Source of the DNA: Nocardia fluminea | Lineage (GTDB): Bacteria > Actinomycetota > Actinomycetes > Mycobacteriales > Mycobacteriaceae | DNA: 64,000 nucleotides | Reading direction: 5' to 3' | NCBI RefSeq assembly: GCF_002846365.1 | Contig: NZ_PJMW01000001.1 | Span: 62,001 to 126,000, forward strand | Shown: positions 1 to 64,000 of the stretch, one piece after another | Position numbering within the stretch: position 1 is the stretch's first letter | Layout of the letters: each line of letters begins with the position of its first letter | Translations under genes and position numbers: made by a program | Notes under the pieces: generated by a model | Told to the model about the DNA's origin: nothing | The model's input: only the letters and a program-made list of their open reading frames with translations | Database searches by the model: none

Positions 1-287
1 GACGACCACGGTTGATCCTTCCCACTCGCATCGCTGAGCGAAAACTCAGCGCGAGCGTCGCAGCGACGAGTGAATGGCAATTCATACACCCACCCTCGCT
101 TCCTTGCTGCGACGTATCCGGCTTCCAGGACATCCATCACAGCACAAGCGGCCCCCGGATGATCCTCATCCGCAAAGCTTTTGACGTTCTATGATCCAGT
201 ACGAACAATCGTCATAGAAATCCACAACTGCGAGCGCGGCATCATAGCGCTACGCCCGCGGCGTTCTGGGCGCGACGCAGAAGGTAG
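1..287. other. No gene recognised at left edge
   Basis: No frame shows convincing codon bias or a recognisable motif. An in-frame stop at 285-287 lies directly before the decayed P450 fragment, so this is probably old gene debris at the edge of the window. Confidence 0.4.
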
Positions 288-548
288 GTCCACCCCGCCA
301 GCACTCGAGTCGGGTCCCAGAGCTGCAATACCGTCGCTTTCGCTCTGCACTACCTTTCGACCCGTCCAGATATCCCCGCGAACATCCGCGCCGAACTCGA
401 CGACCATTGGCCCACAACGGATATCCTGGACATCTGCTACGACGACGTGGCCAAGCTACGCACTCCCGGCTACACCCTCGATGTCCGTGAAACTCTCACT
501 CTCGAGCATGTCGGTCTCCGACCCAGAACGCACAGGCGCCGCCGCTAG
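288..548 (+). pseudogene. Cytochrome P450 remnant (I-helix to K-helix)
   Basis: The frame between the stops at 285-287 and 546-548 has no good start but reads like the centre of a CYP102/class II-like P450. It holds a degenerate I-helix segment (SCNTVAFALHYL), then STRPDIPANIRAELDDHWP, YDDVAKLR and VRETLTL. These match the usual order in P450s up to the K-helix ExxR, where the Arg has become Thr (ETLT instead of ETLR). The heme-binding Cys region and the whole N-terminal half are missing. The resemblance is by eye from family knowledge. The lost start, lost ExxR Arg and early stop argue for a decayed fragment and not a functional gene. Confidence 0.5.
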
Positions 549-618
549 GCATCACGTGGGCAGCAGTTGCCCGAGCCGCAGTGTTCGTGTGCGACGCTCG
601 GCGTTACTCGCTTGCCGG

Positions 619-1788
619 TCAGCTCAGGGCGATTCCGAGTTCGGCGGCGAAGGTCTTGATCATGTGCTGGACGCCGATCTCGTTGCGGCCGATGATCATG
701 TGGTCGTGCTGGCCTCGACGGACACCTTCACCGCACTGGGGCAGCATGGCGAAGTCCTCGTCGCGGACCGCGGCGTGGACTTGGGCGTAGATGGTGTCGT
801 AGACGGCGCGCTGCTCGTCGGTGGTGGCGGGGATCTTGGCCATCCAGCTGTGGCGCACGGTGCAGCGGGTAGGCGCGCCGGCGGGCAGCATGTCGAGGAT
901 TTCCACGCCGACGGGGCTGTTGGCCAGCACCAGGTTCGGATAGATCCAGTAGATGACGCCCATGTTCATCAGGGGATCCCAGGACCCGGTGGGGTCGGTG
1001 TCGAGCGCGCTGATCCAGTTGAACGGGAATCCCATCCGGTGGTGACGGCCGAAGGCGTCGTGAGTCGAGGTATTGGCGACGGTGTTCTGGCCGATCACGC
1101 TCTGGCCGTGGACGAACGGGAAGTGATAGCTCTCGGCGAAGGCTTCGAGCGCGCCTTTCCAGCTGACCTCGGAGGTGAACTCGCGTTCGTCGTGGTAGCC
1201 GTAGGTACCGTAATCCAGTTGCGCCAGTTCGGGTCCCATGTCGCCGAGGTGGGCGTCGATGTCGATCTCGCTGTCGGCGGTGAGCACCGCCCAGATGAAC
1301 CCGTGGCGTTCCTGGCTGGGTAGTTCCACCAGCCCGTAGTCGCCGCGGTCCATCCCGGTGAAGCCCTCCTTGCCGGGCACACCGGTCAGCTCGCCGGTGT
1401 TGCGGTAGGTCCAGGCGTGATACGGACAGGTGAAGCGCGTCGCGTTGCCCGATCCGCACGCCGGTTGCGCGCCGCGGTGACGGCAGTAGTTCAGCAGCAC
1501 GTGGGCGGTGCCGTCACGATCTCGGGTCACCAGCAAGGAGTCGCCGAGCACGGTGCGCACCACGTAGTCGTTCGGTGCGGGGATGCGCGCCGAGGGCACG
1601 ATCATCAGGGGCGTGCGGCGCAGAATCTGCGTTTCCTCGACCTCGGCGATCTTCGGGTCGCGGTAGTAGTGCAGCGGCACTCGCAGTGCGGTCGCCGCCA
1701 TGTCGGTGGTCCGGTCGAGTACCAAGCGCAGCGCCCGGCGGGTCAGGTCCTCGGTCAGCCCCGCTGGGGCGGGTTCGGTCTGATTCAT
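619..1788 (-). CDS. Rieske aromatic-ring-hydroxylating oxygenase, large subunit
   Basis: Predicted oxygenase component of a Rieske non-heme iron system, which would hydroxylate or demethylate an aromatic substrate using electrons from a separate reductase; no reductase gene is nearby. The N-terminal Rieske motif is complete (C-R-H then C-P-Y-H about 16 residues later). The catalytic-domain ligand region reads EAFAESYHFPFVH, the usual E-x-Y-H-x4-H pattern of the mononuclear iron site. Length about 389 aa is normal for alpha subunits. The start is placed at ATG 1788 (MNQTEP) or the adjacent ATG 1791; upstream starts fall inside the 1798-1825 palindrome, so the 5' leader must be very short. Divergent from a TetR regulator, which probably represses it. 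Substrate unknown. Confidence 0.85.
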   Translation of the reverse strand: MNQTEPAPAGLTEDLTRRALRLVLDRTTDMAATALRVPLHYYRDPKIAEVEETQILRRTPLMIVPSARIPAPNDYVVRTVLGDSLLVTRDRDGTAHVLLNYCRHRGAQPACGSGNATRFTCPYHAWTYRNTGELTGVPGKEGFTGMDRGDYGLVELPSQERHGFIWAVLTADSEIDIDAHLGDMGPELAQLDYGTYGYHDEREFTSEVSWKGALEAFAESYHFPFVHGQSVIGQNTVANTSTHDAFGRHHRMGFPFNWISALDTDPTGSWDPLMNMGVIYWIYPNLVLANSPVGVEILDMLPAGAPTRCTVRHSWMAKIPATTDEQRAVYDTIYAQVHAAVRDEDFAMLPQCGEGVRRGQHDHMIIGRNEIGVQHMIKTFAAELGIALS

Positions 1789-1797
1789 CATGCATCG

Positions 1798-1825
1798 ACC
1801 ATACATATTGCCCAATGTGTATGGT
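1798..1825. promoter_or_regulatory. Palindromic TetR-type operator
   Basis: A near-perfect 28-bp inverted repeat: outer arms ACCATACA/TGTATGGT and inner arms ATTG/CAAT, with one mismatched pair between them and a CC centre. It sits 9 bp from the Rieske start and about 80 bp from the TetR start, in the only gap between the divergent genes. This is where a TetR repressor would block the Rieske gene and possibly itself. Binding is inferred. Confidence 0.7.
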
Positions 1826-1908
1826 CTGGTTTCGGTTGAACGGGGTTACGCGGCTTCCTGACGGAGTCGATAGAGTCGGCGGGAAACACAGCTGCCCGAA
1901 GGGACTCG

Positions 1909-2511
1909 ATGCGCACCCATGGCTGGTCCGGCACTACTCCGGCCGACGACACCGAAGCCGTCGAGCGCATCATCGCCGCCGCTCGTACTGCCATCGAACG
2001 CAGCGGCGCGGACTTCACGATGGCCGAGATCGCCCGCGACCTCGGCGTCACCCGGCAAACGGTGTACCGCTATTTCGCCAACGCCGACGCACTGCTGACC
2101 GCCACCGCCCTGGCCGAGACCGGACGTTTCCTCGATGTCCTCGCCGCGCATCTGGACCACATCACCGACCCGGCCGAGGCCGTCGTGGAGGGCATCGCCT
2201 ACACCCTCGAAAGCCTTGCCGCCGACAGATATCTCGGATTGCTGTTGAGCCCCGGCCGCGCCGGTGTCTTCTCCCCCGGCGTCACCTCCGACACCGCGCG
2301 CGCCTTCGGCCGCTCGATTCTCGAACGCTTCGCCATCGACTGGGAACGCGCGGGTATCGCCGACACCGCCCTCGACGAACTGGTCGAGCACATGCTGCGC
2401 ACCGTGCAATCGTTCATCATCGACCCCGGTCGCCCCCCACGTCGAGGCGTCGCGCTGCGCGCCTACCTCACCACCTGGATCGCCCCCGCGTTACGGGAGT
2501 TGCAGCCCTGA
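1909..2511 (+). CDS. TetR/AcrR family regulator
   Basis: A 200-aa one-domain repressor of typical size. The N-terminal helix-turn-helix reads FTMAEIARDLGVTRQTVYRYFANADALL (residues about 37-64), the standard TetR signature. The C-terminal region is a helical ligand-binding domain with no named match. It is transcribed away from the Rieske oxygenase and the 28-bp palindrome lies between them, so the oxygenase is its most likely target. The ligand is likely the oxygenase substrate, by analogy only. The IS5-like element begins 38 bp downstream of its stop. Confidence 0.85.
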   Translation: MRTHGWSGTTPADDTEAVERIIAAARTAIERSGADFTMAEIARDLGVTRQTVYRYFANADALLTATALAETGRFLDVLAAHLDHITDPAEAVVEGIAYTLESLAADRYLGLLLSPGRAGVFSPGVTSDTARAFGRSILERFAIDWERAGIADTALDELVEHMLRTVQSFIIDPGRPPRRGVALRAYLTTWIAPALRELQP

Positions 2512-2549
2512 GCCGGCACTGTCCGCGTTCGGGTCGGTCTGTGTGGCCT

Positions 2550-2565
2550 AAGGGATGTCCCGTAA
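2550..2565. repeat. IS left terminal inverted repeat
   Basis: AAGGGATGTCCCGTAA. The same sequence with about 20 following bases recurs in inverse orientation ending at 4571, which fixes the element boundary at the first A. Confidence 0.85.
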
Positions 2566-2573
2566 GTCGTTGA

Positions 2574-3355
2574 GTGGCAACAGGTATCGTATCGCTGGTG
2601 GTGATCTCGGCGTCTGATCCGGTGATTCTGGAGTTGTTCTCCGGGATGCGGCCAGCCAGTCGCTCGTTTGATCACCCAACTGCGGCGCGAGGGCGCTCCG
2701 GCCGCTACGGGGTCGACCCTGGGGATTGTATTTCGAGGACCGGGTGTTGCTGGTGGCCACCTACTGGCGGACCAACCTCACGATGCGGCAACTCGCGGCG
2801 GTGTTCGGTGTCTCGAAATCTGCTGCGGCGCGGGTGATCGAGGACCTCGGACCAGCGTTGGCGCTACGGCCGCATGCTCGGTTCGCCCGTGGTGCGGTGT
2901 TGATCGTCGACGGGACCCTGGTCCCGACCCGAGATCGCAAGGTCGCCGCGCAGAGCAAGAACTACCGGTACTCGACCAACCACGAGGTCGCTATCGACGC
3001 CGACACCGAACGGGTCGTCGCACTGGGAAAACCGTTGCCGGGTAACCGCAACGACTGTCGGGCCTGGACTGAATCCGGTGCCGCCCACGCCTGCCGCAAC
3101 GCGGTAGTGATCGCTGACGGCGGTTACCAGGGCACCGGTCTGATCATCCCGCACCGTCGATCACCGGGTGTCGAGCTGCTGGAATGGAAACAGGCTCACA
3201 ACAAGTCCCATCGCAAGGTTCGTGCCCGTGTCGAGCATGCTTTCGCTCGAATGAAGACGTGGAAGCTCCTGCGGGACTGCCGTTTACGTGGTGACGGTGT
3301 CGGTGTCGCGATGGCTGGGGTAGCGACTCTGGCCAACCTCGCCCACGCCCACTGA
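2574..3355 (+). pseudogene. IS5-family DDE transposase, two frameshifts
   Basis: Begins at GTG 2574 (MATGIVSLVVISASDP). Comparison with the fragment at 4402-4547 shows a 2-nt loss after 'ccagcca' near 2656 and another 2-nt shortfall near 2700-2710, each changing frame. The rest, from TTG 2726 on, is intact: an HTH-like region (MRQLAAVFGVSKSAAARVI), DDE-domain Asp in VDGTLVP, second Asp in ADGGYQGTG, and the terminal Glu region RARVEHAFARMKTWK. Repaired length would be about 261 aa, normal for this group. The C-terminal part could still be translated, but without its N-terminus it should not transpose. Confidence 0.85.
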
Positions 3356-3393
3356 TTCCTATCGGTGGACCGGCCGGCGTGACCGACACAGAA

Positions 3394-3409
3394 TTACGGA
3401 AAATCCCTT
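3394..3409. repeat. IS right terminal inverted repeat
   Basis: TTACGGAAAATCCCTT is the reverse complement of the left end with two differences. Together with the next base (A) its last bases provide a TAA stop to the gene it interrupts on the minus strand. Confidence 0.85.
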
Positions 3410-3539
3410 ACCCGAACTGTCCCAGCTGGTCGGATGCCTTGATCCAGAGAACAGCAGCGCTGTCGGTCATAGCCACTATCAATCGACCATTCGCCCCGAC
3501 AGCGACCTGATCGATCCGCCCGACTTCACATACCGTCAT
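3408..3539 (-). pseudogene. Small gene truncated by the IS right end
   Basis: Starting at ATG 3539 the minus strand encodes MTVCEVGRIDQVAVGANGRL and runs for 43 aa before stopping at a TAA made by the IS terminus (3410-3408). The pattern 'RIDxVAVxxNGRLIVAMTDSAxVLW' resembles the start of DUF6572-type small proteins found next to effector or immunity genes; that family link is a guess from memory. It lies 53 bp downstream of the 250-aa gene on the same strand, so the two probably form an operon. The missing 3' half was not found on the other side of the IS. Confidence 0.45.
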
Positions 3540-3592
3540 TCCACTTACTCCAATTGTGCAGCGCCCGTTCTTCAACAGGTTGATCGAAATGC

Positions 3593-4345
3593 TCAGGCCA
3601 ACCGAGCGGTGGCATACTCAGGGAAACGAACACTTATCGCGGCATCGAACGCCGCGACGCGCTCCGCCGAGTCCCAATCATGAAACTGGTCGCGGCCACG
3701 GTACCAATCCATCAACGACACCACATCCTGAACACGACCCGCCAGCAACGCCAAAATGACCACAGCACGCAACCGCTCCGGATTCGGGTTGGACCGGTCC
3801 AAAGCCGACAACCTCGGCTCTCGAGCCCGAGCCAGCAGGTCCGTGATCGTCGACATCTGCCCGAACCAGCCCCGGACATCACCGCGAACATAATCCATGA
3901 ACTCAACAACACCGCTGTCGATATCAGCTTCCACCGCGACCCAGATCTTCGCCCTCGAAACATTCTGCGGGTAACGAAACGTTCCAAACGTAACAGAGTC
4001 TACCGGGGCGGGTACTGAACCGTCGGCGGCGCTTTCCAACGCATCAAAAGGCAATTCGGCACGGACCTGCCCGACCACGCCCGACATCACATACGCCCAT
4101 CCGAAGAGGCCGATGCACCCGTCCCGATCGAGCGTCAGGGAAGCCATGACGGCTTGGCGCACACCCAGCAATCCGTCGATATCAGCAGCGAACCACGCAT
4201 GCCGCCACCGCGGATATCGCTTCCCCGGCTGAGCTTCTCCGTGTCTGTCCAACGCCTCGCACTGCGTGAAACCCTCCACAGCCAGTGCCTCAGCCAACTT
4301 GGCGATAATCGACTTCATCAACCGATCCGACCCAGCCGAACCCAT
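3593..4345 (-). CDS. Hypothetical protein, IS-flanked cargo gene
   Basis: A 250-aa soluble protein I do not recognise. The start is fixed by a strong Shine-Dalgarno (GAGAGGAG) ending 6 bp before ATG 4345; the next ATG (4348) is only 3 bp from it. No signal peptide or membrane segment is visible. It has many aromatic residues (WRHAWFAADI, FGWAYVMSG, VRGWFGQM) and acidic patches. Codon use is less GC-rich than in neighbouring genes, and it sits between two inverted IS pieces, so it was probably acquired. The IS end fragment lies immediately upstream and might supply its promoter. The adjoining truncated small gene hints at a two-gene module such as an effector/immunity pair, but nothing in the sequence proves it. 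Confidence 0.65.
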   Translation of the reverse strand: MGSAGSDRLMKSIIAKLAEALAVEGFTQCEALDRHGEAQPGKRYPRWRHAWFAADIDGLLGVRQAVMASLTLDRDGCIGLFGWAYVMSGVVGQVRAELPFDALESAADGSVPAPVDSVTFGTFRYPQNVSRAKIWVAVEADIDSGVVEFMDYVRGDVRGWFGQMSTITDLLARAREPRLSALDRSNPNPERLRAVVILALLAGRVQDVVSLMDWYRGRDQFHDWDSAERVAAFDAAISVRFPEYATARLA

Positions 4346-4401
4346 CATGTTCTCCTCTCGAAAATTCACCTGACATCATGACGGTCCCAGCGCGGGCCGG
4401 T

Positions 4402-4571
4402 CGACCTAGTAACGGTCGGTCAGCGCCCTCGCGCCGTAGATGGGTAATCAGGCGAGCGAACGTGGCTGGCCACAGCCCGGAGAACAACTCCACCATGTCA
4501 GGGTCGGACGCCGAGATCACCACCGGCGACACGGTACCTGTTGCCACTCAACGACTTACGGGACATCCCTT
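4402..4571 (-). mobile_element. IS5-family end fragment, inverted
   Basis: Reading on the minus strand from 4571, the sequence repeats the left end of the 2550 element (AAGGGATGTCCCGTAAGTCG and on) and encodes the transposase N-terminus from GTG 4547 (MATGTVSPVVISASDP to RRPLLGRP-like) without the frameshifts seen in the first copy. Homology stops abruptly near 4402, just after GGTCGACC, so most of the transposase is gone. It faces the first copy. Confidence 0.75.
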
Positions 4572-4815
4572 GGCATCGAGCGCCGATTTTCAGCAGCGCA
4601 AGTGCTTGCTTGATGTCGCCGCGCCTCAGCGGAGCACACCGCCGGCCCGGGGTCCGCGGCTCTGCAAGCGGGCTACGCTGCCGCGAGCTGGAAGAGTTTA
4701 GGCGCACCCCGTCAGCGCGCGACATAGTTTGCATCAGAGGTGTTCCAATGGCATCGGTCGGCGACGGGCATTTGTTGGCTGGTGAAGGTGAATCCCTTCG
4801 CCACGAAAGGCACAG

Positions 4816-5591
4816 ATGACCGCGTCCTCCCCCACCGGCCCACGTCGCGTGGCGATCGTGACCGGCGCCGCGTCCGGGATCGGCCGTGCCGCTGTCGAGT
4901 TGTTCGCCGAACGCGGGCACGCCGTGGTCGCGGTGGATATCTCCCCGCGCGGCTTGGCCGGGCTCGACGAGAGCATCGTGATCGTGGCCGGCGATGTCTG
5001 CGAGGACGCTGTGAACCAGGCGGCCGTGGACGCCGCGCTGAGCCACTTCGGGCGACTCGACACCATCGTCCTCAATGCCGGGACCGGCGGCACCCCGCCA
5101 CTCGAATCCGCCGATGCGGTGCGTGCGGCCGACCGCATCCTCGAGGTGAATCTCCTCGGCGCGATTCGCGGGCTGCGAGCCGCGATTCCGGCGTTGCGCC
5201 GGTCAGGGGGCTCAGCCGTGCTGACCGCGTCGGTGGCGGGTTTGCGGGGCGATGCCGGGAACTGGGCCTATAACGCATCCAAGGGCGCGTTGATCAATCT
5301 GGTGCGCGCGGTCGCCATCGACTATGCGGCACAAGGGATTCGGATCAATGCCATCGCCCCTGGACTCACCCGTACCGCTATCACCGCTGGGGTGCACCAG
5401 GACCCGGTGCTGCTCGCCGCGATCGAACGCCGGATTCCGCTCGGAAGGTTCGCGGAGCCCCGGGAACAGGCGGAGGCGATCTGGTTTCTCGCCTCGCCCG
5501 CCGCCGGATATATCACCGGCACCACCTGGTGGTCGACGGCGGGCTCGATGCCAACCTCGGCATTCTGCCGCTGCCCGGGCAGTCGTTCTGA
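4816..5591 (+). pseudogene. Short-chain dehydrogenase/reductase, C-terminal frameshift
   Basis: A classical NAD(P)-dependent SDR of about 258 aa. It shows the Rossmann motif TGAASGIG near residue 16, LNAGTGG, a catalytic Ser in LTASVAG and YNASK. Start ATG 4816 has AAAGG 6 bp upstream. At 5521-5526 the frame reads TWWSTAG where the family has T-LVVDGG; adding one C to the CC run at 5525-5526 restores LVVDGGLDANLGILPLPGQSF with a stop at 5589-5591. As given, the frame runs on to 5742 into the next gene. Either a real 1-nt deletion or a base-calling error in a C run. The lost tail is the substrate/dimer end, so activity may be impaired. Confidence 0.8.
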
Positions 5592-5665
5592 GCAAGGCGG
5601 GCACCGGATCTTTGCGGCGGGATCAGTAGATTGTGGTCAACTCGATGTGTTCAGGAGGTTCCGCC

Positions 5666-6421
5666 GTGGCGGTACAGACGTTCACCCTCTCCGTGGCTAC
5701 GGCGGACGGCGAGGCCGACTCCTTCCTCGCGCACCCCGATGACAACGCGCCACACCCCGCGGTGCTGGTGTACTCCGATGCGTTCGGGTTGCGGCCCGCG
5801 GTCCGCCGTGATGCCGAACGCCTTGCAGGCCATGGCTTCACGGTGCTCGTTCCGAATCTTCTGTACCGCAACGGTTCCGCTCCGGTGGTCGACCTACCCG
5901 AGTTCATCGGGGCGGACCGACGCGGCGAGATCTTCGGCGCCCTGCGCCCGCTGCTGACCGCGTTGACACCCGAACTCGTCGTCGCGGACGCCGCCGCGTA
6001 CCTGTCGTGGCTGGCGGATTCCCCGCTCACCACGGGTAACCCGGTCGGCCTGGCCGGATACTGCATGGGTGTGCGCCACGCTCTGCACACCGCCGCCGCT
6101 CACCCCGACCGAGTGGCCGCGGTGGCGGGCTTCCACGGCAGCCGACTGGCCACCGAAGACCCCCACAGCCCGCACAACGTCGTCGATCGAATCACCGCCG
6201 AGGTCTATCTCGCGCACGCCGACGCCGACCCCGGCCTCCCGCCGGAACAGATCGAACAGCTCGACGCTGCCTTCACCGCCGCCGGTACCACCTTCCGCAC
6301 CGAGGTCTATCCCGGTGCCGACCACGGTTTCACCCAGTCCGACACCGATGTCCATGACGCCGGAGCCGACGCCCGCCACTGGACCGAACTGACCGGCTTG
6401 TTCACCCGCGTTCTGCGCTGA
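5666..6421 (+). CDS. Dienelactone hydrolase family protein
   Basis: An alpha/beta hydrolase of 251 aa. The nucleophile elbow is G-Y-C-M-G (Cys about 133), and a late GADHGF supplies the His; both are typical of dienelactone hydrolases, which open lactone rings in aromatic breakdown. GTG 5666 is chosen because AGGAGG (5653-5658) lies 7 bp upstream. The usual Glu-Gly motif near residue 40 reads SDAFGLR. It follows the SDR closely on the same strand. No catechol pathway genes are nearby, so the substrate cannot be named. Confidence 0.8.
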   Translation: MAVQTFTLSVATADGEADSFLAHPDDNAPHPAVLVYSDAFGLRPAVRRDAERLAGHGFTVLVPNLLYRNGSAPVVDLPEFIGADRRGEIFGALRPLLTALTPELVVADAAAYLSWLADSPLTTGNPVGLAGYCMGVRHALHTAAAHPDRVAAVAGFHGSRLATEDPHSPHNVVDRITAEVYLAHADADPGLPPEQIEQLDAAFTAAGTTFRTEVYPGADHGFTQSDTDVHDAGADARHWTELTGLFTRVLR

Positions 6422-6529
6422 CCCCGCGACCGCCTGGCATGCCGAGCACCCACAGCCATCGCTCGCCGCCCCCTGGGCCGCGTCGGAAGATCGCACTTCC
6501 GGACTGCCACTGAGCATTACACTGCCCCC

Positions 6530-6988
6530 ATGACTGCCGGCTGGATCGTCTTCATGGTCATCGTCATCGTGGCCGTGGTACTCGCGGTCGTCATGATCAT
6601 CGCCCGTATCGCCCTGCGCGCAGTCCGCCGGACAGCCGAGACCGCCATCGCGGCGAATTTCGCACCCGGCGAAGCCGTGCGCAGCGACCCCGTCGCCAAC
6701 TACTTCGGGCTGGCCTCGAAGGGCGGGCGGCAGATGCGCGGCAATGGCGCCCTCGTACTGACCGATACGCGACTGTGGTTTCACCGAGCGGGAGCCGACG
6801 ACCCACTGGAGATCCCGCTCGCATCGATTACCTCCGTGGATATCGTGAGCTCCCACGCCGGCAAATCGATCGGCCGGCCGCTGCTCAGCGTGCGCTTCGG
6901 CGACGACAGCGCCGGGTGGTATGTCCGCGATTCGGCTCAATGGCGCGACGATATTCTGGTCAGGTGCCCGACAGTGTCCGATAAGTAA
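6530..6988 (+). CDS. Membrane-anchored hypothetical protein
   Basis: A 152-aa protein with one N-terminal membrane segment (residues about 5-32, IVFMVIVIVAVVLAVVMIIA). The cytoplasmic part has a PH-like beta pattern (GNGALVLTDTRLWF, IPLASITSVDIV, RPLLSVRFGDD) as seen in small bacterial PH/GRAM-type proteins. I recognise no specific family. Its function, perhaps membrane-associated binding, is unknown. It stands alone between the hydrolase and gadB. Confidence 0.7.
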   Translation: MTAGWIVFMVIVIVAVVLAVVMIIARIALRAVRRTAETAIAANFAPGEAVRSDPVANYFGLASKGGRQMRGNGALVLTDTRLWFHRAGADDPLEIPLASITSVDIVSSHAGKSIGRPLLSVRFGDDSAGWYVRDSAQWRDDILVRCPTVSDK

Positions 6989-7112
6989 TTCGTCCAAGTA
7001 ATTCGTCGCGGGCTGTCATTCCACACATATCGCCCGAACAGGATCATCTCGCGCGAGATTCACCCGTTCCGGGCGATACGCCGCGATCGGTGACAGTTCT
7101 AGCGTCGAAGCC

Positions 7113-7187
7113 ATGACCACCACCGCACCTCCCGTCCGCCGGGGCCCGGCTGCGGGCATCACCACGTGGACTCCGCGCCGAATCTGA
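7113..7187 (+). CDS. Possible 24-aa leader ORF upstream of gadB
   Basis: ATG 7113 opens MTTTAPPVRRGPAAGITTWT plus four residues, ending TGA 7185-7187, 37 bp before gadB. No clear Shine-Dalgarno precedes it. It may be a leader peptide or the stub of a deleted gene; the TTWTP stretch is reminiscent of the start of NarK-type transporters, which is only a suggestion. Confidence 0.25.
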   Translation: MTTTAPPVRRGPAAGITTWTPRRI

Positions 7188-7224
7188 GCGCTGTCGAGAA
7201 CAGACTTCAATCGAAGGGATCTCC

Positions 7225-8607
7225 ATGTCGCGCAAATACACTCACATTCCTCAGGTCTCTCCGGCCTATACCGGGCGGATGTCGATGGCGCCGGTGCCCG
7301 CGCTGCGGATGCCCGATGAATGTATGGATCCCGACGTCGCCTACCGATTCATTCACGACGAACTGATGCTCGACGGAAGCAGCAGGCTGAATCTGGCGAC
7401 CTTCGTGTCGACCTGGATGGATCCCCAGGCCGAGAAGCTGATGGCGGAGACGTTCGACAAGAACATGATCGACAAGGACGAATATCCCGCGACCGCCGCG
7501 ATCGAGCAGCGGTGTGTGTGCATGGTCGCGGACCTGTTCCACGCCGAGGGTCTGCGCGACGACGACCCGTCCAGCGCCACGGGGGTGTCGACGATCGGGT
7601 CCAGCGAGGCGGTGATGCTGGCCGGGCTGGCGATGAAGTGGCTGTGGCGCGAGAAGGTCGGCGACGGGTGGAAGGGCCGGACACCGAACATGGTGATGGG
7701 TTCCAACGTGCAGGTGGTGTGGGAGAAGTTCTGCCGCTATTTCGACGTCGAGCCGCGGTACCTGCCGATGGAGAAGGGCCGCTACGTCATCACACCCGAG
7801 CAGGTGCTCGACAGCGTCGACGAGGACACCATCGGCGTCGTGGCCATCTTGGGCACGACGTTCACCGGTGAACTCGAACCGATCGGCGACATCTGCGCGG
7901 CGCTCGACACACTCGCCGCCGACACCGGTCTGGACATCCCCGTCCACGTCGACGCGGCCAGCGGCGGCTTCGTGGTGCCGTTTCTGCATCCCGACCTGAT
8001 GTGGGACTTCCGGCTCCCGCGGGTGGTGTCGATCAACGTCAGCGGCCACAAATACGGGCTGACCTATCCCGGCATCGGGTTCGTGGTGTGGCGCAGCCCC
8101 GAGTACCTGCCCGACGACCTGGTCTTCCGGGTCAACTATCTGGGCGGGGACATGCCCACCTTCACGCTCAACTTCTCCCGGCCGGGCAACCAGGTCATCG
8201 GCCAGTACTACAACTTCCTCCGGCTCGGCCGCTCCGGCTACAGCCAGGTCATGCGATCGCTGTCCCAGACCGCGCGCTGGTTCGGCGATCAGCTGCGCGC
8301 GAGCGGACACTTCGAGGTGATCACGGACGGCTCGGCGATCCCCGTGCTCAGCTTCCGGCTGTCCGGCGACCCCGGCTACACCGAGTTCGACGTCTCGCAC
8401 GCGCTGCGCTCCTACGGCTGGCAGGTGCCCGCGTACACCATGCCGGACAATGCCACCGATGTCGCGGTGCTGCGCGTCGTGGTGCGGGAAGGGTTCTCCG
8501 CAGACATGGCCAGGGCGTTGAGCGATGACATCACCGCCGCGCTGGTGCACCTCGACGCGCTCAAACCCGACGGCTACTTCGACCGGCTCAAGCCGTTCGC
8601 GCACTAG
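7225..8607 (+). CDS. gadB: Glutamate decarboxylase
   Basis: PLP enzyme that decarboxylates L-glutamate to GABA, consuming a proton; it acts in the cytoplasm in acid stress or glutamate metabolism. The 460-aa length is standard. Family landmarks are present: STIGSSEAVMLAGLAMKW, the PLP-contacting HVDAASGGF (Asp about 243), and the Schiff-base lysine in SGHKYGLTYPG (Lys 276). Start ATG 7225 follows AAGGGA by about 6 bp. No GadC antiporter gene is in the window, although a short ORF just upstream could be the stub of a transporter gene. Confidence 0.93.
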   Translation: MSRKYTHIPQVSPAYTGRMSMAPVPALRMPDECMDPDVAYRFIHDELMLDGSSRLNLATFVSTWMDPQAEKLMAETFDKNMIDKDEYPATAAIEQRCVCMVADLFHAEGLRDDDPSSATGVSTIGSSEAVMLAGLAMKWLWREKVGDGWKGRTPNMVMGSNVQVVWEKFCRYFDVEPRYLPMEKGRYVITPEQVLDSVDEDTIGVVAILGTTFTGELEPIGDICAALDTLAADTGLDIPVHVDAASGGFVVPFLHPDLMWDFRLPRVVSINVSGHKYGLTYPGIGFVVWRSPEYLPDDLVFRVNYLGGDMPTFTLNFSRPGNQVIGQYYNFLRLGRSGYSQVMRSLSQTARWFGDQLRASGHFEVITDGSAIPVLSFRLSGDPGYTEFDVSHALRSYGWQVPAYTMPDNATDVAVLRVVVREGFSADMARALSDDITAALVHLDALKPDGYFDRLKPFAH

Positions 8608-8672
8608 CCCCACGCGGTCCGTCGGTCAGCAACCGCCGACCACGAACCGCACGTTGCCGATCGTGGTCGTTG

Positions 8673-9014
8673 TCAGGTGAGTGGCGGCTGTAGGTGGTCC
8701 TTCGCGAAGACCGATGTCACGTAATCGACGAGATGAAGACGGAGGTCGGCCGGCCAGTCCGCGGAGATATCGTCGAGGTCCAGACCGAGTGCCTTTTCGA
8801 CTTCCTGTAAGACGAACGGAAGCGGAATGCTCTCGCGGGAACACACCTGTACCGCGTATTCCAATTGATCCACGACGTCGTGGAGATGAGCGGTCTCGCG
8901 GTCATATGATGATTCGTCATCGAAATGCGAGCGGCGGCGTTCAACGCCCTGACCGGCGTGATCGCGACCGTCGTCGTCGTGCGATCGCCGGATATCACTG
9001 ATGTTCTCGTCCAT
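8673..9014 (-). CDS. Hypothetical acidic protein
   Basis: A 113-aa protein from ATG 9014, preceded by a G-rich ribosome site (CAGGGGGG). The N-terminal third is charged and low-complexity (RRSHDDDGRDHAGQG); the C-terminal two thirds look folded and helical (VVDQLEYAVQVCSRESIPLP, VEKALGLDLDDIS). No domain recognised, no signal peptide. It is convergent with gadB. A minus-strand TACAAT at 9096-9091 could be its -10 box. Confidence 0.6.
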   Translation of the reverse strand: MDENISDIRRSHDDDGRDHAGQGVERRRSHFDDESSYDRETAHLHDVVDQLEYAVQVCSRESIPLPFVLQEVEKALGLDLDDISADWPADLRLHLVDYVTSVFAKDHLQPPLT

Positions 9015-9399
9015 CGACCCCCCTGTCGAAGTTTTTCCGCGTCGATGGTCAACGTACCGAATATTCGCAGAAGCGGGGGCCGTGCCGCAAATTGTATAGC
9101 TACTACACAGCTACCGATGACTGATTTGTGAGCCGTCCCAGCGAACTCCCGGCACGCGCTGAAGCACGCCCGAACCTCGCGAACCCGCCTCTCGACTGTG
9201 TCCCGTCCCGGCTGATCACGCCCTGCGTTCGCCACCGGAGCACGATCGCGCTGTTTAGGGCCCGGTGTTTGCGGTACGGCCTCCCTGTGGCTCCGTCCGG
9301 GCACACCGCATCGACGCGATCGGTGCGCCCGCGGTCGCCAGCAGTGCCCTTCAACGTCGAGCGGCGCCATCGATATCTCGAACGGAAGCGGGAGCAGCC
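9015..9399. other. Intergenic region between divergent genes
   Basis: Spacer between the acidic protein (left) and the ThDP enzyme (right). It contains a locally AT-rich patch (9091-9125) with TACAAT on the minus strand as a possible -10 box. A plus-strand frame runs through 9265-9399 in phase with the ThDP enzyme but has no family-like sequence; the ribosome site at 9390 indicates translation starts at 9400. Confidence 0.5.
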
Positions 9400-11181
9400 A
9401 TGTCGATACAGGTAGCGGACTACGTTCTCCAACGACTGCGGGAATGGGGTGTCGAACAGGTTTTCGGTTACCCCGGGGACGGCATCAACGGCCTGATCGC
9501 CGCATTCGGGCGAGCCGACAACGCCCCTCGGTTCGTACAGAGCAGGCACGAGGAGATGTCCGCGTTCCAGGCCACCGGCTACGCGAAGTTCAGTGGTCAG
9601 GTGGGAGTGTGCGCCGCGACTTCGGGCCCCGGCGCGATCCACCTGCTCAACGGTCTCTACGACGCGAAACTCGATCACGTGCCGGTGGTCGCCATCGTCG
9701 GCCAGACCGCGCGCAGCGCGATGGGCGGCAGCTACCAGCAGGAGGTGGATCTGCAGGCGCTGTTCAAGGACGTGGCCTCGGACTACCTGGTCGAAGTGAA
9801 CGTCGCGAATCAGCTCCCCAACGCGCTGGACCGAGCGATCCGCACGGCGATGACCCGCCGGGCGCCGACCGCGGTGATCATCCCGGCGGACTTGCAGGAG
9901 GAGCCCTACGAAGCGCCCGGGCACGCCTTCAAGGAGGTGCCGTCCAGCCCGCCGAGCACACCTACCAGTACGACGGTGCCTGCACCGGCCGAGATCGAGC
10001 GCGCCGCGGAGGTGATCAACGCCGGACACAAGGTCGCCGTTCTCATCGGCCAAGGCGCACGTGATGCGGCTGCCGAGGTTGTGGAGGTCGCCGAGCTGAC
10101 CGGTGCCGGTGTCGCGAAGGCACTGCTCGGTAAGGATGTGCTGTCCGACGACTTGCCGTTCGTCACCGGTTCGATCGGCCTGCTCGGTACGCGCGCGAGC
10201 TACGAGCTGATGCGTGACTGCGACACCTTGCTGATCGTCGGGTCCAACTTCCCGTACAGCCAGTTCCTGCCCGAGCTGGACCAGGCCCGTGCCGTACAGA
10301 TCGACCTCGACGGCGCGCTCATCGGAATGCGGTACCCCACCGAGGTCGGCCTCGTCGGCGATGCGAAGGCCACGCTACGCGCGCTGATCCCACTGCTCGA
10401 ACGACAGCAGGACCGCTCCTGGCGCGAGACGATCGAGCAGAACGTGCAGCACTGGTGGCAGACGCTGGAACGCCAATCCATGCTCGACGCCGAACCCGCC
10501 AACCCGATGCGGGTGGTGTGGGAGCTGTCTCAGCGCATTCCCGACGACGCGATCGTCACCGCGGATTCGGGATCTTCCACGAACTGGTATGCGCGCTGCC
10601 TGCGGATGCGCGGAAGTATGCGCGGTTCGCTGTCGGGCACATTGGCCACGATGGGTGCCGGGGTTCCGTACGCCATCGGCGCGAAGTTCGCACACCCCGA
10701 CCGCCCGGTGATCGCGCTGGTCGGTGACGGCGCCATGCAGATGAACGGCCTCAACGAGCTGATCACGATCCAGCGGTATCGGCACCTGTGGGCCGATCAG
10801 CGACTGATCGTCTGCGTCTTCCACAACAACGATCTGAACCAGGTCACCTGGGAGCTACGCGGCATGGGCGGCGCACCCAAATTCGAGGAGTCGCAGTCAC
10901 TTCCGGACATCTCCTACGCCGAGATGGCCCGCTGTGCCGGCATCGAGGCGGTCGTCGTCGACAGCTCCGAGGACATCGGCCGCGCCTGGGATCGCGCACT
11001 CACCGCGCAGTGCCCGGTGTTGCTCGACATTCGGTGCGACCCCGAGGTGCCGCCCATTCCGCCGCACGCGACCTACGAACAGATCAAGGACATGGGCAAG
11101 GCGGTCGTGCAGGGCGACCCGGGCGCATGGCACCTGTTGATGCAGGGCCTCAAGACAAAGGCCCAGGAACTACGGCCCTGA
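9400..11181 (+). CDS. ThDP-dependent enzyme, pyruvate oxidase/acetolactate-synthase-like
   Basis: A 593-aa enzyme with the three-domain ThDP fold. The N-terminal Pyr domain has the catalytic Glu region SRHEEMSAFQATGYAK and GPGAIHLLNGLYDAK. The C-terminal PP domain has the Mg/ThDP motif VGDGAMQMNG...N. It most resembles pyruvate dehydrogenase (quinone)/PoxB and related 'ThDP-requiring' proteins, which turn pyruvate into acetate and CO2 at the membrane; an acetolactate-synthase-like carboligase is the alternative. ATG 9400 follows GGGAG. The small membrane-anchored protein 55 bp downstream is probably cotranscribed. With gadB nearby, a role in acid or overflow metabolism is possible. Confidence 0.8.
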   Translation: MSIQVADYVLQRLREWGVEQVFGYPGDGINGLIAAFGRADNAPRFVQSRHEEMSAFQATGYAKFSGQVGVCAATSGPGAIHLLNGLYDAKLDHVPVVAIVGQTARSAMGGSYQQEVDLQALFKDVASDYLVEVNVANQLPNALDRAIRTAMTRRAPTAVIIPADLQEEPYEAPGHAFKEVPSSPPSTPTSTTVPAPAEIERAAEVINAGHKVAVLIGQGARDAAAEVVEVAELTGAGVAKALLGKDVLSDDLPFVTGSIGLLGTRASYELMRDCDTLLIVGSNFPYSQFLPELDQARAVQIDLDGALIGMRYPTEVGLVGDAKATLRALIPLLERQQDRSWRETIEQNVQHWWQTLERQSMLDAEPANPMRVVWELSQRIPDDAIVTADSGSSTNWYARCLRMRGSMRGSLSGTLATMGAGVPYAIGAKFAHPDRPVIALVGDGAMQMNGLNELITIQRYRHLWADQRLIVCVFHNNDLNQVTWELRGMGGAPKFEESQSLPDISYAEMARCAGIEAVVVDSSEDIGRAWDRALTAQCPVLLDIRCDPEVPPIPPHATYEQIKDMGKAVVQGDPGAWHLLMQGLKTKAQELRP

Positions 11182-11236
11182 CCGTTCGGCGGGTCCAGCT
11201 CCGCACGAAGCGAACACACCGAAGACAGGAGCACCG

Positions 11237-11434
11237 ATGAGCCCCCATACAGAACCCGCGATCACGACGACCCGCCACGCCGCACAGGCAGTCGAGCCCA
11301 CCTTGCCCGAGCGCGCTTCCGACAGCGGACGACAGATGGCGGAGGTGACCGCCCGCGCTCCCGCGGTGCCGGTGGTGGCGATCGCGGTCCTCGCGGGTGT
11401 CGCAGTGTGGTTGATCGTGCGGCGCCGCCGTTGA
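11237..11434 (+). CDS. Small C-terminally anchored membrane protein
   Basis: 65 aa from ATG 11237 (AGGAGC upstream). A polar N-terminal half (TEPAITTTRHAAQAVEPTLP) is followed by one membrane span (VPVVAIAVLAGVAVWLIV) and an RRRR tail, giving an N-out, C-in or tail-anchor topology. Close behind the ThDP enzyme on the same strand, so it may tether or assist that enzyme at the membrane; this is inference from position only. Confidence 0.6.
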   Translation: MSPHTEPAITTTRHAAQAVEPTLPERASDSGRQMAEVTARAPAVPVVAIAVLAGVAVWLIVRRRR

Positions 11435-11552
11435 GGTGAGCGACGACGCCGAACCCCGCACCCAGGCAGACTCAGCTGATCGCGTTCTGCCGCCGAGGCG
11501 AGGAGAATGGGCGGTGGGTTGACGAGTTCGTACGCACCACCAGGAGCACGCG

Positions 11553-12296
11553 ATGCTACACAGCCACCGAACGTTCTCTCATCTGCTGCACGACATGGGT
11601 GAGCAGTCCTTCGACGACGATCAGGTGCGCCGTGCGGCGTGGGTCGCGCGGTGGGTAGGACGCGGCGCCGACGCCCCGCTGCATCCCGGCGACCTCGTCA
11701 CGCTCGCCGATCGTCTCCAGCCCGAAGTCCTGCCCGCCGGATCGGTGATGTTCTCGGCGGGCCGCGCGTCCAACGGCGTCTGGATCGTGCGGCAGGGGCA
11801 GGTCGAGCTGTCCGTCGAGTCGGGCGAGCAGCGTGTGGTGGTGGGTGTGCTCGGCCCCGGCGATGTCGACGGCGACATCGCGCTGGTGCTGGAAATGCCG
11901 CTGGCCTACACCGCGCGCACGCTCAGCGCCACGCAGTGCCTGTTCCTGCCGCAACGCGATTTCGGCACGGTGCTCACTACCCACCCGGAGGTCGCTCGGC
12001 GCTGGCTGTCCAGTGTGGCGCAACGGGTTTCGGTGGGCCAGCTCCGGCTGATCGACCTGCTCGGCCGCCCGCTGCCCGGCCAGGTGGCCCAATTGCTGCT
12101 CGACGAAGCCGTCGACGGGTCGGTACGGGTGGACCAGCGCACGCTCGCCGCCATGGCCGGTGCGCGGAGCGTGTCGTTCCACAAGGTCATCGAGGAATTC
12201 GAACGACACAGCCTGATCACCGTCGGTCCGGACAACATCGTCATCGCCGATGCCGACGCATTGCGGCAGCTCACAGCGAGACTTCCCAGCCGCTGA
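11553..12296 (+). CDS. Crp/Fnr-family transcriptional regulator
   Basis: 247 aa. An N-terminal cyclic-nucleotide-binding-type beta barrel (VLPAGSVMFSAGRASNGVWI, GVLGPGDVDGDIALVLEMPL) is joined by a long helix to a C-terminal winged helix (RVDQRTLAAMAGARSVSFHKVIEEFE). The recognition helix is non-canonical (RSVSFHKVI versus the usual R-x-T/S-V-x-R). The effector is unknown. The start has AGGAG 7 bp upstream. It could control the ThDP operon just before it. Confidence 0.75.
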   Translation: MLHSHRTFSHLLHDMGEQSFDDDQVRRAAWVARWVGRGADAPLHPGDLVTLADRLQPEVLPAGSVMFSAGRASNGVWIVRQGQVELSVESGEQRVVVGVLGPGDVDGDIALVLEMPLAYTARTLSATQCLFLPQRDFGTVLTTHPEVARRWLSSVAQRVSVGQLRLIDLLGRPLPGQVAQLLLDEAVDGSVRVDQRTLAAMAGARSVSFHKVIEEFERHSLITVGPDNIVIADADALRQLTARLPSR

Positions 12297-12304
12297 CCGA
12301 TCTA

Positions 12305-12321
12305 CCGCCGGAAACCGGCGG
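12305..12321 (+). terminator. Short GC hairpin after the Crp-type gene
   Basis: A perfect 7-bp stem CCGCCGG/CCGGCGG with an AAA loop, 9 bp after the stop codon. There is no T-run, so intrinsic termination is uncertain. Confidence 0.4.
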
Positions 12322-12528
12322 GAGGCGAATATCGGGAACGCTATAGAAATCTTTCTGAGCTTAACTTTCCAGAGTAAATATCTAATTGCGGATAGTGATA
12401 TTCTTGAAACGTTTGGTTTCGCGATTTCAGCAACAGGAAAAATGAGAACGGGTTATATTTTCTGAACACCCATTATTTGCGGTTCGACAACCCGTCTCAC
12501 CGCTGCTCGACATTTCTTGGAGATCGCC

Positions 12529-13146
12529 ATGAGATCGACCTCTTCCCTGTTTCGTGCCGGCTTTCTTGCGCCGGTGGCAGTCGCCACCGTCTTTTGTTTG
12601 GCGGCGCCGGTAAATGCCGCCCCCGTCAGCGTGAACTGGAGCTGCCGGGGCACCGTCTTCGGTATCGGCCAAACCTCGAGTATGAACACTTCCGTCACCG
12701 GCACCGCGCCCGCCTCGGCGGCGTCGGGCTCGGCGGTGGCCATCACCATCACACCGGGCGCCTCGTCGGTACCCAGTTCCGCGGCCGGCTTCACCGTGAA
12801 CAACATCAGCAACCTGAAGATGACCATTCCGACTCCGGCGAATTCGACCTTGGTCTCGGCTACCGCGTCCGGGGGTACCGTCGCGGGCACCGTCGCCACC
12901 TCGGGCGGCAATGTCGTGCTGACCGTGCCGGGTCCGATCGCGGGCGGCACCAGCTTCACTCCGCCCGCGGTGACCATCAACGTCACCGCGGGCGCCGCCG
13001 GGACATCGATCACCAGCAAGTACGCGGGGACCAGCTACTCCAGTCCCGGCATGACCATGACGACCAATGTCTCATTCGTCGGCAATGTCGCGACCGCGTG
13101 CTACCCGAGCCCGTCCCCGACGCTGACCACCACGGCGGTCGTCTGA
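12529..13146 (+). CDS. Secreted protein of unknown function
   Basis: 205 aa with a Sec signal peptide (charged start MRSTSSLFR, hydrophobic FLAPVAVATVFCLAAPVNA, cleavage after A-x-A). The mature part is Ala/Thr/Ser/Gly-rich and reads like repeated beta strands (SVNWSCRGTVFGIGQTSSMN, MTMTTNVSFVGN), with two Cys (C in WSCRG and in TACYP) that may form one disulfide. ATG 12529 follows TTGGAG by 7 bp. The region upstream is unusually AT-rich. Similar small secreted beta proteins are common in Nocardia and Rhodococcus, but no role is known to me. Confidence 0.75.
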   Translation: MRSTSSLFRAGFLAPVAVATVFCLAAPVNAAPVSVNWSCRGTVFGIGQTSSMNTSVTGTAPASAASGSAVAITITPGASSVPSSAAGFTVNNISNLKMTIPTPANSTLVSATASGGTVAGTVATSGGNVVLTVPGPIAGGTSFTPPAVTINVTAGAAGTSITSKYAGTSYSSPGMTMTTNVSFVGNVATACYPSPSPTLTTTAVV

Positions 13147-13477
13147 GTCCGCGGCCGGGTGCCGCCGGACGATGACCAACGTCCACGTCGGCAGCCGGTG
13201 GTGAACACCCGGACCGGGTTGCCTCGACCAGCCCGGTCCGGTCCCACCGAGCGGGACCATCCGCCTTCGATCCTCATAGTGGTTGCCCTGCTTACGGTTT
13301 GGCGCAGCGGAGCCACTTCGACCGAATAATCCCATGCGCAGTATCGCATCGCTCGGTGTGTCGTACAGTGCATGTCCCGGCACAGCCACGGCCGCTTCGA
13401 CGACCGAGCGGTGCCGCTTTCGTGATGCTCGTCAGCCGCGGTTCGGCCGGCGGTCAAACCGATCGACAGGAGCCTCC
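13147..13477. other. Intergenic region with strong hairpin
   Basis: Apart from the 10-bp-arm hairpin at 13209-13241 nothing recognisable is present. Overlapping frames on both strands have irregular codon use and no family-like sequence. Confidence 0.5.
13209..13241 (+). terminator. 10-bp-arm hairpin, probable terminator
   Basis: Perfect arms CCGGACCGGG and CCCGGTCCGG with a 13-nt loop, 63 bp after the secreted-protein stop. No T-run follows. It may end transcription or stabilise the mRNA. Confidence 0.5.
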
Positions 13478-13669
13478 ATGCCCGCATCGAACGCCCAGTG
13501 GCGATCCGCACCGCACGCGGGAGAAACGACGGCACGCGCTCGCGACTGCCGACCGATCGCGATCCACGCCGCGCCGGGGCGGCACGCGGCAGCCATCGAG
13601 TCCACCGATCACCCCGACTCCCCCGCACGGATTCGGGCGCTCAGCAACCGCGCCGGCCCTGGCCGGTGA
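13478..13669 (+). CDS. Possible small protein ahead of MarR gene
   Basis: ATG 13478 has a good ribosome site (CAGGAG, 5 bp spacing) and opens 63 codons (MPASNAQWRSAPHAGETTAR...) with mostly G/C third positions. The product is basic, low in hydrophobic residues and unlike any family I know. It ends 34 bp before the MarR gene. Could be a real small gene or a leader. Confidence 0.35.
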   Translation: MPASNAQWRSAPHAGETTARARDCRPIAIHAAPGRHAAAIESTDHPDSPARIRALSNRAGPGR

Positions 13670-13703
13670 TTCTGCTGAGCGGTTCTCTGTTTTCACGTGA
13701 TCG

Positions 13704-14210
13704 ATGGGAAAGCCCGTGTGCCCGACAACAAGCGAACCCGCCCGGATCTCGGTCGAGCTCAAGAGGGCGCTGGAGTTCTATCACGGAAGCGTCGAGGACC
13801 TGGTCCGCGAATTGATCAGAGTGCTCGGCGTGAACGAGACCGATCGGCGGGCACTCGAGATCGTCCTGCTCGAGGAGAAGTCCACCACGCCGGGAAAGCT
13901 GGCCGAACGGCTCGGGCTCACCTCCGCCGGGGTCACGATCATGCTCAACCGGCTCGAGAAGCAGGGCTACATCGCGCGGTCGTTGCACCCGACCGATCGT
14001 CGCCGGGTGATCGTGATGGCCACCGAACTCGCGGCTGATCGTGTGCAGGAACTCGTCGTCCCGATGATCGTCGAAAGCTACAAGATGCTGCTGAACTATT
14101 ACGACGCCGCCGAACTCGAAATAATCGCCGATTTCCTGAACCGCGCCGGCGAACTACAGCGAATTCACCGCCAACGGCTGCGCGAAGTGGATACCTACTC
14201 GCGTCCCTGA
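13704..14210 (+). CDS. MarR family transcriptional regulator
   Basis: 168 aa with the MarR winged helix: TPGKLAERLGLTSAGVTIML (recognition helix), NRLEKQGYIARS and the wing LHPTDRRRVIVMAT, followed by dimer helices. Such proteins usually repress efflux or detoxification genes and release DNA on binding phenolic compounds. ATG 13704 is the longest start; GTG 13716 is an alternative with GGGAAAG closer by. No obvious target is divergent; the Thr/Ser-rich membrane protein follows in the same direction. Confidence 0.85.
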   Translation: MGKPVCPTTSEPARISVELKRALEFYHGSVEDLVRELIRVLGVNETDRRALEIVLLEEKSTTPGKLAERLGLTSAGVTIMLNRLEKQGYIARSLHPTDRRRVIVMATELAADRVQELVVPMIVESYKMLLNYYDAAELEIIADFLNRAGELQRIHRQRLREVDTYSRP

Positions 14211-14282
14211 TAACAGGCATGCGGTCACGGTGCAATGTTTCGCGGCCGCAGGCACATTTCGCGGGAGAAAGCAGGAATTCTG

Positions 14283-15233
14283 ATGCGAACCCTCGACAAC
14301 AGTGAAGACCCGGTAGCGAAGTCCGGCATCGATACCGAGCCAGTGCCCCGGAATTCGCGGCGATGCTGTGAGCTACCCGCGAAGCGCTCAGCCGATCGTT
14401 TCCGGCGACAGATATCGCGTGGGGGCGTGGCGGTCGCGTTGGCGACCACAATCGTCGGGATAGCACTCGCGGTACGGGCGGATTCCGGTCCACCGGCTCC
14501 GGTGAGCAGCGCGGAGGTGTTCGCGGGACAACCCACCGCGCACACTCCCGAGTACAGCGCCGATCGAAACCGGTCCGAACCGATATCCCTGAGCACGAGT
14601 GCCGATACACCGAACGAGGTCTCCGTACCCGACATCGTCTCGGGTGCCGACATTGCTACCGAGCCCGAGCTTGCCGCACCGGAGGCCGATGCCACGAGCA
14701 CAGCCACAGCGCCGGAAACGACGACGGCCGTGCCCACGGATACTTCGCCTGCGGATTCGGCCGAGGTGTCGGTCAGCGCGAGTTTCTCCGCCACGGCGAG
14801 TCTTTCGGTCCAGGACACCTCCGGTGTGCAGGATCCGGGTGCCGTCACCTCGACTTCGATATCCACGGTGACCGTCGCCGCAACTCCGACCGAGACGTCG
14901 ACGATCACGGTGACAGCCGATCCGAGCACGGTGACGGTGTCGGCTGATCCCTCCACCATCACCGTCACTCCCACCACCGCTTCCCCGACTGCCACGACAA
15001 CAGCGCCGACCAGCACCACGACAACCACGAAACCGGCGAGTGCGACCACAACATCCGAGCCACCGGCGGCATCCACAACGCCGGCGGTATCCACCACATC
15101 GGCGGCACCGACCACCACATCAGCCCGGCCTACGACAACCACATCGCCGACCACGACCAAGCCGCAGACCACGACCAAGTCGCCGCGTCCGACTCCATCC
15201 CTCGCCCGCCCACCGGCCACAACCCCACGGTGA
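14283..15233 (+). CDS. Thr/Ser-rich single-pass surface protein
   Basis: 316 aa. A basic cytoplasmic head of about 45 residues is followed by one membrane span (GGVAVALATTIVGIALAV, residues 47-64) and a long extracytoplasmic tail very rich in Thr, Ser, Pro and Ala (runs such as STITVTADPSTVTVSADPST and TTTTKPASATTTSEP). The composition is mucin-like, suggesting a glycosylated stalk. No catalytic domain. An open frame on the opposite strand is a mirror of this repetitive DNA and less likely. Tandem-like VTADPST/VSADPST repeats suggest length variation between strains. Confidence 0.65.
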   Translation: MRTLDNSEDPVAKSGIDTEPVPRNSRRCCELPAKRSADRFRRQISRGGVAVALATTIVGIALAVRADSGPPAPVSSAEVFAGQPTAHTPEYSADRNRSEPISLSTSADTPNEVSVPDIVSGADIATEPELAAPEADATSTATAPETTTAVPTDTSPADSAEVSVSASFSATASLSVQDTSGVQDPGAVTSTSISTVTVAATPTETSTITVTADPSTVTVSADPSTITVTPTTASPTATTTAPTSTTTTTKPASATTTSEPPAASTTPAVSTTSAAPTTTSARPTTTTSPTTTKPQTTTKSPRPTPSLARPPATTPR

Positions 15234-15332
15234 GGGCAGCGAATGAGCGGAGCTGCTGTGCACGCGTAGCGGTGCGGTCCAACTCGATCGGCGACAGACC
15301 GCGTCGACGCCGAGTATGCGAGGGTGGTGGGC

Positions 15333-15797
15333 ATGACGGTAGAACGGTTCGAAGTGCAGCGGCAGGTCCGCGCGTCACCTTCGGAAATCTTCACACTGCT
15401 GTGCTCCCCCGAAGGGCACGTGGCCATCGATAGTTCGGGCATGCTGCAATCGGCGGAGGGAAAGCCCGTCACCGGCGTCGGCGACGAGTTCATCGTCCAC
15501 ATGGATCGCGAAGCGCTCAACGACTTCCCGATGGGCGAGTACGACGTGACAGTGATCATCACCGAATTCGAGCAGGACAAGCATCTCGAGTGGACGATCT
15601 CGGGCGCCATCGAACCGCCGATCGAGCACCTGTACGGCTACCGCCTCGAGCCCAGCGAGACCGGCACGCTGGTCACCTCGTACTACGACTGGAGCAAGAT
15701 CGCGCCCCGCTACCGCGAAGCGGCCATCTTCCCGATCATTCCCGAGTCCGCGCTGCGCGCCACCCTCGGCATCCTCGCCCGCACGCTCCGCAAATAA
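15333..15797 (+). CDS. SRPBCC family protein
   Basis: 154 aa (start MTVERF; ATG 15324 is an alternative). The fold signature of START/polyketide-cyclase-like proteins is visible: QVRASPSEIFTLLCSPEGH at the start, GDEFIVHM, HLEWTISG, GTLVTSYYDWS, and a long C-terminal helix (ALRATLGILARTL). It should bind a small hydrophobic ligand in the cytoplasm. No partner genes identify the ligand. It is convergent with the DUF574 methyltransferase (4 bp between stops). Confidence 0.8.
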   Translation: MTVERFEVQRQVRASPSEIFTLLCSPEGHVAIDSSGMLQSAEGKPVTGVGDEFIVHMDREALNDFPMGEYDVTVIITEFEQDKHLEWTISGAIEPPIEHLYGYRLEPSETGTLVTSYYDWSKIAPRYREAAIFPIIPESALRATLGILARTLRK

Positions 15798-15801
15798 GTC
15801 G

Positions 15802-16632
15802 CTAGGGCTTGCGGCCGACGCCGCCGACGATGCAGTTACGGACGTCGGAAAGGGGGGTGAGGTGGGGGCCGTCGGACCACCAGTCGTCGCAGCGGACGAG
15901 GCCCGGTTCGACCATGTCGAGAGTGCCGAACATGGCTTGGATCTCGTCGCGGGTACGGAAGCGGCCGCTGCCCATCGGGCTGTGGATGAACTTCTCTTCC
16001 ATCTTCCGGGCCAGCTCGCTGTATTCGGCGGTTTCGGGGTCGTGGAAGTGGGCGATCGCGACGAACGAGCCCGAGGGCAGGGCGTCGATGTAGGTCTGCA
16101 TCAGGGCGGGGCCGTCGTCACCGAGATAGTGGTGCAGGGTGCCGATGTGGAACAGGGCCAGCGGGCGGGTGAAGTCGAGTTCGCGGCGCACCGTCTCGTT
16201 GCCGAGGACTTCCAGGGGGCGGAAGATGTCGGCTTCGGCGATGCGGGTGCGGCTGTTGCTGGCCAGTAATGCTTGCGCGTGGACGAGAACCGACGGGTCG
16301 TTGTCGACGTAGACGACCTTGGACTGGGGGTTCACCCGCTGGACCACCTGGTGGGTGTTCTCGGCGGTGGGCAGACCCGATCCGAGATCGAGGAACTGGT
16401 CGATGCCCGCCCTGGCCAGGAACCGGCAGGCGCGGATCAGGAAATCGCGGTTTGCCCAGGCCAGGTCGTTGACTTGCGGAGCGACGCTGCGGACTTGGTC
16501 GAGCACCTGCCGATCCACCTCGTAATTGTCCTTGCCGTTGAGTGCGGCGTCGTAGACACGCGCGATACTCGCCCGGGTGGTGTCGACCCCGACCGGTACA
16601 GCGCTGGGGTAGGCGGCAGAGGAATGCGACAT
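15802..16632 (-). CDS. DUF574-type SAM-dependent methyltransferase
   Basis: 276 aa. Matches the actinobacterial DUF574 (S-adenosyl methyltransferase) family from end to end: RASIARVYDAALNGKDNYEVDR, the SAM motif FLDLGSGLPT, VVYVDNDPSVL, and the terminal block VEPGLVRCDDWW. The family is abundant in Nocardia and Streptomyces and often lies near biosynthetic genes, but substrates are unknown. ATG 16632 has AAAGG upstream. Nothing adjacent shows its acceptor. Confidence 0.85.
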   Translation of the reverse strand: MSHSSAAYPSAVPVGVDTTRASIARVYDAALNGKDNYEVDRQVLDQVRSVAPQVNDLAWANRDFLIRACRFLARAGIDQFLDLGSGLPTAENTHQVVQRVNPQSKVVYVDNDPSVLVHAQALLASNSRTRIAEADIFRPLEVLGNETVRRELDFTRPLALFHIGTLHHYLGDDGPALMQTYIDALPSGSFVAIAHFHDPETAEYSELARKMEEKFIHSPMGSGRFRTRDEIQAMFGTLDMVEPGLVRCDDWWSDGPHLTPLSDVRNCIVGGVGRKP

Positions 16633-16806
16633 CGGGAGCGCCTTTCGAGCATCGGAGCCGACTGGACCAATTCAGCGTAGTTCATCGGTTACGTTGGCCG
16701 ACAAGCTATTCCGACTCCGTGCGGCACCGGCCGCGAACCGGGTACCCGGAGTACCCGTATCAACGGTCTCCTATTCCTGCGTATCCGCCGGGCCCAGGAT
16801 TCGAGC

Positions 16807-18273
16807 ATGATCCAGATGCTCGAACCAGCCCCGAAGTCCGATTCGATGACGCGCAGGCGTTCTGTCGCCGTGCTCGTCGTCATCCTCACCGGCCAGTTCA
16901 TGACCGTGCTCGACGGCTCCATCGTCAACGTCGCCGTTCCCGCCATTCGTTCGGACCTCGATACCGGCGGGGCCGCGCTGCAATTGATCGTCGCCGGGTA
17001 TGTGATCGCGTACGCGGTGTTGCTGATCGGTGGTGCGCGCCTGGGCGATCGGTGTACGCAGCGGCGCACCTTCATCGCGGGTCTGGCGGTGTTCACCCTG
17101 GCCTCGCTCGCCTGCGGGCTGGCGTGGAACGAGTTGTCGCTCATCGTGTTCCGGTTCGGTCAGGGGGTCGGCGCGGCCGCGATGGCGCCGCAGGTGATGA
17201 CGCTGATCCAGCGCACGTTCGCCGGAGCGGCGCGAGCCAAGGCCCTGAGCATCTACGCGGCGATCGTCTCCGGTGGCCTGCTGGCCGGTCAGATTCTCGG
17301 CGGCCTGATCGTCGACGCCGATCTGGGCGGCTCCGGTTGGCGTGGGGTGTTCTTGGTGAATGTGCCGATCGGCATCGCGCTGCTGGTGCTGGCACCGCGC
17401 GTGCTGCCGGTCACCGTTGCCCGCACCGATCGAACGGTTGACGGTCTGGGCTCGGTGACGCTCACGGCTACCGTGCTGTTGCTGGTCGTACCGCTGGTGC
17501 TCGGCCGGGAGCTCGGGTTCCCGCGCTGGTCGTGGCTGTGTCTGACGGCGGGCGTCCTCGGGGTGGCGGCGTTCGTTCTCGTCGAGCGCGCGGTCGCCGG
17601 GCGCGGTCGTGACCCCCTGTTCGCCCCGCAGGTGCTCGGCGCGCCCGGTCTGCTCGCGACGGCGACGACCCTGCTCATGGTCATGGGTACCTTCGGTGGC
17701 TGGCTGTTCGTGAGCGCCATCCATATGCAGAGCGACCTCGGCTACAGCGCGCTGCGGGCGGGCATGCAGTTCTTGCCGATGGGTGTCACGTTCGCCGCGG
17801 CCGGGCTGTCGTGGCAACGCATTCCGGCGGCGCTGCACGCGAGGATGATTCCGTTGGGGCTGGTGCTGAGCGCGGCAGCACTGGGCTGGCTCGCGTGGTT
17901 GCTCGGTGACGGCGCGGAGATCGGAGCGGCGGCGTCGATCGCGTTCGGGCTGTTCGGCCTCGGTAACGGGCTGGCGTTCAGTCCGTTGATGACTCGGGCG
18001 CTGGCCGTGGTGCCGGTGGCGCTGGCCGCCGACGCCAGCGGCATTCTGACCACGAGTGTGCAACTGGGGACTGTGGCCGGAATCGCGAGTTTCGGGTCGG
18101 TGTTCTTCGAACTGGCGGGAACGACCGCGTCGTCGGCGGCGGACGCGGTCGCGGTCGTGCATCTGCTCTGCGCGGCGGCCACACTCGCCGCCGCCGCCTC
18201 GTCCGCGCTCGCTGTGTACCGGTCGGCCACTGAGCGTGCTGAACGCGGGGTCATCGGTCCTGGGCTAGCGTGA
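16807..18273 (+). CDS. MFS drug efflux transporter (DHA2/EmrB-QacA type)
   Basis: 488 aa, predicted 14 membrane helices. Motif-bearing segments include FMTVLDGSIVNVAVPAI (helix 1), LGDRCTQRRTFIAG (loop 2-3 motif A) and VSGGLLAGQILGG (motif C region of exporters). It would export drugs or small molecules in exchange for protons. ATG 16807 begins a short soluble head; MTRRRSVA at codon 14 is an alternative start. No regulator is adjacent. Confidence 0.85.
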   Translation: MIQMLEPAPKSDSMTRRRSVAVLVVILTGQFMTVLDGSIVNVAVPAIRSDLDTGGAALQLIVAGYVIAYAVLLIGGARLGDRCTQRRTFIAGLAVFTLASLACGLAWNELSLIVFRFGQGVGAAAMAPQVMTLIQRTFAGAARAKALSIYAAIVSGGLLAGQILGGLIVDADLGGSGWRGVFLVNVPIGIALLVLAPRVLPVTVARTDRTVDGLGSVTLTATVLLLVVPLVLGRELGFPRWSWLCLTAGVLGVAAFVLVERAVAGRGRDPLFAPQVLGAPGLLATATTLLMVMGTFGGWLFVSAIHMQSDLGYSALRAGMQFLPMGVTFAAAGLSWQRIPAALHARMIPLGLVLSAAALGWLAWLLGDGAEIGAAASIAFGLFGLGNGLAFSPLMTRALAVVPVALAADASGILTTSVQLGTVAGIASFGSVFFELAGTTASSAADAVAVVHLLCAAATLAAAASSALAVYRSATERAERGVIGPGLA

Positions 18274-18339
18274 CACCATGCACGAGCTCAGGGCCGGTGA
18301 CATTTTTCGCCGGCTATCGGATCAGGAGATGATCGACCG

Positions 18340-19556
18340 ATGGTTGAGCACCACACCTCTGTGACCGCGCGACTGACGATCGGCGCGCTCGCCGTGCTGC
18401 TCGTCGGCTGCGGCACCGTCGAGGGCGCCGCGACACCCGGTGAGATCGATGTCCGGTCCCTCGACGTGGGCAGCTATACGACGGTGCCCGCCGATCTCGA
18501 GGTCGGCCGCAAACCCACCGACGGGCCGATTCTGGAAGGTCTGCGGATGGCGGGCGCGGTGGTGTTCCCGCACGAGGTCGATCCGGCGCTCGTCCACAGC
18601 TGGGGTACCGATGTCCTGGACACCCCGCAGCGAGCCTCGGAGACCTCGGCGATCTCGAATGTGAATCTCGCGGTGCTGGAACGGTATCGGATGATCGTCG
18701 GCTTCGATGTCGCCCAGGGCAGCCAGGCCTTCGACCGGACGAAACCGGCGATCGAAACCGACGCGCGGATCACCAGGGTGGTGCTGTTGCGGTTTCCGGG
18801 GGCGAAGACCGCCGAGGAGGCCGCGCGGGAACTCGAGGCGACCGATTTCCGGGTCAGTCCGGACAATCAGCCGGTGCCGATCCCCGGTTACGCTGCGCAC
18901 ACGCGCATTGGCGGCCCGGTATCAAGACGATCGGGGCCACCTTCGCGCACGGCGAGATCGTGGTGAGCATGTTCCTCCAGCATGCCTCGCCCGACATCGA
19001 TGCGCTGGCAAAGCGCGTCGCGGCCGTCCTCGACGCCCAGATACCGCTGCTCGACAAGTTCACCCCAACCGTGCCCGACCGGATCGCCGAACTGCCACGC
19101 GATCCCGATGATCTGTTGCGCCGCACGCTGATTCCCGGTCCGGCCGACCAGCGGATCGCCATCAGCGCGCGCGAATTCGCGGCGTGGCCGGGCCGGGCGG
19201 GCCTGCACTACCGCCCCGCTGAACCGGCCGAGCTCGGCGCGGCCTGGGATCACGGCGGGGTGGACAGCGTGGCGAATTCCTCCAGCACCACCCTGTTCCG
19301 GTTCCGTGACGACGCCGCGGCCCTCGCGTTCGGCGCCACCTGGCACGACACGCTCAGCACGGCCGCACACCCTGTCGCGGCGCCCGAGGGCCTGCCGCAG
19401 GCGCGGTGCGCGGAGCGGCGCGCGGGCAGCGCGCCCGCGCTGACCCGCTGCTATGTGAGTTACCGGCGCTACGGCGCGTTCGTCAGCGGCGCCGAGCCCG
19501 GCGGAGTTCGCCAGCAGGCCGCGGCACAGTACGCGCTGCTGGCGAACGCTCAGTAG
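18340..19556 (+). pseudogene. Lipoprotein (DUF7373-like) split by a frameshift
   Basis: Two frames make one protein of about 404 aa. The first (from ATG 18340, or GTG 18361) has a lipoprotein signal ending LLVGC and continues IDVRSLDVGSYTTVPADLE, a pattern I associate with Nocardia DUF7373 lipoproteins. It breaks at 18898-18902, where CAC is followed by an extra AC; removing those two bases gives ...YAAH-AHWRPGIKTIGATFAHG and joins the second frame, which runs to 19556 and is intact. As given the protein stops at 18966. Either a slipped AC repeat in the genome or a sequencing artefact. Role at the cell envelope unknown. Confidence 0.7.
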
Positions 19557-19574
19557 TTCAGGGGCCGGGCTGGT

Positions 19575-20066
19575 TCAGAGCTGGGCTTCGATCGCCTGCA
19601 CGACCTCGGCGGCGTCGGGGGTCGTGCGCGGGCGGAACCGGCCCGCGACCGTGCCGTCGCGGCCGACGAGGAACTTCTCGAAGTTCCACTGCACGTCACC
19701 GGCCGTTCCCTCGGCGTCGGCTGTGTCCACCAGCGCGGCGTAGAGCGGGTGCCGGTCGTCGCCGTTGACATCGGCCTTGGCGAGCAGCGGGAAATCGACG
19801 CCGTAGGTGACCGAGCAGAATTCCTGGATCTCCTCGGCGCTGCCGGGCTCCTGACCCATGAACTGGTTGCTCGGGAAGCCGATCACGGTGAAACCGCGCT
19901 CACCGTAGGTCTTCTGCAGTTCCACCAGGGCGCCGTACTGCGGGGTCAGGCCGCACTTGGAGGCCACGTTGACCAGCAGTACCGCCCGCTCGCCTGCCAG
20001 CTCACCCAGTGTGGTGTCCTCGCCGGCCAGGGTCTGCACCGCAATGTCTCGGATGTTCGCGCTCAT
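19575..20066 (-). CDS. Glutathione peroxidase family protein
   Basis: 163 aa thiol peroxidase, reducing hydroperoxides probably with thioredoxin or mycothiol-linked donors since actinobacteria lack glutathione. Conserved elements: NVASKCGLTPQY with the peroxidatic Cys (about residue 38), GFPSNQF with Gln, and the Trp in VQWNFEKFLV. A second Cys in EFCSVTYGVDFP may resolve the disulfide. ATG 20066 is the family start. Its 3' end meets the split lipoprotein with 18 bp between. Confidence 0.92.
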   Translation of the reverse strand: MSANIRDIAVQTLAGEDTTLGELAGERAVLLVNVASKCGLTPQYGALVELQKTYGERGFTVIGFPSNQFMGQEPGSAEEIQEFCSVTYGVDFPLLAKADVNGDDRHPLYAALVDTADAEGTAGDVQWNFEKFLVGRDGTVAGRFRPRTTPDAAEVVQAIEAQL

Positions 20067-20245
20067 CACTCACCACCAGATCTCTTCGAAGTCGGTTCGA
20101 TCGCCACCGTACCGGAGCCCGATCGGCGCGCAAGTGTCCCGCTGGGCGGGAGAATCTGTAACACGTTCTTGTTTTGTGGCGCGGTTCACGGCACCATTCC
20201 AAGCATGGGCGGTGACGCCCGCACCCCGAGCACCGGAGGAAGCCC

Positions 20246-21727
20246 GTGAGCGACCAGCCACATCGGATCGATACTGTTCGCCCGCTGCGCGCGAGCGAGG
20301 TGACGCAGTGGGATTTCGAAGCCGATGTGGTGGTGGCCGGTTTCGGGATCGCCGGCGTGTGCGCGTCGATCGAAGCCGCGCGAGCAGGCGCGAAAGTTCT
20401 CATCCTCGAACGGACCGGCGGCTGGGGCGGCGCGGCGGCGCTGGCGGGCGGATTCGTCTATCTGGGCGGCGGCACACCGCTGCAGAAGGCGCTCGGATTC
20501 GACGACACCCCGGAGAACATGGCGGCGTTCCTCACCGCGGCGCTCGGACCCGGCGTCGACGAGGCGAAGATCAACGACTACTGCGCGGGCAGCGTCGAGC
20601 ACTACAACTGGCTCGTCGAGTGCGGTGTGCCGTTCAAGGAGTCGTTCTGGGGCGAGCCCGGCTGGGAGCCCCCGCACGACGAGGGCCTGATGTACTCCGG
20701 TGGCGAGAACTCCGCACCGTTCCTCGACGTCGCCGATCCCGCTCCGCGCGGCCACGTTCCGGAGCTGGCGGGCAAGAAGATCGGTGAGCGCAGCGGCGGC
20801 TACATGCTGATGAAGCCGCTGGCCGACACCGTCGCCGAGCTCGGCATCGACGTCGAGTACGACACACGCATCCGCCGGCTCGTCGTCGACGACGAGGACC
20901 GGGTGGTTGGCGTGCTGGCCACCACCTACGGCAAGCCCGTCACCGTGCGTGCCGCGCGGGGTGTCGTCCTGGCCACCGGCAGCTTCGCCTACGACACCGA
21001 GATGATCGAGCGCTACACCCCGCGCCTGAGCGGCAGGCCCGGCGCGGCCATCGAGGAACACGACGGCATCGGCATCCGGCTGGCCCAGGCGCTGGGCGCC
21101 GAGCTCGCGCACATGGACGCCAGCGAGGTCGCCATCTTCGGCGATCCGCAGATGATGGCGCGCGGCATCCTCGTCAACGGACGCGGCCAGCGCTACGTCA
21201 CCGAGGACACCTACCCCGGCCGGATCGGTCAGGCGACGCTGCTGCAGAACGACAACCAGGCGTTCCTGATCATCGACGAAACCTCGCTCGAAGAGGCACT
21301 CGCCACCGAGAGCGCCACCCCGTTCTTCCGTTTCCAGCCCAAGTGGGTCGCCGAGACGGTCGCCGAGCTCGAAGCCGAGATGGGCCTGCCCGCACAGACA
21401 TTGCAGACCACCGTCGCCACCTACAACCAGCACGCCGAGCACGGCACCGATCCGGTGCTGGGCAAGAAACCCGAATGGGTGCGCCCGATCAAGGGAGCAC
21501 TCGCTTGCTTCGATCTGCGCGGGTTGACCGCCGGGTTCACCCTCGGCGGCCTGCGCACCGACCTGGATTCGCGGGTCCTGCACGTGAACGGCGAGCCGAT
21601 CGAGGGTCTGTTCGCGGCGGGTCGCTGCACCTCGGGTCTGTGCGCGTACGGCTACGTCAGCGGTGCCTCGCTCGGCGACGGCAGTTTCTACGGCCGTCGC
21701 GCGGGCAAAGCGGCGGCAGCGGGCTGA
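20246..21727 (+). CDS. FAD-dependent dehydrogenase (KstD/fumarate-reductase-like)
   Basis: 493 aa flavoprotein. FAD-binding Rossmann motif [21 protein letters not shown] near residue 29 and the second nucleotide stretch [13 protein letters not shown]; near the end [20 protein letters not shown]. This layout fits the fumarate reductase/succinate dehydrogenase flavoprotein superfamily, including 3-ketosteroid-1-dehydrogenases. GTG 20246 has GGAGGA upstream. A GMC oxidoreductase follows 145 bp later on the same strand; together they may oxidise an alcohol or steroid-like substrate. The exact substrate cannot be told. Confidence 0.8.
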
Positions 21728-21872
21728 ACCGCGCACGACCCACCGCGCGGGTTCTGTCAGTACTCTGCTTGCAGCGTCACGCCCGACGACGAGTCCGGCT
21801 GGGCTCACGGGCTTTTCACACCCGGGAGCAGGCGCGCCGAACGACAGACGCAGTGCAGATCGGAGTTGGACA

Positions 21873-23462
21873 GTGCAAGCAGGTGGGACGTCCGCGGATT
21901 ACGTGATCGTCGGCTCCGGATCCGCGGGGGCGGTGCTGGCGAATCGGCTCAGTGCCGACCCGGGCACCACGGTCGTGCTGTTGGAGGCAGGTCCCGACGA
22001 CGACGACAAGTTCGCCCGTATCCCCGCCGCGTTCTCGAAGCTGTTTCGCAGCGAGCGGGATTGGGACTATCTGACCGAGCCGCAGGCCGAGCTCGGTGAC
22101 CGGCAGATCTACTGGCCGCGCGGCAAGACCTTCGGCGGCTCGTCCTCGATGAACGCGATGATGTGGGTGCGTGGATTCCGCGCCGACTACGAGGAATGGG
22201 GACTGCTGGCAGGCGAGAAGTGGAACTTCGCCGCCGCGGTGGAGCAGTTCCGCAAGATCGAGAACGTCCAGGACGCACAGTTCCCCGACGAGGGTTCCAA
22301 GGGCCCGCAGCACGTGCAGCGCCAGCGCAGCCCGCGCGCGTCGACGCACGCGTTCCTCGAAGCCGCGCGCCAGGCGGGCCACGAACTCGAATCGGCGAAC
22401 CGGCCCGCACCCAAGGGCTTCACCCAGACCATGGTGACCCAGCGCGACGGCAGGCGCTGGAGCACCGCCGACGGATATCTGCGTCCGGCGATGAAGCGGG
22501 CGAACCTGACCGTGCTGGCCGAGTCGCTGGCCACCCGTGTGCTGTTCGAAGGCACCAAGGCCGTGGGCGTCGAGTACCGCAACGGCGAGCAGACCCGCAC
22601 CGTGACCGCCACTCGCGAGGTCATCCTGTGTGGTGGCGCGGTGAACAGCCCTCAGCTGCTGCAGCTTTCGGGCATCGGCGATCAGGACGAGCTCAAAAAA
22701 CACGGCATCGAGCTGGTCGCGCACTCCCCCGAGGTCGGCGCGAATCTGCAGGACCACCTCATCTCGGCGCTGGGCTACAGCGTGGATTCCGATTCGCTGT
22801 TCACCGCCGAGAAGCCCCTCGAACTGATCAACTACCTGGTCCGCCACCGTGGCATGCTCACCTCCAATGTCGGGGAGGCGTACGGTTTCGTGCGCAGCGA
22901 GCCCGATCTCGAGCACCCCGACCTGGAGCTGATCTACGCGCCGGCGCCGTTCTATCACGAGGGTCTGGTCGAGGCCTCCGAACACGGTGTGGTGCTCGGT
23001 GCGATCCTGCTCCGCCCGCGCAGTCGCGGCAAGATCAGCCTGGCCTCGGCCGATCCGACGGCCAAGCCGGTGATCGATCCGCGGTGTCTGTCCGATGCCG
23101 AGGGCGCCGACCGGGCCGCGCTGGCCGCCGGACTTCGGGTGTGTGCCGGGCTCGCCGGGCAGCCCGCGCTCAAGAGCACGCTCGGCGCGCTGATCTACCC
23201 GCCGCAGGCGCCCGAGGATCTCGAGGCGACCATCGCGCTGACCATCGAACAGTTCTCGCACACCCTCTACCACCCGGTCGGCACCTGCCGGATGGGCACC
23301 GACGCCGCCAGCGTCGTCACCCCGGACCTGAAGGTCCGCGGCGTCGAGGGACTGCGCGTGGCCGACGCCTCGGTGATGCCGTTGATCATCCGCGGCCACA
23401 CCAACGCCCCCGCCATCTTCATCGGCGAGCAGGCCGCGGACTTCATCCTGGCTCAGGCCTGA
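21873..23462 (+). CDS. GMC family oxidoreductase (choline-dehydrogenase-like)
   Basis: 529 aa FAD enzyme oxidising an alcohol to an aldehyde. Dinucleotide motif [18 protein letters not shown] at residue about 10, GMC signature 1 in [21 protein letters not shown], signature 2 in [16 protein letters not shown], and the C-terminal catalytic His region HPVGTCRMG plus [16 protein letters not shown] 21873 ([10 protein letters not shown]) has GGAG upstream; the frame open upstream of it is not family-like. No betaine-aldehyde dehydrogenase is adjacent, so choline as substrate is not supported. Confidence 0.88.
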
Positions 23463-23507
23463 TCGAGGTGATGGTGGCGCGCGGGCAACCGCGCGCCACC
23501 ATCACTC

Positions 23508-23852
23508 TCACACTGCCGCGAGACCCAGCGAAGCGGCCGCGAGCAGCAGATACGGCAGCGGATAGCCCAGATCCGAGTACTGACGTGCTCGCAGCACGGT
23601 GAATTCGGCGGCGACGAAATACAGCACGAGTCCGGCCGCGGCGGCCACCGCCAGTGGCCGATAGGCCAGACCGGCGAGTAGTCCGAGTCCACCCGCCGCT
23701 TTGATCAGGGCCAACGGCGTGAGGGTCCAGGGCGCGAGGCCGTAGTGGCGCATGTTCTCGCGTACCCAGTCGGCGCGAACGACGTCGATCAGCGCGGCCG
23801 CCAAAGCGGCGACGGCCGCGAGCACGGTGACGACGAGATAGGTGGTGTGCAT
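23508..23852 (-). CDS. DoxX-like small membrane protein
   Basis: 114 aa with four predicted membrane helices, ending in a Leu/Ala-rich helix (LPYLLLAAASLGLAAV). The inner helices (LALIKAAGGLGLLAGL, RPLAVAAAAGLVLYFVAAEF) match the DoxX/SURF4-like family, linked to redox or thiol homeostasis. It diverges from the ECF41-type sigma factor gene across a 118-bp gap; DoxX-like genes are among the usual neighbours of ECF41 sigma factors, so it is the likely target. Confidence 0.8.
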   Translation of the reverse strand: MHTTYLVVTVLAAVAALAAALIDVVRADWVRENMRHYGLAPWTLTPLALIKAAGGLGLLAGLAYRPLAVAAAAGLVLYFVAAEFTVLRARQYSDLGYPLPYLLLAAASLGLAAV

Positions 23853-23970
23853 CGAATCAGATCCTCCGGTTTTCGGTGATCGGCGCCTCTGTCATCGTGG
23901 AGACAGCCGCCGTGGTGGACAGCCGAGTGCCGTCCTTGAACAGACGACCGGCGCGAGCGAAAGGTGACCG

Positions 23971-24852
23971 ATGCGCACTGACCCGGCCCAGGCATCGGCA
24001 CGCGCGTTCGAACAACGGCGCGATCGCCTGCGTGGTGTCGCCTTCCGAATGCTCGGTTCCGCGACCGAGGCCGAGGACGCGGTTCAGGAGGCATGGTTGC
24101 GCCTGTCCGGGACCGCCACCGATATCGCCGATCTCGACGGCTGGCTCACCACGGTTGTTTCGCGGATCTGCCTCGATGTGCTGCGGGCCCGCGCCCGTCG
24201 CGCCGAGGTCGCCTCCCCCGAAGGCTCCGCTCGCGTGGCGACCGGCGCCGGGGTGGATCCCGAAGCCGAGGCGCTGCGAGCCGATTCCGTCGGACGGGCA
24301 CTGCTGGTCGTTCTCGACACGCTCGGCCCCGAGGAACGCGTCGCGTTCGTGCTGCACGATCTGTTCGCCGTGCCGTTCGCCGAGATCGCCCCGATGCTCG
24401 GGCGCACGCCCGCCACCACCAAGAAGCTGGCCAGCCGGGCGCGGCTGCGTGTGCACGCGCCCGCCCGGTCCGAGCCGGCGCAACTGCTCGCGCATCAGGC
24501 CGCGGTGACGGCTTTCGTGCGGGCTGCCCGCGAGGGCGATCTCGGCGGACTGCTCGCCGTGCTCGCACCCGATGTGGTGCGTACCGCCGACCCGGCGGCG
24601 CTCTCGCCCGGTATGGCCCTGGTCGTGCGCGGTGCCCGCGCCGTGGCCGAGGGCGCGCTGGCGCTGCGGCGGCGCTCGCGCGAGGCCGCGCTGCTGCTCG
24701 TCGACGGCGCACCCGGCCTGGTGGTGCCGGGGCTCACCGGTGGCCCGGACTTCGTGGTGACGTTCCGCGTGCGCGATGGGCGCATCACGGCTTACGACGT
24801 GGTGGCCGCACCGGATCGATTGGCGGCGCTCACCTTGTCGCTGCTCGCCTGA
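23971..24852 (+). CDS. ECF41-type sigma factor (SigJ-like) with SnoaL-like tail
   Basis: 293 aa. Sigma region 2 (RLRGVAFRMLGSATEAEDAV, then QEAWLRL) and region 4 (LGPEERVAFVLHDLFAVPFA, then EIAPMLGRTPATTKKLASRAR) are clear. A C-terminal NTF2/SnoaL-like domain of about 110 aa ends with VVAAPDRLAAL, close to the conserved N-P-D-K-L of ECF41 tails, which set activity instead of an anti-sigma factor. No anti-sigma gene is present, as expected. The divergent DoxX-like gene is the likely regulon member. Confidence 0.85.
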   Translation: MRTDPAQASARAFEQRRDRLRGVAFRMLGSATEAEDAVQEAWLRLSGTATDIADLDGWLTTVVSRICLDVLRARARRAEVASPEGSARVATGAGVDPEAEALRADSVGRALLVVLDTLGPEERVAFVLHDLFAVPFAEIAPMLGRTPATTKKLASRARLRVHAPARSEPAQLLAHQAAVTAFVRAAREGDLGGLLAVLAPDVVRTADPAALSPGMALVVRGARAVAEGALALRRRSREAALLLVDGAPGLVVPGLTGGPDFVVTFRVRDGRITAYDVVAAPDRLAALTLSLLA

Positions 24853-24925
24853 TCAGGGCCGCGACGGACCGGAATTCCGGGTTTCGGCACTCGATGCGGA
24901 CATGCGGACGATGCGCGTAGCGCGC

Positions 24926-25408
24926 TCAGAAGGCGGGAACGCGGGCGAATCCCAACGGCGGCGTCGGCACGGGGCCCGAACGCAGCTCGTGGCGGAAGTC
25001 CGGGAGCAGCGGCAGCACGTCGACATTGCGGGCGGCGTAGCAACGCACCATCGGCAGCGCCCGCGAGACCTCCGCGCGTTCGACCGGCTCGGCGTCCACG
25101 AACGCGAGCGAGTCCAGGCCGAGGCCGAGGCCGAGGGTGCCTGCGATCCGGACGATCGAGGCCGACTTGCGGCCCCAGCCGACCTCGACCGCCGAGAACA
25201 TGTCGTAGAGCCCGTGCCGGTAGAGCGTGTGCAAGGTTCTGGCCCGGTCACCGCGCGCGGCGACAGCATGCAGCACACCGCGCTCGCTCAGTTTCGTCAG
25301 CGTGCGCAGTGCCGGTGGGCGCGGCGTGGTGCCGGTCTCATCGTGGACGACACCCTCCCACAGGGTCTCGTTCAGTTCCCAGACCAGACATCGGACGGCA
25401 GGTCGCAT
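24926..25408 (-). CDS. HAD-superfamily IIIC/FkbH-like protein with altered catalytic acids
   Basis: 160 aa aligned to the FkbH/HAD-IIIC core: VRCLVWELNETLWEGVV, RGVLHAVAARGD, VEVGWGRKSASIVRIAGTLG, LAFVDAEPVERAEV. The family's D-x-D-x-T motif (nucleophile and acid/base) reads E11-L-N13-E-T15, and the second Asp of VDD is Ala. The motif III Lys (K81) remains. So it probably does not work as an ordinary HAD phosphatase or glyceryl transferase; it could be a binding or regulatory relative. A short GGCCGA repeat encodes GLGLGLG. ATG 25408 is chosen because family similarity begins there. Confidence 0.75.
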   Translation of the reverse strand: MRPAVRCLVWELNETLWEGVVHDETGTTPRPPALRTLTKLSERGVLHAVAARGDRARTLHTLYRHGLYDMFSAVEVGWGRKSASIVRIAGTLGLGLGLDSLAFVDAEPVERAEVSRALPMVRCYAARNVDVLPLLPDFRHELRSGPVPTPPLGFARVPAF

Positions 25409-25592
25409 GGCGCTGAACTCTACAACCACTCATAGCGAAGAACCAGACTTGTGACCGGTCACTACGTCGGCTGCCAGGCGTGGGCCCCCTACCCAGAACC
25501 TGACAATCCATTCCGGTTTCGTTTGTAGTTCGTTAGGGTGGGGTTCGCTGGACAGCGGGGGGTACAGCCGAAACTGGCGAAGGGAACACTTG

Positions 25593-26819
25593 ATGTCCGT
25601 CCACAATCCACCCCGACCGTCGCTGACCGTCTCGGGCAAGCCGATGTCGTTGCCGCTGAAGGACGTTCGCGCACTCTCGCGGCAGATGGTCGGCCATTTC
25701 GTCGCTACTGTCGCCCCCTGCGGCACACTGCCCGGCGACGCCATCTCCGGCGACGTCACCACGATCACCCGGATCTGCCTGGAATTCGCCGTCGGCATGC
25801 TCGACGGGCGCGATGTCCCGAGCCAGCTGCAGCGCCTGCAAGAGGCGGCCGGCGCGTGGGCCCGTGAGGGCGTGCCGATCGACACGATCCACCACTCGAT
25901 CGCCGAGGGCTTCAAAATCGGCCTCGACCTCGTGGTCTCGAGCGCGTCGGGCAAGGATTTCGACAGCCTCGTCGGCGGCGTCAAGGTCGTGATGGAACTG
26001 CTCGACACCATCACCGCCCAGATCTCGCTGGCCTATGTGCGCGAACTGCGCGGCGTGGTCAGCGAGCACCACACCGCCGTCCACACCCTCACCTCCGCCC
26101 TGCTCGGCGGCCACAGCACCTCGACGATGGCCCGCGAATGCGGCATCACCATCGCCGAGACCTACGCGGTCTTCGCCCTGGCCATCCCGCAACACCGCGA
26201 GGAAGCCAATCCGGCGCTGGACTCGAAGGTCGTCGCCCGCCGCAAACTGCGCCGGGTGCAGGCGGAGCTGGCCAAGCGCTGCGGCGACTCGGCATTGTCG
26301 CTGCTCAGCGTCGACGGCGGGACGGTACTGATCCCCGCCGATGCCTTCGACCGTGAAGGTCTGACCGCACTGGTCGCCCAGCTCTCCCAGGCCGCGCAGG
26401 TCGGCATCACCGCCGCGATGGTCGAAACGAGCACCACCGGGGTCCCCGATGCCGCCGACCAAGCCCACGAACTGCTCGACATGGTGCAGCGACTCGAAGT
26501 GACCTCGGGTCTGTACCGCTTCGACGAGCTCGCGCTGGAATACCAGCTGACCCGTCCCGGACCGGGCCGCGAATTCCTCGGCTCGCTGCTGGACCCGCTG
26601 GACCAGTACCCCGAGCTGCTCGAAACGCTGCAGCGCCACATCGCCAACAACCTCAACCGCCAGCGCACCGCGCGCGTGCTGCACGTGCACACCAATACCG
26701 TCGACTACCGGCTCAAGCGGATCGGCCAGCTCACCGGTTTCGATCCGACCCAGCCCTCGGGACTGTGGTACCTGCGTTCCGCGCTCGTCGCCCGCAGTTA
26801 CCGCTCCGTTCCGGCCTGA
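25593..26819 (+). CDS. PucR-type transcriptional regulator
   Basis: 408 aa. The C-terminal PucR helix-turn-helix is evident (LLETLQRHIANNLNRQRTAR, VLHVHTNTVDYRLKRIGQLT) after a GGDEF-like central region; the N-terminal part is the helical segment common in actinobacterial members (GAWAREGVPIDTIHHSIAEG). Nocardia and Rhodococcus encode many paralogs; they usually activate neighbouring catabolic genes. ATG 25593 has AAGGGA 7 bp upstream. Ends at a strong terminator; target unknown. Confidence 0.85.
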   Translation: MSVHNPPRPSLTVSGKPMSLPLKDVRALSRQMVGHFVATVAPCGTLPGDAISGDVTTITRICLEFAVGMLDGRDVPSQLQRLQEAAGAWAREGVPIDTIHHSIAEGFKIGLDLVVSSASGKDFDSLVGGVKVVMELLDTITAQISLAYVRELRGVVSEHHTAVHTLTSALLGGHSTSTMARECGITIAETYAVFALAIPQHREEANPALDSKVVARRKLRRVQAELAKRCGDSALSLLSVDGGTVLIPADAFDREGLTALVAQLSQAAQVGITAAMVETSTTGVPDAADQAHELLDMVQRLEVTSGLYRFDELALEYQLTRPGPGREFLGSLLDPLDQYPELLETLQRHIANNLNRQRTARVLHVHTNTVDYRLKRIGQLTGFDPTQPSGLWYLRSALVARSYRSVPA

Positions 26820-26828
26820 TCCCGCCAA

Positions 26829-26870
26829 CGACGAAGGCGCTGTCCACCAAGGTGGGCAGCGCCTTCGTCG
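26829..26870. terminator. Bidirectional rho-independent terminator
   Basis: Long hairpin with arms beginning CGACGAAGGCGCTG, an inner CCACC/GGTGG stem and an AA loop; one mismatched pair interrupts the stem. TTCTT follows on the plus strand. It separates the convergent PucR-type gene and the first lipase gene and may serve both. Confidence 0.85.
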
Positions 26871-26886
26871 TTCTTGTGCGACCGGG

Positions 26887-28068
26887 TCAGATGGAGCCGC
26901 CGCCACCGACCAGCCACGGGTTGAACGCGCAGGTCAACTGCGGGTTCTGCACCGGGTCGAGCGCGCGAAGCGCGATCGAGAGGGCACGCGGGGAGTACAT
27001 CATCGTCAAGTGATCGGAGATGTCCTGCTCGCAGCCGTCCTGCAGGGTGATGTTGGTGACCGTCGCCCCCGGGCCCGCCTTCAGGAAGGTGAGTTCGTAG
27101 GGGTTGGTGACCTCGTCGTAGCGGGTGCCGACCACGGTGTAGTCGACACCGGCGACAGTGTCACCGACGGCGTTGAGGTTGTTGACGAAATCCGAGCCGA
27201 TGGTCTGCTGGATACCGGCGTGCCCGACGAAGATCTCGATCGGGCCCAGGATGTCGATGCCCAGGTTGTTGATCATGCGGCCCAGGGCGCCGATGCCGTC
27301 GAGGCTGGTGCCGTGGTGGGTGGCACCGAAGGTGACCAGCTTGTTCACCTTGGCCGCGCCGCCCTCGAACTTCGTGTAGTAGTTCGCCATCGAGCCCCCT
27401 TGGGAGTGCGCGATGATGTCGACCTCGTCGGAACCGGTCGCCGCCAGCACGCGATCGACGAACGCCGCGGTCTGCTTGGCCGAATCCTCGATGTAGCCGG
27501 TGCCCATCACGCCGGGCAGGAACGAACCGAGCCCGCCACCCTCCATGATGTTGGAGCGACCGTAGTTGAACGTGAACGTGCAGTAGCCGGCGTCCTTGAT
27601 CGGCTGACCCATGTAGGCGTAGCCGTTGTAGGCGTTCATCCAGGTGCCGTGCAGCAGCACGACCGGACGAGGATGCTCGGCGGTCGGCTTGCAGTTCCAG
27701 TCGTTCGTCCCGGGCGCGCCGGCATCGGGGTTACCGAGGCCGTAGGCGAACGCGGCGAGGAACGCCGTGGACTCCGGTCCGTACGCTGCGGGATCGGAGG
27801 AATAGCCGCCCGAGGAACCCGAGCTGGAACCCGAACCGCCGTAGCAGTCACCGGACCCGTTACCGGATCCGGCGCCACTGCCGGAGGTGCACGCCGACCC
27901 GGACCCGGCGACCTGCCGACCTTCGGAGACGATGCCGGCGAGATCCTGCTCGGTCGGCGCCGAGGCGGGAGCCGCGCTCGCCCCCGGCCCGGTGAGCACC
28001 ATGGAGAGGGCGCCGACTCCGGCGAATACCGCCGTGTGCAGCGTGCGCCTGCGACTGGGAGATTTCAT
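26887..28068 (-). CDS. Secreted triacylglycerol lipase (lipase_2-like)
   Basis: 393 aa with a Sec signal peptide (MKSPSRRRTLHTAVFAGVGA ... GASAA). A Gly/Ser-rich linker follows (GSGSACTSGSGAGSGNGSGD), then an alpha/beta hydrolase: oxyanion-type HGTW, nucleophile in IIAHSQGGSM, and a late His in QDISDHLTMM. It would hydrolyse lipids outside the cell. The start is ATG 28068; the frame open upstream is not signal-peptide-like. First of three secreted lipases on the minus strand. Confidence 0.85.
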   Translation of the reverse strand: MKSPSRRRTLHTAVFAGVGALSMVLTGPGASAAPASAPTEQDLAGIVSEGRQVAGSGSACTSGSGAGSGNGSGDCYGGSGSSSGSSGGYSSDPAAYGPESTAFLAAFAYGLGNPDAGAPGTNDWNCKPTAEHPRPVVLLHGTWMNAYNGYAYMGQPIKDAGYCTFTFNYGRSNIMEGGGLGSFLPGVMGTGYIEDSAKQTAAFVDRVLAATGSDEVDIIAHSQGGSMANYYTKFEGGAAKVNKLVTFGATHHGTSLDGIGALGRMINNLGIDILGPIEIFVGHAGIQQTIGSDFVNNLNAVGDTVAGVDYTVVGTRYDEVTNPYELTFLKAGPGATVTNITLQDGCEQDISDHLTMMYSPRALSIALRALDPVQNPQLTCAFNPWLVGGGGSI

Positions 28069-28254
28069 GTGTTGACTTGTCTTCCTGTGCGATTCGAATA
28101 TTCGTCGCCCCTTTTCCTGCCGGGAGAACGAATGGCTTGTCGAAACCGCCCAAAACATAAGCCGCGGAATTACTTACGAGACGATTGTAACGCGCGGTCT
28201 GGGCAGGTCACCACAGGCCGCCGAAAACTGCCATGACAGGGCACAGGAAAATAT

Positions 28255-29619
28255 TCAGCACTCGCTGCGCGCCGCGACTCCGAGAAGTCGTTCGTCGAGC
28301 CACAGCATCGCCTCCGGATAGCCGGTCGCCGCGCCGATGATGTGCTCACCGAGCACGCCGCGATACACCGCGTCGGCCCCGAGTTCGCACTGCTCATCGT
28401 AGAGATTGCGCGCACCCTCGGCCGGAATCCACCACTCTTGGTCGCCGTTGTAGATGTAGAGCGGGGTCGCCGACCGCATTCCCCGCATCCGGGTGATCTC
28501 ATAGATATCGGTGGCCAGTTCCGAGCGCAGCGGGTCGGCGATATTGGCGCCCACGTCGATCGGCAGGTGCAAGATCCCGGGCACCGCGAACACACTCGCG
28601 CAGGCATCTTTCATTATCGAGGTGGTGACCCAGCGCCCGAGATTGTTCATCGCGGCGAGGATTTCGGGTCGCTCCCGGCCGATCGCGAACGTCGCGGCCA
28701 TAAATATTCCGGATGCGAGGTTGGCATTCATACTGCGGGAGAGGATTTCGAAATCGGCGGGAACGCCGCCCAGCGCCGCGCCGACGATCACATCGGCCAG
28801 TTCCGGTGCGTAGGAATCGATCAGCTTGGCCGCACCGTGGGTGGCGATGGCGCCGCCGGAATAGCCGGTCATCGCGAAGCGGCTCTCACCGTAGGCCGCG
28901 GGGTCGACGCCGCGCACCGCCCGGATCGCGTCGAGCACCGCATGCCCGGCGACGTAGGGTTCGGCGTAGGCCATCCACGGACCCTCGTGGTCGGGCACCA
29001 GGACGGCGTACCCGCGCAGTACCGCCAGCTGGGTGGTCGGCGGAATGAACTCCGTCGAGCTCGACTGCGTGGTCAGGCCGTGCGCCAGCGTGTATCCGGG
29101 CGTGCACTTGCGCCCGAGCGCGTTGATGGGCAGGTTGTTCACCAGCACGGGGCGATCCCCCGGCCCGGTCCAGTCCGTGGCGGGCACGATCAGGGTCGCG
29201 GTGGCGTAGGACGGTCGGCCGAGAGCGTCGTCGGTGCGAAATTTCAGCAGCGTCGCCGAGCGGATGGGGACCAGGGTGAACCAGGCCGCGGTCGCGGTGA
29301 CGTCGCGGGATTCGATCAGATCGCCAGGAGACAGCTCGCCGAGCCCGCTCGGCCACTGGTCGAAGATCGGATCGCCGACCGCCGAGGGGAGCACCGCCGC
29401 ACGCAGTGCCGCGAGTTCGGCCGCCGGATCGGCGGCGTTCGCCGGGATCGGTGAGGGGATCACCTGGTCGATCCAGCGTTGCAGATCGGGCAGGAAACCG
29501 GGAGTGCCCACCTGCGGCACCGGCAATTCCTGGGTCGGCGGCGGATCGGCGGCCGCGGTCCCTGCCGCGAAAGTGAAGACCAGCAACATCGAACCGACAA
29601 GTACTCGAGCAGATCTCAT
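28255..29619 (-). CDS. Secretory lipase, LIP family (1)
   Basis: 454 aa. Signal peptide MRSARVLVGSMLLVFTFAAG then AAADPPP. Family features of LIP-type secretory lipases: LIPATDWTGPGDRPVLVNNL-type core strand (written here as PATDWTGPGDRPVL), VLVPDHEGP, nucleophile in MTGYSGGAIATHGAA, and YIYNGDQEWWIP before the final His region. It would cut triglycerides or esters in the medium. The start is ATG 29619. Paralogous to the next gene upstream. Confidence 0.85.
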   Translation of the reverse strand: MRSARVLVGSMLLVFTFAAGTAAADPPPTQELPVPQVGTPGFLPDLQRWIDQVIPSPIPANAADPAAELAALRAAVLPSAVGDPIFDQWPSGLGELSPGDLIESRDVTATAAWFTLVPIRSATLLKFRTDDALGRPSYATATLIVPATDWTGPGDRPVLVNNLPINALGRKCTPGYTLAHGLTTQSSSTEFIPPTTQLAVLRGYAVLVPDHEGPWMAYAEPYVAGHAVLDAIRAVRGVDPAAYGESRFAMTGYSGGAIATHGAAKLIDSYAPELADVIVGAALGGVPADFEILSRSMNANLASGIFMAATFAIGRERPEILAAMNNLGRWVTTSIMKDACASVFAVPGILHLPIDVGANIADPLRSELATDIYEITRMRGMRSATPLYIYNGDQEWWIPAEGARNLYDEQCELGADAVYRGVLGEHIIGAATGYPEAMLWLDERLLGVAARSEC

Positions 29620-29870
29620 GGCACACACGCCTTCGGGTGGCAACGGATTCGTCGATGACGTGCCACTATGCGGTGCTCCGAACCCCGCCGAAACTCCCCC
29701 ACCGCGCCGTCGTCAGATTCTTCACGCTACGGGCAGCGGCGAACGGACTTCGGCGTTGTGCCCGAGTCGTGTGCGCAATGCCGCTGTATCGCAACAAGAA
29801 TCGCCCCTGACGGCGCGAAACGGCCCGGAACCGCTTCGGGGCGAGCGGATCCGGGCCGATCGAGACCGGC

Positions 29871-31088
29871 TCAGCAGGTGCTGGGCGCCGGTTCCCCCTG
29901 CAGCCGGGCATCGAGCCAACTCAGCGCGGAAGGCAGTCCGAGCACAGCTGCGGTCAGATGGTCCGGGGTCGGTGTCTGCTGGCTGACGACCTCGGCACCC
30001 GCGGCGCACCAGCGTCGGGTGGTCGAGGTGATCGCGTCGACCGGGATGAGGCCGTCGATCGGCGAATGCCATTCGAAGACAGGCATTGCCGGCGTGCCCG
30101 GGTACAGCTCCAAGCTGTTCTCCTCCACGACGGCGCGGGCTTCGGGGTCGCCCACCAGCGAGGTGGTGGCCGCGAAGTCGAGGATGCCGCGACCGGCTCC
30201 CGCGCCGAGGATGTCGTTGGTACAGGCGTCACGAATCGACGCGCGGGCCGCCAAGCCGCTGGCGTTCATCTGATCGCTGATCGGAAACCGTTGGGGGTAT
30301 TCCCGTTCCAGTCCGATCCCCGCGGCCAGCGCGAGACCGAAAACCGGATGCGAGCCGAAGCCGAGCCCCTCGAGCATCGAGACCAGGTTCATCGGCACCC
30401 CGCCCATCGCCGCGCCCGCGATCTCGAGTTCGGGCGCGTACTCGGGCTGCAATGCCGCAGCCCACGCCGTCGCCATGCCCCCGCCGGAATACCCGGCCAT
30501 CGCGACCCGGCTGCCGCCCACCCGCAACTGCTCGACCCGGCGCACCGCGCGGATACCGTCGAGGGTCACCTGGCCGCCCAATTTCGCGGCGCCATAGGCG
30601 AAGTTGGGTCCCAGATGGTCGGGCACGGCCATCGTCCAGCCCCGTTTCAGCGCGTAGTTCCAGGCCACCGCCTCGCGCACCATCAGGTCCGGATCGTCGG
30701 TGTAGAGAACCTTGGAGACCGAGCAGCGGGTGCCGAGTCCGTTGATGATGTGCTGGTAGGACAGCACGGGAGCATCGGTGCGATGGTTGCTCGGCTGCAG
30801 CACCGTTGTCGTCGCGGCGATCGGGTCGCCCGCGGAATTGGTGGAGCGGAACTGGATCAGGGTGATGGTGGTGTCGGGAAACATCGCCAGCGACGGCATC
30901 TGCCGCACGCCGAGTACGTCGCCGGGCTCGTACTCGGCGAGGCCGGACGGCTGACTGTAGAAGGGGTCCGGATCGGCGGTCGGGTACAGCGGAGTGGCAT
31001 GGCCCGCCACGGCGGAGGCCATGGTGAGCACCGCCGCCGCCAAGCAGACCGATAGCGTCCGGCGTGGCCGAGCGTGTCCCCAGATCAT
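29871..31088 (-). CDS. Secretory lipase, LIP family (2)
   Basis: 405 aa. Signal peptide MIWGHARPRRTLSVCLAAAV ... GHATPLY. LIP-family pattern: PSGLAEYEPGDVLGVRQ, APVLSYQHIINGLGTRC, AVPDHLGPNFAYGA, nucleophile in MAGYSGGGMATAWAA, and EWHSPIDGLIP with a probable catalytic Asp. ATG 31088 is selected over the longer frame because GGAGGGA and a good signal peptide fall there. Probably arose by duplication with the neighbouring LIP gene, though they have diverged strongly. Confidence 0.85.
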   Translation of the reverse strand: MIWGHARPRRTLSVCLAAAVLTMASAVAGHATPLYPTADPDPFYSQPSGLAEYEPGDVLGVRQMPSLAMFPDTTITLIQFRSTNSAGDPIAATTTVLQPSNHRTDAPVLSYQHIINGLGTRCSVSKVLYTDDPDLMVREAVAWNYALKRGWTMAVPDHLGPNFAYGAAKLGGQVTLDGIRAVRRVEQLRVGGSRVAMAGYSGGGMATAWAAALQPEYAPELEIAGAAMGGVPMNLVSMLEGLGFGSHPVFGLALAAGIGLEREYPQRFPISDQMNASGLAARASIRDACTNDILGAGAGRGILDFAATTSLVGDPEARAVVEENSLELYPGTPAMPVFEWHSPIDGLIPVDAITSTTRRWCAAGAEVVSQQTPTPDHLTAAVLGLPSALSWLDARLQGEPAPSTC

Positions 31089-31362
31089 GCGGCTGTCCCT
31101 CCCGTGTCGCTGCTGTCGAGAGCGATCTTCACCGGTACCGTGGCTCCTCGTCGACGGGTCGCCGCGAACATCGGCGGAGCTCACAAGCTCATCTGTGTGA
31201 GGTTGTGACCGGAGGCAGCACGCCGATATGCGGGCGCACCGCCGCGGCGACAGGTGGATTGTGAGATCTCCAAGCGAAATCGGAACGCGTTCCTCTCGAT
31301 GGTGCAAGACCTACCGTCGAGTAGGAAGGCGCTCATCAGTGCCGGGGCGAAAGGAGCACGCC

Positions 31363-31614
31363 ATGATTCCCACCGACGAGAACATCGCCGCCATCCTCCA
31401 CCGCATCGACCCGAACGAGATACCGACCCGGCGGATCACGGTGTACTTCGACGGCCCCACCCCCGAGGACGCGCTGGTGCTCGAATACGCCGCGACCCAG
31501 GCCGAGGCGTGGGAGTTCACCTCGGCGGCCGTGCATTCCGGCCTGCTGGTGACCGTCGACGGCAATGTCGGCCCCGGTCTGCGCCGGCTGCCGTGCCGGT
31601 CGCTGTGGCACTGA
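31363..31614 (+). CDS. Hypothetical protein
   Basis: 83 aa from ATG 31363 with a strong AAAGGAG site. Sequence MIPTDENIAAILHRIDPNEI ... ITVYFDGPTPEDALVLEYAA suggests a small alpha/beta protein; no signal or membrane segment, no family recognised. Strong ribosome site and GC-rich third positions support expression. It stands alone before the DUF2599 lipoprotein gene. Confidence 0.6.
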   Translation: MIPTDENIAAILHRIDPNEIPTRRITVYFDGPTPEDALVLEYAATQAEAWEFTSAAVHSGLLVTVDGNVGPGLRRLPCRSLWH

Positions 31615-31694
31615 CGATCACGGCGCCGCCCCGCCGATCGCACTAGGCTGGCACGGCGGGCGCTGATCGGCCCGCGGTGACAGAAAGGGCATTC

Positions 31695-32177
31695 GTGACA
31701 CGGTGGCAGTTCCCGCTCACTCTCGCCGCGGCGGCCGTCCTCACCGGCTGCGGCTCGCCCGACACCACCGAAGTAGCCACCCCGCCCACCACCACCGCCC
31801 CGACGACCACCACCAAACGCGTGCCCGCCACCATCGCGCCGCCCACGACCACCGTCGACCCCTACGCGGGTCTGCCCCTCATCGATCACGTGACCTGGAC
31901 CGAGAACCTCGACGGCCCGCGCCTGCTCGTCTTCCCCACTCAGGCGGGCCGCAAAACCGCCGCGCCCGGCACCGACGAACTCGCCTGGCAGGAAGTGCGC
32001 GCCCTCGACGCCGGCTCCGACGCGCCGGGGATGCGTGACCAGTTCCTGTGCCACTGGGTCTGGGCCAGGATGGTAGCGCCCGACAAACCGAGCTGGAATC
32101 TGGAACCGTGGCGCCCCGACGTCGGCTATCAGGCCACGGTTGCGGCGAATTGCAATCCCGGCGGGCCCGAACGCTGA
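31695..32177 (+). CDS. DUF2599 lipoprotein
   Basis: 160 aa. Start GTG 31695 (AAAGGG upstream) gives MTRWQFPLTLAAAAVLTGCG, a lipoprotein signal with lipobox LTGC. A Thr/Pro linker (TTTAPTTTTKRVPATIAPPT) leads to a C-terminal DUF2599-like domain: MRDQFLCHWVWARMVAPDKP, SWNLEPWRPDVGYQATVAAN then C. The two Cys of this domain likely pair. Envelope-anchored, function unknown. The next gene starts 12 bp on and is probably cotranscribed. Confidence 0.8.
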   Translation: MTRWQFPLTLAAAAVLTGCGSPDTTEVATPPTTTAPTTTTKRVPATIAPPTTTVDPYAGLPLIDHVTWTENLDGPRLLVFPTQAGRKTAAPGTDELAWQEVRALDAGSDAPGMRDQFLCHWVWARMVAPDKPSWNLEPWRPDVGYQATVAANCNPGGPER

Positions 32178-32189
32178 TAGGAGCATCCC

Positions 32190-32843
32190 ATGCGCATCGT
32201 CATCGCCGGTGGACACGGCAAAATCGCTCTCCTGCTCGCCCAGGTACTGAGCAGGCGCGGCGATCACGTGCACGCGCTGATCCGTGAACCCGGTCAGGCC
32301 GCCGATATCGCCGCGGTCGGCGGGGTGCCGGTCATCTACGACATGGAGCGCGACGCCCCCGCCGATCTCGTGGCCGCGGTCGCCGGCTCGGACGCGGTGG
32401 TGTTCGCCGCGGGGGCGGGCGCGGGCAGCGGTGCCGCGCGCAAGTACACCGTCGATTTCAACGGTTCGGTACAGCTGGCCGACGCCGCCGAGCAGACGGG
32501 CGTCGCGCGATTCGTGCAGATCTCGACGATGGGTGCGGGCAGCCCGCCCGCGGCGGGGACCGACGAGGTGTGGGCCGCCTATATCGACGCCAAGACCCGC
32601 GCCGAGCAAGACCTGCGCGCTCGCGATCTGGAGTGGACGATCCTGCGGCCGGGTCAGCTCACCGATACCGAAGGCAACGGTCTGATCACGCTCGGACCGC
32701 CGCCGATTTCGCGCGGTGCGGTGCCGCGCGCCGATGTCGCCGCGACGCTCGCGTCGATCTTGGTCGCGGACAACACTTTTCGCCGTACGCTCGAGCTGGT
32801 TTCCGGATCGGTGCCGATCGATTCCGCCGTCGCGGCCATTTGA
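32190..32843 (+). CDS. NAD(P)-binding SDR-like protein
   Basis: 217 aa atypical SDR. Nucleotide motif MRIVIAGGHGKIALLLAQVL at the very start, then VVFAAGAGAGSG and the ISTMGAGS/AAYIDAKTRAEQDLR pair (active-site Ser and a YxxxK-like YIDAK), followed by WTILRPGQLTD. It resembles NmrA/YtfG-type and SDR_a5 proteins that act as redox sensors or reductases. ATG 32190 has AGGAG 6 bp upstream. Confidence 0.85.
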   Translation: MRIVIAGGHGKIALLLAQVLSRRGDHVHALIREPGQAADIAAVGGVPVIYDMERDAPADLVAAVAGSDAVVFAAGAGAGSGAARKYTVDFNGSVQLADAAEQTGVARFVQISTMGAGSPPAAGTDEVWAAYIDAKTRAEQDLRARDLEWTILRPGQLTDTEGNGLITLGPPPISRGAVPRADVAATLASILVADNTFRRTLELVSGSVPIDSAVAAI

Positions 32844-33196
32844 TAACCAGAAATTAACTATCACAATATATTTCACTCGCTGATGCGAATATCATCGACC
32901 GGTGCCACATTGTCGCCGCCCGATGAACACAGCGAGCCGCCGGTCACGCCACTATTCGAGCACCACCCAGCACAAAGGTGGGGCGGCCACCCTGGATTCG
33001 CCGCTCAGAAGCCGGGAAATGCACCGCATCGAGACGGAATCGATCGTGCAGATGTGCTTGCATCTGAAAGTCTCTCCGTCCTAAACTCAGGGCCGCAACA
33101 CAATTCAGGGGATAGTCAGGGGAGGCCGCGAGCGGCACACCCGGGGCCAGAATTGCCTTGGGTTTGCCACTGCCTGAGTAGTACAGGGGCATTCAC
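32844..33196. other. Intergenic region with regulated promoter
   Basis: The left 40 bp are AT-rich. The right part carries the promoter at 33049-33087 and a leader of about 105 nt ahead of the 84-aa gene. No gene recognised. Confidence 0.5.
33049..33087 (+). promoter_or_regulatory. Promoter A with CAGATG/CATCTG operator
   Basis: -35 TTGCAT (33058-33063), 18-bp spacer, -10 TAAACT (33082-33087). The inverted repeat CAGATGTGCTTGCATCTG (33049-33066) covers the -35 box. A near copy occurs at 34917-34955 with the same spacing, and wider half-sites at 34725-34757. Likely controlled by the XRE/DUF5753 protein encoded nearby. Confidence 0.65.
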
Positions 33197-33451
33197 ATGA
33201 ACAACACCACAGGCCGTTACGGCCTCGCCGATCGCGCGGCGACCGACCATCCCGGCACCGGACGGTGGTCGCGGGAAAGCGCGGTCGCCTTTGTCATCGA
33301 TGCCGTGGAATCCACCGGCGCGGCGACCCGCAACGATTTCGATATCGACCGGATCGTGACCACCGCGCACGCCCTGGCCGACGACTGGGATCTGCAGACG
33401 CTCACGCCCGATACTTTCTGGCGGATCGCCGCCGGCTGTATCCGGTACTGA
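33197..33451 (+). CDS. Hypothetical protein under promoter A
   Basis: 84 aa from ATG 33197 (AGGGG 7 bp upstream). The C-terminal part (WSRESAVAFVIDAVESTGAA, IVTTAHALADDWDLQTLTPD, FWRIAAGCIRY) looks like a compact helical domain. No family recognised. Its promoter is a near twin of that of the 62-aa gene on the far side of the regulator operon, so both probably belong to one regulon. Confidence 0.65.
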   Translation: MNNTTGRYGLADRAATDHPGTGRWSRESAVAFVIDAVESTGAATRNDFDIDRIVTTAHALADDWDLQTLTPDTFWRIAAGCIRY

Positions 33452-33544
33452 TCGCGAATCGGTAGCCGACGGTCGACTGCGTGCCCTGCGCAGTCCGATC
33501 GGGTCTGCGTGTTCTCTCCCGCCCTGCCCGGTTCGGCCGTGCGG

Positions 33545-34429
33545 TCAATCCCGCTCTGCGTAGGACAGCAGGATCTCGCGCGAGCGATCGGGCAGTTCGG
33601 CCTGGACGCTGAGCTGGTCCATCACCGACAGGTACATCGCCAGGTCCTGGCGGCGCTCGAGGTAGAGCGCGCTGGTGAGTTGCTCGAGGTAGACGATATC
33701 GGGCAGTTCCGGCTCGCCGAAGCGCAGAATGCTGAACGAGCTACCCGCCGCCGCATGTCCACCCGCCGAGTACGGCAGCACCTGCACCGTCACGTTCGGC
33801 AGCAGCGAGAGCTCGGCCAGGTAGCGCAGCTGGGCCCGGTGTACCTCGCGCCCGCCGATCGGACGGTGCAGCACGGCCTCGTCGATCACCGCCCACACCA
33901 CCGGCGGGTCGACCCGGCGTAGGACGTCCTGACGCAACTGCCGAACCTGGACCCGACGGTCGGTTTCGGCGTCGTCGAAACCGAGGGTGACGATCGCCCT
34001 GGTGTACTCCGGTGTCTGTAACAGGCCGGGCACCAACTGCGCCTCGTAGGTGCGGATCTGGCTGGCCGCCTGCTCGAGCCCGAGGTAGGTGCTGAACCAC
34101 GACGGCAGCAGATCGCTGTAGCGATGCCACCAGCCGGGTTCGCTTGCCTGCCTGGCCAGTTCGAAGAACGAGGTACGCTCCACCGGATCGTGCACGCCGT
34201 AGAGCGTGAGCAGATCCCGGATGTCGCGCTCCTTGAACCCGGTGCGGCCCAGTTCGAGTCGGCTGATCTTCGCGTGCGAGCCACGGATCGCGTCACCGGC
34301 TGCCTCGCGGGTGATGCCTTTGCTCTCGCGTAGCTTGCGCAACTGGCCACCGAGCGCGATACGCAACACGGTGGGGCCCCGGTCGACAACAGGTTGTACG
34401 CGACCGATCTCGTCGGGTTCAGCCGTCAT
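33545..34429 (-). CDS. XRE-type regulator with DUF5753 domain
   Basis: 294 aa. N-terminal Cro/C1 helix-turn-helix (RKLRESKGITREAAGDAIRG, SHAKISRLELGRTGFKERDI) followed by the DUF5753 domain (SYLGLEQAA-like STYLGLEQAASQIRTYEAQL, VPGLLQTPEYTRAIV, ending YLEQLTSALYLE). Such proteins (WhiJ-like in Streptomyces) pair with a DUF397 protein and act in development or stress. The partner gene is 18 bp upstream on the same strand. CAGATG/CATCTG elements near the operon are candidate binding sites. Confidence 0.9.
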   Translation of the reverse strand: MTAEPDEIGRVQPVVDRGPTVLRIALGGQLRKLRESKGITREAAGDAIRGSHAKISRLELGRTGFKERDIRDLLTLYGVHDPVERTSFFELARQASEPGWWHRYSDLLPSWFSTYLGLEQAASQIRTYEAQLVPGLLQTPEYTRAIVTLGFDDAETDRRVQVRQLRQDVLRRVDPPVVWAVIDEAVLHRPIGGREVHRAQLRYLAELSLLPNVTVQVLPYSAGGHAAAGSSFSILRFGEPELPDIVYLEQLTSALYLERRQDLAMYLSVMDQLSVQAELPDRSREILLSYAERD

Positions 34430-34447
34430 GGACCCAGATCCTACCGA

Positions 34448-34681
34448 TTACCCGGTGAGGTAGTCGAACTCTCCGGCCTTCGCGCCGCGGATGAAAGCGT
34501 CGATCTCGGGCCGGGTGTAGAAGATCACCGACCCCTGCGGGTCGCGCGAGTTGCGCACGGCGACCGAGCCGTCGGCGGCTTCGGCGACCTCGACACAGTT
34601 GCCGCTGGGGTTGCTGTAGGTACTTTTGCGCCACGCACCGTCTCCGGGGCGTTCACGCTGATCATGCTGCATTCCGGACAT
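34448..34681 (-). CDS. DUF397 protein
   Basis: 77 aa, complete DUF397: GAWRKSTYSNPSGNCVEVAE, ADGSVAVRNSRDPQGSVIFY, IDAFIRGAKAGEFDYL. ATG 34681 has GAGGAG 6 bp upstream. First gene of a two-gene operon with the XRE/DUF5753 regulator. In Streptomyces such pairs are thought to act antagonistically, the small protein modulating the regulator; here that is by analogy. Confidence 0.92.
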   Translation of the reverse strand: MSGMQHDQRERPGDGAWRKSTYSNPSGNCVEVAEAADGSVAVRNSRDPQGSVIFYTRPEIDAFIRGAKAGEFDYLTG

Positions 34682-34724
34682 ACCGCACTCCTCGTTGTCG
34701 AATGATGCCCACCGGTACGAACAT

Positions 34725-34757
34725 TGCAGATGCACGCACAAACGTTCTTGCATCTGC
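34725..34757 (-). promoter_or_regulatory. Wide CAGATG/CATCTG operator upstream of the DUF397 operon
   Basis: Inverted half-sites TGCAGATG (34725-34732) and GCATCTGC (34750-34757) with a longer spacer than in promoters A and B. Lies 44 bp upstream of the DUF397 start, consistent with autoregulation by the operon's own XRE protein. Confidence 0.5.
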
Positions 34758-34916
34758 CTTGCGCGAGGGGGACATTAACACGCGCGGCGCCGCCGCGCAC
34801 CGGTCGGTACTTACCCGACGTCAGGATCGCGGACAGCCCTCGGCCGACTCGTCCAGCCCCCTGAATTCGTCAGCGCCACAACGCCATCGCGGCCCGACAC
34901 GGCCACAACGAACGTG

Positions 34917-34955
34917 CAGATGTGCTTGCATTCGAAAACGCACCGCCCGTAGACT
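34917..34955 (+). promoter_or_regulatory. Promoter B, near copy of promoter A
   Basis: -35 TTGCAT (34926-34931), 18-bp spacer, -10 TAGACT (34950-34955). The block GTGCAGATGTGCTTGCAT is identical to promoter A; the right half-site has changed (CATTCG instead of CATCTG). Drives the 62-aa gene, leader about 72 nt. Confidence 0.65.
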
Positions 34956-35032
34956 CCGGTTGCAAGATCATCGGGAGGTACGTCGGCGAACCAGCCGAGC
35001 AGACCTCCCGTCGCCGAATGGGAGGGGACTCG

Positions 35033-35221
35033 ATGAGCAGTCCGTTTCAGCGACACCTCGGTGCCGCAGGCGCACCGCCCACGACGTGTAGTGACGAGCC
35101 CAACGGGCTCACCTACCGTCAAGCGCGCGAGATGCTGAGCCAACACGACATCCATGGTCCGCAGTGCCGTCAGTGGCTGGCCGCTGCGGCGTATCTGTCC
35201 GCGGGGCTGGACGACGAATAG
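35033..35221 (+). CDS. Hypothetical small protein under promoter B
   Basis: 62 aa from ATG 35033 with GGGAGGGG upstream. The C-terminal part (LTYRQAREMLSQHDIHGPQC, RQWLAAAAYLSAG) is helical and similar in style to small actinobacterial regulatory proteins. A longer upstream frame would start inside the promoter and is rejected. Divergent from the DUF397/XRE operon and probably under its control. Confidence 0.65.
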   Translation: MSSPFQRHLGAAGAPPTTCSDEPNGLTYRQAREMLSQHDIHGPQCRQWLAAAAYLSAGLDDE

Positions 35222-35308
35222 TGCGGTCGTAACGTCTTCGTGCTGGTCAGCTCGGTTCCGACAGGTCATGCTGGTGGGCGACAACCGATGCGGACAGGTG
35301 GTGCGCGT

Positions 35309-35743
35309 ATGCGGATAGCGGAGATCCTGCGTAGCAAGGGCAGGGCGGTCATGACGGTGCCGCCACAGACCACAGTGCGCGAGCTGCTGACGGCGCTGGC
35401 CGAACACAATATCGGCGCGGTGGTCGTCTCTCCCGACGGTGCCGTGATCGCGGGCATCGTCTCCGAGCGCGACGTGGTGCGTCATCTGCACCTCCACGGC
35501 GCCGCACTGCTGGATCGGCCGGTCACCGACATCATGACCGCCCGGGTTCGTACCTGCGGGCCCGACGAGGACGTCTCCTCGCTGCGAGATGTGATGACCG
35601 AGCACCGGATCCGGCACATGCCGGTCGTGACATCCGACCGGCTCATCGGCATCGTCAGCATCGGTGACGTGGTGAAGAGCGAGATCACCGAACTCGCCGC
35701 CGAACGCGAACACCTCGTCGAGTACCTCCAGGGCAACTACTGA
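35309..35743 (+). CDS. CBS-domain pair protein
   Basis: 144 aa made of two CBS motifs: TVRELLTALAEHNIGAVVVS with GIVSERDVVRHL, then DVSSLRDVMTEHRIRHMPVV with GIVSIGDVVKSEI. A Bateman module that senses adenine nucleotides or similar ligands; stand-alone forms regulate partner enzymes. ATG 35309 has AGGTGG 6 bp upstream. It precedes the PLP/HMA cluster by 87 bp in the same direction but is not clearly part of it. Confidence 0.88.
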   Translation: MRIAEILRSKGRAVMTVPPQTTVRELLTALAEHNIGAVVVSPDGAVIAGIVSERDVVRHLHLHGAALLDRPVTDIMTARVRTCGPDEDVSSLRDVMTEHRIRHMPVVTSDRLIGIVSIGDVVKSEITELAAEREHLVEYLQGNY

Positions 35744-35829
35744 GGCCGGCACCGGCCCGCAGCACCGAAAAGCCTTGCGCCTGAGTATTCTTCGCGAAAC
35801 GCACCGAAAACGCGCGTATCGTTGACCAG

Positions 35830-37107
35830 GTGCACCCCGTCCGGCCCGAGCTCGCCGCCGCCTCGGTGATCCGGCATGCGCCCACCCCGGTGCCCTCCTC
35901 GATTCGGGCACGATTCCCGGCCCTGACCGATCCCGCGGTGGTCTATCTCGACAGTGCAGCCACGACCCAGAAGCCCGACACCGTCATCGCGGCCGTCGCC
36001 GACTACCACCGCGCGCACACCGCCAACGCGGGCCGCGGCACCTACAGCTGGGCCACCGCGCTCTCGGCGCGGATCGACGCTGTCCGCACCCGGGCGGCCG
36101 GTTTCCTCGGCGCGCGCCACAGCGACGAGATCGTGTTCACCAGCGGCGCCACCGCCGCCCTCGGCGCGATCGCGCACAGTTGGGGCCTGGCCGAGCTCGC
36201 CGACGGCGACGAGATCCTCTACCACCCGGCAGACCACGCCGCCAATGTGCTGCCGTGGCATCACCTGCGCGACATCCTCGCCGGATTCGGCCGCCGGATC
36301 GTGTTGCGTCCCTATCTGGCCACCGCGACCGGTGAGGCCGATATCGACGACATCCTCGCGCAGGTCGGCCCACGCACCCGCCTGATCACCACCAGCCACC
36401 TGCATCACGTGTACGGCGGGCTCACCACCCTCGAGGAACTGCACGGCCGGATCGACCCCGAGATCCTGCTGTGCTTCGACTGCTCGCAGAGCGGGGGGCA
36501 TCTGCCGGTCGATGTGACCGCGCTGCGTGCCGATTTCGCGGTCTTCGCCGGGCACAAGATGTTCGGCGCGCCCGGCACCGGTCTGCTGTACTGCCACCGC
36601 CGGGTGCACGACAGGTTGCGGCCCTTCCTGCCCGGCGGGCACTCCGGGGTCAGGATCACCGACGCGGGACTGGTCAGCACCGGCATGCCCGAGCTGCTCG
36701 AGGGCGGCACGCACAATATTCCCGGGATCCTCTCGCTCGCACCGGCTTTCGATCTGCTCGACGAGCTCGACCGTTTCGCTGTCGCCGAACACAACCGCAT
36801 GCTCACTCTGCGGCTCATCGACGGCCTGCGCGGGGTCCCCGGGCTCGATTTCCTTCCCGGGCCCGCGCACGCGGGCTGTGCCGTCGGCTACGGGATCGTC
36901 TCGTTCACCCTCGACGCGATCAGCGCCACCGATCTCGGGTTCGTCCTGGCCGATGCCGGGTTCCTGGTGCGAACCGGAGCGCACTGTGTGCCCTCTGCCG
37001 ACCCCGGTGACGGTTCGGTGCGGGTGAGTACCCAGCTCTACAACACCCTCGACGAGATCGACCGATTCGTCGCCTGCGTGTCCGGCATCGCCGGGCACGG
37101 GCGCTGA
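35830..37107 (+). CDS. Cysteine-desulfurase-like class V aminotransferase
   Basis: 425 aa PLP enzyme of the SufS/Csd type. Features: VVYLDSAATTQKPDTV, TSGATAALGAIAHSW, the PLP Asp region LLCFDCSQSGGHLPVDV, the Schiff-base lysine in FAGHKMFGAPGTG (K243), and a late Cys in VRTGAHCVPS (C386) where SufS has its persulfide-forming Cys. It could take sulfur from cysteine and leave it as a persulfide for a partner. GTG 35830 gives a normal N-terminus. First of four same-strand genes spaced 39, -4 and -1 bp; no Suf/Isc scaffold gene is adjacent, so a role in a specialised pathway is likelier than Fe-S assembly. Confidence 0.85.
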   Translation: MHPVRPELAAASVIRHAPTPVPSSIRARFPALTDPAVVYLDSAATTQKPDTVIAAVADYHRAHTANAGRGTYSWATALSARIDAVRTRAAGFLGARHSDEIVFTSGATAALGAIAHSWGLAELADGDEILYHPADHAANVLPWHHLRDILAGFGRRIVLRPYLATATGEADIDDILAQVGPRTRLITTSHLHHVYGGLTTLEELHGRIDPEILLCFDCSQSGGHLPVDVTALRADFAVFAGHKMFGAPGTGLLYCHRRVHDRLRPFLPGGHSGVRITDAGLVSTGMPELLEGGTHNIPGILSLAPAFDLLDELDRFAVAEHNRMLTLRLIDGLRGVPGLDFLPGPAHAGCAVGYGIVSFTLDAISATDLGFVLADAGFLVRTGAHCVPSADPGDGSVRVSTQLYNTLDEIDRFVACVSGIAGHGR

Positions 37108-37146
37108 ACAACCTGTCCTTCAAGCCCCCGACGCCGAGGAGGAACG

Positions 37147-38400
37147 ATGGGCTCGCCCACCGTGCAGCACTACGATCGCCGCGCCGCGTCCCGGGTACTG
37201 GCCCGCTTGGCCGCTCCGGGACTGTTCGCTGCCACCGAACCGCCGCCTCCGGCGCGAATCACCTTTCGTGCCACATCATTACAGCCCGAGCCCGGCGCCG
37301 CGCTGACGCAGTCGCAACGGATGTATCTGGAGCGGTTCATGCGGCCGTGCCGACCGGATCAGGTGACCAGCGCGACCCATCGCCTCACCTGGACCGACAG
37401 CGCGGGCATTCCCAACACGGGGTACTTCCACTCCGCGGGCGCGGGCCCCGAACTCGCGGTGATCGCGCGTGAAACCGTTCTCGCCCTGTGGTATTCGCTG
37501 GCAGCCTCCGGACTGCCTGCACGGGGCGCGGTCCTGCCCGCCCACGAGCACGGTGCGCTTTGTGCGACCACCACCGATCACGATCCGCACGAGATCTTCC
37601 GGGTCGGCATCGAGGCAGCGGGGCGCGCACTGGTCCAGCACGGACTGATCGCCGCCGACACCCCCTATCGCGGGATCGTCGAATTCGCCACCGGGATGCG
37701 TGATTGCGGCGTCTTCACCGCCGTCGCCACCCGCTGGTTCTGGGAATTGCAGGCGTCGACCTTCCGGCGCGGGATGATCCCGGTGCGCTTCGCCACTCAG
37801 GCCGATGGGACCGTGCGCTACACCGCCGACTCGATCGCTGTGCTGCGCGCGATGAAGGACGCCACCATCGCCGACGCGCGCGCGGTGATGCTGCGCGCGA
37901 CCGGCGAGGAGGGCCTCGAGATTGAGGCGGCCGTCGCGAAGTACCACGACGATCTGGATCTGATCTCCCGGCAATACGCGCTGCTGCCCGCCGACACGCG
38001 ACCCACCTGTCTGGCCGCGACCCAGCACGACATCGACGGCGCCGGTGTGCACGTCCTCGCCACGGTCGCCGATCGGTTCGTCGAGACGTTCGCCGCGCTG
38101 ACCGGCTCGGTGGAGGTGGTCGAGGACCTGACCGAGGAACAGCCGGGCACCGGCCCCACCGGCGAGGACGACGTGTTCTTCGTCCCCGATATGAGCTGCC
38201 GACATTGCGTGCGCACGATCACCGCCCTGCTCGAGTCGATGGAGATCGCGGTGGTCGAGGTCGATCTGGAGTCCAAGCGGGTGGTCGCCCGGATCCGCAG
38301 CCCGCGCAACAGGTTCCGTGTCTTCGAGGCGTTGCGCGATGGCGGCTACAACCCGGTCGACGACGTGCCGGCGCAGGTGCCCGGCGCGTCGGTGGGATGA
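37147..38400 (+). CDS. Unknown protein fused to C-terminal HMA metal-binding domain
   Basis: 417 aa. The last ~75 residues form a heavy-metal-associated domain: FVPDMSCRHCVRTITALLES with the M-x-C-x-x-C copper-type site, then VVEVDLESKRVVARI and ALRDGGYNPV. The first ~330 residues I do not recognise; they include LTQSQRMYLERFMRPCRPDQ, HRLTWTDSAGIPNTGYFHSA, LPAHEHGALCATTTDHDPHE (His/Cys/Asp-rich, possibly a metal site) and VEFATGMRDCGVFTAVATRW. No signal peptide or membrane span. ATG 37147 follows GAGGAA. It overlaps the next gene by 4 bp, so it is made with the PLP enzymes; a metal-dependent biosynthetic step or metallochaperone role is possible. Confidence 0.75.
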   Translation: MGSPTVQHYDRRAASRVLARLAAPGLFAATEPPPPARITFRATSLQPEPGAALTQSQRMYLERFMRPCRPDQVTSATHRLTWTDSAGIPNTGYFHSAGAGPELAVIARETVLALWYSLAASGLPARGAVLPAHEHGALCATTTDHDPHEIFRVGIEAAGRALVQHGLIAADTPYRGIVEFATGMRDCGVFTAVATRWFWELQASTFRRGMIPVRFATQADGTVRYTADSIAVLRAMKDATIADARAVMLRATGEEGLEIEAAVAKYHDDLDLISRQYALLPADTRPTCLAATQHDIDGAGVHVLATVADRFVETFAALTGSVEVVEDLTEEQPGTGPTGEDDVFFVPDMSCRHCVRTITALLESMEIAVVEVDLESKRVVARIRSPRNRFRVFEALRDGGYNPVDDVPAQVPGASVG

Positions 38401-39806
38401 TCCCGCCCGCCGTTCCCGCCGCGCTGCATCCGCTCGTCGCCGCGTTCCTCACCGATCGCGACGGCGTGCGTGCCGCACTGCGCCGCTACGGCTCCCCCGT
38501 GCATCTGGTGTTCCCGCAGATCTTCGCCGCCAACCTCACCGCGCTGCGTGCCGTGCTCGACGCGGCGGCGGTCCGGCATCGAATCTGCTACGCGCACAAG
38601 GTGAACCGCTCCGCGGCGTTCGCCCGTACCGCCGCGCACACGGGAATCGCCGTCGATGTGGCGTCCGCGGGCGAACTGCGTTCCGCGCTGTCGGCCGGGT
38701 TCCCCGCCGATCGCATCGAGGTGACCGGTCCCAAGGGCGCCACGATGCTGCGGGCCACGCTCGCGGCCGCGGCGACGGTCAATGTCGACAACCTCTGGGA
38801 ACTCACGACCCTGGCCGAGCTGGCGCCGCCGGAATCGGCGGTGCCGGTGCTGCTGCGTGTTTCGGGCTTCTCCGGCAGCGCACCGAGCCGGTTCGGCATC
38901 GATCTCGCCGACGTGGCCACGGCGCTGGAGTTACTGGTACGTCACCGAGACCGGCTGCGACTGCTGGGATTCGCCTTTCACCTTGATACCGCTGCCACCG
39001 CGGAACGGGTCAACGCCGTGGGCGATTGCCTGGAATTGATCGAACGGGCCTACGCGCACGGCCTCGCGCCGTCGGTGCTCGATATCGGCGGTGGCCTACG
39101 TCAGGTCTTCACCGCCGACGCCGGTGGCTACGACGCCTACGACCACGCGCTACGGGCGGGCCTGCTCGGGCGTGGGCCCGCGCTGCACTGGGGCAACAAC
39201 ACCTTCGGCTATCACGTCGCCGAGGGGACGGTGCACGGCGGACCGGTGTTCCACAAGTACGCCAATACCGAACCCGCCGCCGAGATCCTCGCCGAGCTGC
39301 TCGCGGCTCCGCTGCCCGGGCACGGTGGACGGGCGCTGGGGGCGGTCCTCACCGACAATCTCCTCGATCTGTGGCTCGAACCGGGCAAAGCGCTGGTCGA
39401 CCACGCCGGCATCACCGTGGCGCAGGTCGAATTCGTCAAACACGCGGGCAACGGCGCGCGGCTGGTGCATCTGGATCTGAGCCGCGACACCGTCACCGCC
39501 GCCGACCAGGAGGTGCTCATCGATCCGATCGTGCTGGCCGAGGTCAGCGAACCGCGTCCGGTCGGGGTGTATTTCGCCGGGCACCTGTGTCTCGAGCGCG
39601 ATCTGATCACCCAGCGGCAGGTGCGGGTCGCAGCCCTGCCGTCGCCCGGCGATCCGGTGGTGTTTCCCAACACCGCCGCCTACCACACAGACCTGTCGGC
39701 CGCGCAGGCCGCGATGCACCCGACTCCCGCGAAAGTCGCTGTGCTGCACCGAGCGGGACAGTTCGTACTCTGCCCTGACCTCGACTATCTGCCCGGGGGC
39801 CGGTGA
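38397..39806 (+). CDS. PLP enzyme, DapDC/alanine-racemase fold (Y4yA-like)
   Basis: 469 aa fold-III PLP enzyme related to diaminopimelate/ornithine decarboxylases. PLP lysine in ICYAHKVNRSAAFART (K68), phosphate-binding VLDIGGGLRQVF, and a C-terminal AGHLCLERDLITQR block with the Cys and Asp that normally belong to the substrate site. The variant C-terminal block and HLDTAATAERV resemble the Y4yA group, whose reaction is not established. ATG 38397 overlaps the previous TGA (ATGA), indicating translational coupling. By fold it should decarboxylate or racemise an amino acid or a diamino acid conjugate, similar in role to SbnH in staphyloferrin B, but this is inference. Confidence 0.8.
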   Translation: MIPPAVPAALHPLVAAFLTDRDGVRAALRRYGSPVHLVFPQIFAANLTALRAVLDAAAVRHRICYAHKVNRSAAFARTAAHTGIAVDVASAGELRSALSAGFPADRIEVTGPKGATMLRATLAAAATVNVDNLWELTTLAELAPPESAVPVLLRVSGFSGSAPSRFGIDLADVATALELLVRHRDRLRLLGFAFHLDTAATAERVNAVGDCLELIERAYAHGLAPSVLDIGGGLRQVFTADAGGYDAYDHALRAGLLGRGPALHWGNNTFGYHVAEGTVHGGPVFHKYANTEPAAEILAELLAAPLPGHGGRALGAVLTDNLLDLWLEPGKALVDHAGITVAQVEFVKHAGNGARLVHLDLSRDTVTAADQEVLIDPIVLAEVSEPRPVGVYFAGHLCLERDLITQRQVRVAALPSPGDPVVFPNTAAYHTDLSAAQAAMHPTPAKVAVLHRAGQFVLCPDLDYLPGGR

Positions 39807-41119
39807 TGGTCTACACCCACATCACCGAGTTGATCGGCAACACTCCCCTGCTGCGCCTCGACCCCGCCGTTCACGGGCTGCCCGATGTCGAGCTGTACGC
39901 GAAACTGGAGTCGCACAACCCCTTCGGGTCGGTGAAGGACCGCGTCGCCTGGGCGATGATCCGCGACGACATCGAGCGCGTCCGCGCGGACGGACAGTCG
40001 TTCATCGAGGCGTCGAGCGGAAACACCGCCAAAGCGCTGCGCGTTCTCGGCGCGCTGCACGGCATCCCGCTGCGCGCGGTCACCAACCGGATCAGGGTGA
40101 GCGAGGTCCGCCAGCTGCTGCAACTGCTCGGCACGGAGATCGTGGAACTTCCTGGCCTGTCCGAATGCCCCGACCCCCATGCCGCCGACGATGTTTCCGC
40201 CGTCATCGATCAGACCATCGGCCAGGCGCCCGAACGGTGGTATCACCCCTCGCAGTACACCAACGAGCGCAATATCGCCGCCCACCACGACGGCACCGGC
40301 ACCGAGATCGCCACCGACCTCGCAGAGGCGGGCATCGGCCGTCTCGACTATCTGATCGGCGGTCTCGGCACCACCGGCTCCACCCGGGGCACCGCGACCG
40401 CGCTGCTGGCCCACCATCCGGACCTGCGCACCGTCGGGGTGGTCTCGGACCGCTTCGATTTCATCCCCGGTATCCGCTCCGAGCGCGAGATGTGGGACGT
40501 CGGTCTGTTCCGGCCGGATTTCTACGACGAGATCGTCACCGTCGACTCCGCCGCCGCCATCGAGGCGACCCTGGACCTGATGCGCGGGTACGGCGTGCTC
40601 GCCGGACCCACCAGTGGCGCGGGCTATTGCGCGGCGCTGCGCACCTTGGCCACGGCACCGCGCCCCGAGGGCAGAGCCCTGGTGGCCGTGCTGATCGTGT
40701 GCGACCGGATCGAACCGTATCTGTCCTATCTGGCCAAACGCAGGCCGGACCTGTTCGGCAAACCCACCGTGCCCGCGCCCCCGAGCCCCGAGGACCCCGC
40801 GCCGGCTCTCTCACCCGCCGAGCTGGCCGAACTCGACCGCACCGCCAGACCCACCGTCGTCGACACCCGCGGCGCGATGGCCTACCGCGTCGGGCACGTC
40901 CCCGGCGCGCTCAACATCCGCGACGACCAGCTCGACGAGATGCTCACCCAGGGTGTGCCGTTTCCGCGGTCACGGCCGGTGGTGTTCGTGTGCCCGGTCG
41001 GGGAAACCTCGCTGCGCTTCGCCGCGGTGGCCCACCGCGCGGGCTACGAGGCGTTCAGCCTCGCGGGCGGCATCGTCGCCTGGCGTGACGCCGGATACGC
41101 GATGGAACGCGGCGGCTGA
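39806..41119 (+). CDS. Cysteine-synthase-like enzyme fused to rhodanese
   Basis: 437 aa. Residues about 1-315 are a fold-II PLP beta-synthase: LIGNTPLLRLDP, lysine in NPFGSVKDRVA (K44), SSGNTAKAL, GGLGTTGSTRGTA and GVLAGPTSGAGYCAA. After a Pro-rich linker (PTVPAPPSPEDPAPALSP) comes a rhodanese domain: VVDTRGAMAYRVGHVPGALN, active-site loop VCPVGETSLR with Cys, and GGIVAWRDAGY. The synthase half resembles SbnA/CysM types that join a nucleophile to a serine derivative; the rhodanese half could hand over persulfide sulfur from the desulfurase-like enzyme encoded upstream. ATG 39806 overlaps the preceding stop by 1 bp. Confidence 0.85.
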   Translation: MVYTHITELIGNTPLLRLDPAVHGLPDVELYAKLESHNPFGSVKDRVAWAMIRDDIERVRADGQSFIEASSGNTAKALRVLGALHGIPLRAVTNRIRVSEVRQLLQLLGTEIVELPGLSECPDPHAADDVSAVIDQTIGQAPERWYHPSQYTNERNIAAHHDGTGTEIATDLAEAGIGRLDYLIGGLGTTGSTRGTATALLAHHPDLRTVGVVSDRFDFIPGIRSEREMWDVGLFRPDFYDEIVTVDSAAAIEATLDLMRGYGVLAGPTSGAGYCAALRTLATAPRPEGRALVAVLIVCDRIEPYLSYLAKRRPDLFGKPTVPAPPSPEDPAPALSPAELAELDRTARPTVVDTRGAMAYRVGHVPGALNIRDDQLDEMLTQGVPFPRSRPVVFVCPVGETSLRFAAVAHRAGYEAFSLAGGIVAWRDAGYAMERGG

Positions 41120-42658
41120 TCAGACGAGCACCCTGGTGGCCCGGCGGGCGCTGCTCAGCGTACGAGCGCGAGCGGTCGTCGCCAGCAGCACCGTGAGCGG
41201 ACCGCGATACCCGTCGGCGAGCAGCCCGACGATCGCCCGGAAGCGCGCGACGAACTGCTGCGCGGTCGCCTCGTCGAACCGGGCGATCGGATAGATGAAC
41301 GACCCGTCGACCCCGGCGGGCGCGCCGAGCGGATCGTAGTGATCGGTGAGCCCGAACTCGAGGTCGTGCTTGGCCCTGACCACACCGGTCGGCACCTCGG
41401 TGATCGAAAGCCCGGAGGCCGCAGCGCGTTCGACGGTGGTGCGCGGCGCCTGCGCGCGTTGCAGGATGAGCGTGGCCTGGAACAGCGGGTGCGCGGCGTC
41501 CTGCGGCAGGCAACGTTTGAGGCGCGGGTTGGGGGTGTCGGGGTGGGCGTAGGCGGCGAGCGCGACCCGGCGCACTTGATCGAGGAGTTCGCCGACGTCG
41601 GCGGCGCGGTCGAGGCGCACGCGCATCAGCACGTCATCGGAGAAGTTGCCGACGAGATCGTCGAGCAGCCGGTGGTCGCGACCCGGCACTGCCGTGGCGA
41701 CCGTGACGTCGGAGCTACGCGCGAACGCGCCGACCGTGAGCGCGAACGCGGCCTGCAACACCATGAACAAGCTCGCCCGTCCTTCCTGCGCCATCCGCAG
41801 CAGCCCGGCGTGGGTCGCGGCGTCCACCGAGATCGGCAGCAGTGCACCGGCGACCGGGTCGATCGGGGTCGCGGGCAGTGCGCGGACGGGCAGGTCGAGC
41901 AGGGCCGGACGACCCGCCAGCGCATTGGCCCAGTACCGCAGCTGATGCGTGGCCCGGCTCCACTCGTCGGTGAACTCGCCGAGCTGCTCGTGCTTCCACA
42001 GGGTGTAGTCGATGTAGCTGATCGGCAGCGGCGGCCAGCGCGGGACGGTGCCTGCACGGCAGGCCAGGTAGGCGGTGACGAGGTCGCGGATCAGCGGACC
42101 CATCGAGCGACCGTCGACCGAGATGTGGTGCACGACAAGGCCGAGCACCACATCCTCGGGGCCGAGCACGAACAGCCGCGCCCGCACCGGCAGGTCGCGG
42201 GCGAGGTCGAAGGGCCGGCCGGCCAGTTCGGCCACGGCGGAAGCAAGTTCTGTTTCGGTGACCTCACATTCGGCCACATCGAGCACGACTTCGTCGGGAT
42301 CGACCACGCGCTGGGCCGGACCGAGCTCGGTCGCCGGAAAGCGGGTTCGTAGCGGAACATGCCGGGCGACAAGCAATGTCAGCGCCTCGCGCAGTGCGGT
42401 CGTATCGATCTGCGCGCCGCGCAGACGCACGGCCCGCGCGACGTTCCAGTCCGCCGACCGGCCCCCGCGCGCGTCATGCCACATTCGCTCCTGCGCGGGC
42501 GCCAGCGGTACATGGGCCGGGCACGGCCGCGGGGCCGGTACCGGTGCGGCGGCCGGCCGCGGACAGACCGGATCGCTCCCGGTGCGCGCGACCGCCGGCA
42601 AAACGCCGCTACCGGCGTCGAATCCCCCCGATCCGATCCCCACACCGGGGTCCCACAC
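41120..42658 (-). CDS. Free-standing NRPS-type condensation protein
   Basis: 512 aa. Condensation (C) domain motifs: VPLAPAQERMW (C1), the active site VHHISVDGRSMGPL with full HHxxxDG (His178), YIDYTLWKHEQL, and VGNFSDDVLMRVRL near C5. No adenylation or carrier domain is attached. It would join two activated acyl/aminoacyl groups or acylate an acceptor on a partner carrier protein. GTG 42658 follows GGAGG. A Pro/Ala-rich N-terminal segment of about 45 aa precedes the domain. Its stop abuts the stop of the cysteine-synthase/rhodanese gene (TGATCA), so it may belong to the same pathway though read from its own promoter. Confidence 0.85.
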   Translation of the reverse strand: MWDPGVGIGSGGFDAGSGVLPAVARTGSDPVCPRPAAAPVPAPRPCPAHVPLAPAQERMWHDARGGRSADWNVARAVRLRGAQIDTTALREALTLLVARHVPLRTRFPATELGPAQRVVDPDEVVLDVAECEVTETELASAVAELAGRPFDLARDLPVRARLFVLGPEDVVLGLVVHHISVDGRSMGPLIRDLVTAYLACRAGTVPRWPPLPISYIDYTLWKHEQLGEFTDEWSRATHQLRYWANALAGRPALLDLPVRALPATPIDPVAGALLPISVDAATHAGLLRMAQEGRASLFMVLQAAFALTVGAFARSSDVTVATAVPGRDHRLLDDLVGNFSDDVLMRVRLDRAADVGELLDQVRRVALAAYAHPDTPNPRLKRCLPQDAAHPLFQATLILQRAQAPRTTVERAAASGLSITEVPTGVVRAKHDLEFGLTDHYDPLGAPAGVDGSFIYPIARFDEATAQQFVARFRAIVGLLADGYRGPLTVLLATTARARTLSSARRATRVLV

Positions 42659-42861
42659 TCGTCCGCAACCTCCACACCGTTTCCGACAGGTGAGGAACGC
42701 TAACGAGCAGATGTGAACACGCAGTTACCGGATCGTGACCATGCTCGGTCAGCCCGCCCCCATCGCGGATCCCGAGATTTCGCCGACTATCCACTTTCCG
42801 GGCGAAATCGCCCAAAAGCCGCGTTAGAGTAGCGAAGGGAAGCGGAGCGAGGAGTTGGTTG

Positions 42862-43242
42862 GTGTCCATCGGGAAATTGGTGTCGTTCGACGGTTCACGG
42901 GGTTTCGGATTCATCCGGCCCGATGACGGCGGGCCCGATGTGTTCGTCCACGTCAACGACATCGGCCTCGACGAGGACGAGCTGCGCCAGGGCCGCCTGT
43001 TCGAATTCGATGTGACCGAAGGCGATCGGGGCCCCAAGGCGATCAATCTCACCGGGGTCGGGCAGCCCCCCACCGCCGCGAAGACGCGCAAGGGCGGCGA
43101 CCGGCTCAATGCCGACGAACTGCGTCAGCAGATCACCGAATTGCTGCTGGAAGCCTCTCCCGCGCTCACCGCGGCCGAGATCATCACCATTCGCGATCGG
43201 TTCACCATCTTCGCCGACGAGCACGGCTGGCTCGACAGCTGA
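42862..43242 (+). CDS. Cold-shock domain protein with C-terminal extension
   Basis: 126 aa. The N-terminal 65 residues form a cold-shock domain: GKLVSFDGSRGFGFIRPDDG with RNP1 (GFGFI) and DVFVHVNDI (RNP2). The other ~60 residues (LNADELRQQITELLLEASPA, LTAAEIITIRDRF) are helical and not usual for CspA. It binds RNA or single-stranded DNA. GTG 42862 has GGAG 7 bp upstream. Transcribed alone. Confidence 0.9.
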   Translation: MSIGKLVSFDGSRGFGFIRPDDGGPDVFVHVNDIGLDEDELRQGRLFEFDVTEGDRGPKAINLTGVGQPPTAAKTRKGGDRLNADELRQQITELLLEASPALTAAEIITIRDRFTIFADEHGWLDS

Positions 43243-43420
43243 CCTCACCCACGGGCCGGTGACGCGCCCGCGGTGAACTCGCGCGAGGGCCCGACGCGAC
43301 AGACGCGCACTCGACGTCCACGCACGTGTCGGTCCCCCGTCCTACGATCGCCTCACACACCGATGAATCGGGCGTGCTCGCATCGTCGACACGGGTGAAC
43401 ACATCCGCGAGGAGGATCGA

Positions 43421-44500
43421 ATGGATCTACCGGTGATGCCGCCAGTGCGCCCCATGCTGGCCAAGTCGACGCCGTCGCTACCGCGCGAACCAGGACTGAG
43501 CTACGAACCGAAGTGGGACGGCTTCCGCTGCATCGTGTTCCGCGACGGTGACGAGATCGAACTGGGCTCCCGCAACGACCGCCCGCTCACCCGCTATTTT
43601 CCCGAGCTGGCCGAACTGCTGAAGGAGGCGTTGCCGCCGCGCTGCGTGATCGACGGGGAGATCGTGGTCGTCACCGAGCACGGCCTCGATTTCGACACCT
43701 TGCAGCAGCGGTTGCATCCGGCCGCGTCGCGGGTCACCAAGCTCGCGGCGGAGACACCGGCCAGTTTCGTCGCCTTCGATCTGCTCGCCCTCGGCGATCG
43801 CGATCTGACCACCGAACCGTTCGCGCGACGGCGCCGCGAGCTCGAGTCGTTGCTCACCGCCGCGCCCGGCCGGATCCATCTCACGCCGATCACCCACGAT
43901 CCCGACGTGGCTCAGGACTGGTTCACCCGTTTCGAAGGCGCGGGCTTCGACGGGGTGATGGCCAAGTCCGACGAGCTGACCTATCTGCAGGACAAGCGCG
44001 TGATGCTCAAGATCAAACACGAACGCACCGCCGACTGCGTCGTCACCGGATACCGGATGCACAAGGACGGCGAAGGCGTCGGTTCGCTGCTGCTCGGCCT
44101 GTTCGACGACGAGGGCAATCTGCACCATGTCGGGGTGGCCTCGAGTTTCACCGCGGCCCGGCGCCGCGAACTACTCGGGGAGCTGGCGCCGTTGCGCGAG
44201 AACGCACTCGACGATCATCCGTGGCGCGACTGGGCCGACGCCGCCGCTCAGGCGAACGCCGAGGGCAAGATGCCCGGCGGGCAGAGCCGCTGGAGCGGCG
44301 GCAAGGATCTGTCGTGGGAGCCGTTGCGTCCCGAGCTGGTCGCGGAGGTGCGCTACGAGCACGTGCAGTCGGGACGATTCCGCCACGGCGGGCGGCTGGC
44401 ACGGTTCCGGCCCGACCGGACCCCGGAATCGTGTACCTACGCACAGCTCGACGAAGTCGCACCCGCCGAGCTCGACGCGATCTTCGGAATCGGCGCATGA
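43421..44500 (+). CDS. ligC: ATP-dependent DNA ligase, LigC type
   Basis: 359 aa. The nucleotidyltransferase core has the AMP-accepting lysine in YEPKWDGFRCIV (KWDG), EGEIVV-like IDGEIVVV, FDGVMAKS and LKIKHERTADCVV; an OB-fold domain follows. Size and order match mycobacterial LigC, which seals nicks in DNA repair. It overlaps the PrimPol gene by 4 bp (ATGA), the same pairing as LigC/PrimPolC in mycobacteria, linked to gap filling in base excision repair. Confidence 0.9.
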   Translation: MDLPVMPPVRPMLAKSTPSLPREPGLSYEPKWDGFRCIVFRDGDEIELGSRNDRPLTRYFPELAELLKEALPPRCVIDGEIVVVTEHGLDFDTLQQRLHPAASRVTKLAAETPASFVAFDLLALGDRDLTTEPFARRRRELESLLTAAPGRIHLTPITHDPDVAQDWFTRFEGAGFDGVMAKSDELTYLQDKRVMLKIKHERTADCVVTGYRMHKDGEGVGSLLLGLFDDEGNLHHVGVASSFTAARRRELLGELAPLRENALDDHPWRDWADAAAQANAEGKMPGGQSRWSGGKDLSWEPLRPELVAEVRYEHVQSGRFRHGGRLARFRPDRTPESCTYAQLDEVAPAELDAIFGIGA

Positions 44501-45495
44501 GCGCCCCGGTGGAACTCGACATCGACGGCCGGGCGCTGAGCATCAGCAATCCCGACAAGGTCTACTTCACCAAACGCGGCGAGACCAAGCTCGATCTGGT
44601 CAACTACTACCGCGCCGTCGCCGAACCGCTGCTCGGGGTGATCGGGGGCAGGCCGTTGCTGCTGGAACGCTATCCCGACGGCGCGTCGGGCAAGTCGTGG
44701 TTCCAGAAGCGGGTGCCGACGTCCGCGCCGGACTGGTTGCGCACCGTGGAGGTCACCACGCCCAACGGCACCACCAGCGACGCGCTGGTGGCCCACGATC
44801 TCGCGCATATCCTGTGGGCGGTGAATCAGGGCTGCCTCGGTTTTCACGTATGGCCCAATCATGTTCCCGATCTGCGGATCGCCGACGAACTGCGCATCGA
44901 CCTCGACCCCTCGCCCGGTATCGGTTTCGATGATCTGCGCCGCGCCGCGGTGCTGACCCGTGATCTGCTGGCCGAACTCGGCATCGATTCGTCCATCAAG
45001 ACCTCGGGCTCGCGTGGCCTGCACATCTACGCGGCGCTGGAACCGCGCTGGGACGGCTACGAGGTGCGCGCCGCGGCGGTGGCGCTGGCCAGGGAGCTCG
45101 AGCGCAGGCATCCCGAGCAGATCACCGCGCAGTGGTGGAAGGAGGAACGCGGCTCGCGGGTGTTCGTCGACTTCAATCAGAACGCCCCGCACAAGACCGT
45201 ATTCGGCGCCTGGTCGGTGCGCCCGAAGGTCGGCGGGCAGGTATCGACACCGATCACCTGGGCCGAGCTCGACACCGTCGTCCCCGACGAACTCACCCTC
45301 GCCACCGTGCCCGCCCGCCTCGCCGAAGCCGGCGATCCCTGGGCGGACCGGGCACCACAGTCGATCGAACCGCTGCTGGAGATGTCCGAGCGCGACATGG
45401 CGGCGGGATTGATGGACGCACCGTGGCCACCGCAGTATCCGAAGATGCCCAACGAGCCCCCGCGCGTGCAACCGAGCCGTGCCAAGAAGGATTGA
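44497..45495 (+). CDS. LigD-like primase-polymerase (PrimPolC)
   Basis: 332 aa archaeo-eukaryotic primase-type polymerase, similar to the polymerase domain of LigD but stand-alone. Key pieces: LSISNPDKVYFTKRGETKLD, catalytic acids in LRIDLDPSPGIGFDDLR, SSIKTSGSRGLHIY and VFVDFNQNAPHKTVFGAWSV. It fills short gaps with ribo- or deoxynucleotides for the partner ligase. ATG 44497 overlaps the ligase stop, indicating coupled translation. Confidence 0.9.
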   Translation: MSAPVELDIDGRALSISNPDKVYFTKRGETKLDLVNYYRAVAEPLLGVIGGRPLLLERYPDGASGKSWFQKRVPTSAPDWLRTVEVTTPNGTTSDALVAHDLAHILWAVNQGCLGFHVWPNHVPDLRIADELRIDLDPSPGIGFDDLRRAAVLTRDLLAELGIDSSIKTSGSRGLHIYAALEPRWDGYEVRAAAVALARELERRHPEQITAQWWKEERGSRVFVDFNQNAPHKTVFGAWSVRPKVGGQVSTPITWAELDTVVPDELTLATVPARLAEAGDPWADRAPQSIEPLLEMSERDMAAGLMDAPWPPQYPKMPNEPPRVQPSRAKKD

Positions 45496-45499
45496 GCAC

Positions 45500-46213
45500 C
45501 TATTCGCTGGTCCAGGGCGACCAGACGGCGGCACTGCCCTTGCCCTCGCACACCAGCGCGTGGTTGTCGGAGGTACGGCCCGACTTGTCGACCGAGGGAT
45601 CGCATTTCGCCCCCGCGGTGTAATACGACCCCGACACCTTGAACGGCCCCGACCAGGTATGACCGCTCGGCCCGCGCAGGCACAGCAATGTCGCACCGTC
45701 TGCCGCGACGCCGAGCAGACCGGCCTTCTCCGCGGTGCACTCCGTGCCCTTCTCCACGACTCCGTTCTTCTCGCTGCCGCCCGCGACACTGGTCACCGGG
45801 ACCGCTTCGGTGACCGTCGGCGCCGCGGGGGAGGTCACCGACACCGGTGTCGGTGTGGTGGTCGCCGCCGACTGGGCCAGCGTCGGCACCGTCACATCCA
45901 GCCCACCGAAGACGGCGAGCCCGATCGCTACCGCGACCGCCACCTCGGAGATACCGAGCAGCAACGCCAGCAACGCGATCCCCCGCCCGCGCGGGTGCCC
46001 GAACGACAGCAGCCCGAACACGATCGCGATCGGGAACAGCAGCACCAGCGCGGCGGCGAGCGCCACCATCGCGTACGGATTCACCCGTGGCTGGTCATTG
46101 CGGCGACCGCCTGCCGTACCGTCGGCGCTCACCTGCGGCCAGCGCTGGCCGTCCCACCGGCGATCGTCGGACTCCTGCTCGGGGTCGTCATCCCATTCCT
46201 CGTACCGTGCCAT
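45500..46213 (-). CDS. Membrane protein with secreted C-terminal domain
   Basis: 237 aa. A polar, acidic head (RYEEWDDDPEQESDDRRWDG) is followed by two membrane helices of the DUF4190 style (VALAAALVLLFPIAIVFGLL, GIALLALLLGISEVAVAVAI). A Thr/Pro/Val stretch leads to a Cys-containing outer domain (GTECTAEKAGLLGVAADGAT, AGAKCDPS, ALVCEG). No specific function known. ATG 46213 is preferred. Convergent with the PrimPol gene. Confidence 0.65.
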   Translation of the reverse strand: MARYEEWDDDPEQESDDRRWDGQRWPQVSADGTAGGRRNDQPRVNPYAMVALAAALVLLFPIAIVFGLLSFGHPRGRGIALLALLLGISEVAVAVAIGLAVFGGLDVTVPTLAQSAATTTPTPVSVTSPAAPTVTEAVPVTSVAGGSEKNGVVEKGTECTAEKAGLLGVAADGATLLCLRGPSGHTWSGPFKVSGSYYTAGAKCDPSVDKSGRTSDNHALVCEGKGSAAVWSPWTSE

Positions 46214-46471
46214 CAACCCCGGGTCCCTCTCCGATCTCCCCGGGCGCGCAACGAAACAGGTGCGACGCCGGGTTACGCGACGAGAATAGGGACTCAGAGC
46301 CCGGTAGGACAGCTCAAACGCGAAATAGGGTCACAGTGACATAACGTGTCAACTCGCCCGAGGCCGGCCGGTAACGAACCCGCTAACACCCTTACCTGTC
46401 CAGACCGAACGGGTACATGCTGGTCATCAAGTGCACCGTTGCGCGCACCCCTGAGCTCGCGAGGAGGACTC

Positions 46472-46825
46472 ATGTCCGGCAGCACGCCTTCGGCAGACCG
46501 CATCTGGCACGCCCAAGCCGGTGATCTGCTGGCCGACGATTACAACGTCCCCGGCATCGTCATGTGCGCCATCGGGGTGGTCGGGCTCGCGTGCACCCTC
46601 GTCGCGGCGGGTACCACGCACATCGCCTGGGCGCTGGTGGCCGGGACGATCACGCTGCTCTTCCTCGGCGGCGGGGTCGCCGCCTTGATGTTCGAGCATC
46701 ACCGGGAGCAGAAGATCGAACAGCTCCTCGGGCGAACCGGCCACGCGCCCGGCCACGCCGGACCACAGCGCTACAGTGCCGCCGAGATCCCCACGCGGCG
46801 ACCCGGTGGCGCGCTCGATACCTAG
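46472..46825 (+). CDS. Small two-helix membrane protein
   Basis: 117 aa from ATG 46472 with AGGAGG upstream. Two membrane helices (PGIVMCAIGVVGLACTLVAA and IAWALVAGTITLLFLGGGVA) are followed by a polar cytoplasmic tail (HHREQKIEQLLGRTGHA). No family recognised. Its end overlaps the convergent TetR gene's end by 4 bp. Confidence 0.65.
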   Translation: MSGSTPSADRIWHAQAGDLLADDYNVPGIVMCAIGVVGLACTLVAAGTTHIAWALVAGTITLLFLGGGVAALMFEHHREQKIEQLLGRTGHAPGHAGPQRYSAAEIPTRRPGGALDT

Positions 46826-47580
46826 CGCTCGCCGGTTTCCACGGCCGGCGCCGGTTCGCTGAGCAGCACGCTGGGAATCGTCACGGTGATCATCGTGAGC
46901 AGGGTGTCGGCCAGCAGTTGATGCACCTGTGCCCTGGTGAGCGTGGCCCGGGTGATCCATTCCCGCCCGGCGACTTTCACCAGGCCCGCGTAGGCGAGTA
47001 CCAGTGCGCGCAAAGGTGCACTGTCTGCCAGATCCGCGCGTCCGATCATCACCAGCATGCGTTCGGCGGCGGCATCGTCGGCCTGATCGAGGATCTGCTG
47101 CACCTCGGGGTCGTCACCGACACCCTCGTGGCTGGTGACCTTCACCCAGGTCGTTCCGTGCTCGGCGATGGTGTCGAGCAGCCAGCCCACGATCGCGTCG
47201 ACCCGCTCGCCCGGTGTGCCGTCGGGAATGGACACCTTGTCCTGGCGCGGCAGGGTCACCATGCGACGCACCACCGCCAGGTACAGATCGCGTTTGTTGC
47301 CGAAGTAGTGGTTGATCAAGCCACGGGCCACGCCCGCGCGCTGGGCCAGTTCCGCGGTCGACACCGCCGCGTAGGGCCGTTCACCGAACATGTCGATGGC
47401 ACACGCCAGGATCTGCGCTCGTCGCTCGTCGGGTTCGAGCCTGCGCCTGCGCGGCGCGTCTGCGGTGTCGGTGTCCAGCGGGGAAATCGCGGTTCTCCGT
47501 CGAGTTCGAGAGCCGTCGCGCGGTTGCGGCGACGGCCCATCACGATACCCAGCGGGTCGCTCGCGCGGCCAATGCGACAA
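46822..47580 (-). CDS. TetR family regulator
   Basis: The TetR domain is clear: RRAQILACAIDMFGERPYAA, STAELAQRAGVARGLINHYF, GNKRDLYLAVVRR; a ligand-binding domain follows and ends near 46822. Start is uncertain: there is no ATG or GTG close to the domain in frame; TTG 47580 is the nearest plausible start and gives 252 aa, with an Arg-rich, disordered head. It is divergent from the zinc-ribbon SDR gene and is its likely repressor. Confidence 0.8.
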   Translation of the reverse strand: MSHWPRERPAGYRDGPSPQPRDGSRTRRRTAISPLDTDTADAPRRRRLEPDERRAQILACAIDMFGERPYAAVSTAELAQRAGVARGLINHYFGNKRDLYLAVVRRMVTLPRQDKVSIPDGTPGERVDAIVGWLLDTIAEHGTTWVKVTSHEGVGDDPEVQQILDQADDAAAERMLVMIGRADLADSAPLRALVLAYAGLVKVAGREWITRATLTRAQVHQLLADTLLTMITVTIPSVLLSEPAPAVETGER

Positions 47581-47611
47581 TAGATGTCGTCCACCGCTCC
47601 CGCACGAAGGA

Positions 47612-49057
47612 ATGTCGCACTCCCCGATGACCGAGAACATGATCGATCCGGATGAGTTGGCGACCTGTCTGCGGGTACTCGAGCACGCCGGGCAGCTGGA
47701 GAAGGAACACCCCGATTCCATCGCCGTGCAGCGCGCCGTCGGGCACATGTTCAAAAAGCTCAAGCACCGCCGTCGTATCGAGGCCAGGGAGCAGATCTCC
47801 TCGAACGACCGCGCCGTCATCGCCGCGACCGCGACCGGGTCACCGCAGCGCATCGACGACGAGACCGCGGGTATCCCGATCAGTTCGTCCACCTCGGGCG
47901 CGAGTGCGGGCACGCTGCTCAAGGCGCGCCCCTGCTACATCTGCAAGCAGAAGTACACCCAGGTCGACGCGTTCTATCACCAGTTGTGCCCCGAGTGCGC
48001 GGCCGCGAGCCACACCAAACGCGACGCCCGCACCGACCTGTCGGGCAAACGCGCCCTGCTCACCGGTGGGCGCGCCAAGATCGGCATGTACATCGCGTTG
48101 CGCCTGCTGCGCGACGGCGCGCACACCACCATCACCACCCGCTTTCCCAACGACGCGATCCGCCGCTTCGCCGCCATGGAGGACAGCGCCGACTGGCTGC
48201 ACCGGCTGCGCATCGTCGGCATCGATCTGCGTGACCCCGCCCAGGTCGTCGCCCTGGCCGACGACGTCGCCGCCCAGGGTCCCCTCGACATCCTGATCAA
48301 CAACGCGGCCCAGACCGTGCGCCGATCGGCCGGCGCCTACAGCGCCCTGGTCGACGCCGAGACCGCGCCACTGCCCGCGGGCGTGCTGCCGGAGATGGTC
48401 ACCTTCGGCAAGACCATGCAGGCCCACCCGACCGCGCTCACCGCCTCGCTCACCCCGTCGCTGACGGCCAGCGATGTCGCCGAACTCGCGCTGGTCGCGG
48501 GCTCGGCCACCCCGGAGCGGATCGCGGCGGGCGTGGCCATCGACGCCGGTGGTCTGGTTCCCGATCTCGCGCACACCAACAGCTGGGTGCAGACCGTCGG
48601 CGAGGTGGAGGCCACCGAACTGCTCGAGGTGCAGCTGTGCAATTCGGTCGCGCCGTTCATCCTGGTCTCGCGGTTGCGGCCGGCGCTGGCCGCCGCCGCG
48701 GGCAGGCGTAAGTACGTGGTCAACGTCTCCGCGATGGAAGGCCAGTTCGGCCGCGGCTACAAGGGGCCGGGCCACCCGCACACGAACATGGCCAAGGCCG
48801 CGCTCAACATGCTCACCCGCACCAGCGCGCTCGAGATGTTCGAGTCCGACTCGATCCTGATGACCGCGGTCGACACCGGCTGGATCACCGACGAACGCCC
48901 GCACTTCACCAAGGTCCGCTTGGCCGAGGAGGGCTTCCACGCCCCGCTCGATCTCGTCGACGGCGCCGCGCGCGTCTACGACCCGATCGTGCAGGGCGAG
49001 AGCGGCGTCGACCTGTACGGGTGCTTCCTCAAGGATTACCGTCCGTCACCCTGGTGA
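47612..49057 (+). CDS. SDR oxidoreductase with N-terminal zinc-ribbon-like segment
   Basis: 481 aa. The C-terminal ~340 residues are an SDR: ALLTGGRAKIGMYIALRLLR (altered G-x3-G-x-G), ILINNAAQTV, VVNVSAMEGQFGRGYKG and NMAKAALNMLTRTSALEMF (the usual YxxxK Tyr region is changed to T-N-M-A-K). The N-terminal ~165 residues are extra and hold CYICKQKYTQVDAFYHQLCP and EC, a Cys-x2-Cys...Cys-x2-Cys zinc-ribbon-like pair. The start is ATG 47612 or 47627; neither has ideal spacing. Divergent from TetR. Substrate unknown. Confidence 0.75.
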   Translation: MSHSPMTENMIDPDELATCLRVLEHAGQLEKEHPDSIAVQRAVGHMFKKLKHRRRIEAREQISSNDRAVIAATATGSPQRIDDETAGIPISSSTSGASAGTLLKARPCYICKQKYTQVDAFYHQLCPECAAASHTKRDARTDLSGKRALLTGGRAKIGMYIALRLLRDGAHTTITTRFPNDAIRRFAAMEDSADWLHRLRIVGIDLRDPAQVVALADDVAAQGPLDILINNAAQTVRRSAGAYSALVDAETAPLPAGVLPEMVTFGKTMQAHPTALTASLTPSLTASDVAELALVAGSATPERIAAGVAIDAGGLVPDLAHTNSWVQTVGEVEATELLEVQLCNSVAPFILVSRLRPALAAAAGRRKYVVNVSAMEGQFGRGYKGPGHPHTNMAKAALNMLTRTSALEMFESDSILMTAVDTGWITDERPHFTKVRLAEEGFHAPLDLVDGAARVYDPIVQGESGVDLYGCFLKDYRPSPW

Positions 49058-49126
49058 CGCGAGCGATGCCGAACCGGAATGATGATCATGATGCGGCCCG
49101 GGGAGCGCGCTACCTATGCTGAGTAG

Positions 49127-49501
49127 GTGTCGTTCCGGGTGCTGGTCGGCGTTCTCGCCGTCACCCACGTCGCGTTCATCGCGTACGTGGTCGCCGGCGG
49201 TTTCCTGGCGTGGCGATGGCCACGCACCGTCGGCGTGCACGCGCTGGCCGTGGCATGGGGCTTCGGCACCGTCCTGATCGGCTTCCACTGCCCGCTGACC
49301 TACGCCGAGAACTGGGCGCGCAGACAGGCCCGGATGGGCGAGTTACCCGCCGCGGGATTCATCGATCACTACCTCACCGGGGTGATCTATCCCGACAGCG
49401 CGCTCGGCTTGGTGCGCGCGCTCGCGGCGCTCGCGGTGCTCGTGTCCTGGTTCGGCTACGCGCGCCTGTACCAGCGCCGGCTCAGTTCACGTGTCGTGTG
49501 A
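49127..49501 (+). CDS. DUF2784 family membrane protein
   Basis: 124 aa with four membrane helices and the family pattern GGFLAWRWPRTVGVHALAVA, FHCPLTYAENWARRQ and GFIDHYLTGVIYP. DUF2784 proteins are integral membrane proteins of unknown role. GTG 49127 is the start. Convergent with the thioesterase gene, overlapping its 3' end by 20 bp. Confidence 0.85.
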   Translation: MSFRVLVGVLAVTHVAFIAYVVAGGFLAWRWPRTVGVHALAVAWGFGTVLIGFHCPLTYAENWARRQARMGELPAAGFIDHYLTGVIYPDSALGLVRALAALAVLVSWFGYARLYQRRLSSRVV

Positions 49502-50234
49502 TCTCCTGTGCGACCGTGGCGTGCTGTTCCTCGAGATAGAAGTGCCCGCCGCCGAACGTGCGCAGGCTGAACGGCCCGTCGGTGACCGCACGCCACTGTT
49601 CGGCCTGCGCCACAGTCGTCGTCGGATCCTCGGTGCTCACCAAGGCGACCACCGGGCAGCTCAGCCGTGGTCCCGGCCGCTGCCGATAGGTTTCGATCGC
49701 CTGGTAGTCGGCGCGCACGGCGGGCAGCACGAGATCAGCCAGGCCCGGTTCGTCGCGCAGCAGTCGCACCGGCGCCGGGTCGTTCGCGAGCCGCTCCAGA
49801 TCGTCGATGAGCGCGGCGTCGGAGCCTCGGTGTAGCTGCCCGGTTTCATCGAATTCCGGTGCGGGATGCCCGGAGACGATGAGGGCACGCGGCGGTTGCC
49901 CCGCGGCCGCGAGTCGCAGTGCGGTCTCGTAGGCCACGGTCGCGCCCATGCTGTGCCCGAACAGCGCGCGGCCCGGTCCCGGCTGACCCGCGATGGCCGC
50001 GGCGATCCGGTCGGCGAGCAGATGCAGGTCGGTGATCACCGGGTCGTCGAGCCGATCCTGCCTGCCCGGATACTGCACCGCTGTCACCTCGACGCCCGTG
50101 CTGATGTGACGCGCCAATTCCCGGTAGAAGGCCGCCGATCCGCCGCCGGGCGGAAAACACGTCAACCGCCCGCGTGCCGCCGTGTCCGATCGCAGAATCC
50201 GAACCCACTCCGTCGCAGCCGTATTCACGCCCAC
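49482..50234 (-). CDS. Type II thioesterase
   Basis: 250 aa alpha/beta hydrolase of the GrsT/TEII group that frees misloaded carrier proteins in NRPS or PKS systems. It has CFPPGGGSAAFYRELARHI, the nucleophile in ALFGHSMGATVAYE, and the late His in FGGGHFYLEE. GTG 50234 has GAGGAG 6 bp upstream. No carrier-protein gene is in the window; the nearest condensation protein is about 7 kb away. Confidence 0.88.
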   Translation of the reverse strand: MGVNTAATEWVRILRSDTAARGRLTCFPPGGGSAAFYRELARHISTGVEVTAVQYPGRQDRLDDPVITDLHLLADRIAAAIAGQPGPGRALFGHSMGATVAYETALRLAAAGQPPRALIVSGHPAPEFDETGQLHRGSDAALIDDLERLANDPAPVRLLRDEPGLADLVLPAVRADYQAIETYRQRPGPRLSCPVVALVSTEDPTTTVAQAEQWRAVTDGPFSLRTFGGGHFYLEEQHATVAQEITRHVN

Positions 50235-50276
50235 ATCACACTCCTCACCATCGTCACCGCAACTAGGCTGGTCGAT

Positions 50277-51641
50277 GTGACCACCGCGCAGCAGCTCGTC
50301 CACGCCTACGAGACGGGACTGGGACTCCCGCCGTCGAGCGGAGCCGACGTGCCGGACCCCGGTGCGCGGTTGGCGGCCACCCTACCGGTGTGGGCGCTCG
50401 CGGCGGGTTCGGTGGCGGCGGTGAGCGCGGCCGCCAACCGGGTCAGGGTCGCGCACGGCCTGCCCGCGCGTCCTGTTCGCCTCGATGCCGACCGGGTGAG
50501 CGCGGCGTTCAGCAGTGAACGGCTGTTCCAGCGAGACGGTGGCGCGCCCGCGTTCTTCGCCGAGCTGTCGGGCTTCTTCCCCACCGCCGACGGATGGGTG
50601 CGCACCCACGCGAACTATCCCCATCACCGGGACCGGTTGCTGCGCGCGCTCGAACTCCCTGCAGCGAGCGACGCCGCGCAGCTCACCGCCAGGTTTTCGG
50701 CGCTGAAGGGCGCGGAGATCGAAGACGCCGCCGCGGCCGCCGGCGCCATCGCGGCACGCGTGCGCACCGAAAGCGAATGGGCGGACAGCCCGATGGGCCG
50801 CGCGGCCGCCCACGGCCCATTGGTCGCCGTCGACATTCATGATGCCGCACCGTGGCGCGGTGAGCGTGGCATGTCCGCGACCGTCGAGCGACCGCTGACC
50901 GGCATTCGTGTCCTCGATCTCACTCGTGTCCTGGCGGGCCCGGTCGCGACCCGGACGCTGGCCTTGCTCGGCGCCGATGTGCTTCGCATCGATCCACCGC
51001 ACCTGCCCGAGATCGACTGGCAGTTCTCCGACAACTGCCAGGGCAAGCGCTCGACACTGCTCGACCTGCGTACCGACCTCGCGGCATTCGAGGTACTACT
51101 CGACGAGGCCGATGTGCTGGTCACCGGCTACCGTCCGGGCGCCCTCGCCGCGGCCGGTGTCCGCGCCGGCGGACGGCCCGGCTTGATCGAGGCGTCGGTC
51201 TCCGCGTGGGGCACGAGCGGACCGTGGGGCGGGCGGCGTGGCTTCGACAGCATCGTCCAAGCGGCATCGGGCATTTCGCTGCTCGAGGGAACACCGGATC
51301 GTCCCGGCGTGCTCCCCGCGCAGGCCCTCGACCACGGGTCGGGCTATCTCCTGGCCGCGGCCGTCATGGACGCTCTCCTGGCTCGCGCCGACGACGGGTT
51401 CGGCCGCGATATCCGAGTGTCACTGGCGCGCACCGCATCCTGGCTTCTGGCCGCGCACGACCGCAACCCCGGGCATCCCGCCGCGACCCCGCCGAATCCC
51501 GCCTGCACGGTCACGCACGGCGAACTGGTCACGGCCGCACCGGCATTCGCCGACTACGACGATTACCGCTGGCCCGCGCCGCCCTACGGATCGGCGCAGC
51601 CGTTCTGGGTCGAGGCGACCGATCACTACCACCGCCCGTGA
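50277..51641 (+). CDS. CaiB/BaiF-type family III CoA-transferase
   Basis: 454 aa. The C-terminal half has the family III pattern: LTGIRVLDLTRVLAGPVATR, GADVLRIDPPHLPEIDWQFS, CQGKRSTLLDLRT, VLVTGYRPGAL and GTSGPWGGRRGFDSIVQAASG. The first ~200 residues lie before the usual family start and appear to be a partial second copy of the fold, as in two-lobed members of this family. GTG 50277 is used. It moves CoA between acyl acids. Divergent from the thioesterase across 42 bp, so they may share regulation. Confidence 0.8.
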   Translation: MTTAQQLVHAYETGLGLPPSSGADVPDPGARLAATLPVWALAAGSVAAVSAAANRVRVAHGLPARPVRLDADRVSAAFSSERLFQRDGGAPAFFAELSGFFPTADGWVRTHANYPHHRDRLLRALELPAASDAAQLTARFSALKGAEIEDAAAAAGAIAARVRTESEWADSPMGRAAAHGPLVAVDIHDAAPWRGERGMSATVERPLTGIRVLDLTRVLAGPVATRTLALLGADVLRIDPPHLPEIDWQFSDNCQGKRSTLLDLRTDLAAFEVLLDEADVLVTGYRPGALAAAGVRAGGRPGLIEASVSAWGTSGPWGGRRGFDSIVQAASGISLLEGTPDRPGVLPAQALDHGSGYLLAAAVMDALLARADDGFGRDIRVSLARTASWLLAAHDRNPGHPAATPPNPACTVTHGELVTAAPAFADYDDYRWPAPPYGSAQPFWVEATDHYHRP

Positions 51642-51651
51642 CCGGCCGCGC

Positions 51652-52221
51652 TCACTGTCCCGTGAGCGCCCGGACGGCCACGGCGAGCTGATCACCATCG
51701 ACCGCCACCTCGCCCGGATCCAGCAACCACAGTATTCCGAGCCCCTGGGCGATCACGAAGTACATCCGCCCGATCGCCGCGGCCTGTGCCGCGTCGAGTT
51801 CGGGGTGCGCCGCGTGCACATGGGCACCCAGGTCGGCGAACGCCTCGGACAGCCGGTCGCCCAGCTGCGCTCGCGCGTCGTCGGAGCGCACGATCCGCAC
51901 GATGTTCTCCAGACTGGCCAACATCGCCTCGTGATTGTTTGCGAACACCTCCGGCATCCCGTTCCACAACGACGTGAGCCCCGCCAGCGGTGACGTGCCC
52001 GCGCCCGCGGCGATCAGCTCGTCCATCGCGTCACCCATGCCGGTGCCGAGCGCTTCGCTCAGCGCCTCGGTGACGAGGCGATCCTTCGATCCGAAGTGAT
52101 AGCCGATCGCGGCCAGGCTCACCCCCGCCGCGGCGGCGATATCGCGCGCGGTCGCCTTCGCGACGCCGCGCTCGAGAATCACTTTGCGCGCCCCCGCCAG
52201 TAGGTCTTCTCTGTTGCCCAT
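51652..52221 (-). CDS. TetR family regulator
   Basis: 189 aa. HTH: GVAKATARDIAAAAGVSLAA, IGYHFGSKDRLVTEAL; C-terminal helices resemble the TetR_C group seen in PsrA/MphR-like repressors. ATG 52221. Divergent from the FAD monooxygenase gene, with two operator-like repeats in between (52241-52296). Likely represses both. Confidence 0.88.
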   Translation of the reverse strand: MGNREDLLAGARKVILERGVAKATARDIAAAAGVSLAAIGYHFGSKDRLVTEALSEALGTGMGDAMDELIAAGAGTSPLAGLTSLWNGMPEVFANNHEAMLASLENIVRIVRSDDARAQLGDRLSEAFADLGAHVHAAHPELDAAQAAAIGRMYFVIAQGLGILWLLDPGEVAVDGDQLAVAVRALTGQ

Positions 52222-52240
52222 GGTCGGCAGCTTACCGGAA

Positions 52241-52264
52241 TGTCTTAGACATTTGTTCTAGACA
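52241..52264. promoter_or_regulatory. Operator-like repeat 1 (TGTCTTAGACA type)
   Basis: TGTCTTAGACA followed after 5 bp by TCTAGACA. The same half-site words recur in repeat 2. Close to the TetR start, so it would serve autoregulation. Confidence 0.6.
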
Positions 52265-52280
52265 TCCGTGCAACCCTCTG

Positions 52281-52296
52281 TTAGACATATGTCTAA
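52281..52296. promoter_or_regulatory. Operator-like repeat 2, perfect palindrome
   Basis: TTAGACATATGTCTAA is a perfect 16-bp palindrome, 32 bp before the monooxygenase ATG. It shares TTAGACA with repeat 1. Probable binding site of the adjacent TetR protein. Confidence 0.7.
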
Positions 52297-52327
52297 GACA
52301 TTCGTACATCAGACGGGAAACACCATC

Positions 52328-53542
52328 ATGAGCACCACCACCCCCCTCCACGTTCTCGTCTCCGGCGGCGGCATCGCCGGCAACGCGGTGGCACTCCAGC
52401 TGCTGCGCAACGGCATTCGCACCACCGTCGTCGAGCGCGCCGCGGTCCCCCGTCCCGGCGGCCAGGCCGTCGACCTGCGTGGCCCGAGCAAGGAAGCCGC
52501 CGAACGCATGGGTCTGACGGCGGGCATCGCCGAGTACCAGCTCGACGAGCGCGGGATGTCCTACATCGACGGGAACGGCAAGATCTACGCCAGGATGGCG
52601 ATGGAGGACTTCGATGGCAAGGGCGCTGTCGCCGAAATCGAGATCACCCGTGGCGACCTCAATCAGGTGCTCCTCGACGCGCTGGCCACGGCCGGCAACG
52701 GCCGGCTGGACTACCGCTACGGCGAGTGGATCGACCAGATCGCTCAGGACAGCACCGGCGTGGACGTCACGTTCGCCTCCGGGACCACCGAGCGATTCGA
52801 CTTGGTGATCGGTGCCGACGGCGTGCACTCCGCGACCCGGCGCCTCGTCTTCGGACCCGAAGAGCAGTTCAGCACCAACCTCGGCGGCTACGGCGCCTTC
52901 TTCACCATGCCCAAGCCCGCCGATGTGGAGCCCGGCTGGTTCAGCATGCGCCTGGTGCCCGGCGCCATGCTCGGCATCCGGCCCGACGCCGACCCGAGCA
53001 CCGCCAAGGCGATCATCACCCTGCGCACCGAGACCGACCCGGCGCTGCGCCGCGACGTCGACGCCCAGCGTGCGCTGATCAGGAAGACGATCGGCGACGC
53101 GGGCTGGCACACGCCCGCCGTTCTCGCGGCCATGGATTCCACACCCGACTTCTACTTCGACGAAATCGCGCGCGTCGACGTTCCCGAGTTGTCGGTGGGC
53201 CGCGTGACGCTGATCGGCGACGCCGGTTACTGCGGCTCACCGCTGAGCGGCATGGGCACCGCGATGGCCATCGTGGGCGCCTACATCCTGGCCGCCGAGA
53301 TCGCGGCCACCCCCGCCGATCCGGCCGGCGCGCAGCGGCGCTACCAGGACAAGATCTCGCCGTTCCTCGACAAGGCCAAGGAGATCCCCGGTGGCGGTCT
53401 GGCGATGATGATCCCCAAGTCCCCGCTGTTGACGCGCCTGGCCAAGACGAACGTGCGGCTGATGATGTCGCGTCCGATGCGCCCGCTCACCAAGAAGATC
53501 TTCTTCGGCCACACCGAGGAATTCGCCCTCCCGAGCTACTGA
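52328..53542 (+). CDS. FAD-dependent monooxygenase
   Basis: 404 aa class A flavin monooxygenase. FAD motif HVLVSGGGIAGNAVALQLLR near residue 8, the DG motif FDLVIGADGVHSATR, and the second FAD motif VTLIGDAGYCGSPLSGMGTA. This set fits aromatic hydroxylases and tetracycline-inactivating enzymes (TetX-like) and their many uncharacterised relatives. ATG 52328 lacks a strong ribosome site. Controlled most likely by the divergent TetR protein. Confidence 0.87.
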   Translation: MSTTTPLHVLVSGGGIAGNAVALQLLRNGIRTTVVERAAVPRPGGQAVDLRGPSKEAAERMGLTAGIAEYQLDERGMSYIDGNGKIYARMAMEDFDGKGAVAEIEITRGDLNQVLLDALATAGNGRLDYRYGEWIDQIAQDSTGVDVTFASGTTERFDLVIGADGVHSATRRLVFGPEEQFSTNLGGYGAFFTMPKPADVEPGWFSMRLVPGAMLGIRPDADPSTAKAIITLRTETDPALRRDVDAQRALIRKTIGDAGWHTPAVLAAMDSTPDFYFDEIARVDVPELSVGRVTLIGDAGYCGSPLSGMGTAMAIVGAYILAAEIAATPADPAGAQRRYQDKISPFLDKAKEIPGGGLAMMIPKSPLLTRLAKTNVRLMMSRPMRPLTKKIFFGHTEEFALPSY

Positions 53543-53589
53543 CCCACTCGCGATCCGGCCGCGGCAGGTCCGCGGCTACTCTCGATGAC

Positions 53590-54630
53590 GTGCCGCAGAA
53601 GATCATCCTCGACGTCGATACCGGGATCGACGACTCGCTGGCCATTCTGTACCTGCTGGCCTGCGACGACGCCGAGATCATCGGCATCGCCGCCACCGCG
53701 GGCAACGTGGGCGGGGCCCAGGTCGCGGCGAACACGCTGGCGATGCTCGACCTGGGCCGGGCACAGGAGATCGAGGTGGCGCTCGGCGCGGCCGAGCCCC
53801 TCGCCATCCCGTTGCGCACCACCGAGGACACCCATGGTCCGCAAGGTCTCGGCTACGCCGAACTGCCCGTCTCCGCGCGGGCGCTGTCGTCCCGGTCGGC
53901 GGCCGAGCTCTGGGTGGACCTGGTTCGTGCCCACCCGGGCGAGGTGACCGGCCTGTGCACCGGCCCGCTCACCAATCTCGCACTGGCCCTGCGCCTCGAG
54001 CCCGAGCTGCCGCGACTGCTGCACCGGCTCGTCATCATGGGCGGCGCGTTCAACCACCCCGGCAATACGACGCCCACCAACGAGTGGAACATCCACGTCG
54101 ACCCCGAGGCGGCCAAAGAGGTGTTCGACGCCTTCTCGGCGGCACCGCCGGAGCGCAGGCCGCTGGTGTGCGCACTCGATATCACCGAGTCCATCGAGAT
54201 GCTGCCCGAACACCTCGCCGCGCTCGCACAGGCGGCGCACAGCGCACCGATCGAGCAGGTGGCCCCGGGCGATCTCCCCGAATTCCGTTCGGCGGCGAGC
54301 AATCCGATCATCCGCTACCTGACCGACGCGGTGCGGTTCTATTTCGACTTCCACCACCAGTACGACCTGGGCTATCTGGCGCACATGCACGACCCGTTCG
54401 CCGCCGCGGTCGCACTCGATCCGGCTTCGGTGACCACCCGCCCGGCCACCGTCGACGTGGAGCTGGCCGGCACCATCACCCGTGCCACCACAGTCGCCGA
54501 CTGGGCGGGCATGTGGGGCCGAGAACCCAACGCCGACATCGTGATCGGCGCCGATCCCGCCGCGTTCTTCGAACGCCTCGTCACCCGCGTCGGCACCCTG
54601 GCCCGCCGCCTGTACCCGGAGCAGTCATGA
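53590..54630 (+). CDS. Nucleoside hydrolase
   Basis: 346 aa inosine/uridine-preferring type. The N-terminal calcium motif IILDVDTGIDDSLAILYLLA is canonical (DxDxGxDD). GLCTGPLTNLALALRLEPEL, VIMGGAFNHPGNTTPTNEWN and HDPFAAAVALDP complete the active site. It splits nucleosides into base and ribose. GTG 53590 starts directly at the motif. Overlaps the amidohydrolase gene by 4 bp, so the two act together. Confidence 0.92.
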   Translation: MPQKIILDVDTGIDDSLAILYLLACDDAEIIGIAATAGNVGGAQVAANTLAMLDLGRAQEIEVALGAAEPLAIPLRTTEDTHGPQGLGYAELPVSARALSSRSAAELWVDLVRAHPGEVTGLCTGPLTNLALALRLEPELPRLLHRLVIMGGAFNHPGNTTPTNEWNIHVDPEAAKEVFDAFSAAPPERRPLVCALDITESIEMLPEHLAALAQAAHSAPIEQVAPGDLPEFRSAASNPIIRYLTDAVRFYFDFHHQYDLGYLAHMHDPFAAAVALDPASVTTRPATVDVELAGTITRATTVADWAGMWGREPNADIVIGADPAAFFERLVTRVGTLARRLYPEQS

Positions 54631-55508
54631 CCGTAGACACTGTCGCCTATCTCGCCGACTTCCGCGCGCGCTACCAGCTGCCCGCGATCATCGACGTCCA
54701 CACCCACTTCATGCCCGACCAGGTGATGCGCAAGGTCTGGGCCTATTTCGACACCGCCGGGCCGCTGACCGGCCGCCCCTGGCCGATCACCTATCGCGAT
54801 GACGAACAGGTGCGCCTGAAGACCCTGCGCGACTTCGGTATCCGGGCGTTCACCTCACTGGTCTACCCGCACAAGCCGGAGATGGGCGCCTGGCTCAACG
54901 ACTGGACCGCCGAGTTCGCGGCCCGCACCCCCGACTGCCTGCACACCGCCACCTTCTACCCCGAGCCGGACGCGCCGCGCTACGTCCGCGAGGCCATCGA
55001 CCGTGGGGCGCGAGTGTTCAAGGTACACATTCAGGTCGGGGCGTTCTCGCCCTTGGATCCTCTGCTCGACCCGGTGTGGGCGATCCTCGCCGAGGCAGGC
55101 ACGCCCGTTCTCATCCACTGCGGATCCGGTCCCGCCCCCGGGGAATTCACCGGACCGGAGCCCATCGCCGAACTGCTCCGGCGCTTCCCGACGCAGCGCC
55201 TGATCATCGCGCACATGGGAACCCCCGAGTACAGCGAATTCCTCGACCTGGCCGAGCAGTACCCGCAGCTCTACCTCGACACCACCATGGTGTGGACCGA
55301 CTTCAGCGAAGGCGGTGCGCCTTTTCCGCCCGCCGAACGAGATCGCCTGCGCCGCTTTGCCGATCGCATTCTGTTCGGCAGCGATTTCCCCAACATCCCC
55401 TACCCTTACGCCGAGGCCGTCGCCGCGCTGGAACGCCTGGACCTCGGTCCGGAGTGGCTGCGCAAGGTCTGCCACGACAACGCGGCGCGGTTGTTCGAGC
55501 TCGACTGA
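54627..55508 (+). CDS. Amidohydrolase family protein
   Basis: 293 aa TIM-barrel metal hydrolase (amidohydrolase_2 type). Metal ligands: IIDVHTHFMP (HxH), PVLIHCGSG, RLIIAHMGTPE and the final Asp in ILFGSDFPNIPYP. Such enzymes hydrolyse or decarboxylate ring compounds. ATG 54627 overlaps the nucleoside hydrolase stop (ATGA). A base released by that enzyme could be the substrate, but this is speculation. Confidence 0.88.
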   Translation: MTVDTVAYLADFRARYQLPAIIDVHTHFMPDQVMRKVWAYFDTAGPLTGRPWPITYRDDEQVRLKTLRDFGIRAFTSLVYPHKPEMGAWLNDWTAEFAARTPDCLHTATFYPEPDAPRYVREAIDRGARVFKVHIQVGAFSPLDPLLDPVWAILAEAGTPVLIHCGSGPAPGEFTGPEPIAELLRRFPTQRLIIAHMGTPEYSEFLDLAEQYPQLYLDTTMVWTDFSEGGAPFPPAERDRLRRFADRILFGSDFPNIPYPYAEAVAALERLDLGPEWLRKVCHDNAARLFELD

Positions 55509-56558
55509 TCAGGCGGGGATCTCCATCCCCTCGGCCAGCAGCGGCCAGGAGTTCTTGAAAGCCTTCTGCCAGTAACCCCACGAGTGGGTGCCCTGGGTCG
55601 ACAGGTCGAAGGTCGCGGGGATGTCGAGTTCCTCCAGGCGATTCTGCAGGTTCTTGGTGCACCAGCGGGTCGTGGCCTCGATGACGCCGCCGATGACGAT
55701 CTGGTTGGCCAACCCGACCGGGCCCCAGGTGACCAGGTGCGAGTCGCCGGGCTTGTCGAACTCGCCGGGCAGTCCGTTGCCGTTCGAGACGTAGAGTTTG
55801 GTCCCGCGCAGCCCCTCGGCGTTGACGACGGGATCGTTGGCCACCCAGGCCGGATCGCCGGGCGGACCGTACATGTTCGACGCGTCACCGCCGCCCGTGC
55901 CCACCACGACATTGACGAACTGCCTGCCGACCGGATCGCTGATCTGGGCGCAGCCACTGTAGGCGGCGACCGAGCGGAACAGTCCCGGCTTGGCGATCGC
56001 GAGCTGCAGCACCGAGGTGGCCGTCATCGAGTTCGCCGCGATCGCGTTCTTGCCGGTGGTGGCGAACATCGTGTCGACGAGAGCGGGCAGTTCGTCGAGG
56101 AAGAAGGTCCGCCACTTGTTCACGCCCAGCATCGGATCCGGCTCGCGCCAGTCGGTGTAGTAGCTCCACGCGCCACCGATCGGCATGACGACGTTGACGT
56201 CCTTGCTCGCCAGGAAGTCGACGACATCAGTGTTCTGCTCCCACGTGGCGGTGTCCTCGCCACCGCCCGCGCCGTTGACCAGATACAGCGAGGGCCGCGG
56301 CACCGAGGTGTCGGCGGGGCGCTGCACCTTCACCGAGATCTCACGACCCATCGCGGCCGAATGGATCCGCACCGTCACCTGCCGACCCTCGATCGAGGTC
56401 ACCTCGGCCCGCGAACCGCCGACCGTGACGCTCTGATTCACCCCCGCGACAACAGGTCCCGGCTCTTGCGCGTGCGCTTGGCTCACGCCCATCATCGAGC
56501 CCACTACGACGAGCACCGCCGAAACCGCGCTGCGGCACCTCACCGATCCCACCTCCAT
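55509..56558 (-). CDS. Ag85-like secreted esterase/mycolyltransferase
   Basis: 349 aa with a signal peptide (MEVGSVRCRSAVSAVLVVVG ... QAHAQ). The alpha/beta hydrolase part has PSLYLVNGAGGGEDTATWEQ, INVVMPIGG-like VNVVMPIGGAWSYYTDW, TFFLDELPALVDTMF, the nucleophile in AIAANSMTATSVLQ (Ag85 has GxSMGG) and the final His in QGTHSWGYWQKAF. In mycolate bacteria such proteins move mycolic acids onto the wall. The changed elbow (NSMTA) could alter activity. Confidence 0.82.
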   Translation of the reverse strand: MEVGSVRCRSAVSAVLVVVGSMMGVSQAHAQEPGPVVAGVNQSVTVGGSRAEVTSIEGRQVTVRIHSAAMGREISVKVQRPADTSVPRPSLYLVNGAGGGEDTATWEQNTDVVDFLASKDVNVVMPIGGAWSYYTDWREPDPMLGVNKWRTFFLDELPALVDTMFATTGKNAIAANSMTATSVLQLAIAKPGLFRSVAAYSGCAQISDPVGRQFVNVVVGTGGGDASNMYGPPGDPAWVANDPVVNAEGLRGTKLYVSNGNGLPGEFDKPGDSHLVTWGPVGLANQIVIGGVIEATTRWCTKNLQNRLEELDIPATFDLSTQGTHSWGYWQKAFKNSWPLLAEGMEIPA

Positions 56559-56713
56559 GCGAAAACCGACCGCTCAGTGCGGCTCGTCACAATATCGGGC
56601 GAGATCACATCCTCGTTACCGGTTTCTTACCGATTCGTCACCGAACACGATGCCGACCAACCCGACTCCCCCACAATCGGACTGCCGCACGGGCTCACTT
56701 CACTCGTGAGATT

Positions 56714-57346
56714 TCAGCGTCCGAGGACCTCGGCCGCGTAGACGGCGAGGCGAACACGATTGTCGGTGCCGGTCTTTCCCAGCAGGTTGGCGATGTGGGT
56801 CTTGACGGTACTGACGCCCAGGTGCAGACGATCGGCGATTTCCTGGTTGCCGTAGCCCTGGGCGACGAGGCGGAGGACGTCGAGCTCGCGGGGTGTCAGG
56901 TCGGGGGTGGGCACCGGCGCCGACGGTGCCGCGAGTGCCCGGTCGACCAGGCGGCGCAGCAGCGCAGGCGAGAACAGCAGATCACCGTCCACCGTGCGCC
57001 GGATCGCGTCGAGCAGCACGGCGGGCTCGGTGTCCTTGACGAAGTAGCCCGCGGCGCCGGCCGCCAGCGCGGGAAACAGATGCTCGTCGTCGTCGAAAGT
57101 GGTCAGCACCAGCACTTTCGCCCGGGGCGAGGTCGCGAGGATCTGCCGCGTGGCCGCGACACCGTCCAGTCCGGGCATCCGCAGGTCCATCACGACGAGA
57201 TCCGGGGCGAGCTCGGTGAACAGTCGCACCGCCTCGACGCCGTCGGCCGCCTCCCCGACGACGGTCAGGTCGGTGGTGTCCTCGATGAGCATTCGCAGAC
57301 CCGCGCGCACGAGGCGCTGATCGTCCACCAACAAGACCGTGATCAC
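56714..57346 (-). CDS. NarL/FixJ-family response regulator
   Basis: 210 aa. Receiver domain: VLLVDDQRLVRAGLRMLIED, phosphoacceptor Asp in DLVVMDLRMPGLDGV, VLTTFDDDEH and KDTEPAVL; LuxR-type helix-turn-helix at the end (LTPRELDVLRLVAQGYGNQE, IADRLHLGVSTVKTHIANLL). GTG 57346 overlaps the kinase stop by 4 bp. Acts with the histidine kinase; likely targets are unknown, though the divergent multicopper oxidase is a candidate. Confidence 0.93.
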   Translation of the reverse strand: MITVLLVDDQRLVRAGLRMLIEDTTDLTVVGEAADGVEAVRLFTELAPDLVVMDLRMPGLDGVAATRQILATSPRAKVLVLTTFDDDEHLFPALAAGAAGYFVKDTEPAVLLDAIRRTVDGDLLFSPALLRRLVDRALAAPSAPVPTPDLTPRELDVLRLVAQGYGNQEIADRLHLGVSTVKTHIANLLGKTGTDNRVRLAVYAAEVLGR

Positions 57347-58503
57347 GACAGTCCCCCTTTTCTCGCGGAGTCCGGCAGTTGCGCGCGCACTGTCCACGTC
57401 TCTTCGCCGTCCGCGCCCGTGCCGACGGTGAGGGTGCCACCGGCGAGTTCGGCGCGTTCACGCATGCCGACGATGCCGTGCCCCGGCGGGGCCGTCGCCG
57501 CCTCGCGAGTGCCGTTGAGGACTTCGATCGTGATCGCCCCTTGGCGCCTGATGATCGTGAACCGCACCGGCACAGTGCGATCCGCGTGCTTCATCACGTT
57601 GGTCGACGATTCCTGCACCAACCGCAACAGCGTGAGCCTGCTGATCGCGTCGAGTCCGCCGAGGTCGGTGTCGATCTCGGTCACGACAGTGAACCCGGCC
57701 GCACGAACCCGTGTGAGCGCGGCCTCGACCTCGGTGGTGACCGCGTCGGTGTCGACCAGGGCGACGGTGCCCAGCGCCGGATCGCGGAGGGCGGCGAGCA
57801 GCCGGCGAATGTCGGCAAGCGCGTCGGCCGCGGTGGCGCGCACATCGTCGAGCACGGCGAGCACCCGCGGATCGGCTTCGCGCACAACATGTCCCGCCAC
57901 CGAGGTCCGCAGCACGATCGAGGCCATGTGGTGCGCGACCACGTCGTGTAGCTCCCTGGCCAGTGCGGCACGCTCGTCGAGGCGGGTACGCGCTTGTGCC
58001 TCCTCGGCACGCACACGAAGGTTCTCCGCCAGGTCACGCTGGCCGCGCAGATACAGCCCGAGCAGCAACGGAAGTCCCACGTACGCCGCGGCCTCGACGA
58101 GGGTGGAGGCCCGCCCGATGGAGTTGTCGTGCATGCCGACCCGCCCGAGCGTCACGGCCGCGGCCCAGCCCGCCGTCGCCACCGCCACCGTGGACCATCG
58201 GTGTGTGCGCGCCACCACGTCGACCAGGGCCACCGCGCCGAGGTACGGCGCCAGCCCGGACACTCCCCACGCGTCCGTGCGCAGCATCGGCACGGCCAGC
58301 GCCGAGAGCACGATCGACACCACGAGCGGCCGTCGAGCACCGGCCAGGAACACCAGGGCCGCGGTCATCGCCAGCAGCCAGTAGTGCGGCGGCACGCGGT
58401 ACTGGCCCGGGTAGGTGCTGGCCAGCAGCGACACCGGGATCAGCACCAGCGGCAACCACCGCAGCAGCCGCCGCCAGTCGCGGTGGGCGCGGATGTCGAT
58501 CAC
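57343..58503 (-). CDS. NarL-type sensor histidine kinase
   Basis: 386 aa. Several N-terminal membrane helices (LLRWLPLVLIPVSLLAS, YWLLAMTAALVFLAG and others) lack an obvious outer sensor domain. HisKA_3 with the phosphoacceptor His in ERAALARELHDVVAHHMASI, then an ATPase domain (LLRLVQESSTNVMKHADR, GHGIVGMRERAELAGGTL). Operon with the response regulator. It diverges from the multicopper oxidase gene across 222 bp. Confidence 0.92.
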   Translation of the reverse strand: MIDIRAHRDWRRLLRWLPLVLIPVSLLASTYPGQYRVPPHYWLLAMTAALVFLAGARRPLVVSIVLSALAVPMLRTDAWGVSGLAPYLGAVALVDVVARTHRWSTVAVATAGWAAAVTLGRVGMHDNSIGRASTLVEAAAYVGLPLLLGLYLRGQRDLAENLRVRAEEAQARTRLDERAALARELHDVVAHHMASIVLRTSVAGHVVREADPRVLAVLDDVRATAADALADIRRLLAALRDPALGTVALVDTDAVTTEVEAALTRVRAAGFTVVTEIDTDLGGLDAISRLTLLRLVQESSTNVMKHADRTVPVRFTIIRRQGAITIEVLNGTREAATAPPGHGIVGMRERAELAGGTLTVGTGADGEETWTVRAQLPDSARKGGLS

Positions 58504-58725
58504 GCCCCCACGGTAGGCGACCGGGTGGTTCGGACCGTGCGAGTAGGCGGTCGGCGCGCAGGCGGCGCGGGTGCTACCGCGACCGATCGGGTTCGCCTAC
58601 CAGTCGACCGGCACGTGCGCAAGGGCCGCGCGGGTGCAATACCGCCGTCCGGGTCGGGCCGTTCGGCGGAGTTCCCGCCGCTGCCGTCGAACGAAGCTGG
58701 TGGTTCCCGCACAGAAGGAGCACAC

Positions 58726-60216
58726 GTGGTCTCGCGACGAGGATTTCTCACCGGGCTCGCCCTGGCACCGGTGGCGTACGCGGCCGGGTGTTCGATCCGC
58801 CCGTCAGCACCTGGTTCGGCAGCCGAGGCGAGTCGGCCGTTGCCCATCCCGCCCTTGGCCGCGTCCATCCTGGGCACGGACGGCGTTCGCCGATTCACCC
58901 TGCGGGCGCAGGCGGGCACGACCGAGATGATCCAGGGCAAGCAAACCCCGACGTGGGGCTACAGCGGTTCCGTGCTCGGCCCGACTGTGCGGGCTCGACG
59001 CGACGAGAAAGTCGCCTTCACCGTCACCAACGACCTGCCCGAGCCCACCTCGGTGCACTGGCACGGCATGCACCTGCCCGCGAAGTTCGACGGTGGCCCC
59101 CACCAGATGATCGCGCCGGGTGCGACGTGGGCGCCGACCTGGACGGTGCGCCAGCAGGCAGCGACGCTCTGGTACCACCCACATCCGCACGGCGCCACCG
59201 AAAAGCATGTCCACCGTGGCCTTTCCGGCTTCTTCCTGATCGACGACGACGCCTCGGACGCGCTGGATCTGCCGAAAGATTATGGCGTCGACGACATTCC
59301 GCTGGTGATCCAGGACCGCCGGTTCACCGCCGAAGGCGCGCTCGACGAGTCCGACGCCACCGATGTCGGCCTGCTCGGCGACACGATCGTCACCAACGGG
59401 ATCGCTGACGCCCACCTGCCCGTCATCACCGACCGGGTCCGGTTGCGCATTCTCAACGGCTCGTCGGGGCGGCTCTACCAGCTCGCCTTCGGCGACGGCA
59501 GAGCGTTCCAGCTCATCGCCACCGACGGCGGTCTGCTCCCGGAACCCGTTGCACTGACACGGATTCAGCTCAGCCCTGGTGAGCGTGTCGAGTTGGTGGT
59601 CGCCCTGCAACCGGGCGAGAACGTCACGTTACGGTCGCTACCGATCGCCGATCGCGCGGGTATCGACCGCGCGGGTGAGTTCGGTTTCGACGACACCTTC
59701 GACATCTTGGCACTGCGTGCCGCCCCGACTCTGCGGCCGTCCGCCGCGTTGCCGGCGACGCTGATCCCGATGCCCGCCCTCGCCGCCGCGACCACCCCAC
59801 CGAATCGTGCGTTCGACCTCCAGTGGTTCATGATCAACAACCGCCGCATGGACATGAACCGCATCGACATGACCGTTCCCGTCGACACCACCGAAGTCTG
59901 GACGGTCCGCAACAAGGACAACTGGCCCCACAACTTCCACGTCCACGACGTCCAGTTCCAGATCGTCGCGGTCGACGGAACACCCCCTCCCCCAGCGCTT
60001 TCCGGTTGGAAGGACACGGTCTACACCGCCCCCGGCTCCACCTACACCCTGGCCATGCACTTCGCCGACCACACCGACCCCACCTATCCGTACATGTACC
60101 ACTGCCACCTGCTCCACCACGAAGACCAGGGCATGATGGGCCAATTCCTGGTGCTGGCCCCCGGGCAGCGACCCGCACCCGCCCAGATGGACATGGGATC
60201 CATGGGTCACGGCTGA
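58726..60216 (+). CDS. Multicopper oxidase, Tat-exported
   Basis: 496 aa CueO/laccase-like enzyme. The start SRRGFLTGLALAPVAYAAGC is a Tat signal with a possible lipid-attachment Cys22. All four copper motifs are seen: HWHGMHLP, WYHPHPHG, WPHNFHVHDVQF and YHCHLLHHEDQGMM (type 1 Cys and axial Met). A Met/His tail (AQMDMGSMGHG) may bind Cu(I). It oxidises Cu(I), metals or phenols outside the membrane. GTG 58726 has AAGGAG 5 bp upstream. The NarL-type kinase pair is divergent. Confidence 0.92.
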   Translation: MVSRRGFLTGLALAPVAYAAGCSIRPSAPGSAAEASRPLPIPPLAASILGTDGVRRFTLRAQAGTTEMIQGKQTPTWGYSGSVLGPTVRARRDEKVAFTVTNDLPEPTSVHWHGMHLPAKFDGGPHQMIAPGATWAPTWTVRQQAATLWYHPHPHGATEKHVHRGLSGFFLIDDDASDALDLPKDYGVDDIPLVIQDRRFTAEGALDESDATDVGLLGDTIVTNGIADAHLPVITDRVRLRILNGSSGRLYQLAFGDGRAFQLIATDGGLLPEPVALTRIQLSPGERVELVVALQPGENVTLRSLPIADRAGIDRAGEFGFDDTFDILALRAAPTLRPSAALPATLIPMPALAAATTPPNRAFDLQWFMINNRRMDMNRIDMTVPVDTTEVWTVRNKDNWPHNFHVHDVQFQIVAVDGTPPPPALSGWKDTVYTAPGSTYTLAMHFADHTDPTYPYMYHCHLLHHEDQGMMGQFLVLAPGQRPAPAQMDMGSMGHG

Positions 60217-60235
60217 TCGTGACTACAGTCGAGTG

Positions 60236-61588
60236 ATGGGCATCGAGTGTTCTGACATCGTCGCTGCACCCCGGGCCGAAGTGTTCGCCTGGTACGCCCG
60301 CCCCGGGGCGTTCACGCGATTGGCTCCACCCTGGCAACCGGTCACCCTGCTCGCCGAAGCGGATTCGCTGGCCACCGGGCGAGCGGTGCTCGGCTTGCCC
60401 GGCGGGTTGCGCTGGATCGCGCAGCACGACCCCGAACAGTATCGGCCGCCCGAGCGGTTCGCCGACGCCGTGGCGGCGGGGGGCCCGGCCTCGTTGCCGG
60501 TGTCCCGGCTGCTGGCGTGGGAGCACGTCCACGAGTTCGCCGAGGTCGACGCCACCCACACCCGCGTCATCGATCGGGTGCGTACCCCGATCCCGGAGTC
60601 GATGTTGCGGCCGATGTTCGACTATCGCTACCGCCAGCTCACCCACGACCTGGCGAGCCACGCCCGCGCGGCCGAGGCGGGTATGCCGCCGATGACGATC
60701 GCGATGACCGGGGCGTCCGGGTTGGTCGGCTCCGCGCTGAGCGCCTTCCTCAGCACCGGCGGGCACCGGGTGGTGCGGTTGGTCCGCCATCCCGCGCGTG
60801 ACGGCGACGAACGACAGTGGGACCCCGCATCGCCCGCCGCCGATCTGCTCGCCGGCATCGATGCCGTGGTGCATCTGGCCGGGGCGTCCATCGCGGGCCG
60901 ATTCACCGCCGAGCACCGACGTGCGGTGGCCGACAGCCGGATCGAGCCGACCCGGCGGCTCGCCGAACTGGCCGCGGCCTCGGCCGTCGGCACCTTCGTC
61001 AGCGCGTCCGCGATCGGCTATTACGGCTATGACCGTGGTGAAGAGGCGCTGACCGAGAAGTCCGAGCGCGGTGACGGATTCCTGGCCGATGTGGTCGAAC
61101 AGTGGGAGGACGCCTGCGAGCCCGCGGCCGTGGGCGGAGTCCGCGTCGTCCGGGTGCGTACCGGCATCGTGCAGTCTCCGCGTGGCGGCACTCTCCGGTT
61201 GCTGCGGCCGTTGTTCAGCGCCGGTCTGGGCGGGCGGATCGGGGACGGCCGGCAGTGGTTGTCGTGGATCGGTATCGATGATCTCGTCGATGTCTACCAC
61301 CGCGCGCTGTGGGACGACGCGCTGGCCGGCCCGGTCAATGCCGTTGCGCCACAGCCGGTTCGCAACAGCGAGTACACCCGCGTGCTGGCACGCGTGCTGC
61401 ATCGCCCGGCACTGTTGCCGGTCCCGAGCTTCGGTCCGGCCATCCTGCTGGGCAAGCAGGGTGCGCGTGAACTCGCCGAAGCCAACCAGCGGGTGACACC
61501 GACCGCGCTCATCAAGGCCGGGCACACCTTCCGCACCGAAGATCTGGGGCTGACGCTGCGGCATCTCCTGGGACGGACCGCCGACTGA
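60236..61588 (+). CDS. SRPBCC-epimerase fusion (TIGR01777-like)
   Basis: 450 aa. Residues about 1-150 are an SRPBCC/ligand-binding domain (DIVAAPRAEVFAWYARPGAF, RWIAQHDPEQY); the rest is a TIGR01777-type NAD(P)-binding epimerase (MTIAMTGASGLVGSALSAFL, VVHLAGASIAGRFTAEHRRA, SASAIGYYGYDRGEEALTE, GGRIGDGRQWLSWIGIDDLV). This two-domain form is common in actinobacteria; substrate unknown. ATG 60236 is used. It follows the oxidase by 19 bp and may be cotranscribed. Its 3' end is partly duplicated just downstream. Confidence 0.88.
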   Translation: MGIECSDIVAAPRAEVFAWYARPGAFTRLAPPWQPVTLLAEADSLATGRAVLGLPGGLRWIAQHDPEQYRPPERFADAVAAGGPASLPVSRLLAWEHVHEFAEVDATHTRVIDRVRTPIPESMLRPMFDYRYRQLTHDLASHARAAEAGMPPMTIAMTGASGLVGSALSAFLSTGGHRVVRLVRHPARDGDERQWDPASPAADLLAGIDAVVHLAGASIAGRFTAEHRRAVADSRIEPTRRLAELAAASAVGTFVSASAIGYYGYDRGEEALTEKSERGDGFLADVVEQWEDACEPAAVGGVRVVRVRTGIVQSPRGGTLRLLRPLFSAGLGGRIGDGRQWLSWIGIDDLVDVYHRALWDDALAGPVNAVAPQPVRNSEYTRVLARVLHRPALLPVPSFGPAILLGKQGARELAEANQRVTPTALIKAGHTFRTEDLGLTLRHLLGRTAD

Positions 61589-61629
61589 CGCGCCGGGGCA
61601 TCTCCTGATAAGAACCGCCGACTGCCGCG
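61561..61629. repeat. Imperfect tandem repeat at gene end
   Basis: GCATCTCCTG...ACCGCCGACTGACGCG (61561-61592) is repeated at 61598-61629 with changes, period 37 bp. The second copy lies outside the gene and looks like a local duplication of the stop-codon region. Confidence 0.6.
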
Positions 61630-61818
61630 TTCCGGCACCCGATGCTCGAGCCGATGACGTGCCGGCCTGGTTCACCCACTTCCGCAGCCCGACTGTTCCC
61701 GCACGCATCGCCTGTGCATCGTTCAAGGGCGATCGAGTTGGTATCTCGCGGTGGCACGTAGCCGGGAAGACGGCCTATCGGCGACACCGAATCGCAAACA
61801 TGGTGTCGCCGTGGGCTT

Positions 61819-62655
61819 TCAGCGCAGAACGTCGACCGCGTCCGCGAGACTCGCGACCCGCTCGACCGAGTCGGGCAGCAGCACCGCATCCCAGCCGGGC
61901 CCGCCGATGAGCACCCTGGCTCCGGCTCCCGCACAGGCCAAGACCGCCGAGGTCAACGCGGTCGACTCGCGTTGGGACCACAGCAGCACCGAGGCCCCGC
62001 TCGCATGCCGGGCGAGAGCGTCGGACAACGCCACCGTCGGCACGTCGGCGCCCAGCATGCGCGCGCCCACCCCGGCTTGCGCCAGAGCGGCACGCAGCAC
62101 ATCGAGGGGCAGCGAATGGGTTTCGCCGCTCGTACAGGCGAGCAACACGGGCGCACTGCTGCGGGCCGGCGTCACCTGCTGCATGACCGCCGCGATCGAC
62201 CACGACAGCAGGTGCTCGACGTCGATGCAGCCCTCGCCGCTGCCCTGACGCGCCACGACATCGGCGAAAGCGGGGCGGCACAGGGCATCCCAGGTCTGTA
62301 TCACGCCATGCGCCCGCACATGGGCGTCGAGATGGGCGTAGACGGTGGTGGTATCCAGCGCGAACGCCGCGTCCAGCAACCCCGTGCGGTCACCGAGGAT
62401 CGGCACGGGCCCGCGCGCGGCCGCCGCGGCTCCGGCAGGACTCGCGCCGCCGCCGATCAGCGCGAGCATGTGCTCGAGCACGGCGATGTCGGTGTCGGTG
62501 TAGAGCCGATGACGGCCGGGCCGGTCCTGGGCGGGACCGATGCCGTACCGGCGATTCCAGCTTCGCAGGGTCGCGGTGGGAATGCCGAGACGGTCGGCTA
62601 CCGCGCGCACCGTGAATCCGGCCGCGGCGGTGACAGGAGCAGAACCGGCGGGCAT
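61819..62655 (-). CDS. MerR-type regulator with B12-binding-like domain (LitR/CarH-like)
   Basis: 278 aa. N-terminal MerR helix (FTVRAVADRLGIPTATLRSW, NRRYGIGPAQDRPGRHRLYT), a four-helix middle region, and a C-terminal Rossmann-like cobalamin-binding part (VLLACTSGETHSLPLDVLRA). In CarH/LitR, adenosyl-B12 is held by W-x9-EH and (D/E)xHxxG. Here EH (147-148) and ExH (E178, H180) remain, but the Trp is Gln and the Gly is Pro, so light-sensitive B12 binding is not certain. ATG 62655 is the start. Divergent from a lipocalin-photolyase operon, the classic light-induced partners of LitR. Confidence 0.8.
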   Translation of the reverse strand: MPAGSAPVTAAAGFTVRAVADRLGIPTATLRSWNRRYGIGPAQDRPGRHRLYTDTDIAVLEHMLALIGGGASPAGAAAAARGPVPILGDRTGLLDAAFALDTTTVYAHLDAHVRAHGVIQTWDALCRPAFADVVARQGSGEGCIDVEHLLSWSIAAVMQQVTPARSSAPVLLACTSGETHSLPLDVLRAALAQAGVGARMLGADVPTVALSDALARHASGASVLLWSQRESTALTSAVLACAGAGARVLIGGPGWDAVLLPDSVERVASLADAVDVLR

Positions 62656-62764
62656 CGTTTCATTCTGCCCGGGACGCCTGGACCGGCGCGTCACGGCCCG
62701 GCCTCCGCGCGCCGACGGCAGGCCGAACCCGTCGCGCCGACACCTCGCTGCACCGCCTGTCTCA

Positions 62765-62796
62765 TGCATCAATAGTGCATCACTTGCTGGTAATAT
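62765..62796 (+). promoter_or_regulatory. Promoter with direct repeats, probable LitR-type operator
   Basis: Two exact TGCATCA repeats (62765-62771 and 62776-62782, 11-bp period) stand over the -35 region of a promoter with -10 TAATAT (62791-62796). The position just upstream of the lipocalin start, facing the MerR gene, fits repression in the dark. No good -35 box is present. Confidence 0.55.
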
Positions 62797-62829
62797 GGGA
62801 GCAACACCGACTACCGCGAGGAGTTTTCT

Positions 62830-63423
62830 GTGCGTACCCGATTCGGCCCGTGGACCACCGCCCTGCTGATCGCCGCCGGACTCGCCGTCACCGGCTCCGG
62901 TACCGCGGCCGCCGAACCGCCCGCACCCGTGCCGAATCTCGACCTGAATCGCTATCTCGGCGACTGGCACCAGCTCGCGGCGATACCGCAGGTGTTCAAC
63001 CTCAATTGCGCACGCGACACCTCCGCGAACTACAGCATCGACGCGCGCGGCGACATCGCCGTACACAACCGCTGTCACACCTGGAACGGCGGCGTCGACG
63101 AGATCCGCGGCACCGCCACCGTGAACGACCCGGTCACGAACGCGCAACTGCACGTCAGCTTCCCCGGCGTCATCGGTCAGGACGGGCGCGAAGGACCCAC
63201 CAACTACGTGGTGACCGCGCTCGGCCCGGACTACTCGTGGGCCCTGGTCACCTCGCCGAACAGGCTGTCGGGTTTCGTCCTGTCCCGTACCCCGGCCCTG
63301 GACGAGAGCACCTGGCAACGCATCGACGAGGAGATCAGAATCGCGGGCCAGGACCCGTGCGTGTACCTCACCTCACCCACGACCGGCGGACGTGAGGGTG
63401 TGCGGCCCCTCTGCGCTCGATGA
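62830..63423 (+). CDS. Secreted lipocalin (Blc-like)
   Basis: 197 aa. Signal peptide RTRFGPWTTALLIAAGLAVT ... TAAAE, then the lipocalin signature LNRYLGDWHQLAAIPQVFN (GxW), NCARDTSANYSID, NRCHTWNGGVDEIRGTATVN, and PDYSWALVTSPNR with the second motif. Three Cys suggest a disulfide. It binds a hydrophobic ligand at the envelope. GTG 62830. It overlaps the photolyase gene by 4 bp (ATGA), a pairing seen in light-induced actinobacterial operons. Confidence 0.9.
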   Translation: MRTRFGPWTTALLIAAGLAVTGSGTAAAEPPAPVPNLDLNRYLGDWHQLAAIPQVFNLNCARDTSANYSIDARGDIAVHNRCHTWNGGVDEIRGTATVNDPVTNAQLHVSFPGVIGQDGREGPTNYVVTALGPDYSWALVTSPNRLSGFVLSRTPALDESTWQRIDEEIRIAGQDPCVYLTSPTTGGREGVRPLCAR

Positions 63424-64000
63424 GCGTCGCGATCGCTCTTTTCACCCGTGACCTGCGGGTGCACGACAATCCGGTGCTCACCGCGGCGGCTCGCGAAGCC
63501 GACCGGGTGGTGCCGCTGTTCGTCGTCGACGACGCGCTGGTGCCCGATCGCTGCCCACCCAATCGCGCGCACTTCCTCGCCGCCGCGCTCGCCGAGCTCG
63601 ACAAGGAGTTGCGCGCGCTCGGCGCCGGGCTCGTGGTGCGCCGCGGCGCGGTGGCCGGTGTCGTCGACGAGGTGATCGAGGAGACCGGTGCCACGAGCGT
63701 GCACCTGGCCGAGGACGTCAGCCGCTACAGCAGGCGGCGCGAGCAGGCGTTGCGCCGCAACCCGGACATCGCCGTGCACTGCCACTCCGGTTCGGTGACC
63801 GCCACGTCCGCCGAGCTCGTCCCGTCGACCGGACGCGATCACTTCGCTGTGTTCACCCCCTATTTCCGGCGCTGGAGCGCGGCCCACCGCCGCACCCCGC
63901 TGCCACCACCCCGGTCACTGTCGGTGCCGACGATCCACAGCGACCCGCTGCCCCAGGCGACGGATCTCAGTTCCGGGGAGCCGTCGCCACAGCTACACGT
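63420..64000 (+). CDS. phr: DNA photolyase, N-terminal part
   Basis: The first 193 residues are present before the window ends. The photolyase N-terminal antenna domain is clear: VAIALFTRDLRVHDNPVLTA, VPLFVVDDALV, LVVRRGAVAGVVDEV, SVHLAEDVSRYSRRREQALR, and YFRRWSAAHR. The FAD-binding C-terminal domain is beyond the edge. It would repair cyclobutane pyrimidine dimers using blue light. ATG 63420 overlaps the lipocalin stop. Confidence 0.9.
   Translation, partial: MSVAIALFTRDLRVHDNPVLTAAAREADRVVPLFVVDDALVPDRCPPNRAHFLAAALAELDKELRALGAGLVVRRGAVAGVVDEVIEETGATSVHLAEDVSRYSRRREQALRRNPDIAVHCHSGSVTATSAELVPSTGRDHFAVFTPYFRRWSAAHRRTPLPPPRSLSVPTIHSDPLPQATDLSSGEPSPQLH

Follow-up and report, generated by a model that had tools for sequence, protein, structure and literature searches.

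The window is the whole stretch of 64,000 nucleotides of Nocardia fluminea DNA that was analysed. Within it, four closely packed genes (A to D) are read from the forward strand, and a fifth gene (E) abuts them from the opposite strand. The features are as follows.

35814-35824, + strand: candidate promoter-like element GCGTATCGTTG upstream of A, its function putative
35830-37107, + strand: gene A, SufS-like (class V) cysteine desulfurase, 425 aa; Aminotran_5 at residues 38-413 (Pfam)
37147-38400, + strand: gene B, orphan domain plus HMA domain, 417 aa; sole Pfam match is HMA at residues 343-380
37147-38151, + strand: N-terminal part of B, 335 residues, free of Pfam matches
38167-38364, + strand: HMA domain of B, residues about 341-406, metal motif MSCRHC at 349-354
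38397-39806, + strand: gene C, Y4yA/DAPDC-like fold-III PLP enzyme, probable decarboxylase, 469 aa, ATG start
39806-41119, + strand: gene D, fusion of a CysM-like beta-replacement domain and a rhodanese (PALP and Rhodanese in Pfam), ATG start
40811-41089, + strand: rhodanese domain of D, residues 337-429, motif CPVGETS
41120-42658, - strand: gene E, stand-alone condensation protein (Condensation in Pfam), a neighbour that is probably outside the unit

A first-pass annotation of this DNA had described four packed genes with one short gap and overlaps, and the coordinates 35830-41119 confirm this. A and B are 39 bp apart, B and C overlap by 4 bp, and C and D overlap by 1 bp with the start ATG 39806, or by 4 bp if D uses the alternative start GTG 39803, from which the residue numbers of D are counted here. 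A longer reading frame for C (533 aa, from 38205) was rejected, as its 64-aa head lies inside B in another frame and was taken as spurious. An Rfam search of positions 33000-45000 gave no match.

The residues expected at the active sites are strongly conserved. The counts given here are alignment-based, with the window as reference and 122 rows for A, 35 for B, 124 for C and 123 for D, leaving aside loci that lack the gene or in which a truncated copy scored under the limit. In A, the PLP lysine K243 is found in 122 of 122 rows and the persulfide cysteine C386 in 120, the other two having a gap in that column. A thus retains both residues of a SufS protein, and scores 276.1 bits with the SufS model (TIGR01979) against a curated NCBI cut-off of 475.1. 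C exceeds the gathering threshold of Orn_Arg_deC_N (PF02784; 88 bits vs 23.4) and stays below the cut-off for LysA (TIGR01048; 123.4 bits vs 297.9, scanned with the over-long 533-aa form). An active-site cysteine loop marks fold-III PLP decarboxylases; K68 and C398 are present in all 124 rows of C, which by its sequence is a probable decarboxylase. In D, the rhodanese domain (PF00581) reaches 55.2 bits against a cut-off of 22.2, and its active-site cysteine C397 is invariant (123/123), as is the PLP lysine K45 (NPxxSxKDR; 123/123). The substrate loop of D reads SSGNTAK where the aligned cysteine synthases have SGNTG, and A76-K77 is found in all 123 rows. D scores 158.9 bits with the CysKM model, 147.7 with CysM (140.2 for TIGR01138, curated cut-off 394.2) and 133.6 with SbnA (cut-off 349.95), and the best solved relatives of its PLP domain include cysteine synthase B (CysM) entries, of which one is also called O-phosphoserine sulfhydrylase. 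Since A, C and D lie far under the NCBI cut-offs for SufS, LysA and CysM, their specificities are not fixed by family.

The first-pass annotation had proposed a search for co-occurrence of the four gene families across Nocardia and its relatives. The order A-B-C-D is kept in 31 of 36 genomes of the Nocardia genus, as far as the contigs reach, and A, C and D recur in streptomycetes and in one further family. Because it is conserved in other genomes, the gene unit A-D is real and conserved beyond chance. The second arrangement is C-D-A, mostly followed by a methyltransferase gene, and it was seen at 83 loci of the streptomycete type. All 83 have C and D, A lies directly behind them in 82, and the methyltransferase is found in 80. 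These loci comprise the best 80 of 359 relatives, two Streptomyces plasmids (L079, L080) and L083; they were gathered with a profile of C and are not a random sample. There are no B rows among them, so that the core occurs there in the absence of B. When the class was sampled evenly, D was found at E<=1e-70 in 19 of 394 genomes, of which 4 belong to the Nocardia genus, 13 to genus g27 and 2 to family f103; both f103 loci carry C-D-A. The same arrangement forms a second cluster in seven Nocardia genomes. As C-D-A recurs outside the first cluster, the core of the putative pathway is A, C and D, judged by gene content. The streptomycete methyltransferase is absent from the seven Nocardia second clusters and the two f103 loci by tblastn. 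One of these second clusters (L085) adjoins a methyltransferase unlike the streptomycete one and has a stop within its C gene. In two genomes D is split across two frames.

B has a different distribution. It is present in 36 of 36 genomes of the Nocardia genus, and in the same survey none of 24 non-Nocardia genomes had a full-length match, two of them having a short match to the HMA part. Such short matches were found outside Nocardia in 13 of 396 genomes, and in 4 of 394 in a second search, and the N-terminal part gave three weak partial matches (E 0.001-0.007); none of these was counted as B. No relative of B turned up in plasmid and phage records within the limit set. By sequence, B appears only in Nocardia among the genomes and candidates scored, a claim limited by the 4-7 candidates scored per genome in the wider searches. 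The HMA domain (PF00403) reaches 28.5 bits against a gathering threshold of 24.8, and its MxCxxC motif is found in 35 of 35 rows. The 335 N-terminal residues have a confident predicted model (pLDDT 87.1, pTM 0.88). A fold search with the full model recovered the HMA domain alone, and a search with the N-terminal part by itself gave no clear match to a solved structure, which leaves room for a known fold. The copper-type site noticed at first is thus present, in B, but it would be inessential to the core chemistry because B was found only in Nocardia.

Five Nocardia genomes, on separate branches, are missing A. On the tree of B these are five losses, at least four of which are forced by well-supported forks, and the remnants differ. 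A second C-D-A cluster is found in all five of these genomes vs 2 of the 31 others (G003 and G004, which have both A and the second cluster; Fisher 5.6e-5). One genome (G028) has a frameshifted A and no second cluster; with this genome scored as defective, p becomes 3.2e-4. Completeness is below 90% in two of the 36 genomes (G015 78%, G032 85%), and absences there are less sure. Since the genomes without A all carry the second cluster, the two desulfurases seem interchangeable; the loss of A might instead mean that a housekeeping SufS takes over.

Outside the unit itself, the surroundings are not constant. Beyond A-D no gene family was found in more than 20 of 33 Nocardia loci, and beyond C-D-A and the methyltransferase none in more than 22 of 83 streptomycete-type loci, counts that rest on a simple gene caller. 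The commonest neighbours are a TetR-type regulator (20/33) and an HTH/DUF5753 gene (18/33) in Nocardia, and an ABC-transporter ATPase family (22/83) at the streptomycete-type loci. A sodium/hydrogen exchanger near the Nocardia loci and a 75-residue protein free of Pfam matches near the streptomycete-type loci also occur, neither of them constantly. Upstream of A, 9-mers of the GCGTATCGTTG word are present in 20-21 of 31 Nocardia regions, and in the window this element is so near the GTG start of A that the message would be almost leaderless. As a check for siderophore-type control, the 31 upstream regions were scanned with simple, crude patterns, and none had an IdeR-, Zur- or CsoR-like box.

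The explanation that we favour, tentatively and as one joint proposition a little short of even, is a conserved actinobacterial sulfur pathway with the core A, C and D, encoded in Nocardia as a single transcription unit in which the four genes would share one message. A would strip sulfur from L-cysteine and keep it as a persulfide on C386, from where the sulfane sulfur would pass to C397 in the rhodanese domain of D. In the same chain, an O-activated serine, either O-acetylserine or O-phosphoserine, would be turned into aminoacrylate by the CysM-like domain, which would add the delivered sulfur to it, giving a cysteine-type thiol or hydropersulfide amino acid. As remaking cysteine from the sulfur of cysteine would be futile, either the acceptor or the step that follows has to be something other than a plain serine-to-cysteine conversion. 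Decarboxylation by C, acting on the product of D or on a conjugate of that product, may then yield a cysteamine-like compound of the aminothiol type, which in streptomycetes the adjacent methyltransferase would methylate. In Nocardia, the thiol product may be guarded or used by B, which may bind a soft metal (probably Cu(I)). A similar sulfur route had been put forward at first, ending in a condensation step. The relay is still the best reading, given that the desulfurase, decarboxylase, beta-replacement and rhodanese residues are kept, while the condensation step is unsupported. The statement that no described pathway has this gene set agrees with the literature searched, in which none was found.

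A bolder version of this reading, which we consider doubtful, is an undescribed small-molecule sulfur pathway, core to the Nocardia genus and common in Streptomyces, where the built-in rhodanese of D would hand sulfur from the desulfurase straight to aminoacrylate, decarboxylation would yield a new low-molecular-weight aminothiol or hydropersulfide, and in Nocardia the metal-thiol product would be handled by a protein that joins a new fold to a copper-binding domain. Genes that are recognised here by family resemblance appear to be a conserved functional module, B being genus-wide among the genomes examined and the A-C-D trio present in many streptomycetes, and this module points to a sulfur metabolite of which no description was found in the literature. 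D may be a CysM-like enzyme that loads its own sulfur with no carrier protein, and B a genus-specific metal-binding protein with an orphan domain.

Several other readings of the same genes have to be weighed against the sulfur relay. The least improbable of them, though still unlikely, is sulfur housekeeping, either as a balance of cysteine, persulfide and sulfide or as cyanide detoxification, with C degrading surplus amino acid. The presence of B in every genome examined from the genus and the lack of a constantly linked transporter would fit this, and the parts resemble the sulfur operons of family 2A encapsulins, as far as these are covered in the portion of the source used here (PMC8346489). 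However, a dedicated decarboxylase and the streptomycete methyltransferase are unexpected for pure sulfur storage, and neither an encapsulin gene nor one for serine acetyltransferase is a constant neighbour.

It is quite unlikely that the genes encode a cysteate/taurine or S-sulfocysteine route, with D adding sulfite or thiosulfate, by way of rhodanese chemistry, to activated serine and C decarboxylating the product to taurine or S-sulfocysteamine. E. coli CysM uses thiosulfate, as do rhodaneses, and D matches both CysM and the cysteate synthase model, although the score with the latter (89.2 bits) is far under its cut-off of 600. This chemistry would also leave no obvious role for a desulfurase that retains its persulfide cysteine.

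Distinctly unlikely is a pathway of the diaminopropionate/ethylenediamine type, in which D would form a C-N bond like SbnA, C would act like SbnH, and the rhodanese and desulfurase would have a side role. Relatives of C do occur in such surroundings: cysteine-synthase, octopine/nopaline-dehydrogenase-like and IucA/IucC genes accompany Y4yA relatives in Agrobacterium, a Mycobacterium avium plasmid has one next to cysteine-synthase and ornithine-cyclodeaminase genes, and the window's own genome holds an SbnA-linked Y4yA set of this type (L086). In staphyloferrin B, SbnH decarboxylates the Dap residue, according to the part of that study drawn on here (PMC3179956). Against this, neither A-D nor C-D-A has an SbnB-like gene as a constant neighbour, and D prefers the CysKM and CysM models over SbnA, whereas the enzyme of L086 scores SbnA first (202.9). 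The Y4yA proteins of the SbnA-linked siderophore-type loci share about 31-33% identity with C. In a tree of 41 chosen C rows (15 first-cluster, 7 second-cluster, 2 f103, 14 streptomycete-type and 3 SbnA-linked), the SbnA-linked Y4yA proteins, three of which were sampled, group apart as a clade with support 100/100; one of them, L081, is flagged as a long branch. Nor does such a pathway offer a role to a rhodanese whose cysteine is invariant.

Highly improbable is a reading close to what was first suggested, in which the condensation protein E would complete a secreted metallophore or secondary metabolite. E does have an intact HHxxxDG motif, read directly as HHISVDG, and is convergent to D and abuts it, both as first described. 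It abuts D in the window and in 4 of 32 other Nocardia loci, one of these copies being fragmented, and a fifth locus has it about 4 kb away from D; the copper-type HMA domain of B would also suit a metallophore. However, orthologs of E (at least 59% identity) were found in only 6 of 22 Nocardia genomes, with at most 42 candidates scored per genome, and among these six one copy is 2.8 Mb from the cluster, one is on another contig and one has two stop codons. As a pathway partner E was rejected on this sporadic occurrence and linkage, and it is probably not part of the unit. No condensation, carrier or transport gene is found in most loci, as an NRPS- or condensation-coupled metallophore would need, no adenylation gene or any further family is constantly linked, B occurs throughout the genus as examined, and streptomycete-type loci have the C-D-A core but no B. 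Just as improbable is an accessory system for Fe-S clusters or for tRNA/cofactor thiolation, which the SufS-like A and the rhodanese of D could suggest, as the window genome has another full-length SufS-like match on another contig (35% identity), the decarboxylase and beta-replacement enzyme have no place in it, and A does not lie in a suf operon with a scaffold gene, its constant neighbours being only B, C and D, or C, D and the methyltransferase.

The sulfur relay that we favour shares parts with several known systems. B resembles the Atx1/CopZ-type copper chaperones, with an HMA domain of the same fold and the same MxCxxC motif, but unlike in these its HMA domain sits behind a 335-residue orphan domain. 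The operons of family 2A encapsulins include a cysteine desulfurase, a serine acetyltransferase and a rhodanese (PMC8346489), and so share a SufS-like desulfurase with a rhodanese; the cargo desulfurase (NF041166) is also the second-best NCBIfam model of A. However, A reaches 222 bits against a cut-off of 800 and lacks the N-terminus of the cargo protein, its match starting at position 228 of the model. An encapsulin gene is not a constant neighbour here, and the part of the source relied on names no decarboxylase in that system. With SbnA/SbnB/SbnH of staphyloferrin B (in the part of PMC3179956 considered here) and the Y4yA siderophore loci, the set shares a cysteine-synthase-like enzyme adjoining a fold-III decarboxylase, but it is without a constantly linked SbnB-like or IucA/IucC gene, D has a rhodanese, and a desulfurase belongs to the set. 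In the mycobacterial MoeZ-CysO-CysM system, as presented in the sections of the source used here (PMC3227635), a rhodanese feeds CysM through a carrier and a cysteine desulfurase feeds MoeZ, so that rhodanese-loaded sulfur, CysM-type addition to O-activated serine and a desulfurase as the source are shared. Among the loci compared, with part-conserved neighbours partly identified, no E1-like, CysO or JAB gene is constantly linked; here the rhodanese is instead fused to the CysM-like domain, and a decarboxylase is included in the set.

Four genes, A to D, lie tightly packed on the forward strand, with the 39-bp gap and the overlaps of 4 and 1 bp described in the first-pass annotation confirmed, and a fifth gene, E, converges on them.

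35830-37107, + strand: A, SufS-like desulfurase (Pfam Aminotran_5)
37147-38400, + strand: B, orphan N-terminal domain plus HMA (Pfam HMA only)
38397-39806, + strand: C, Y4yA/DAPDC-like PLP enzyme (Pfam Orn_Arg_deC_N)
39806-41119, + strand: D, CysM-like domain plus rhodanese (Pfam PALP and Rhodanese)
41120-42658, - strand, convergent on A-D: E, condensation protein (Pfam Condensation)

A, C and D all fall below the NCBI cut-offs for named enzymes. With the NCBI models A reaches 276 bits for SufS (cut-off 475), C 123 bits for LysA (cut-off 298), and D 140 bits for CysM (cut-off 394) and 134 bits for SbnA (cut-off 350). Judged by sequence, these proteins are kin of the enzymes they resemble, yet separate from them. 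Alignments over the collected loci show the PLP lysine of A in 122/122 rows and its persulfide cysteine in 120/122 (the other two are gaps), the PLP lysine and active-site cysteine of C in 124/124, the PLP lysine and rhodanese cysteine of D in 123/123, and the MxCxxC motif of B in 35/35. D reads SSGNTAK where aligned cysteine synthases read SGNTG. Among solved structures D comes closest to a cysteine synthase (9nld) and, after that, to cysteine synthase B (CysM) entries, the enteric and M. tuberculosis enzymes; one of the CysM entries is also named O-phosphoserine sulfhydrylase. Elsewhere in the window there are LigD-type ligase and primase-polymerase domains on two separate neighbouring genes beyond E (43421-45495), two adjacent secretory lipase (LIP) genes (28255-31307, - strand), and a MerR-type regulator (61819-63318, - strand) with a B12-binding domain match below cut-off, which may be a light or cobalamin sensor. 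The G+C content of positions 1-16000 is mostly 0.63-0.67, a few percent lower than in the remainder.

The earlier suggestion that the four genes belong together is borne out by a neighbourhood check across Nocardia. Over the 335 residues compared, B shares 98% identity with a protein assigned to N. fluminea, and the window comes from a Nocardia near that species. Among 60 genomes searched, full-length B turns up in every one of the 36 Nocardia genomes, and the 24 genomes of other families gave no full-length copy; two of them match the HMA part only. The order A-B-C-D is found in 31 of the 36 as far as contigs extend, including four that hit contig ends and one (G028) with a frameshifted A. 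When genes called by a simple custom script were grouped into families across 33 Nocardia loci, B and C were each present in 31, D in 30 and A in 28, and the next commonest neighbours in 20. The part-conserved neighbours include a TetR-type regulator downstream of D (20/33; e.g. 1180-1809 in locus L038) and an HTH/DUF5753 gene (18/33); none of them is constant, and these loci show no transporter or scaffold gene linked to the unit. A promoter-like word precedes A in 20-21 of 31 Nocardia upstream regions. A divergent small F420/PPOX-like protein, scoring below cut-off, adjoins the unit upstream of A in 17/33 loci (L038 11896-12228), and a sodium/hydrogen exchanger with a zf-UBP domain lies downstream of D in 11/33 (L038 2036-3910).

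A-D is thus a genuine unit, with a broader distribution than the first-pass annotation knew. C and D are adjacent on two Streptomyces plasmids, with A directly behind. A profile of C yielded 80 loci, the best 80 of 359 relatives, nearly all from Streptomyces, with some from Kitasatospora, Actinacidiphila and Streptantibioticus. Adding three loci found earlier gives C and D in 83/83, A in 82/83 and a class I methyltransferase in 80/83. No other neighbour family exceeds 22/83, the count for an ABC-transporter ATPase family. When the class was sampled evenly, D was found at E<=1e-70 in 19 of 394 genomes: four of the genus Nocardia, 13 of genus g27 (probably Streptomyces) and two of family f103, both with C-D-A and lacking the streptomycete-type methyltransferase. 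D is split across two frames in two g27 genomes (G706, G714). Full-length B was found outside Nocardia neither among 396 genomes of the phylum nor, with a B profile, among 394 of the class, and its N-terminal part alone gave just three weak partial matches among 296 genomes; few candidates were scored per genome in these searches, which may have overlooked an occasional exception. Since streptomycete-type and f103 loci carry C-D-A, the core is the trio of A, C and D.

The 41 C proteins chosen for a tree split into two arms, one holding the Nocardia A-B-C-D type and the other the C-D-A type, which is found in streptomycetes, in f103 and as a second cluster in 7/36 Nocardia genomes. C, D and A are present in all seven, although C of one (G003; L085 9247-10683) has an internal stop. 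The first-cluster A is missing or gutted in five genomes: short remnants persist in G012 and G019 and none in G016; an in-frame deletion in the close relative G032 (L036 8010-8345) joins residues 1-101 to 408-424, leaving an open frame of slightly more than 100 codons; and G021 has a scattered locus, with B alone, C-D elsewhere and no A. All five carry the second cluster, against 2/31 with A (G003, G004; Fisher one-sided p = 5.6e-5 over 36 genomes, or 3.2e-4 with the frameshifted G028 counted as defective). Two of the 36, G015 and G032, are <90% complete. The losses fall on five branches of the B tree, at least four of them forced by well-supported forks. This is most simply read as the desulfurase of one cluster working for the other too, with B and the first-cluster C and D retained. 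The pattern links A in function to B-C-D, and it suggests that the common step falls to A and the specific ones to C and D.

The first-pass annotation also proposed a secondary metabolite or metallophore, with E as a partner. Y4yA relatives of C do occur in loci of siderophore type, together with genes for a cysteine synthase and a dehydrogenase or SbnB-like protein. The window's own genome has such a set (L086, locus 7047-12567) roughly 24-30 kb to the left of the window; this Dap-type set, separate from A-D, holds VioC/TauD-like oxygenase, SbnB-like, Y4yA, SbnA-like and MATE exporter genes. However, the siderophore-locus Y4yA proteins are only ~31-33% identical to C, three sampled from SbnA-type sets form their own clade in the C tree (one flagged as a long branch), and the L086 enzyme scores SbnA first whereas D scores CysKM first. 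In the loci compared, neither an SbnB-like gene nor IucA/IucC nor an exporter accompanies A-D constantly, and the metallophore reading is not supported. E is sporadic and drops out as a constant member: it abuts D in the window and 4/32 other Nocardia loci, and orthologs (>=59% identity) occur in 6/22 Nocardia genomes. Of the six copies, one lies 2.8 Mb away from the cluster, another sits on a different contig and a third contains two stop codons. The Mycobacterium avium plasmid pMAH135 (L082) carries cysteine synthase, ornithine cyclodeaminase-like, Y4yA and MATE genes adjoining a copper-resistance block (CsoR, Cu-ATPase, multicopper oxidase).

We read A-D as a probable sulfur relay that feeds a CysM-type enzyme and would yield an end product of its own, the chemistry being putative throughout. 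Sulfur would pass from A to the rhodanese of D and on to its CysM-like domain; C might then decarboxylate the product to an aminothiol-type compound, on which the streptomycete methyltransferase or the Nocardia metal protein B could act. A route that turned cysteine back into cysteine would serve no purpose, so a different acceptor or product is required, such as a hydropersulfide, an amino acid that is substituted or homologous, or a conjugate. Searches of open-access literature, with subscription papers largely outside their coverage, brought up no paper on this gene set as judged by titles and abstract openings, and the pathway looks undescribed. Operons of cysteine synthase, E1-rhodanese and JAB genes have been described earlier (PMC1779556). 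In mycobacteria, MoeZ (E1 plus rhodanese) loads the carrier CysO, CysM transfers the CysO-borne sulfur onto O-phosphoserine, and a cysteine desulfurase is taken as the feeder of MoeZ (PMC3227635). There the rhodanese is part of MoeZ and the carrier is separate, whereas D holds the rhodanese and the CysM-like domain in a single fused chain, so that no carrier would be needed.
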